Assembly (NCBI GenBank): GCA_020859755.1
Contig: JAJBVP010000081.1
Span: 1-34,238, forward strand
Direction of reading: 5' to 3'
DNA: 34,238 nt
Source of the DNA: Bacteroidales bacterium
GTDB lineage: Bacteria > Bacteroidota > Bacteroidia > Bacteroidales > Muribaculaceae
The notes beneath the pieces are model-generated. The model saw only the letters and a program-made list of their open reading frames with translations, was not told where the DNA came from and did no database searches. This document shows positions 1 through 34,238 of this stretch, piece after piece. A program made the position numbers and the translations under genes. Positions within the stretch are counted from its first letter, which is position 1. The number at the start of each line of letters is the position of its first letter.

Positions 1-79
1 CCCCCCTAGGCCCCCTGGGCTGGCGCGTGATGGCCGTCCAAGGCCGGCCCCCCTAAGGCCCCCCTAGGCCCCCCTAGAG
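1..79. repeat. GC-rich intergenic repeat (degenerate copy of dispersed family B) plus GGCCCCCCTA units
   Basis: Contains ggccgtccaaggccggcc, resembling copies near 12110, 13590, 21255 and 26645; followed by three copies of ggcccccct(a) at about 48-77. Confidence 0.55.
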
Positions 80-85
80 GGGAAA

Positions 86-117
86 TTTGGCGGAATGGAG
101 AAAATGAGTTAAATTTG
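86..117 (+). promoter_or_regulatory. Bacteroidetes-type promoter upstream of the susR-like gene
   Basis: TTTG (86-89), N20, TAAATTTG (110-117), matching the Bacteroides -33 TTTG / -7 TANNTTTG consensus; ATG at 162. Confidence 0.6.
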
Positions 118-161
118 CGGTTGGAAATGGATAGAATCTTTGTCGACCTTAAATTGGATAG

Positions 162-1823
162 ATGAAAAGCTTGCTGAAGATATACATTTGGATCGCGGCC
201 ATAGCCATGGGCAGCACCACGTTGGCCGCGGCGCCGGCCGACATCGACTCGCTGATGGGGGAGCTCGACCGTGCGATCGCCCACCGCGACGTCTACGTCA
301 AGCAAAAGCGTCACCAGCTCGAGGGGCTGCGGGTGGACGTGAGCCGCCAAACGGACTCGGTGGAGTATTTCCACGCCCTGGGGCGGCTGATGGACCAGTT
401 TATCTCGTTCAACACCGATTCGGCGCTGGCGCTGGCCAACGAGCGCGTGCTGATGTCGCGGCGCCTGGGCCGCGACGAGATCAAGTGCCACGCCGATTTG
501 AGTCTGGCCCACGTGCAGATGGTGATGGGCATGTACAAGGAGACGGCCGACTTGCTGAACCGTTGGCCTTACGAGCGTGTGCCTGAGTACCTGCGCCCCT
601 ACTTTTTCCACATCAACCGCACGCTCTACGGCAACATGGCCGACTACGCGATACGCGACGAGGACCGCGAGCGGTACATCCAGCTCACCGACATCTACCG
701 CGACTCGATCATCCACCTGCAAAACACCGAGTCGCTCTTTTTCACGATCGTGACCGCCGACCGCCTGAACGACCACGGGCAGCCGGCGCGGGCGGCGACG
801 TTGCTCACCAATTACCTGCAGGGGAAGGACATCAGCGACCACGACGAGGCCATCGCCGCCTACACCTTGTCGGAGTCATATCGCTTGACGGGCGACACCG
901 AGAACGAGAAACGCCAGCTGATCATCTCGGCCCTCAACGACATGGAGTCGGGGGTGAGGGAATACGTGTCGCTGCGCAAGCTGGCGCTGATGCTCTACAA
1001 GGAGGGGGACGTGAAGCACGCCTACGACTACCTGAAGATATGCATGGAGGACGCGCAACTGTGCAACGCGCGCTTGCGCATGCTGGAGATCAACGACATT
1101 TTCCCGGTGGTCAACGAGGTGTACCTCGACACGATCGAGCAGCAGAAGGCGCGGCTAAGGTGGTCGCTGGCGATCGTGTGCCTGCTGGCGGTGTTGTTGC
1201 TGGTGGCCATCTACCTGGTGTACCGCGAGATGAAGAAGGTAAGGGCGTCGAAGAAGGTGGTGACCGACATGAACGCCGAGCTGCAGGCGCTGAACCGCGA
1301 CCTTGAGCGCTCCAACGACAAGCTCAAGGAGGCCAACCAGCAGATCGCCGAGAACTCCTACCTCAAGGAGGAGTACATCGCGCGCTACATGGACCAATGC
1401 TCGGTGTACATCGAGAAGCTCGACAAGTACAGGAAGTCGCTGGCCAAGATCGTGGCCGGTGGGCGGATGGAGGACCTGCGCAAGTACACCAAGACGTTGA
1501 CGCAGCTCGACGACGAGTTGCGGGCGTTCTACGACAGCTTCGACGACACGTTCCTGAAGCTGTTTCCCACGTTTGTCGACGACTTCAACGCGTTGCTGCA
1601 GCCCGAGGAGCGTATCGTGCCGAAGACCGACGGCAAGCTCAACACCGAGCTACGCATCTTCGCGCTGATACGCCTGGGGATCACCGACAGCGTTAAGATC
1701 GCCCAATTCCTGCGCTACTCGGTGACGACGATTTACAATTACCGCACGCGTGTGCGCAACCGCGCGGCGGGCGACCGCGACCAGCTGGAGGAGGAGTTGA
1801 TGAAGATAGGCCGTATACGCTAA
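162..1823 (+). CDS. SusR-like membrane-associated transcriptional regulator (DUF6377-type)
   Basis: Signal peptide, helical repeat region (ALALANERVLMSRRLG...), TM segment LRWSLAIVCLLAVLLLVAIYLVY, coiled coil, C-terminal HTH-like IRLGITDSVKIAQFLRYSVTTIYNYRTRVRNRA; directly upstream of susC. Confidence 0.75.
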   Translation: MKSLLKIYIWIAAIAMGSTTLAAAPADIDSLMGELDRAIAHRDVYVKQKRHQLEGLRVDVSRQTDSVEYFHALGRLMDQFISFNTDSALALANERVLMSRRLGRDEIKCHADLSLAHVQMVMGMYKETADLLNRWPYERVPEYLRPYFFHINRTLYGNMADYAIRDEDRERYIQLTDIYRDSIIHLQNTESLFFTIVTADRLNDHGQPARAATLLTNYLQGKDISDHDEAIAAYTLSESYRLTGDTENEKRQLIISALNDMESGVREYVSLRKLALMLYKEGDVKHAYDYLKICMEDAQLCNARLRMLEINDIFPVVNEVYLDTIEQQKARLRWSLAIVCLLAVLLLVAIYLVYREMKKVRASKKVVTDMNAELQALNRDLERSNDKLKEANQQIAENSYLKEEYIARYMDQCSVYIEKLDKYRKSLAKIVAGGRMEDLRKYTKTLTQLDDELRAFYDSFDDTFLKLFPTFVDDFNALLQPEERIVPKTDGKLNTELRIFALIRLGITDSVKIAQFLRYSVTTIYNYRTRVRNRAAGDRDQLEEELMKIGRIR

Positions 1824-2079
1824 AATCCCCCTCACAAGCCACTTTCAAAGGCTATATAAATTCCTCTACAAAATTCGGTTAAACGTGTGATTATTACCAC
1901 CTTAAATTTTGCAAAACACTATATTTTGACTTTGCGCTCTTGACTTTGGGTCGCCACATTTATTTACTTTGCAACAGATAATTTAACGTTGCGACACAAC
2001 ATCTCCTCAACATGCTGTGGCTACCGTGACCTTAACGCCAAGAAAACTAAAAAACAATCAAAACATAGTGAACAGTATC

Positions 2080-5079
2080 ATGAATCAATCCAAGCGACAC
2101 AGTGCTAACAGGCTCATGGCCTTGGTAGCGCTATGGCTGCTCCCGGCGGTAGCGTGGGGACAGCTAATTCCCGTCTCGGGCACGGTTACCGATACCGAGG
2201 GTGAGCCTCTGATCGGCGTGTCGGTGGTGGCCAACGGCACCGGCAACGGCGTAGCCACCGACCTCGACGGCAATTACACAATCCAAGCCAATCCACAGGG
2301 CACCATCCGTTTCTCCTATATAGGATACGATGCCCAGACGATCAACGTGGAGGGGCGCAACACGATCAATGTAACCATGGGCGCCAACTCGCAGATGCTC
2401 GACGAGGTGGTGGTCGTGGGTTACGGCACGATGAAGAAGAGCGACCTCACGGGGGCCGTCTCCTCGATCGGCAGCAAGGATATCAAGGATGTGCCGGTGG
2501 CCAGCGTGGGCCAGGCAATCCAGGGCAAGGTGGCCGGCGTGCAGATTATTGACGCGGCCAAGCCGGGCGACAACGTCAGCATCAAGATACGCGGCCTTGG
2601 CTCGATCAACAACTGCGACCCCTTGGTGGTGATCGACGGCGTGCCTACCGACCTTGGCCTCAACTCGCTCAACCCGCAAGATATCGAGCGCTTGGACGTG
2701 CTCAAGGACGCCTCGGCAACAGCCATCTACGGCTCCCGCGGCGCCAACGGCGTGGTGATGATCACCACCCGCAAGGGCGCGGCCGGCAAGGCCAAATTGT
2801 CGTTCTCGGGCAACTGGGCCGTGCAGACCAAGTCGAAGACCATGGACCTGCTCGACGCCTCGGGATACGCGTCGCTCAACAACGACATGATGACCGCCGT
2901 GGGCCACTCCACCAACCCCGAATGGGCCGACCCCAGCACGCTGGGCAAGGGCACCGACTGGGTGGACGAGCTGCTCCGCACCGGCGTGATGCAGAATTAC
3001 AACATAAGCTACTCGGGTGGCAACGACGACAACCATTACTACTTCTCGGCCGGATTCCTCGACCAGAGCGGCATTGTCAAGGGTGTCAACTACCAGCGCT
3101 TCACCTTCCAGAGCAACAACGACGCCAAGGTGTTGAAGTGGTTGAAACTGAGCAACAACCTGCTGTTCTCGACCGACGTTAAGCGCTCCGGCTCCTACTC
3201 GATGAGCGACGCCATGAAGGCACTCCCCACGTTCGCCGTCAAGGACGAGAACGGGCAGTGGACCGGCCCCGAGGGCAACTCGGAATGGTACGGCTCCGTG
3301 CGCAACCCGGTGGGCGTCAACGAGACCTACGTGGGGCGCACCCGCGGCTACAACTTCCTGGCCAACATCACGGGCGACATCATCTTCACCGATTGGCTGC
3401 AGTTCCGCTCGACATTCGGCTATGACGCCAAGTTCTGGTTCTACGACTCCTTCTCGCCGGCTTACGACTGGAAGCCCACCCCCGTGGAGGAATCCTCCGA
3501 GTACCAGAGCGACAATAAAACGTTCACCTACCTGTGGGACAACTACTTCACATTTGACAAGACCTTCGGCGGCAAGCATTACGTCAACGTGATGACCGGT
3601 ACGTCGGCTCAATGGAACCACGCCTCGTGGCTGTCGGCCCAGATGAACGGCTTCATTTTCAACAACGTCCACCAGATGGACAACGGCGAGGAGATGTACT
3701 CCATCGGCGGCTCGCAGAATGAGTGGTCGCTGATGTCCTACATGGCCCGCGCCAACTACACCTTCGACGAGCGCTACCTGTTGACGGCCACCATCCGTCG
3801 TGACGGCTCGAGCCGCTTCGGCTCCAAGCACCGCTGGGGCACATTCCCCTCGGTATCGGCCGCATGGCGCATCTCCAAGGAGAGCTTCTTCCCGCAGGAC
3901 CAGGCCATCAACGACCTGAAGCTGCGCGTGGGCTACGGCAAGACCGGTAGCCAAGCCTCGGTAAGCAACTACTCCTACCTGCCCAGCTACACCACCATGG
4001 TGTACCCCTTCGGCACCAACGACAAGAACCAATCGGCGCTGATCGCCCAAACCCTCGCCAACCCCTACATCCACTGGGAGGAGATCGAGCAGGCCAACTT
4101 GGGAGTGGACATGTCGCTGTTGAACTCGCGCATCACCTTCAGCCTCGACGGCTACATCAAGAACACCAACGACATGCTCGTCAAGGCCTCCGTGCCCATC
4201 ACCTCGGGCTTCGAGGACACCTCCACGACCTACTCCAACGCCGGCAAGGTGCGCAACCTTGGCTGGGAGCTTTCGGCCCATTCGGTCAACCTCCAGGGCG
4301 AGCTTGGCTGGGAGACCGACCTCGTGGTCACTTACAACAAGAACAAAATCAAGGACTTGAACTCCGACACCCCGTTCTACATCAACCAGATCAACAACTC
4401 CTACGTGACGATGCTGGCCAAGGACTACCCGATCAACGTGTTCTACGGCTACGTCACCGACGGTATCTTCCAGAATCAGGCCGAGGTTGACGCCCACGCC
4501 GTGCAGTCGGGCGCGTCGCCTGGCGACATCCGGTTCAAGGACCTCAACAACGACGGCGTGATCAACGAGCAGGACCGCACGGTGCTTGGCAACCCCAACC
4601 CCACGTGGCTGTTCTCGCTGAACAACCGCTTCACCTGGCGCGGCTTCGAGCTCCAGATCTACCTCCAGGGCGTGGCCGGAAACAAGATCTTCAACTCCAC
4701 CCGTATCGACATGGAGGGCATGGCTGCCGCCTACAACCAGTATGCCAAGACGTCCAACCGCTGGACCGGCGAGGGCACGTCCAACTCGATGCCGCGCGCC
4801 GTGTGGGGGGACCCCAACGGCAACAACCGCGTGAGCGACCGCTGGGTAGAGGACGGCTCCTACCTGCGCATCAAGAACATCACCCTGGCCTACAACCTGC
4901 CCGGCAAGCTGCTGCGCCACATAGGCATGGAGCATGCACGCGTGTGCTTCTCATGCGAGAACGTGGCCACGTTCACCAGCTACTCGGGATTTGACCCCGA
5001 GGTGGGCGTCAACGGCATCGACTACTCGTCGTTCCCTGCCTCGCGCACTTACAACTTAGGTCTTTCATTCAACTTTTAA
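2080..5079 (+). CDS. susC: SusC-family TonB-linked outer membrane protein
   Basis: Carboxypeptidase-regulatory-like N-terminus (VSGTVTDTEGEPLIGVSV), MLDEVVVVGYGTMKKSDLTGAVSSI, plug IRGLGSINNCDPLVVIDGVP, C-terminal TYNLGLSFNF. Start likely at MNQSKRH (2080), not the 2017 ORF start. Confidence 0.95.
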   Translation: MNQSKRHSANRLMALVALWLLPAVAWGQLIPVSGTVTDTEGEPLIGVSVVANGTGNGVATDLDGNYTIQANPQGTIRFSYIGYDAQTINVEGRNTINVTMGANSQMLDEVVVVGYGTMKKSDLTGAVSSIGSKDIKDVPVASVGQAIQGKVAGVQIIDAAKPGDNVSIKIRGLGSINNCDPLVVIDGVPTDLGLNSLNPQDIERLDVLKDASATAIYGSRGANGVVMITTRKGAAGKAKLSFSGNWAVQTKSKTMDLLDASGYASLNNDMMTAVGHSTNPEWADPSTLGKGTDWVDELLRTGVMQNYNISYSGGNDDNHYYFSAGFLDQSGIVKGVNYQRFTFQSNNDAKVLKWLKLSNNLLFSTDVKRSGSYSMSDAMKALPTFAVKDENGQWTGPEGNSEWYGSVRNPVGVNETYVGRTRGYNFLANITGDIIFTDWLQFRSTFGYDAKFWFYDSFSPAYDWKPTPVEESSEYQSDNKTFTYLWDNYFTFDKTFGGKHYVNVMTGTSAQWNHASWLSAQMNGFIFNNVHQMDNGEEMYSIGGSQNEWSLMSYMARANYTFDERYLLTATIRRDGSSRFGSKHRWGTFPSVSAAWRISKESFFPQDQAINDLKLRVGYGKTGSQASVSNYSYLPSYTTMVYPFGTNDKNQSALIAQTLANPYIHWEEIEQANLGVDMSLLNSRITFSLDGYIKNTNDMLVKASVPITSGFEDTSTTYSNAGKVRNLGWELSAHSVNLQGELGWETDLVVTYNKNKIKDLNSDTPFYINQINNSYVTMLAKDYPINVFYGYVTDGIFQNQAEVDAHAVQSGASPGDIRFKDLNNDGVINEQDRTVLGNPNPTWLFSLNNRFTWRGFELQIYLQGVAGNKIFNSTRIDMEGMAAAYNQYAKTSNRWTGEGTSNSMPRAVWGDPNGNNRVSDRWVEDGSYLRIKNITLAYNLPGKLLRHIGMEHARVCFSCENVATFTSYSGFDPEVGVNGIDYSSFPASRTYNLGLSFNF

Positions 5080-5094
5080 TCACTGATATTCAAC

Positions 5095-6588
5095 ATGAAA
5101 ACCATATATAACATCCTGTGCGCCGGAGCCTTGACCTTAGGGCTGGCCTCCTGCGAGGATTTCTTGGAGAAGACTCCTTACGACGAGGTAGACCCCGAGG
5201 TGGGTGTGACCGACGCGGTGGCCGAGGCGTTGACCAACGGTTGCTACGTCACCCTGCAGTCGTCCAACATGTACAACCAGCGCTTGTGGACGCTTGATAT
5301 CGTGGCGGGCAACTCGGTAGTGGGTGCCGGTGGTGGCACCGACGGCCTTGAGACGGTGCAAGCCTCCAATTTCACCACCCTGGCCGACAACGGCATGGCC
5401 CTGTACATGTGGCGCTCGCCGTGGGTGGGCATCGGCCACTGCAACGACGCCATCCAGGCGATTGAGGGCAACGGCGACCTCTCGGAGGAGGTGCGCACGC
5501 GCTGCCTGGGCGAGGCCCTGTTCCTACGCTCCCACTATTACTTCGTGCTGGCTCGCCTATATGGCGGAGTGCCTCTGCGCACCGAGCCTTATGTGCCCGG
5601 CACCTCCACCGCCATCAAGCGCGCCTCGCTTGAGGAGACCTACGAGCTGATCATCAGCGACTGTACCCGCGCCTCCAAGCTGCTGCCCGCCAAGAGCCAA
5701 TATGATTCGTCCAACCTGGGACGCGCCTGCAAGGACGCCGCCCTTACCCAGCTGGCCGACATCTACCTTACCCTCGCCCCCAACAACCCCTCGCTCTACT
5801 CCCAAGTAGTGGACCTGTGCAACCAAGTGACAGCCTTGGGTTACACCCTCGACACCCCTTATGAGGACAACTTCGATGCCGAGATCAACAACGGCCCTGA
5901 GTCGATCTTCGAGGTACAATACTCGGGCGACACCGATTACGACTTCTGGGGTAACACTCCTCAATCGTCGTGGCTGTCGACCTTCATGGGTCCCCGCAAC
6001 TCCAACATGGTGGCTGGAGCCTACGGCTGGAACCTCCCCACCGAGGAATTCATGAGCCAATACGAGGCTGGCGACCTGCGCAAGGACTTGACCGTGCTCT
6101 ACGACGGCTGCCCGGCCTTCGACGGCATGGAGTACAAGAGCTCGTGGTCCAATACCGGCTACAATGTGCGCAAATTCCTGGTGCCGAAGTCGATTTCGCC
6201 TGAGTACAACACGTCGCCGGCCAACTTCGTGGTATATCGCTACGCCGACGTGCTGTTGATGCAGGCCGAGGCCCTCAACGATCTGGGCCAGACCTCGGAG
6301 GCTGTTGCCCCGCTGAATATCGTGCGCAACCGCGCCGGCTTGGGCAAGATCAAGTCGACCGTGTCGCAGGCCGACCTACGCGAGACCATCATCCACGAGC
6401 GCCGCATGGAGCTGGCTTTCGAGGGACACCGATGGTTTGACCTCATCCGCTTGAACAACGGCGAGTACGCCCTGACGTTCCTGCGCTCGATCGGCAAGAC
6501 CAACGTCAACCGCAACCGCCTGCTGTTCCCCATCCCGCAAACCGAGATGGACGCCAACCCGCTTATGGAGCAAAATCCTGGTTATTAA
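5095..6588 (+). CDS. susD: SusD/RagB-family nutrient-binding outer membrane lipoprotein
   Basis: Lipobox LGLASCEDFLEKTPYDEV; C-terminal RRMELAFEGHRWFDLIRLN...LLFPIPQTEMDANPLMEQNPGY. Confidence 0.95.
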   Translation: MKTIYNILCAGALTLGLASCEDFLEKTPYDEVDPEVGVTDAVAEALTNGCYVTLQSSNMYNQRLWTLDIVAGNSVVGAGGGTDGLETVQASNFTTLADNGMALYMWRSPWVGIGHCNDAIQAIEGNGDLSEEVRTRCLGEALFLRSHYYFVLARLYGGVPLRTEPYVPGTSTAIKRASLEETYELIISDCTRASKLLPAKSQYDSSNLGRACKDAALTQLADIYLTLAPNNPSLYSQVVDLCNQVTALGYTLDTPYEDNFDAEINNGPESIFEVQYSGDTDYDFWGNTPQSSWLSTFMGPRNSNMVAGAYGWNLPTEEFMSQYEAGDLRKDLTVLYDGCPAFDGMEYKSSWSNTGYNVRKFLVPKSISPEYNTSPANFVVYRYADVLLMQAEALNDLGQTSEAVAPLNIVRNRAGLGKIKSTVSQADLRETIIHERRMELAFEGHRWFDLIRLNNGEYALTFLRSIGKTNVNRNRLLFPIPQTEMDANPLMEQNPGY

Positions 6589-6609
6589 TCCTTAAACTAC
6601 TGAGAAGCA

Positions 6610-8103
6610 ATGAAACTATCATATATCGCCTCGGCCGCTATCCTGGCCTTGGGCTTGGGCTGCGCGTCGTGCACCGACAACGACTATATGGAGCTGGACA
6701 AGGGGAGCGACACGTTGACCCTCACCGCCTCCACCACCGAGATCGTGCTTGAGGAATCGGAGTACGCCTCCGACGCTATCGAGCTCTCGTGGAGCACCGG
6801 CACCAACTACGGCACCGGCAACCGTATCCTCTACACCCTGCAACTGGCAGCGGCCGGCACCAACTTCGCCGATCCTGTCACCATCTACGACGGCGAGTCG
6901 CAGGAATACTCGTGGACCCCGATGGTCGACCAGCTCAACGCTTTGGCCATCAACCGCCTGGGCGCCGAGCCTTACGAGGCCTACCAGATTGAGGCCCGAG
7001 TGCTCGCCACCGTAGCGGGAGTGACCACCGACCAAAGCTCGATCGTCACCTTCACCGTCACCCCCTACAAGGCTGTGGCCACCAAGCTTTACCTCATCGG
7101 CGACGCTACCCCCAACGGCTGGAGCGCCGACAACGCCACCGAGATGGCCAAGACCTCAACCGGCATCTTCACCTGGACCGGCAACCTGGCCGCTGGCGAG
7201 TTTAAATTCATCACCACTCTTGGCCAGTTCCTCCCCTCCTACAACAATGACGGCAACGGTGGCCTCGTTTACCGCGACAGCGACGACCAGCCCGACGAGA
7301 AATTCGTCATCACCGAGGCCCACTGCTACAAGGTTGACGTCAACCTCCTTGAGCTTACCATCACGATCACCGAGGTTGAGGGCATCGCCCCGGCTTACAG
7401 CGAGCTTTACTTCGTGGGCGACGTGACGAGCTGGACGTTCTGGGAGATGACCCAGGACCCCTTGGATCCGTTCCTCTTCCGCATCGGCGTATTCTTCACC
7501 GGCGCCAGCGAGTTTAAGTTTGGCACCACCAGCGGCTCGTGGGAGAACATGTACAAGGCCGCCGAGGAGAACGCTCCCTACACCAACACCGAGATGCAGT
7601 TCATCTCGGGCTTCGACCCCGATCCCAAGTGGTATCTCACCGCCTCGGAGGCCAACCAGGCTTACAAGATATGCGTGGATATCCGCACCGACGCCGAGCG
7701 CATGCTCATGGCTCCCTACACCCCCTACACCGAGATGTATCTCGTGGGCGACGCCACCCCCAACGGTTGGGATCTTGGCAACGCCACCGCGATGACCGTC
7801 GACCCCTCCGACGCCAACATCTTCACCTGGAGCGGCTACCTCAACGCCGGCGAGCTGAAATTCTCGGCCGACAAGCAGAGCGACTGGAACGGCGCCTGGT
7901 TCATGGCCGACGAGGAGGGCAAGGTGCCCACCGGCTCGGAAGAGCACACTCTGTTCATCGACAAGACCAACAGCTCTTGCCAGGACCAGTACAAGGACAT
8001 CCTTGTGGGCAACATCGACTACAAGTGGGTGATCGAATCGGCTGGCAACTACACCATTACCCTCAACCAGCTTTACCAGACTGTAACCATCAAAAAACAA
8101 TAA
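6610..8103 (+). CDS. SusE/SusF-like outer membrane glycan-binding lipoprotein
   Basis: N-terminal lipobox-like LGCASCTDNDYMELD; SusE-type Ig-like start; three repeated modules (YLIGDATPNGWSADNATEM..., LYFVGDVTSWTFWEMTQ..., YLVGDATPNGWDLGNATAM...). Confidence 0.88.
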   Translation: MKLSYIASAAILALGLGCASCTDNDYMELDKGSDTLTLTASTTEIVLEESEYASDAIELSWSTGTNYGTGNRILYTLQLAAAGTNFADPVTIYDGESQEYSWTPMVDQLNALAINRLGAEPYEAYQIEARVLATVAGVTTDQSSIVTFTVTPYKAVATKLYLIGDATPNGWSADNATEMAKTSTGIFTWTGNLAAGEFKFITTLGQFLPSYNNDGNGGLVYRDSDDQPDEKFVITEAHCYKVDVNLLELTITITEVEGIAPAYSELYFVGDVTSWTFWEMTQDPLDPFLFRIGVFFTGASEFKFGTTSGSWENMYKAAEENAPYTNTEMQFISGFDPDPKWYLTASEANQAYKICVDIRTDAERMLMAPYTPYTEMYLVGDATPNGWDLGNATAMTVDPSDANIFTWSGYLNAGELKFSADKQSDWNGAWFMADEEGKVPTGSEEHTLFIDKTNSSCQDQYKDILVGNIDYKWVIESAGNYTITLNQLYQTVTIKKQ

Positions 8104-8114
8104 GCTTTACCCAA

Positions 8115-8163
8115 TCGAGAATCCCGGCACTCCCGAAAGTCCCGGAAATCCCGGGATTCTCGA
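8115..8163 (+). promoter_or_regulatory. Long intercistronic hairpin between susE-like and GH66 genes
   Basis: Perfect 13-bp arms TCGAGAATCCCGG / CCGGGATTCTCGA enclosing iterated TCCCG units, followed by AAAAATAAT. Confidence 0.7.
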
Positions 8164-8178
8164 AAAATAATACCAACG

Positions 8179-12097
<3,919 letters not shown>

Positions 12098-12108
12098 CCG
12101 AGCTCTTG

Positions 12109-12152
12109 TGAGGGCCGTCCAAGAGCCGGCCCGCCAAGGCTCCCCATACGCC
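12109..12152 (+). repeat. Dispersed intergenic repeat family B
   Basis: gtgagggccgtccaagagccggcccgccaaggctcccc; close to copies at 13587, 21251 and 26645. Confidence 0.75.
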
Positions 12153-12161
12153 CCTTTCACC

Positions 12162-12207
12162 CTTTAATCCTTTAATCCTTTAAAAATAAAGGAGGATAGG
12201 ATTAAAG
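12162..12207 (+). promoter_or_regulatory. Intercistronic hairpin between GH97 and SusF-like gene
   Basis: CTTTAATCCT ttaa TCCTTTA aaaa TAAAGGA ggat AGGATTAAAG: 10-bp outer and 7-bp inner stems. Confidence 0.65.
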
Positions 12208-12255
12208 AAGCCATCAACCAAAAACCAAAAACCATCAACCAAAAACCCATATACA

Positions 12256-13404
12256 ATGAAAAAGCTTTTACTTTCCACAACCCTATGCCTCAGCGCATTG
12301 GCAGCATCAGCATTCGAGTACAGCGACATCACCAACCTCTACGTGATCGGCGAGGCCGTATCCAGCGGCTGGTCGCAAGCCGACGCCCCTGAAATGACCT
12401 CCAACGGCTCGGGTGTCTTCACCTGGACCGGCACACTCAAAACCGGTCAAGTGAAATTCATCATCGGCCGCGACACCTGGGATTCGCTCGTTTCAGCCGA
12501 CTACGACAACTACGGCATCGTCCTCGACACCCCGATGAACCTCGCTAAGGGCGACGAGGCCGGCGACAACAAGTGGTACAACAACGAGGCTGGCGTTTAC
12601 GTCCTCACCGTCGACCTCAACGCCAAGACCTTGACCGTCAGCGCCGACGCTTCGGCATTTGTCCCCACTGCCTTCTCCATCTCCGGCTCGGCTCTTACTT
12701 GCACCCCCTCCGAGCAGGGTCCCTCGATCTTCAAGTACATGGGCTCGGTGGCAGCCGGCACCTTCACCGTCAAGGCTACCGACGCCGAGGGTAAAGCCCA
12801 GTGGCTTAAGGCTGGCGACAACAACGCCTACACCTACGTAGCGGAGAGCGCTGCTACCGCCTATACCACCGAGGCCATCGCCAAGGCCCAGCTCTTCATC
12901 GACGCCGCATCCCAGACCCTCACCTTGAACGCTTACGAGGCCCCCGCCGGCGTATGGATCGTGGGCTCCGACACCGAGTGGTCGTTCGTCGAGATGACCC
13001 AATCGACCGACGATCCCGACGTTTACGAGTGGACCGGCGCTATCGGCACCTCCAAGGGCACCGAGATCAAGTTCATGACCATCAACAACTTCGACAACGA
13101 CGGCGTGTACGGCATCCACCCCTACTTCAATGGCGAGAACCTGCTGGAAGCCAACTACTTCTGCCAGGGCGGCAACGACAACAAGTGGGCCGTCCCCGAG
13201 GACGCCAATTACAAGCTCAAGGTCAACCATTACCTGCAGACGGTATCTGCCTCCAAGGTGAGCGGCGTCGCCACGGTTGAGGCCAACGACGCAACGGCTC
13301 CTGTCGAATACTACAACCTTCAGGGCATCCGCGTAGCTCAGCCCCAAGCCGGCCAACTCGTGATCCGCCGCCAAGGCACCAACGTCGCTAAAATCATCTT
13401 TTAA
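12256..13404 (+). CDS. SusE/SusF-like secreted glycan-binding protein with sorting-type C-terminus
   Basis: Non-lipoprotein signal peptide (LCLSALAASAFEYS); SusE/F module NLYVIGEAVSSGWSQADAPEMTSNGSGVFTWTG; WIVGSDTEWSFVEMTQ; C-terminus YYNLQGIRVAQPQAGQLVIRRQGTNVAKIIF. Confidence 0.8.
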   Translation: MKKLLLSTTLCLSALAASAFEYSDITNLYVIGEAVSSGWSQADAPEMTSNGSGVFTWTGTLKTGQVKFIIGRDTWDSLVSADYDNYGIVLDTPMNLAKGDEAGDNKWYNNEAGVYVLTVDLNAKTLTVSADASAFVPTAFSISGSALTCTPSEQGPSIFKYMGSVAAGTFTVKATDAEGKAQWLKAGDNNAYTYVAESAATAYTTEAIAKAQLFIDAASQTLTLNAYEAPAGVWIVGSDTEWSFVEMTQSTDDPDVYEWTGAIGTSKGTEIKFMTINNFDNDGVYGIHPYFNGENLLEANYFCQGGNDNKWAVPEDANYKLKVNHYLQTVSASKVSGVATVEANDATAPVEYYNLQGIRVAQPQAGQLVIRRQGTNVAKIIF

Positions 13405-13512
13405 AAATCGACTCCTCTGATTGTTTTATTTGGCAATTTATACTAATCCCAAATCCTGTTAGCTTAGGTGCGATAGCACTAAGGTTCCTATAGATAGTGC
13501 AATTTTTAGGGT

Positions 13513-13549
13513 GCTGCCCGATCTCCCCTCGGAGGTCGGGCAGCCTATT
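13513..13549 (+). terminator. Rho-independent-type terminator after the susC-to-SusF-like operon
   Basis: GCTGCCCGATCTCC cctc GGAGGTCGGGCAGC: 14-bp stem with one G-T pair, followed by CTATTTT. Confidence 0.8.
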
Positions 13550-13586
13550 TTCACGGCCCTCACGAGAAGATGTATCGGCACCCATG

Positions 13587-13642
13587 GTGAGGGCCGGCCA
13601 AGCGCCGGCCCGCCAAGGCTGCGCAGCAGCTTCTCCCCCTTT
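13587..13642 (+). repeat. Dispersed intergenic repeat family B
   Basis: ggtgagggccggccaagcgccggcccgccaaggctgcgcagc. Confidence 0.75.
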
Positions 13643-13768
13643 TAGGGCCTTTTTCCCCACTACTTATTTATACTATTATCAACTTATATTATTCTGATCT
13701 TCATTGTTTTAGCCCGCACGCTACACTATATTTTGGCTATATGGGCGCGGGGAGTTTTTTTCTGATAT

Positions 13769-13776
13769 TACCTTTG
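13769..13776 (+). promoter_or_regulatory. Candidate -7 box for the 1496-aa gene
   Basis: TACCTTTG matches TANNTTTG; 50 nt before ATG at 13827 and downstream of the terminator. Confidence 0.45.
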
Positions 13777-13826
13777 CGGTGGACAAATTTTCACACCGAA
13801 AATCTAACAAAATCTCTACATAGACT

Positions 13827-16800
13827 ATGAATCGTTTAAGACTTAGTTACCTATCTATTCTATCTATCCTCACGCTCGCCGTGTCGCCGTGGTGCGCCTA
13901 TGCGGGCACAGTGTATTTTGACAATACCGACGCTAATTGGAACACGGTGTACGCCCACTATTGGGGGGGCGACACCGGCTCCAGTTGGACCGACGCTTCG
14001 AGCGACGATCCAACGTCGGTCACGGCCCACGGCGTCGCCATGACCCGCATGGGCAACTCCAACCTATGGAAAGTGGATATCGACGACAAGAGCACCAGTC
14101 TGGTGTTCAACAACAATGCCGACGAGCAAACCGTCGACATCGTCGTTGACTCAAGCGAGGCCTCCAACGCCAAATATCGCGCCACTGCAAAAAACACCAA
14201 AGGTAAGTGGACCTACAATTCCGACCCCTACCCCTTGGTAGCCGACTCTCAGTTCAAGCTGTACCTCTTCGGCGACCTCAATTCCTCACAGGATGGCGCC
14301 ATCGTCAAGGACGATTACGTGGCCATCGAGATGACCCGCCAGGTCGACGGCACCTTCACCGCCTCGGGCGTGCAGCTCACCCGCAAGAAACATGACGACT
14401 ACGCCTACGTGTCGTTCTGCTCCACCACTTCGATGGTGATGCACAGCATCGTCGCGTCGTCGCTCGCCGACACCAACACTGGAAACAGCAATGCCGACCG
14501 TTACGGCTCCTCCACAACCGATGAGACCGTCACCTATGGCTCCCCGTCGACCGTGATCGCGCGACTGAAATGGAGCAACCGCACCTCGGCAGGTTACCAC
14601 GACTGGGCACTCGACGCCGGCAAATATAATATCAAGGTAGACCTCACCGACGGGATGGAGGTTACATTCACCCCCGCCAACTCGGTGAACATGCCCCTGA
14701 CCAAAGCCGATTTCGTCAACTCCGACGGCACGCCCCGCGCCCATTACTTCTTGGTGGGCTCGCGCCAGGGCGACTGGCACCTGCAGCCCGAGTGGGAGCT
14801 GGAGCAGCAAAGCAACGGCACGTGGACCATCCCCGGCGGCCGCTTCATCTACCCCGGTTACATCGGAATCGCCAAGGTCGACAATTACTACGACTATACC
14901 TTCCAGCGCTACAAGCTATTCGCCAAGCCCGGCGAGAAGATCCAGGACAAGAGCGACAACGCCTGGTCGGCCATCACACTCTCAGCCGACGGCCTGTCCT
15001 CGCAAGGCACTGTGCACGGCTACATCGATTACCCCGACTTGAGCGACACCTATGGCGACAACACTTGGTTCCCCTCCTCGGACGGTGCTGTGAAATTCAG
15101 CACGGCCAACGCCATGATCCTTTACGCCAACATGACCGACGAGTATCAGGACCCCAAAAACCAAGTTGCCCAAGGCATCAACACGGCCCGCAACTCCAAG
15201 GGCCTGTGGTGTGACAACATCGTCGTGACGCTCGACTCCGACTCCAACCCCGCCGGCATCTCCTTCAGCGGCCTGTCGAAATTCAACGCCAAGGAGTTTA
15301 TCTTCACCCTCGTTGGCGGCGAGATCCACAACGAGCGTATCGACGCGTTGAGCCAAGCCAATCCTGGCGTCTACGACCACCCGCTGTGGGACACCCAATC
15401 GTCCAACGGCTACGGCTGGCACGACGCGTGGGTGCAATACGACGACCAGGGCAACGTCTACCACGACGGCAACGGCGAGTTGATCTACCAGACGGTGTTC
15501 ACCCGCTCGTGGTTCAAGGCTCACCCCAGCTATTTCTACCGCTCCAAGGACAATCTGCTCTATACTTCCGACGACATCACCTTCGTCAACGCCGCAGCTC
15601 TTGACGACCTCGACAACGACCCGTTCAAAAACTTCTACACCTCTCGCCCGGCCAACGGTGACCAGATTGGCGACCTCGAGGCCTTCACCTGGAGCGACGA
15701 CACCTATACCTACACCTTCCCCGAGAAGATGGTCGACAGCAGTGAGGATCAAATCAAGTCGCGCTCTACCGACAAAGGCTGGGAATGCTTCGTGGTAAAG
15801 GACATTTGGGTGTCGGGCGACTACAAGATATGGTCGGGCTGGGGCGGCAACAGCGTGTTCTACGAGTTTGACAACACCTGGGGCAGCGAGTTGCGCTCCT
15901 CCCAGCGCTGGAACCGCGAGAACGGCGGCTCGGCCATCAAAAACAACAACCAATGGACCGGCGGCTTCGACGTCAACTCGTCGGCCGAGGTGGAGGTGTA
16001 CCCCACCTACATCGACGTGGAGAGCGCCAACTTCTACTTCGGATTCGACATGGACGCCAACCGCTGGGTGGAGACCTTCTTCGACCGCATCATCTTCTGG
16101 TACAACGCCGAGGACGGCATTGAGAACGGCGTGCTGCAGTTCATCTCCCAGGCCAACGGCCCCAAGATCCGCGCCTACGAGGTGGAGGGCGATAACCACT
16201 CCATCGAGTACCGGTGGTACATCGACCAGAGCAACGTGGAAGAGGGCACCCTCAACGACAAGGAGATCGCCTCCTACACCATCACCCGCTACCGTGTCAC
16301 CTCGGAGGGCGAGTCGCTCAACGGCGTCACCGAGGAAAATATCGTGCCCGAGGAGAGCAAGAATATCATATCGAAATTCGACCCCGAGACCGGCTTGCTC
16401 ACCTTCATCGACAAAGGCACGGTGACCGATGAGGACGCCGAGGGCGACCTCCCGGCCGGCACCTACCTCTACGTCGTGTCGGTGACCTATTCCGACGGCG
16501 TTACCAAGAGCGCCAAGAGCAACCGCATCACCATCTACGACCCCGACAACGTGGCCGACCCCGATCCCCTGGCCTTCCAGCTCATCGAGCTCACCAAGAA
16601 CCAGGAAGTGACCATCGACGGCACCACCTATACCGACGCCATCGAGTATCTGGCCCCCACCAACGCCTCCACCATCCGCTCGCGTGGCGCGGCCGCTCTC
16701 AACTACCGCACCGACAACGGCACCATGTATATCGTGAGCGCCGGCAAGGACGACTCCTCCATCCAGCTCCACGCCCTCGACGCCACCAAGACCTGGAACC

Positions 16801-18317
16801 TGATCAAGAATCACCCCGAGGCTTACACGTGGACCTCCGACTTCTACGTGCGCTCCCTTACCGAGACAACCTTCAACAACCGCATGAACAACTACCGCCA
16901 AAATGGATTGATCCAGCAGGCGGCCAATCCCGTGCCGGAGCTTACGGTGACCGATTCCAGCGTGTCGCAAGCCGCCGCGTCGACCCTTTCCAAGGTTATC
17001 CAGCAGGGTGACGACGCCGCCAACCCCTCGGGAAAAGGCTACTACGGCTCTATCGTCAAGCGCTCCGGATCCCTGGCCAAGGCCTCGTTCAACGTGGCTA
17101 TGAGCTACACCGTCGACAACCAGGCTCGCAACTCGTCGGCCACCACCATGGGTGCCTCCGTAATGCCCAAGCCCTACAGCATCGCAATGACCGGCTACGA
17201 GGAGACGAAGGAGAATATCGACGGTTTCTCGGGCGAGCTCACGGCATCAGTGCGCGCCGGAGTCAACAACCACTCCGACCCCACCGAGCGCACCCTCACG
17301 TTCAAGGCCGAGGACGTCGACCTGCTCCACCTCAACGCCAAGTTCACCTTGCGGCAGCCAAACGTAAGCCCTGAGATTCTGGCCAAATACGACATCCGTT
17401 ACCAGGTGAACGGCTACAATTACACCGTCATCAACGGTAACAAGTCCACCGAGCGGCTGTTCTCCACCCAATACGTCGACCGCGGTCACACCGCCCTTTC
17501 CGATGGCTATTCCATCACTGTAAGCGACGTCAACCCCCATGGCGACGACAATGTGGATGTCTCCTACACCCCCGACGTATATCCCGGCATCGAGGTGACC
17601 ACCACCACCTATATCGACAAGGACAACTCCACGTCGACCCTCGCCGGCACCTACCACTACACCGACCTGCTGGCCGCCACCCCCAACGTGGTAACCCGCG
17701 GCGAGGCTCCCCAAATCGGTAGCGTACAACTCGAATACACTGTCAACGGCGACCTTGCCAACTGCAACGTGTGGGGATTGAGGAGCTACTCCCAATTCTC
17801 CCACATGGGCACCCACACCGATGTATTCGACGGCGGCGACTCCCCGATGACCCCCAGCCTTTACATGCTTGAGGCTACCGACACCGACGGTGGAAATTAT
17901 GAGGCCTACTACCTGCTTTCCACCATGCAATCCAACGCCACCGTCACCATGGACACCCCGCGATGGTTCGCCACCCAAATGCCCTCGACCGTGACCAATC
18001 CCACGCTCTACTTCACCCCGGTGTACATCTTCGCCTACAACCCCACGGTATCTTGCAGCGGATTGACCCCAGCCACCTCCATCTCGGGTAAAGCCGACGC
18101 CACTTCGGTAAGCTTTATCGGTGTCACCGGCACCCCCGGCACAGGCACATCCGCCAACCCCGTCTACACTGGCGTGGAGGAGATCACCATAGACTCCCTC
18201 ACGGGCTATGTCCTCTACAACCTTCAGGGTCAGCGCGTCCTCAACCCCGTCCGTGGCCAGGTCTACCTTGCAGTTCTTAACGGCCATCACGCAGCCAAGA
18301 AAGTAATCTTCCAATAG
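13827..18317 (+). CDS. Large secreted multidomain protein, probable carbohydrate-binding (CBM26-like N-terminus), no recognised catalytic domain
   Basis: Signal peptide; TVYFDNTDANWNTVYAHYWGG is starch-binding-module-like; very long extracellular-type sequence; C-terminus VEEITIDSLTGYVLYNLQGQRVLNPVRGQVYLAVLNGHHAAKKVIFQ is sorting-domain-like. Confidence 0.7.
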   Translation: MNRLRLSYLSILSILTLAVSPWCAYAGTVYFDNTDANWNTVYAHYWGGDTGSSWTDASSDDPTSVTAHGVAMTRMGNSNLWKVDIDDKSTSLVFNNNADEQTVDIVVDSSEASNAKYRATAKNTKGKWTYNSDPYPLVADSQFKLYLFGDLNSSQDGAIVKDDYVAIEMTRQVDGTFTASGVQLTRKKHDDYAYVSFCSTTSMVMHSIVASSLADTNTGNSNADRYGSSTTDETVTYGSPSTVIARLKWSNRTSAGYHDWALDAGKYNIKVDLTDGMEVTFTPANSVNMPLTKADFVNSDGTPRAHYFLVGSRQGDWHLQPEWELEQQSNGTWTIPGGRFIYPGYIGIAKVDNYYDYTFQRYKLFAKPGEKIQDKSDNAWSAITLSADGLSSQGTVHGYIDYPDLSDTYGDNTWFPSSDGAVKFSTANAMILYANMTDEYQDPKNQVAQGINTARNSKGLWCDNIVVTLDSDSNPAGISFSGLSKFNAKEFIFTLVGGEIHNERIDALSQANPGVYDHPLWDTQSSNGYGWHDAWVQYDDQGNVYHDGNGELIYQTVFTRSWFKAHPSYFYRSKDNLLYTSDDITFVNAAALDDLDNDPFKNFYTSRPANGDQIGDLEAFTWSDDTYTYTFPEKMVDSSEDQIKSRSTDKGWECFVVKDIWVSGDYKIWSGWGGNSVFYEFDNTWGSELRSSQRWNRENGGSAIKNNNQWTGGFDVNSSAEVEVYPTYIDVESANFYFGFDMDANRWVETFFDRIIFWYNAEDGIENGVLQFISQANGPKIRAYEVEGDNHSIEYRWYIDQSNVEEGTLNDKEIASYTITRYRVTSEGESLNGVTEENIVPEESKNIISKFDPETGLLTFIDKGTVTDEDAEGDLPAGTYLYVVSVTYSDGVTKSAKSNRITIYDPDNVADPDPLAFQLIELTKNQEVTIDGTTYTDAIEYLAPTNASTIRSRGAAALNYRTDNGTMYIVSAGKDDSSIQLHALDATKTWNLIKNHPEAYTWTSDFYVRSLTETTFNNRMNNYRQNGLIQQAANPVPELTVTDSSVSQAAASTLSKVIQQGDDAANPSGKGYYGSIVKRSGSLAKASFNVAMSYTVDNQARNSSATTMGASVMPKPYSIAMTGYEETKENIDGFSGELTASVRAGVNNHSDPTERTLTFKAEDVDLLHLNAKFTLRQPNVSPEILAKYDIRYQVNGYNYTVINGNKSTERLFSTQYVDRGHTALSDGYSITVSDVNPHGDDNVDVSYTPDVYPGIEVTTTTYIDKDNSTSTLAGTYHYTDLLAATPNVVTRGEAPQIGSVQLEYTVNGDLANCNVWGLRSYSQFSHMGTHTDVFDGGDSPMTPSLYMLEATDTDGGNYEAYYLLSTMQSNATVTMDTPRWFATQMPSTVTNPTLYFTPVYIFAYNPTVSCSGLTPATSISGKADATSVSFIGVTGTPGTGTSANPVYTGVEEITIDSLTGYVLYNLQGQRVLNPVRGQVYLAVLNGHHAAKKVIFQ

Positions 18318-18388
18318 CAAACAAGGAGCGTGGGCGCCCCGCCCGCGCAATTAGCGAACAAGGAGCGTGGGCGCCCCCGCCCGCTCCA
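18314..18388 (+). repeat. Dispersed intergenic repeat family A, two tandem copies
   Basis: caaacaaggagcgtgggcgccccgcccgcgcaatt then gaacaaggagcgtgggcgcccccgcccgctcc; the first copy begins at the stop codon of the 1496-aa gene. Confidence 0.85.
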
Positions 18389-18421
18389 GGAACAAGATAA
18401 TTAAGTTAGTAGTTCTATATC

Positions 18422-20251
18422 ATGAAGCCTATCTTCACCATCATTGCCGCCGCTGGAGCCCTCGTGGCCCCAGCCGCGGTCGTGGCGGCCGACTTCGTCT
18501 CCACAGCATTCGGAATCGTCCACATTCCAGCCTCGGCCTCCGAGTATGAGGCCATGTCTATCGACCTTAGCACCGACAAGTGTGCATATGCCCCCGGCGA
18601 GGCCGTCTCGTTCACCGCCTCGGCAGCCCCGGCTGGCGCTCGCGTAAGGTATCTCAACGGCGCCGATGTCGTGGCCGATGTCGAGTTATCCTCCAAAAAG
18701 TGGCAATGGACTCCTCCAACCACCGATTTTCAAGGCTACCTCGCTGAGGTATACGCAACAGCCGGCGACGGATCCGAGACCGTTCTCGGCACTATCGCCG
18801 TCGATGTCTCCAGCGACTGGACTATGTATCCCCGATACGGCTTCGTGGCCACTTTCGACGACACAAAGCTCGCCGACGGCGTGGTCGAAAGCGAAATGGA
18901 CTACCTCAACCGTTGCCACATCAACGGCGTGCAGTTCCAGGATTGGCACTGGAAGCACCACTGGCCCCTGGCCGGCACCCGCGACAACCCCATGGACGTT
19001 TACACCGATATCGCCAACCGCACGGTATACGCATCGGTGGTCAAGAAGTACATCGAGGAGCAACACAAGCACGGCATGAAAGCCATGTTCTACAACCTCG
19101 CTTTCGGCGCCCTCGACGGCGCTGAGACCGACTACGACGAGGACGGCTGGAGCGTCGAGGAAACCAAGTATCTGTACACCGACCGCAACCACACCACCCG
19201 CGATTACCACGCTCTCCCCTCGGGTTGGAAAAGCAACATCTACCTCACCCAGCCCGGCAACTACTTCTGGATCGAGTGGATGAAAAAGCGCAACGACGAC
19301 GTATACGCCAACTTCGACTTCGACGGCTACCAGATCGACCAGCTCGGCGACCGTGGCACCCGTTACGACTACTGGGGCGAATATGTCGACCTCCCCACCA
19401 ATTACGTCACCTTCATCAACGGCATGAAGGAAAAGCACCCCGGAAAGCGCCTGGTGATGAACGCCGTAAGCTCGTTCGGCGGCGACAAGATCGTTGCCAC
19501 GGGTAAGGTCGACTTCGCCTATAACGAGACCTGGGATTCCGAGAAGTACTACCTCGACCTGCGCAACATCATCGGCAACAACGACGGTGCCAGCAACTAC
19601 GGCGTGCGCACGGTCTTCGCATCCTACCTCAACTACAACCGCGCCGACCGCGGCGACGGCTACATGAACACTCCCGGCGTGTTGCTCACCGATGCCGTCA
19701 TGATAGCCATCGGCGGCAACCACCTCGAGCTGGGCGACCATATGCTTTCCCGCGAATACTTCCCCGCTTCGCCCCTCAAGATGAGCGACGAGCTTCGCGA
19801 GGCCATGATCCGCTATTACGACTTCCAGACGGCTTACCAGCAACTCCTTCGCGGCACCCTTTCAACCAAGAATGAGATTTGGGAACCCGTCACCTCGCTG
19901 GCCTCGGCCTCCGATACCCGCGTCAACAACTGGCCACCACAGACGGGCGGTATCACCGTCTACGAGCGCGCCACGGCCGACGGCGGCAAGAAGATCTATC
20001 ACCTGCTGAACTTCTCCACGGCCGACAATGTGGAATGGTGCGACACCGAGGCAGTGCGCCCCGAGCCCCGCGAAATGACCAGTCTGCCTATACAGATAGC
20101 CTGCGGTTCGGGAGCCAAAAAGGTGTGGACAGCCTCGCCCGACTACCTCGGCGGCGCCCCCCAGGAGCTCGCCTTTCAATCCACCAGCGACGGCGTGCAA
20201 GTCACCGTTCCCGCCCTTAAATACTTATCAATGATTGTAGTAGAATTCTGA
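18422..20251 (+). CDS. Second GH66-family dextranase-like protein (non-lipoprotein signal peptide)
   Basis: MYPRYGFVATFDDTKLADGV, HINGVQFQDWHWKHHWPLAGTRDN, NFDFDGYQIDQLGDRG, VDFAYNETWDSEKYY; paralogous to 8179-9984. Confidence 0.88.
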   Translation: MKPIFTIIAAAGALVAPAAVVAADFVSTAFGIVHIPASASEYEAMSIDLSTDKCAYAPGEAVSFTASAAPAGARVRYLNGADVVADVELSSKKWQWTPPTTDFQGYLAEVYATAGDGSETVLGTIAVDVSSDWTMYPRYGFVATFDDTKLADGVVESEMDYLNRCHINGVQFQDWHWKHHWPLAGTRDNPMDVYTDIANRTVYASVVKKYIEEQHKHGMKAMFYNLAFGALDGAETDYDEDGWSVEETKYLYTDRNHTTRDYHALPSGWKSNIYLTQPGNYFWIEWMKKRNDDVYANFDFDGYQIDQLGDRGTRYDYWGEYVDLPTNYVTFINGMKEKHPGKRLVMNAVSSFGGDKIVATGKVDFAYNETWDSEKYYLDLRNIIGNNDGASNYGVRTVFASYLNYNRADRGDGYMNTPGVLLTDAVMIAIGGNHLELGDHMLSREYFPASPLKMSDELREAMIRYYDFQTAYQQLLRGTLSTKNEIWEPVTSLASASDTRVNNWPPQTGGITVYERATADGGKKIYHLLNFSTADNVEWCDTEAVRPEPREMTSLPIQIACGSGAKKVWTASPDYLGGAPQELAFQSTSDGVQVTVPALKYLSMIVVEF

Positions 20252-20253
20252 CC

Positions 20254-21069
20254 ATGAGAAAAATCATATCCACCCTCGCCCTCCTGGCAACCATCACCGG
20301 CGCAGCCTCCGACGGGCTTTTGGACAACGCCATCGCCTACGAGGCCGTGGCCGTCAACTCCACATCTTATAAATGCTGCGAGGTGCTGCCTGTGGGCCGC
20401 TACGCCATCACCGCTACCGACGGCAACGAGACACGCTACCTCTCCGTGGCCGCCAACGGTGCCTACACCTACGCCACCTCTCCCGACGACGCCACATTCT
20501 TCACTGTCACCGATGACAACCCCTACCAGCAAGTGCTCATCGACGCCGCCGCCGCGACGGTCGAGACCCGCGACTTCACACCCTGGCAACAACTCTACGT
20601 CGTGGGCAGCTTCAACTCTTGGGCATTCACCCCGATGGAATGCGCCGACCTCGACGAGCAGGTGTTCACCTACACCGGCACAATCGCCACCACCGCTGGC
20701 ACCGAGCTGAAATTCATGGGTGCCAACTACTATTCGCCCGGGGCCGACCCCAACGGCGTGCACCCCCTAACCAACGGCGAAACGCTCACCTCGGCCGCCC
20801 ACGTGGCCACCGGCACCTCCACCGACTACAAATGGACCGTCCCGGCCACCGACTCCTACTCCATCACCGTCAACCCCTTCAAGCTCACGGCCTCGGTGTC
20901 GACCAACTCGTCGACCGACATCGACCGCACAGTGGCGACGGTTGACGCCGACCAGATCCTCGCCGTCTACGACCTCATGGGACGTCCCGAGCCTTGCGAC
21001 CTGGTCCTGCTCCCCTCGGGCCTCCACATCGTCGTAACCCCCGCCGGCACCACCAAGATCCTCCGCTAA
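20254..21069 (+). CDS. Small SusF-like secreted protein with sorting-type C-terminus
   Basis: LYVVGSFNSWAFTPMECADLDEQVFTYTGTIATTAGTELKFMG module; C-terminus ILAVYDLMGRPEPCDLVLLPSGLHIVVTPAGTTKILR. Confidence 0.7.
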   Translation: MRKIISTLALLATITGAASDGLLDNAIAYEAVAVNSTSYKCCEVLPVGRYAITATDGNETRYLSVAANGAYTYATSPDDATFFTVTDDNPYQQVLIDAAAATVETRDFTPWQQLYVVGSFNSWAFTPMECADLDEQVFTYTGTIATTAGTELKFMGANYYSPGADPNGVHPLTNGETLTSAAHVATGTSTDYKWTVPATDSYSITVNPFKLTASVSTNSSTDIDRTVATVDADQILAVYDLMGRPEPCDLVLLPSGLHIVVTPAGTTKILR

Positions 21070-21081
21070 CCCATAACCCTT

Positions 21082-21112
21082 ACGGGGCGTGGGCATCTTG
21101 CCCGCGCATCCC
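21082..21112 (+). repeat. Dispersed intergenic repeat family A (diverged copy)
   Basis: cggggcgtgggcatcttgcccgcgc, same GCGTGGGC...GCCCGCGC core. Confidence 0.6.
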
Positions 21113-21250
21113 TGGGGTGGGGCCCTTCTTATCTTGATGAACTGAATGAATCGTCCATCGTCACCTCCGAATGCACAATACCGTAATGTTTCCCATCTTC
21201 CACGCCATAGGTGGAGATGAGTTACATATTAATCCCCAGTTACCTCACGT

Positions 21251-21300
21251 GATGTGGGCCGCCGAACGTCGGCCCGCCCAGGCTCCGCGTACGTTCTGGC
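21251..21300 (+). repeat. Dispersed intergenic repeat family B
   Basis: gatgtgggccgccgaacgtcggcccgcccaggctccgcgtacgttctggc. Confidence 0.65.
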
Positions 21301-21317
21301 CCCACCCCTATAAGACG

Positions 21318-24300
21318 TTACATGGGCTTGATCATGGACTCGATAAAGTCGACCTCCTCGTCGCTCAACCCATACTTATCGTATAGTTGCCGATCAATCC
21401 CATCCACCTCCTTTTTCCAGTCAATCTCCTCATTGCTAGCGAAATCCTGCATGGGAACAAAAGCAAAGCATTCCTTGGTAACATTCACCGATGTTACCCC
21501 CTGTCGGAGAAGATAACGAGCAAATTTTGTTCGCAAATACTTTTTATAATTATTTGCTTCGTTCTCAGTTTCAAACGCAGCGGTATCTATATAGGTTTCG
21601 GTATTGATTTCGCCAGGGACTAAGATCTTAGGTTCTGTTATGACCCGATAACCCTCCCCGGGTTTTACACTCATCTCACCGTTACTAGGAACGAATCTTC
21701 CTATAATGATTTTATAGGAATCTACTAAATCATTACCTTTTTTGATCTCAGAACGGTTAATTTTAGACCATCCTTGACTAGTGAGTATTCTAACATCTCC
21801 ATTCTCGCTCCCACGAAAATATGTTCGAAAGCCAAAGGGATTAATGGGCAGTACTAGCTCATTAAGGAATTTGGGTTCATGATCGAGTATTTTCCTAAGA
21901 ATCGGTATTGCAGCATTCGACCGGATGAGCACTCCAAATTCGTTAAGATACCTAGATTCTTCTTTATTTTTAAGTGCGACATTATTTATGATAGTGCACG
22001 GGCCTTTGTAATCATTATTCCACAAAAACACACATAATCCCCCTGCAATATCTACTGCGGGGAAAAGATCCTTGCTCAATTCGTAATCTGCTAACTTCCG
22101 AAGATGAGTATCTTGCATCATAGAAGAGCGGAAGTCATCAAGACCGCGGCCCCCTGCATACCATCTAGCAGGCATAATCATCGAAACATAGGTAGGAGAC
22201 AAAGATCTAGCCAAATCCACAAAGTGTTGATATACAGGCACTGCTCCGCGGTCAGTACCGCCATCCATGACTTGGTATGGTGGGTTGCCGACGATGGCTT
22301 TGAATTTGAGGTCTTTCTTTTCTTGGGTTTTCATGTCGGTGGGGTTGATGTCCCAGAAGTTGTAGCCACCGCGCAGGCAGGTGACAACATGGGACGGGTT
22401 CTTTTTAACGTCCTCGATCAGATCCTTGGTGGCGTACCAAGAGCGCACGTGGTGGGCACCTCCCTGATAGCCGAGCAGCACACGGCGGGTGATCATGGCT
22501 GCCATCTCGCTCTTGCACAGTACATACACGTTGCAGCCAACAACCTCGCGCCATAATGCTTGTTCCTCCTCGGGGGTGTCACTGGGGAAAAGGCTTGACT
22601 GCTTGCGCTGACGGAAGATAGTATAAGTGATCCAAAGGGGATACAGGCCCGACTTGGAGTTGATTTCGAGCACTTTTAGGTCGGGGGTATTGAGCCAATC
22701 GTCGGTGACACCCTCCTGATTCACCAGCTGGGGCTCCTCGAGGTGCACCCGATGGGTGGCGGAGTCGAAAAAGTCGTAGCCGCCGATTGTGTCGGCAAGG
22801 TGCATGTTCACCACTCGCCAGGGGGTGAGGACGGTTTCCTTGTCGGGGAAACGGAAATTGGCAATCATCTCGGCGATGGCCTTGGTGCGCTCGGTCACCG
22901 AGAGTGAGTCGGCGGCAATCGTACGGTCGCGCACCATCTTGGCGGCCGATGAGAAAATCTCCTCATTGAGAACTCCGGCATCGAGCAGCGATTCCAGCTC
23001 CTTTCGCCCCACCCCCTTGGGCATAAACACCTCGAGCGACTCGTCGTCAACGATTTCGAGCAGCCGGTGCAAGGTGATATCCTCGTCTGGGGGAATATCG
23101 GCTCCAAACACGAGCATTGGCATGCGCACGTAGATATTGGTCAACACGGCCAAGGCCTGGCGCGCGGGGTCGCTCTTTTTGGAGCCCTTTTTGGAGGTTG
23201 ATGGCGTTTGTTTGCCGTTGCCTGGTTTGCCTGTGCCTTTCCCGGGGTTGGGCTTGTCCTTGGGGAAGGTGGAGCTAAGGGTGATTGTGCCCGAGCCTGA
23301 AGGATCGTCAAGCACGTGGCCGGCCTTCTGCATCTTGAGGCCAACGTCCTGAATGGCTTTGCGCTGCTTCTCGGTGAGTGTGCCCAGGTCGACAAACATG
23401 CGCTTGTCGCGAAAACCGCGACGTATCACGTGGTCGGAGTAGGCGCGGCCTATCGACTGCATGAGGGTGACGGTGTCGTAATTTCGCTCACGCGAGCCCT
23501 CATGGGCGATAATGGCGTAAAAACGCAGGACATCCTTATAAGCCTTCTCGGCGGAGACCTGGGTCATGGGGATGCCGTCAATGTCGGCCACTTGAGAAGG
23601 ATGGGATTGATGGTGGACCATGTCGTTGATCACCATAAGGATACGGTCGGGAGCGAAGTCGAAAGCGTAGCACACGGCCTTTTTGGGCATCACGTTGCGT
23701 CGAGTGGCCGTTTGGGCGCGGAAGATTGTCTGGAGATAGAATGCGGCGCTGATTTTCTCGCCTCCGCTGAGCATAAACACGCCGCTCCATTCTGGGATGC
23801 TCACGCCCGTGGTCAGTCGTCCGCATGAGAGGGTGATGGTCTTGGGGTTATTGGCGATGGCGGTTTGTACCTTCCTAAGGGCGTCCTTTTCAAGTTTGTC
23901 CTGTTTTTTGGCATCGATATCGTCTTGGGCCAACTCGTCGCCCTCACCTGCCACATTCACCACGGTGTATTGCTTGAGTGTGGGATGGCTTTGTATCATT
24001 TTGCTCAGGGCCGCGGCTGCTTTTACGCCGGGCACCACCCATAGGGTGTGGCTCAAGGAATAGCGAAACGCATCGTTGCTATAAGGGTAGCACGTTTCGG
24101 GCTTGCTTTCATCACACAGCAAGTCGAGGAAACGGCGCACATCCTTCTCGTGGACAAATTGATCGTCCTCCACGCGGAAGAATTCGGCGAAGTTGAAGTA
24201 ATCGTTGTTTTGGTCAGGCTGATAGTCAGCGAATTCGTCGAGCTTGTAGGTGTGCACCTCCAGACGGGGGAGGTCGGCATATGGATTGGGCTCGGTGGGA

Positions 24301-25391
24301 TGGTTGTGCTCCCAATCGGCCTTGGCCTGTTGCTCCATCTCGTAGGTCCACGAGTAAATCTCGTCCTCCGAGAAATCGGCGAGCATGTTGTAAGGTGTGC
24401 CTGAGAGGTAGAGGGTTCGGATTTGAGGGTTGGCGCTTTGGATGGAGCGGATCACCTGTTGTCCCAGGGCTGTACGAGTACCCTCGTGGGCCTCATCCAC
24501 GATCAGGATATCCCAAGGGGTGGTAAACACCTCTTTATTCTTCTTAAAAGTGCCTTTAGCATCCCAAGAGCCTCGAAGATCCTGAATAGAGGCGAAATAG
24601 ATATAATGGGCATCGCTTTTTTGAGCCATTTCCTCGGCCGTGGCGATTGGTTTTACTCGAGTCGGGTCGAAGTTTTTGCCATCCTCCTTGTTGTGGAAAG
24701 AATAATACCAATTTGCTTCAAAAGGCAACAGGTCGAAATCCTTGAACCAACCGTCCCTCACCGCAGGGCGATGGGTGATAATCAGGGCACGCTTGGGAGC
24801 CATTTTGCGCAATACCTCGAGCGTGCACAATGTCTTACCGAACCGCATCTTGGCATGCCAAAGCATCTTGCCAGGGTGTTGGAATCGGTTGAGAGTGCGC
24901 GAAATAGCGTCGTGCTGCTCGTCACGGAAGGTGATTTTGGGCTTGGTGACGGGGGTAATTTTCTTGTGGTCCTCGGGATTGAGGGATTGGCGCTCCTCTT
25001 TGACAGCCTGAATGGCTAATTTGGCGGTTTCTAAGTCGACGTAATACCACTCCTGAGGCTGGGAATCCAAGCCTGGGAACTCCACCTTGGAATATCCACT
25101 GGCCTCCAATACAGCATGTACACGCTTGTCATTGAAAACCATGTAATCGTCTCCCTTTTTATAGTAGGCAATTTCGGTATGGAGCAATTGATAGGGAACA
25201 GCCGCGGTAACCACCTCTTCATTGATACGCTTTCTGGCTGCTTCGTTCAACTCCATACAATTGGGCTCCAACCACTGGCCGATTTTGGCGTCCACGGTGG
25301 TTTGCCCAATTTTAAGCATGCCTTTGTGTCCTTCGTCAGGGATGGCGAAGACGTAGATTAAGACGTATTTGAAGGTGGCGATAGTAGTCAT
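21318..25391 (-). CDS. Fused nuclease-helicase-methylase restriction-modification protein
   Basis: N-terminus LIYVFAIPDEGHKGMLKIGQTT...AARKRI...DKRVHAVLEASGY (GIY-YIG/T5orf172-like); helicase motifs KMRFGKT, LIVDEAHEG, LYLSGTPYNML, GRLTTGVSIPEWSGVFML, QTIFRAQT; methylase motif IV FKAIVGNPPYQVMDGG; C-terminal TRD-like region. Confidence 0.85.
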   Translation of the reverse strand: MTTIATFKYVLIYVFAIPDEGHKGMLKIGQTTVDAKIGQWLEPNCMELNEAARKRINEEVVTAAVPYQLLHTEIAYYKKGDDYMVFNDKRVHAVLEASGYSKVEFPGLDSQPQEWYYVDLETAKLAIQAVKEERQSLNPEDHKKITPVTKPKITFRDEQHDAISRTLNRFQHPGKMLWHAKMRFGKTLCTLEVLRKMAPKRALIITHRPAVRDGWFKDFDLLPFEANWYYSFHNKEDGKNFDPTRVKPIATAEEMAQKSDAHYIYFASIQDLRGSWDAKGTFKKNKEVFTTPWDILIVDEAHEGTRTALGQQVIRSIQSANPQIRTLYLSGTPYNMLADFSEDEIYSWTYEMEQQAKADWEHNHPTEPNPYADLPRLEVHTYKLDEFADYQPDQNNDYFNFAEFFRVEDDQFVHEKDVRRFLDLLCDESKPETCYPYSNDAFRYSLSHTLWVVPGVKAAAALSKMIQSHPTLKQYTVVNVAGEGDELAQDDIDAKKQDKLEKDALRKVQTAIANNPKTITLSCGRLTTGVSIPEWSGVFMLSGGEKISAAFYLQTIFRAQTATRRNVMPKKAVCYAFDFAPDRILMVINDMVHHQSHPSQVADIDGIPMTQVSAEKAYKDVLRFYAIIAHEGSRERNYDTVTLMQSIGRAYSDHVIRRGFRDKRMFVDLGTLTEKQRKAIQDVGLKMQKAGHVLDDPSGSGTITLSSTFPKDKPNPGKGTGKPGNGKQTPSTSKKGSKKSDPARQALAVLTNIYVRMPMLVFGADIPPDEDITLHRLLEIVDDESLEVFMPKGVGRKELESLLDAGVLNEEIFSSAAKMVRDRTIAADSLSVTERTKAIAEMIANFRFPDKETVLTPWRVVNMHLADTIGGYDFFDSATHRVHLEEPQLVNQEGVTDDWLNTPDLKVLEINSKSGLYPLWITYTIFRQRKQSSLFPSDTPEEEQALWREVVGCNVYVLCKSEMAAMITRRVLLGYQGGAHHVRSWYATKDLIEDVKKNPSHVVTCLRGGYNFWDINPTDMKTQEKKDLKFKAIVGNPPYQVMDGGTDRGAVPVYQHFVDLARSLSPTYVSMIMPARWYAGGRGLDDFRSSMMQDTHLRKLADYELSKDLFPAVDIAGGLCVFLWNNDYKGPCTIINNVALKNKEESRYLNEFGVLIRSNAAIPILRKILDHEPKFLNELVLPINPFGFRTYFRGSENGDVRILTSQGWSKINRSEIKKGNDLVDSYKIIIGRFVPSNGEMSVKPGEGYRVITEPKILVPGEINTETYIDTAAFETENEANNYKKYLRTKFARYLLRQGVTSVNVTKECFAFVPMQDFASNEEIDWKKEVDGIDRQLYDKYGLSDEEVDFIESMIKPM

Positions 25392-25397
25392 TGAGGA

Positions 25398-26336
25398 TTA
25401 TTTATTTAGGAGAGAGACAAAGTAGATTTCGCGATGCTTGCGGCCGTGCTTGGTGTCGCCCCATTGCCTGATTTTACAGAAGACGGAGTTATCGTTTAGT
25501 CCCATAGGGTCAAAGGTTTGGCGCGGGGACATTATCACCTGGCCGGTTAAGCCATCCATCTGCCATAGGTTCCAAGAGATTATCTGTGCGATTAGGCGTT
25601 TTACATTGGTGCGAAGTTTACCCTCGTTTGGGAATTGTATGTCATGGTACTCTTTAAGAGTATCCATCAAGGCAAAGCGGGCGAGCAGCAAGTTGTCACC
25701 TTGCCATTCGAATCCATACGTGTTCTGTAAGGCAATTCTAGCCCAGCGCAGCCACTCCTTGTGGACTTTCTCGTTTTCGCCGACGATGCGGAGCTTGCGG
25801 TCGAGCAAACCTACGCGCTCCTCCACGGGGATAATCTCGCCTGTGACCGCATCGTAGCGGCTTGCCAGATAAGGGGCCTCGCCGCATGTGATCTCCAGAC
25901 GGGTGTCGCGCACATAATCGTGCCAAGTTTTCCCCTCGGGGAATTCTATATTGTTGTGATTAGTCACCCAAGCGTGGTCGGAGAACTCTTTATTGAACAC
26001 CTCGGAGCGTCCGAACCAAGCCTCGTCAATAAGGTTGTTCTGGGCGTTGCACACCCATGCGGGGGTGAACACCTCGGCCTTGTCGCGTACGCGCGATTTC
26101 TGGGCTTGGGCGCTCTTGAGGGAGCGGGGCTGGATGAGCATACGGTTGGCGCCGGTTATTTTCTCGACCGTGATCTCGTCGGCGGCGTGGTAACCGTCGC
26201 CCCTGGAAGCGTAATCCTCGGTGCCCCACAGGATGTTGCGTCCAGTCGTGTGGTCGAGCAACAAGGTCTCCAGCACTTCACGGCCGTGTCGGAGAAAATC
26301 GTTTTCCTGGATATCTATTTTGGCGCTGATAGGCAT
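25398..26336 (-). CDS. Restriction-modification partner subunit (methylase AdoMet-half-like, 'subunit M'-like)
   Basis: AEVFTPAWVCNAQNNLID (TPxxV motif typical of gamma N6-adenine MTases), RLEITCGEAPYLASRYD, YGFEWQGDNLLLARFALM; stop codon 6 nt from the helicase ATG. Start likely MPISAKID. Confidence 0.7.
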   Translation of the reverse strand: MPISAKIDIQENDFLRHGREVLETLLLDHTTGRNILWGTEDYASRGDGYHAADEITVEKITGANRMLIQPRSLKSAQAQKSRVRDKAEVFTPAWVCNAQNNLIDEAWFGRSEVFNKEFSDHAWVTNHNNIEFPEGKTWHDYVRDTRLEITCGEAPYLASRYDAVTGEIIPVEERVGLLDRKLRIVGENEKVHKEWLRWARIALQNTYGFEWQGDNLLLARFALMDTLKEYHDIQFPNEGKLRTNVKRLIAQIISWNLWQMDGLTGQVIMSPRQTFDPMGLNDNSVFCKIRQWGDTKHGRKHREIYFVSLLNK

Positions 26337-26450
26337 TAGTGTGTGAAGGGGCGAGGTAAGAGCCGCCGCAGTGCAAAGGTAGTGAATCTTTTCCAAAATT
26401 CCACTATTCTTTTCAACTTGCCGACATATTGCAGAGTCGGTAGTAGAAAC

Positions 26451-26491
26451 AAAATTGCCAACACTCTACGAACAAGAGCATTAGCAATTTT
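26451..26491 (-). terminator. Hairpin directly downstream of tRNA-Arg
   Basis: Minus strand AAAATTGCtAAtgCTCT tgttcgt AGAGtgTTgGCAATTTT. Confidence 0.55.
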
Positions 26492-26497
26492 GAAGGG

Positions 26498-26569
26498 TAT
26501 CCCCGTGGGGAGTCGAACCCCAATCGTCGGAACCGGAATCCGAAATTCTATCCATTGAACTACGGAGAC
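26498..26569 (-). tRNA. tRNA-Arg (anticodon CCG)
   Basis: Minus strand GTCTCCG TA GTTC AATGGATA GAAT T TCGGA TTCCGGT TCCGA CGAT TGGGG TTCGACT CCCCA CGGGGAT A; full cloverleaf, no encoded CCA. Confidence 0.93.
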
Positions 26570-26593
26570 GTTATGGGCGAATGCATCGCCTTG

Positions 26594-26632
26594 AATTGCG
26601 CGGGCGGGGCGCCCACGCTCCTTGTTTGCTAT
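26594..26632 (-). repeat. Dispersed intergenic repeat family A, inverted copy
   Basis: Reverse complement atagcaaacaaggagcgtgggcgccccgcccgcgcaatt is identical over 39 nt to 18314-18352. Confidence 0.9.
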
Positions 26633-26644
26633 CGCTTTTGGGCT

Positions 26645-26690
26645 TGCGAGGGCCGCCCAGGAGCCCGGCCGCCCAGGCTGCGCTGACGTT
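26645..26690 (+). repeat. Dispersed intergenic repeat family B
   Basis: tgcgagggccgcccaggagcccggccgcccaggctgcgctgacgtt. Confidence 0.7.
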
Positions 26691-26726
26691 TTTTGCTTTG
26701 GGATGGCAAAATTAGGGGATTTTTTG

Positions 26727-26734
26727 TAATTTTG
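26727..26734 (+). promoter_or_regulatory. Candidate -7 box for ung
   Basis: TAATTTTG matches TANNTTTG; 5 nt before the ung ATG. Confidence 0.5.
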
Positions 26735-26739
26735 CAAAT

Positions 26740-27402
26740 ATGGAAGTGAAAATAGAGAGGTCTTGGAGAGAGGCGCTGGCCGGGGAGTTTGACTCTGAGC
26801 GGTTTGCGGCGCTGGCCGGGTGGGTGCGGGAGCAGTATCGCACGCGGCGGGTATTCCCGCCCGGGGGACAGATTTTCGCGGCGTTCGACGCGTGCCCGTT
26901 CGATCGGGTGAAGGTGGTGATCCTCGGGCAGGACCCGTATCACGGGGAGGGCCAGGCCAACGGGCTATGTTTCTCGGTGGCCGAGGGGGTGCCGATGCCT
27001 CCGTCGCTTCTGAATATTTTCAAGGAGGTGCACGACGACACTGGCGCGCCGATACCCGAGAGCGGCGACCTGAGTCGCTGGGCGCGTCAGGGGGTGCTGC
27101 TTCTTAACGCGACATTGACGGTGGAGGCCCACAAGGCCGGGTCGCACCAGGGTCGCGGGTGGGAGGAGTTGACCGACGAGGCCGTGCTACGGTTGGCCCG
27201 CGACCGTGAGCATCTGGTGTTCATGCTGTGGGGGTCGTACGCGGCCCGCAAGGGGGCGTTCATCGACCGGGGGCGCCACTTGGTGTTGACGTCGCCTCAT
27301 CCGTCGCCGTTGTCGGCTTATCGCGGTTTTTTCGGTAATCATCATTTTTCACAAGCCAACGCCTACCTGGAGGCGCATGGCCAAACTCCGATACAATGGT
27401 AG
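26740..27402 (+). CDS. ung: Uracil-DNA glycosylase
   Basis: VKVVILGQDPYHGEGQANGLCFSV, GVLLLNATLTVEAHKAGSHQGRGWE, LVFMLWGSYAARKG, LTSPHPSPLSAYRGFFGNHHFSQAN. Confidence 0.97.
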   Translation: MEVKIERSWREALAGEFDSERFAALAGWVREQYRTRRVFPPGGQIFAAFDACPFDRVKVVILGQDPYHGEGQANGLCFSVAEGVPMPPSLLNIFKEVHDDTGAPIPESGDLSRWARQGVLLLNATLTVEAHKAGSHQGRGWEELTDEAVLRLARDREHLVFMLWGSYAARKGAFIDRGRHLVLTSPHPSPLSAYRGFFGNHHFSQANAYLEAHGQTPIQW

Positions 27403-27800
27403 AGAAACGTACACTTGAGGAGCGTTTGGAGCGTGCCCGCGAGTTGCATCGCGCGGGGTATAATTGCGCGCAGTGCGTGCTGATGGTATTTGACGATGTG
27501 CATGGGTTGCAGGCCCCTGACGCGGCTCGCGTGTCGGCGGCTTTCGGAGCCGGTTTCGGCGGTCAGAGGCAGCTGTGCGGGGCGGTGTCGGGCATGGGCG
27601 CGATGCTGGGGTTGATGCGTTACACCGGTCCTGAGGTGAAGAAGGCTACTTACGATCACGCGACGGTGCTGGCCGACCGCTACAAGGCTCTGAACGGTTC
27701 GATCGTGTGTGGCGAGTTGCTTCAGTCGCGCCGCAAGCCGTGCATGGGGCTGATCGAGGACGCTATCGGGATACTACATAAGGAGTTTTGCGATGAATAG
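27396..27800 (+). CDS. C_GCAxxG_C_C family redox-type protein
   Basis: GYNCAQCVLMVF...GAGFGGQRQLCGAVSGMGAMLGL...C; start overlaps the ung stop. Confidence 0.85.
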   Translation: MVEKRTLEERLERARELHRAGYNCAQCVLMVFDDVHGLQAPDAARVSAAFGAGFGGQRQLCGAVSGMGAMLGLMRYTGPEVKKATYDHATVLADRYKALNGSIVCGELLQSRRKPCMGLIEDAIGILHKEFCDE

Positions 27801-29043
27801 GCTGGCGGCGTTGGTAGTGGCGGCGTTGCCGCTGTGGGCGTGGGCTGTAGAGGACACGTCGACGCAGGTTTACGACATGCGGGTGAAGTCGCTTCAGGTG
27901 AAATACGAGGGGGACGCGCTTGCCCCGGCGGTGATCACCCTGGGCGGGGGCGATCGCATCGTGGTGGACTTCGACCGACTTGGCGAGGAGCGCGATTATC
28001 TGCGCTACTCTCTGACGCATTGCAACGCCGACTGGCAGCCGTCGCGGCTCGTGGAGCTGGAGTATCTCGACGGTTTCAACGAGGGGATCATTGACGATTA
28101 CCAATTCTCGCGCGCCACGACCGTGCATTACACCCATTACCAATTGGCGATTCCCAACGAGCAGACGACGCTGAAGGTGTCGGGCAACTACCTGCTGAAG
28201 GTGTGGGACGAGACCGATCCCGACGAGCCGCTGTTCCAGGCCCGGTTTATGGTCACCGAGGGAGGCGCCGAGATCACTGGCGACGTGCTGGCGATTACCG
28301 ACGTGGATCATCTCGACAAGCACCAGCAACTGTCGCTTGTTGTGGACACCGAGCGGGCGGGCGTGGCCGACAATTACAACGACCTGATAATCGTGATCAC
28401 GCAGGACGGGCGCGAGGACAACAAGCGGGTGCTGCTGCATCCCTTGCGGGCCAACCGCACGCGTGCCTACTACGAGCATCTGCCCCAACTGATCTTCCCC
28501 GCGGGCAACGAGTATCGCCGCTTCGAGACGGTATCGACCTACTACCCCGGCATGCGCGTGGCCGACATCGGCTTTTACGACCCGTATTACAATTTCACCC
28601 TGGATACCGACCAGCAACGCTCGGACGGCCGCTACGAGTACGACCAGACGCAGTACGGCCGATACACGATACGCGAGTACAACTCGACGGAGAGCGACAT
28701 CGACGCCGATTACGGGGTGGTGCATTTCACCCTCGATTACCCTTACCGCGACGACGTGGATATTTTTATCGACTCCGACGCGTTCCAGAGGCGTTTCGAC
28801 CCTGAGTCGCGCATGGTGTACAATCGGGCAACCGGGCTGTGGCACCGCTCGGCGTTGCTGAAACAGGGCAATTACAATTACCAGTATCTGGCGGTGCCCC
28901 GCGGGTCGATGCTGGGCTCGACGGCCGAAGTGGAGGGCGATTATTACCCTACCCGCAACGAGTATGTGGTATACGTCTACCACCGCGCTCCGGGCTCGCG
29001 CTACGATCGCCTGATCGGTGTTACACCCTTATATTCATTCTAA
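27793..29043 (+). CDS. DUF5103 / type IX secretion system plug-like protein
   Basis: VYDMRVKSLQVKYEGD..., RYSLTHCNADWQPSRLVELEYLDGFNEGIIDDYQFSRATTVHYTHYQLAIPNE. Confidence 0.85.
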   Translation: MNRLAALVVAALPLWAWAVEDTSTQVYDMRVKSLQVKYEGDALAPAVITLGGGDRIVVDFDRLGEERDYLRYSLTHCNADWQPSRLVELEYLDGFNEGIIDDYQFSRATTVHYTHYQLAIPNEQTTLKVSGNYLLKVWDETDPDEPLFQARFMVTEGGAEITGDVLAITDVDHLDKHQQLSLVVDTERAGVADNYNDLIIVITQDGREDNKRVLLHPLRANRTRAYYEHLPQLIFPAGNEYRRFETVSTYYPGMRVADIGFYDPYYNFTLDTDQQRSDGRYEYDQTQYGRYTIREYNSTESDIDADYGVVHFTLDYPYRDDVDIFIDSDAFQRRFDPESRMVYNRATGLWHRSALLKQGNYNYQYLAVPRGSMLGSTAEVEGDYYPTRNEYVVYVYHRAPGSRYDRLIGVTPLYSF

Positions 29044-29044
29044 T

Positions 29045-29629
29045 ATGCTACAGATAGGAGACAAGCTGGTGTCGTTGGACTTGGTGGAGCGATGGTTCTG
29101 CTGCGACCTGGATGCGTGCCACGGCGATTGCTGCATCGAGGGCGACGCCGGGGCGCCGATCACCAAGGAGGAGTATCAGAAGATCAAGGAGTTGGTACCC
29201 GTGGTGTGGGACCGGCTTACGCCGCGCGCCCAGGAGGAGATCGCGCGCCGTGGCGTGGGTTACATCGACCAGGAGGGCGACCTTGTGACCACGATTGTCG
29301 ACGACCGCGATTGCGTGTTCACCTGCTACGCCCCCGGGGGGATGTGCCAGTGTGCGTTGGAAAAGGCATTTGAGGAGGGGAAGAGCGACTTCCGTAAGCC
29401 GGCGTCGTGCTACCTTTATCCCGTGAGGGTGAAAAAATACCCCACGTTCACGGCTGTCAACTATCACCGCTGGAAGATCTGCCGCCCGGCCGAGGCTTTG
29501 GGCCGCAAGCTGGGCATCCGCCTGTACCAATTCTTGAAGGAGCCGCTAATCGCACAGTACGGCCAGGAATGGTACGACGAGCTGTGCCTCACCTGCGAGG
29601 AGTATCTGCGCCAATACCCCAGCGACTAA
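29045..29629 (+). CDS. DUF3109 family protein (cysteine-rich)
   Basis: MLQIGDKLVSLDLVERWFCCDLDACHGDCCIEGDAGAPI..., CVFTCYAPGGMCQCALEKAF, KPASCYLYPVRV. Confidence 0.88.
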   Translation: MLQIGDKLVSLDLVERWFCCDLDACHGDCCIEGDAGAPITKEEYQKIKELVPVVWDRLTPRAQEEIARRGVGYIDQEGDLVTTIVDDRDCVFTCYAPGGMCQCALEKAFEEGKSDFRKPASCYLYPVRVKKYPTFTAVNYHRWKICRPAEALGRKLGIRLYQFLKEPLIAQYGQEWYDELCLTCEEYLRQYPSD

Positions 29630-30510
29630 AGCTGGGAAAGGTCGTGGCGGATTTGGGATTGGAGGGCGTCGAGGGAAGGGAAACGGCGCTCCGCGCGCAG
29701 GCGTCGCAGGAATTCCACACGCAGGGTAAGGCCGTAAAGATTGCCTTGATAGTTGGGGATATGGGCCTCGATGGACAGGCGCGGGTTGCTGTCGGAGTCA
29801 ACGGTGGGACGGTAGCCCACGTTGACCAACGCGCGGCGGGGTGTTGTCTCCCCCTCGATTGTCACCTCGGCGGCGTACACGCCCGTGGCGGGTATTGCCA
29901 TGGTAGGCTCCAAGGGGACGATGTTGGCGGTGGGGAAACCGATAGTGCGTCCGAGCGCTTGACCGTGGGTGACAGTGCCGGAAAGCGAGTAGGGTCGGCC
30001 AAGCAATTCGGCGGCAACGTCGGCCTTCCCCTCCGATAGCAACGCGCGCACAGCCGATGAACTTACTGGCAACTCCCCTTCAGGACGGTATTCGGGGGCT
30101 TGTATCACCTCTATACCAAGGTCTTGCGCCACGGCTCGGTATTGGTTGATGGTGGTGAGTCGGTCGCTCCCGAAATTGTGGTTGTAACCCATCAGAAGCG
30201 CCTTTACTCCGTAATCTTCGGCGAGGAATTGGAGGAATTCCCGGGCGGTAAGTGAGCGCAGTCGCTCGTTAAAGGGAAGGACGAGCAGCTCCATGCCGTC
30301 GGCCTCGATCATCGAGCGCTTGCGGTGCAGCTCAAGGAGTTGGGGTGGCACACGGTCGGGGGCGATCACCGATAGCGGATGGCGATCGAAGGTCACCACC
30401 AGGGGTCGAAGCCCTCGCTTCATCCCCTCGGTTCGCAGCATCGAAAGCAGGAACCGATGCCCGAGGTGGAGCCCGTCAAACGTGCCGATAACCGCTATTC
30501 GCTTGTCCAT
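29626..30510 (-). CDS. ribF: Bifunctional riboflavin kinase / FAD synthetase
   Basis: IAVIGTFDGLHLGHRFLL, LLMGYNHNFGSDR, VSSSAVRALLSEGKADVAAELLGRPYSLSGTVTHGQALGRTIGFPTANI. ATG at 30510; the track start at 30513 is a TTG. Confidence 0.95.
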   Translation of the reverse strand: MDKRIAVIGTFDGLHLGHRFLLSMLRTEGMKRGLRPLVVTFDRHPLSVIAPDRVPPQLLELHRKRSMIEADGMELLVLPFNERLRSLTAREFLQFLAEDYGVKALLMGYNHNFGSDRLTTINQYRAVAQDLGIEVIQAPEYRPEGELPVSSSAVRALLSEGKADVAAELLGRPYSLSGTVTHGQALGRTIGFPTANIVPLEPTMAIPATGVYAAEVTIEGETTPRRALVNVGYRPTVDSDSNPRLSIEAHIPNYQGNLYGLTLRVEFLRRLRAERRFPSLDALQSQIRHDLSQL

Positions 30511-31142
30511 CAAAGTTTTCTGATTAACGTTAGGCCATCTCTCAGGGGGAGAATCACCCGCTCAACCCGAGGGTCACGGGCCACAAGGTCGTTGAAGCGG
30601 AGGATGCCCGACGTTTGTGGCTCGCGCATGGCTTTTGGATCTACTACCTTGCTGTCCCACAGCGTGTTGTCGGCCAGAATCAACCCTCCTTTGCGTAACA
30701 GCGGGAGGGCCATCTCGTAGTATTCGTCGTAGTGGCGCTTGTTTGCGTCAATCACGATTATATCCCAATCGGCTGGCAATGAGGGGGCTATCTCCATGGC
30801 ATCGCCGATGTGCAGGGCAACCTTATAGCCTTGTGGAGATTTGGACAAATTGCTGATTATCAATTTTTCCAGCTCGTCGTCCACCTCGATTGTGTGCACC
30901 TCTCCGTCGTCAGGCAAACCCTCGGCGAGCGACAGGGCTGAATAGCCCACATAGGTGCCGACCTCGAGCACGCGCTTGGCCCCGGTGATGGCGGCCAGCA
31001 TTTTGAGCAAACGCCCTTGGAGATGACCCGAGCACATGTGGCCGTAGGCCAGCGCCGCGTGGGCGTGGCGGTTGATCTCCCTAAGCTCTTGAGGCTCAGG
31101 GTCGATATGGGCCAAAATGTACTCCTCGAGTTGCTCGGTCAT
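30510..31142 (-). CDS. SAM-dependent O-methyltransferase (catechol-O-MT-like)
   Basis: GAKRVLEVGTYVGYSALSLAEGLP, VHTIEVDDE, WDIIVIDANKRHYDEYYEMALPLLRKGGLILADNTLWDSKV. Likely ATG at 31142 (MTEQLEEY). Confidence 0.9.
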   Translation of the reverse strand: MTEQLEEYILAHIDPEPQELREINRHAHAALAYGHMCSGHLQGRLLKMLAAITGAKRVLEVGTYVGYSALSLAEGLPDDGEVHTIEVDDELEKLIISNLSKSPQGYKVALHIGDAMEIAPSLPADWDIIVIDANKRHYDEYYEMALPLLRKGGLILADNTLWDSKVVDPKAMREPQTSGILRFNDLVARDPRVERVILPLRDGLTLIRKL

Positions 31143-31582
31143 TACTCCTCCACAGCTTTCAACAATCCTCTGACGGCCAACGAGTAACTGTCCACGCCAA
31201 AACCAGCGACCACACCCTTGCACACGGCGGCGATCATCGAATGGTGGCGGAACTCCTCGCGGCGATGGACGTTGGAGATGTGCACCTCCACCACGGGGGC
31301 CGGGATGGCGGCGATAGCGTCGCGCAGGGCTACCGACGTGTGGGTGTAAGCCCCTGCGTTAAAGGCGATTCCGATGACTTCCGGCTCATCCCAAGTGGCG
31401 TGCAAGCGCTCGATCAGAGCGCCCTCGTGATTGCTCTGGAAATACTCGATGTCGACATCGGGAAACTCCTTGCGCAGGCCCTGGAGCACGGCGTCCATGC
31501 CCTCGGAACCGTACACTCCCGGCTCGCGGCGTCCCAACAGATTGAGGTTGGGACCATTCAGTACCAATACCTTTGTTTTCAT
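31142..31582 (-). CDS. aroQ: Type II 3-dehydroquinate dehydratase
   Basis: VLVLNGPNLNLLGRREPGVYG, FNAGAYTHTSVALRDAI, VEVHISNVHRREEFRHHSMIA, GFGVDSYSLAVRGL. Confidence 0.96.
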   Translation of the reverse strand: MKTKVLVLNGPNLNLLGRREPGVYGSEGMDAVLQGLRKEFPDVDIEYFQSNHEGALIERLHATWDEPEVIGIAFNAGAYTHTSVALRDAIAAIPAPVVEVHISNVHRREEFRHHSMIAAVCKGVVAGFGVDSYSLAVRGLLKAVEE

Positions 31583-31587
31583 ACCGC

Positions 31588-31595
31588 AAAGTTAC
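31588..31595 (-). promoter_or_regulatory. Candidate -7 box for aroQ
   Basis: Minus strand TAACTTTG, 5 nt before the aroQ ATG. Confidence 0.5.
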
Positions 31596-31727
31596 TAACC
31601 CGCTGTGGATTTCCACGTTAATAAAAGTTATTTGTAGGTCCCTGAAATCTTTACTACATTCGTGGGAGAGATATCGATGGCGAGTTCACCTACTGGACCG
31701 AGGACATGATCATCGCCACGTGCGGCG

Positions 31728-31815
31728 CTGCAGGGCATCCTCATCGCCGAGCCGGGCGCCGGGCCAGCTTGTGATCCGGCGCCAAGGGTCGACAGCGGCG
31801 AAGATTAAGTATTAG
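31728..31815 (+). pseudogene. Frameshifted remnant of a sorting-type C-terminal domain
   Basis: Frame 1 LQGILIAEPGAG then frame 2 GQLVIRRQGSTAAKIKY*, matching LQGIRVAQPQAGQLVIRRQGTNVAKIIF at the end of 12256-13404. Confidence 0.75.
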
Positions 31816-31831
31816 TGGTGAACGACATTTT

Positions 31832-33961
31832 TTAGGCTACGAAGCCTACGCTGGGTCGCAGCGAGGATTTCCCAAGCTTCTCCTCTCGACACAGGCGCTC
31901 GATAGTGGCGAAGTCGGGCTCCGCGCCCTCAATCACCTCAAGCATTGTGGCCTTGCGCACGACGTTGTCGATCTGGCCACCCGAGAAGTCGTGGGTCGCG
32001 GCAAGCAGCAACGCCTGTTCGGGCGATAGCGTAGGCATCTTGTCGAGCCAGATCAGTCGCTTGGCCTCGGGGGTGGGCTTGTCGTAGCGCACCTTGAAGA
32101 GGAATCGACGCTCGAAAGCGCTGTCGAGGTTGTCGGCGAGGTTGGTCGTGGCCACGAGAATGCCGTCGAGCTGCTCCATCTGCTCGAGGATGATGTTCTG
32201 GATGGCGTTCTCGGTTTGGGCCACGTTGCTCGAGGTGTTGTCCTTGCGCTTGCCCAGCACCGCGTCGGCCTCGTTGAACAACAAGATAGGGGTGACGGCG
32301 CTACGCTCGCACAGCGTGCGGTAGTTGTCAAACACCTTTTTGATCAGTTTCTCGCTCTCACCGAACCAGCACGTCTTGGTAGCGGAAATGTCGACGTGCA
32401 TCACGGCGCGACCCGTGCGACGGGCAAGCTGCATCACGGTCTCGGTTTTGCCCGTGCCTGGCGCGCCATAGAGCAGAATTGCCACACCCAGGGGCATACC
32501 CTTCTCCTTGAGGCGATTGCGAAGCGTGAGATAGCAATCATCGCGCAGCGCGTTGTCGATCACGTTGATTTGGCGCTCAAGGTCGGTGGGATAGAATAGG
32601 CGCTTCTCCACAATAGAGGAAGGCAGAATCACGTCGCGAGAGGTGGAATCGGAGCGCACGAACGATGCCTTATCGGCGAAGAACAACTCGATAGCTCCGG
32701 GAGTAAGGGCCAATTTGCCGTCCTCGGCCACCGCCGCTTTCTCCACGCGCACCAATCCGGAGGTCAACAGCACGTGCTTCTCGTCGATGAAGTCGCGTCG
32801 CTCCATCAGCTCCTGCTCAAGGTGGAAATGCTCGCCGAGGTCGCTCAGCGACAGGTGATTGTTGCGGATATGGTCGTGGGCGATGCGATAGAACAGGGCG
32901 CGATACTCGGCGTCCTCAATCTTGTTGACGACGGCTTGCAGGCCTGTCAATTGGGGATTCTGGCGCTCGATCTTCTTCACGAGATTGATCAGCCGCTTGC
33001 GCTCCGAGCGGCCCGGGTGATTGCTCATCTCGCCAATGTAGTTGCTCACCTTGGCGCACACCTCGAGGATGCTCAAGTCGCGGTAGCTGCGCACGAAGTG
33101 GTGGGCTTTCTCGCCGCAGAACCACTTGGCGGTAGTCTCGGTCAACACCATGCGGTCGTCGCTGGGCACCTCCACCAATCCGGGCTGGATCAAGGGATGG
33201 GAGCCCTCTTTCAGCTGGCTCTCGAGGGTGAAACGCTCCATATCCTGGCGGAAGATGTCGCTAAGCGTGGAGGAGATGCACGACCCTTCATCGGGGCCAC
33301 GCTTGGTGGTGGTGACATCGAAGCACACATCGTAGAGCAGCGTGCGGCTCACGATGTCGTCGGGGAGCACCCGCCGAGCCTGCTTGACGATCTCGAGGTT
33401 CTCAGCCTCGACCTCCAGCTCGGCCACACGGGCCAGAATGCGGCGAGCCGAATAGCTGGACTCGCACACCACCCAGTCGATGGCGCGGGCGAAATCGGCC
33501 GCCGTCAGTCGGCCGCCGTCGGCAGGCCGTGCCGGGGTGACAGGATGGCAAGCCACGATCCCCTCGAACACCTCGGGACTCACCTTGTAAGATGCCTCCA
33601 ACCCACTCTTGCCGGCCTCGCGCAGCACAATGCCGCGAGCCATCATCTCGTTCAACGGGGCCGAGTAGGACATAGCCTCAAGGGCTGAGCACGACAGCCA
33701 GTTGGACAGATCGTCGATGTCGAGTGAGTCGTCGGTGCAACGCTCGTCGAAGGCGGCGGTGAACGCCAGCGCCTCGTCGAGGTCGCGCAGCCCCACCTCC
33801 CGCATCACCTTGTCGAGAGCCTTCTCTCGAGCGGGCGTAATGTTTAATTTACAACCCTTAAGCGATTTCACTGCCGAGGCCAGCACCTTGATGGCCTTGC
33901 CGTTGGGATTCACTTGTTGCTCCTGATTGTTGATTGCTTCCACGTTCAATTTCTTTTCCAT
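31832..33961 (-). CDS. AAA+ family ATPase
   Basis: LLYGAPGTGKTE (Walker A), ILLFNEADAVLGKR (Walker B variant), LVATTNLADNLDSAFERRFLFKV; start at MEKKLNV. Confidence 0.9.
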   Translation of the reverse strand: MEKKLNVEAINNQEQQVNPNGKAIKVLASAVKSLKGCKLNITPAREKALDKVMREVGLRDLDEALAFTAAFDERCTDDSLDIDDLSNWLSCSALEAMSYSAPLNEMMARGIVLREAGKSGLEASYKVSPEVFEGIVACHPVTPARPADGGRLTAADFARAIDWVVCESSYSARRILARVAELEVEAENLEIVKQARRVLPDDIVSRTLLYDVCFDVTTTKRGPDEGSCISSTLSDIFRQDMERFTLESQLKEGSHPLIQPGLVEVPSDDRMVLTETTAKWFCGEKAHHFVRSYRDLSILEVCAKVSNYIGEMSNHPGRSERKRLINLVKKIERQNPQLTGLQAVVNKIEDAEYRALFYRIAHDHIRNNHLSLSDLGEHFHLEQELMERRDFIDEKHVLLTSGLVRVEKAAVAEDGKLALTPGAIELFFADKASFVRSDSTSRDVILPSSIVEKRLFYPTDLERQINVIDNALRDDCYLTLRNRLKEKGMPLGVAILLYGAPGTGKTETVMQLARRTGRAVMHVDISATKTCWFGESEKLIKKVFDNYRTLCERSAVTPILLFNEADAVLGKRKDNTSSNVAQTENAIQNIILEQMEQLDGILVATTNLADNLDSAFERRFLFKVRYDKPTPEAKRLIWLDKMPTLSPEQALLLAATHDFSGGQIDNVVRKATMLEVIEGAEPDFATIERLCREEKLGKSSLRPSVGFVA

Positions 33962-34010
33962 ACAACGATAATATAGCAAGCGGATATTAAAATTTCACTC
34001 TCTCTCGGAA

Positions 34011-34018
34011 CAAATTTA
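34011..34018 (-). promoter_or_regulatory. Candidate -7 box for AAA+ ATPase gene
   Basis: Minus strand TAAATTTG matches TANNTTTG, about 50 nt from the start codon. Confidence 0.4.
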
Positions 34019-34159
34019 CGTCCCGGCCTCGGAAAAATGTTGCATACCCTTGGAACTTTTGTCATTTTGGCTTGGACATATTGATTACGGTACAAAATTA
34101 TCCCTTAACTACGCCATCTTTTGTCGTACTTCAAAAATTTTTTATAATTTCGCCCCATA

Positions 34160-34180
34160 TACTTTATACTTTATACTTTA
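34160..34180. repeat. Three perfect tandem copies of TACTTTA
   Basis: tactttatactttatacttta. Confidence 0.9.
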
Positions 34181-34238
34181 CACACCTGTTGGTTGAATTA
34201 GACATATAGGGCATATTTGACTTGCCCGATATTTCGAT

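What the first reader, a model, noticed from the sequence alone, without database searches (positions are those of the whole stretch)
21318..26336. Two-gene R-M-like system with GIY-YIG-like nuclease, SF2 helicase and a methylase apparently split across both genes
The 1357-aa protein reads N to C as a GIY-YIG/T5orf172-like segment (LIYVFAIPDEGHKGMLKIGQTT), an SF2 helicase (KMRFGKT, DEAH, QTIFRAQT), an NPPYQV adenine-methylase catalytic motif and a TRD-like tail. No DPxxGxG motif I was seen in it. The adjacent small gene instead carries FTPAWVCNAQNN, LEITCGEAPYLASRYD and YGFEWQGDNLLLAR, which look like motif X / I / II equivalents with no NPPY. This recalls Type ISP enzymes (nuclease-helicase-MTase-TRD in one chain), but with a different nuclease and a trans-split methylase. 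Architecture is read from motifs; the split is inference.
Basis: partly seen in the sequence, partly recalled or inferred. Interest (0 to 1): 0.8.

Follow-up and report, generated by a model that had tools for sequence, protein, structure and literature searches.

The report
Methyltransferase split across two restriction proteins
A gut bacterium carries a two-gene DNA-defence system in which the enzyme that marks the cell's own DNA appears to be built from halves made by two different genes, while the DNA-cutting protein carries a second, altered copy of one half, and relatives seem to swap the other half by flipping DNA.

Summary
Gene 1 (312 aa) carries adenine-methyltransferase motifs X, I, II and III and has no NPPY. 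Gene 2 (1357 aa) is a GIY-YIG-type (T5orf172) nuclease, an SF2 helicase and an NPPY-plus-TRD catalytic half.

The strongest evidence is natural. Three loci fuse the small protein directly to the catalytic half in canonical motif order. A Fusobacterium phage fuses only these two halves, and a Tenacibaculum phage encodes them as two genes, one starting at NPPY. AlphaFold gives the fusion a complete m6A-methyltransferase fold (pLDDT 88, pTM 0.86).

In it the motif I glycine is an almost universal lysine and the motif II acid is lost. It also folds with the catalytic half. It stays with the nuclease-helicase and is absent from the two phage solo methylases.

My reading: small+catalytic methylates, K-half+catalytic guides restriction. 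The split is well supported; the half-swap is inferred. In relatives the catalytic half is exchanged exactly at NPPY, at three loci beside repeats and a tyrosine recombinase. Nothing has been tested biochemically.

The parts
21318..25391 (-). Large gene, 1357 aa: GIY-YIG-type nuclease, SF2 helicase, K-half, catalytic half + TRD
25008..25391 (-). Nuclease domain (residues ~1-128), T5orf172 family; conserved I12 Y13 K27 G29 R55 D88 H92 E114
23247..25007 (-). SF2 helicase/translocase domain (residues ~129-715): GKT, DEAH, SGT, QTIFRAQ
22362..23186 (-). K-half (residues ~736-1010): second SAM-half-like segment with variant motifs X', I' and II'
22638..22670 (-). Variant motif I' LEINSKSGLYP (residues 908-918), lysine in place of the first motif-I glycine
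21321..22316 (-). Catalytic half (residues ~1026-1357): motif IV onward plus TRD; exchangeable cassette in relatives
22272..22286 (-). Motif IV NPPYQ (residues 1036-1040); position of the exchange boundary in relatives
25398..26336 (-). Small gene, 312 aa: SAM-binding half (motifs X, I, II, III) lacking motif IV
25866..25898 (-). Motif I of the small protein, LEITCGEAPYL (residues 147-157)
25677..25718 (-). Motif II of the small protein, YGFEWQGDNLLLAR (residues 207-220)
25551..25577 (-). Motif III-like SWNLWQMDG of the small protein (residues 254-262)
26496..26569 (-). tRNA-Arg (CCG) directly upstream of the operon; not part of the enzyme, possible landing site

Best explanation
This is an ATP-dependent restriction-modification system whose m6A methyltransferase is split in trans. 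The small protein is the SAM-binding half (motifs X, I, II, III; strands b1-b3). The C-terminal third of the large protein is the catalytic half (NPPY onward; b4-b7) plus the target-recognition domain. Together they make the modification enzyme. The large protein also carries a GIY-YIG-type (T5orf172) nuclease, an SF2 translocase and a second, altered SAM-half (K-half) that can complete the same fold in cis but has lost SAM-binding signatures. Inferred mechanism: with the K-half docked, the catalytic/TRD half acts as a methylation-blind reader that recognises unmodified sites and hands them to the helicase-nuclease. With the small protein docked instead, the same TRD directs methylation. Specificity evolves by swapping the whole catalytic-TRD half at the NPPY codons. 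Shown here: the architecture, the natural fusions/fissions, both predicted folds, the motif losses and the exchange boundary. Inferred: that the two halves are alternatives, that the K-half does not bind SAM, and every enzymatic activity.
For: (1) Natural fusions in canonical order X-I-II-III-IV-TRD: L153, L155 and L156 fuse small to catalytic half in one ORF, with a separate nuclease-helicase-K-half gene that has no NPPY. (2) Phage FNU4 (630 aa) fuses only small + catalytic half; phage PTm1 encodes them as gp279 and gp277, the latter beginning MKFDIIVGNPPYQ. (3) Pfam Eco57I spans the junction in the FNU4 fusion (residues 178-371, 5e-25) and in L155 (215-401, 1.2e-14). (4) AlphaFold of the L155 fusion: pLDDT 88.3, pTM 0.86, b1 at motif I and b4 at NPPY; PDB matches CamA 8e-11, BrxX/PglX 4e-10, BpuSI 5e-9. 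(5) AlphaFold of window K-half + catalytic half: pLDDT 85.0, pTM 0.84, CamA 2e-14, LlaBIII 2e-9. (6) Motif I: 111 of 115 K-halves match the lysine form and 134 of 140 small proteins the glycine form, with no crossover; the motif II acid is present in 131 of 131 small proteins and in none of 98 K-halves. (7) A sister three-gene family has a ~230-aa small partner, in L228 with textbook motif I EPACGTGNF and a match to only the SAM-half of Pfam MmeI_Mtase (31 bits, profile 14-81/259). (8) Of 25 related genomes with a substantial K-half/catalytic-half match, 23 also have a small gene; the two exceptions run off contig ends. (9) Nuclease.
Against: No two-chain model of the window's own pair could be run; the fusion modelled is a distant homologue (window small protein 41% identical to it). 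The K-half plus catalytic half already makes a complete fold in cis, so the small protein must displace or re-site it, and no intermediate was seen. Profile-profile comparison of small against K-half+catalytic found no homology; the equivalence rests on motif order, fusions, predicted folds and the sister family. In the chimera of the window's own small + catalytic half the Eco57I score rose only from 63.8 to 65.5 bits. The motif II pattern used for K-halves allowed E but not D. A variant motif I does not prove loss of SAM binding. Bacteroidota dominate the sample.
Confidence: 0.72

Rival explanations
1. The large protein is a self-sufficient methylase (K-half + catalytic half bind SAM despite the lysine), and the small protein is an accessory, for example a regulator or a DNA-binding partner.
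For: K-half + catalytic half fold as one complete m6A-MTase-like domain matching CamA, PglX and LlaBIII. The K-half keeps an acidic residue and the second glycine of motif I. The sister K-half scores 33 bits with Pfam N6_Mtase.
Against: The motif I glycine is replaced in 111 of 115 and the motif II acid is absent in 98 of 98. Phage solo methylases discard the K-half and keep small + catalytic half. Fusions join small, not the K-half, to the catalytic half of the modification gene. The small gene keeps its SAM motifs and is nearly always present.
Confidence: 0.13
2. The two SAM-halves act together in one 2:1 assembly rather than as alternatives: the K-half is a permanent scaffold (as METTL14 is to METTL3), while the small protein supplies SAM to a catalytic half of a second large subunit in a dimer.
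For: The K-half is retained in nearly every restriction-bearing locus. Type I and Type III enzymes use paired methylase units (general knowledge).
Against: Class II/III loci have only one catalytic half per M gene and a K-half on the R gene, which does not by itself demand a dimer. No interface data.
Confidence: 0.25
3. One reading: the large protein has no SAM-half of its own and the split is the whole story.
For: No DPxxGxG in the large protein; no NPPY in the small one.
Against: Motifs X', I' and II' at 856-960, conserved and folding as b1-b3.
Confidence: 0.04
4. The system methylates but does not cut DNA at unmodified sites in the classic way (for example an exclusion system like BREX, or a nuclease aimed at something else).
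For: The closest folds include BREX PglX. GIY-YIG-family nucleases have varied roles. No restriction assay exists.
Against: The GIY-YIG-type nuclease and translocase are fused in one chain with the reader module, as in Type I/ISP enzymes. No BREX component model matched either window protein in PADLOC.
Confidence: 0.1

Closest known systems
Type ISP restriction-modification enzymes (LlaGI, LlaBIII)
   Same: Same order of functions: nuclease, SF2 translocase, gamma-class m6A MTase, C-terminal TRD (PMC3874165, PMC4872093). LlaBIII is a Foldseek match of both models.
   Different: The nuclease is T5orf172/GIY-YIG-type, not Mrr-like. The MTase is completed in trans by a second gene, and the in-cis SAM-half is altered. 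Two to three genes, not a single polypeptide.
Type IIG enzymes and their MTases (Eco57I, BpuSI, MmeI)
   Same: Pfam Eco57I domain; BpuSI and MmeI fold matches. PADLOC calls the large protein REase_MTase_IIG.
   Different: Type IIG has no helicase and carries a complete MTase in one chain.
BREX PglX/BrxX and CamA orphan m6A MTases
   Same: Best Foldseek matches for both the fused small+catalytic model and the K-half+catalytic model.
   Different: Both are single-chain enzymes, with no nuclease-helicase in the chain.
Naturally split C5 methyltransferases M.AquI and M.EcoHK31I
   Same: Natural precedents, known to me and named in PMC3404938 (found, not read in full), for one DNA methyltransferase made from two polypeptides.
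   Different: Those are m5C enzymes. Here the enzyme is predicted m6A, split between motif III and IV, and a second SAM-half exists on the restriction protein.
Phase-variable Type I hsdS inversion systems
   Same: Specificity changed by DNA inversion (PMC4948785; Prevotella hsdS inversion in PMC5608340).
   Different: The exchanged piece is the catalytic half plus TRD of the methylase, with the crossover at the codons of the catalytic motif NPPY.

Membership tests
Type ISP R-M | N-terminal Mrr-like PD-(D/E/Q)xK nuclease | tested here: not met
   The N-terminus matches T5orf172 (20.4 bits, cut-off 20) and 28 of 35 homologues do, best 1.9e-12; no Mrr family among the matches to the N-terminus
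Type ISP R-M | SF2 helicase-like translocase domain | tested here: met
   ResIII 4.8e-14 at residues 152-334; conserved GKT, DEAH and QxxFRxQ
Type ISP R-M | Complete gamma-MTase with SAM-binding motif I in the same single chain | tested here: not met
   A complete fold in cis exists, but motif I carries Lys for Gly and the motif II acid is lost; the G-type half is encoded separately
Type ISP R-M | C-terminal target recognition domain | tested here: met
   Model residues beyond the MTase core align with TRD-bearing CamA, PglX and LlaBIII; the region is highly variable. Inferred from fold match
Type ISP R-M | ATP-dependent translocation and two-site cleavage | not testable with these tools
   biochemical assay needed
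GIY-YIG nuclease superfamily (T5orf172 branch) | Family profile match and conserved GIY / (Y/K)IG / R / E signature | tested here: met
   Pfam T5orf172 and MUG113; I12-Y13, K27-G29, R55 and E114 invariant or nearly so in 35 homologues
GIY-YIG nuclease superfamily (T5orf172 branch) | Three-dimensional fold and nuclease activity | not tested
gamma-class m6A MTase (N12 class) | Order X-I-II-III-IV-TRD with NPPY | tested here: met
   Met across the two chains; in one chain in L153, L155, L156 and FNU4
gamma-class m6A MTase (N12 class) | m6A activity | not testable with these tools
   needs SMRT or nanopore methylome
Type IIG R-M (PADLOC/NCBI label) | Nuclease and MTase in one chain without a helicase, cleavage at a fixed distance | tested here: not met
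   An SF2 helicase is present and the MTase is completed by a second gene; the cleavage distance could not be tested
BREX (PglX) | Neighbouring brxC/pglZ/brxL-type genes | tested here: not met
   The operon has two genes between GH66/PUL genes and tRNA-Arg/UDG; no BREX component in PADLOC for either protein; not every neighbouring ORF was scanned

The most novel reading that the evidence does not exclude
A restriction-modification enzyme with interchangeable Rossmann halves. One catalytic-TRD half pairs either with a SAM-binding half (to methylate) or with a SAM-dead twin tethered to the helicase-nuclease (to restrict), so that the choice of partner half, not a separate specificity subunit, sets the mode. 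In some lineages a site-specific recombinase flips whole catalytic halves at the NPPY codons, changing both modes' specificity in one step.
Probability: 0.35. Interest if true: 0.9.

Novelty: new variant of a known kind. Interest (0 to 1): 0.75.

Why it matters
Natural splits of DNA methyltransferases known to me are few and in m5C enzymes. A widespread split m6A enzyme (576 relatives in one capped genome scan) that keeps two competing versions of one half would be a new way to couple protection and attack to one target-recognition domain. It bears on an open question in restriction biology, how single-TRD ATP-dependent enzymes decide between methylating and cutting. It also makes clear, cheap predictions (methylation needs both genes; the phage halves alone suffice), and suggests a modular scaffold for split or reprogrammable adenine methylation. 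Annotation pipelines currently label the small protein a stand-alone Type II methyltransferase or 'restriction endonuclease subunit M', which this analysis says is half an enzyme.

Tried and rejected
PDB sequence searches with both proteins and with profiles gave only weak RadD helicase hits and nothing for the methylase or nuclease. hhalign of small against K-half+catalytic found nothing meaningful, so homology was argued from fusions, motifs, folds and the sister family instead. A first mixed alignment (A4) misplaced NPPY in catalytic-only rows and was dropped for A7. The idea that the window itself holds spare catalytic cassettes was tested and rejected: the own genome has only two catalytic halves, one per system. 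tRNA-directed integration leaving a tRNA-end repeat was looked for; only weak flanking repeats were found. Partner catalytic halves for solo small genes in phage contigs were sought and mostly not found (records may be fragments). Literature: ten searches of open-access papers found no description of this split. The closest was the Prevotella intermedia Pin17FIII Type IIG pair, where one gene alone gave GGYGAB methylation (PMC5608340); its relation to this family was not tested. A viral scan with the FNU4 fusion found nothing further.
Full report
What is there. On the minus strand of a contig from a Bacteroidales genome (family of Duncaniella/Muribaculaceae, judged from matching contigs), two genes in one frame, separated by a stop codon plus 6 nt, sit between a polysaccharide-use locus (SusC/D/E-like, GH66) and tRNA-Arg. 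The small gene is 25398-26336 (312 aa) and the large gene 21318-25391 (1357 aa).

Large protein. Residues 1-128 match Pfam T5orf172 (GIY-YIG superfamily) just above the gathering score. Twenty-eight of 35 homologous N-termini match it, best 1.9e-12, and 20 match the related MUG113. I-Y, K-(I/V)-G, R, D..H and E are invariant or nearly so. Residues 129-715 are an SF2 helicase (ResIII 4.8e-14). Residues 736-1010 are what I call the K-half. Residues 1026-1357 are the catalytic half with NPPY plus the TRD.

Small protein. Across 20 homologues the motifs AEVFTP (X), E.TCGE.P (I), Y..E..GD (II) and N..QMDG (III) are invariant or nearly so. There is no NPPY. Public annotation calls relatives 'restriction endonuclease subunit M', and PADLOC has a model of the family as MTase_II.

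The split is shown by natural rearrangements. HMMs for five modules (nuclease, helicase, K-half, catalytic half, small) were run over all fetched loci, then counted after removing known duplicates. Seventy-nine loci are small | nuclease-helicase-K-catalytic, like the window. L153, L155 and L156 have small-catalytic in one ORF (678-728 aa), followed by nuclease-helicase-K-half with no NPPY. L152, L161 and L032 (the last interrupted by an IS) have three genes, small | catalytic | nuclease-helicase-K. Fusobacterium phage FNU4 has only the small-catalytic fusion. Tenacibaculum phage PTm1 has gp279 (small) and gp277, whose first residues are MKFDIIVGNPPYQ. Pfam Eco57I runs across the fusion joint in FNU4 (178-371, 88.9 bits) and in L155 (215-401).

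Structure. AlphaFold2 of the L155 fusion (51-row alignment) gives pLDDT 88.3 and pTM 0.86. Strands follow motif I (153-156), motif II (214-218), motif III (263-265) and NPPY (330-335). PDB matches are m6A methyltransferases: CamA 8.4e-11, BrxX/PglX, BpuSI, MmeI, LlaBIII/LlaGI, M.BseCI, M.TaqI. TM-scores are modest (about 0.25-0.5 on the query), as expected for distant multi-domain relatives.

The K-half. The window's K-half + catalytic half also models as a complete MTase (pLDDT 85.0, pTM 0.84), matching CamA (1.9e-14), PglX, BpuSI, LlaBIII and TaqI. So the large protein is not simply missing a half. But the K-half differs consistently. Motif I is [DE]xx(S/C/T/V/M)KxGx(Y/F) in 111 of 115, against the G-type form in 134 of 140 small proteins, and neither class contains the other's form. 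The motif II acid is E/D in 131 of 131 small proteins found by the pattern and C/A/P/T in 98 of 98 K-halves (the K-half pattern allowed E but not D). By general knowledge of class I methyltransferases these positions contact SAM, so loss of SAM binding is likely but not shown. The K-half travels with the nuclease-helicase even when the catalytic half does not, and is absent from the two phage solo methylases. L141 instead has the K-half on the catalytic gene.

Sister family. More distant loci (L228-L234, L236) encode a ~230-270-aa small partner, a ~510-560-aa K-half-catalytic protein and a nuclease-helicase of mostly ~830-980 aa. In L228 and L229 the small partner has a textbook motif I, EPACGTGNF; in L228 it matches only positions 14-81 of the 259-position MmeI_Mtase model (31.0 bits, cut-off 27). 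The K-half of its partner (DPVCKSGVF) matches the corresponding part of N6_Mtase (33.2 bits, cut-off 20.4). Both are therefore forms of the same SAM-half, one canonical and one with lysine.

Linkage. Among 147 related genomes, 25 have a substantial K-half/catalytic match and 23 of those also have a small gene. The two without have matches running off contig ends.

Exchange at NPPY. Pairs of large proteins 90-97% identical up to NPPY are often only 20-46% identical after it (L068/L070 97.0 vs 45.8; L097/L121 94.6 vs 27.0; L058/L060 91.8 vs 20.2). Over 1552 pairs with 60-99.5% identity before NPPY the median after it is 32% (pairs are not independent). In 17 chosen pairs mean identity is 88% in the five residues before NPPYQ, 100% in NPPYQ, then 42% and 22% in the next two blocks of five. 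The window against its sibling L063 shows the same drop. TRD variation is normal in R-M systems; what is unusual is that the boundary is the catalytic motif, so half the enzyme core goes with the TRD.

Possible inversion. L059, L069 and L102 carry one or two extra catalytic halves next to the large gene, some inverted. Repeats lie on the NPPY codons: in L059 an inverted pair of 33 nt at 97% between two spares, in L069 an inverted pair of 25 nt at 96% between the spare cassette and the large gene's own NPPY. In L102 the spares share the core sequence with the large gene. Two spares begin with a stop codon just before the repeat, so they look silent. All three loci have an adjacent tyrosine recombinase (Phage_integrase 4e-28 to 4e-25). 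This suggests phase-variable specificity. No inversion was observed directly, and the window's genome has no spare cassette.

Mechanism. I think the small protein completes the catalytic half to methylate. The K-half completes the same catalytic half, without SAM, to read sites for the translocase and nuclease. Both dock as b1-b3 in the models, so they should be mutually exclusive on one catalytic half; the models were made separately and no coordinates could be superposed. I put about 0.85 on the trans split itself, 0.6 on the K-half being unable to bind SAM, and 0.35 on the full half-swap mechanism.

Known or new. It works like a Type ISP enzyme but fails two defining features (Mrr nuclease; complete SAM-competent MTase in one chain). 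The proteins are already catalogued as putative Type II/IIG R-M and are common (576 relatives in one capped scan). The split, the second half and the NPPY exchange were not found in the open-access literature searched; REBASE and subscription papers could not be searched.

Noticed in passing
L059:11937-13991, L069:1868-5000, L102:11965-14985: Spare catalytic-half cassettes with repeats on the NPPY codons beside a tyrosine recombinase: a probable invertible specificity switch.
   Followed up: partly
L151, L157-L160, L162, L164-L166, L168, L169: Phage contigs with a solo small (SAM) half and, in most, no detectable catalytic half in the record; could be a fragment effect, a diverged partner, or a phage protein that borrows the host's catalytic half.
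   Followed up: partly
L228-L234, L236: Sister three-gene family: ~230-270-aa SAM half (EPACGTGNF in L228, L229), ~510-560-aa K-half-catalytic protein, GIY-YIG-helicase of mostly ~830-980 aa.
   Followed up: partly
G000:C283 (L039:1869-6879): The same genome holds a second, diverged copy of the whole two-gene system (small 59% identical over the matched region).
   Followed up: yes
window 21084-21108/26597-26621 and 21274-21295/26669-26690: Imperfect inverted and direct repeats flank the R-M operon plus tRNA-Arg; the sibling species keeps tRNA-Arg and UDG (L248) while its 86%-similar system lies on another contig, suggesting movement.
   Followed up: partly
L069:2977-4017: A YhcG-type PDDEXK nuclease gene (PF06250/PF17761) lies between the spare cassette and the large gene.
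   Followed up: no
L172:5905-7887: A small-catalytic reading frame interrupted by one in-frame stop codon, which could be a recoded stop, a real split or an error.
   Followed up: no
L032:8089-9273: An IS256 element lies between the small and catalytic genes of a Bifidobacterium plasmid; its left flank still carries the NPPY start of a catalytic half.
   Followed up: no
window 2017-20251: Polysaccharide-use locus with SusC/SusD/SusE-like genes, a CBM26 protein and a GH66 enzyme.
   Followed up: no
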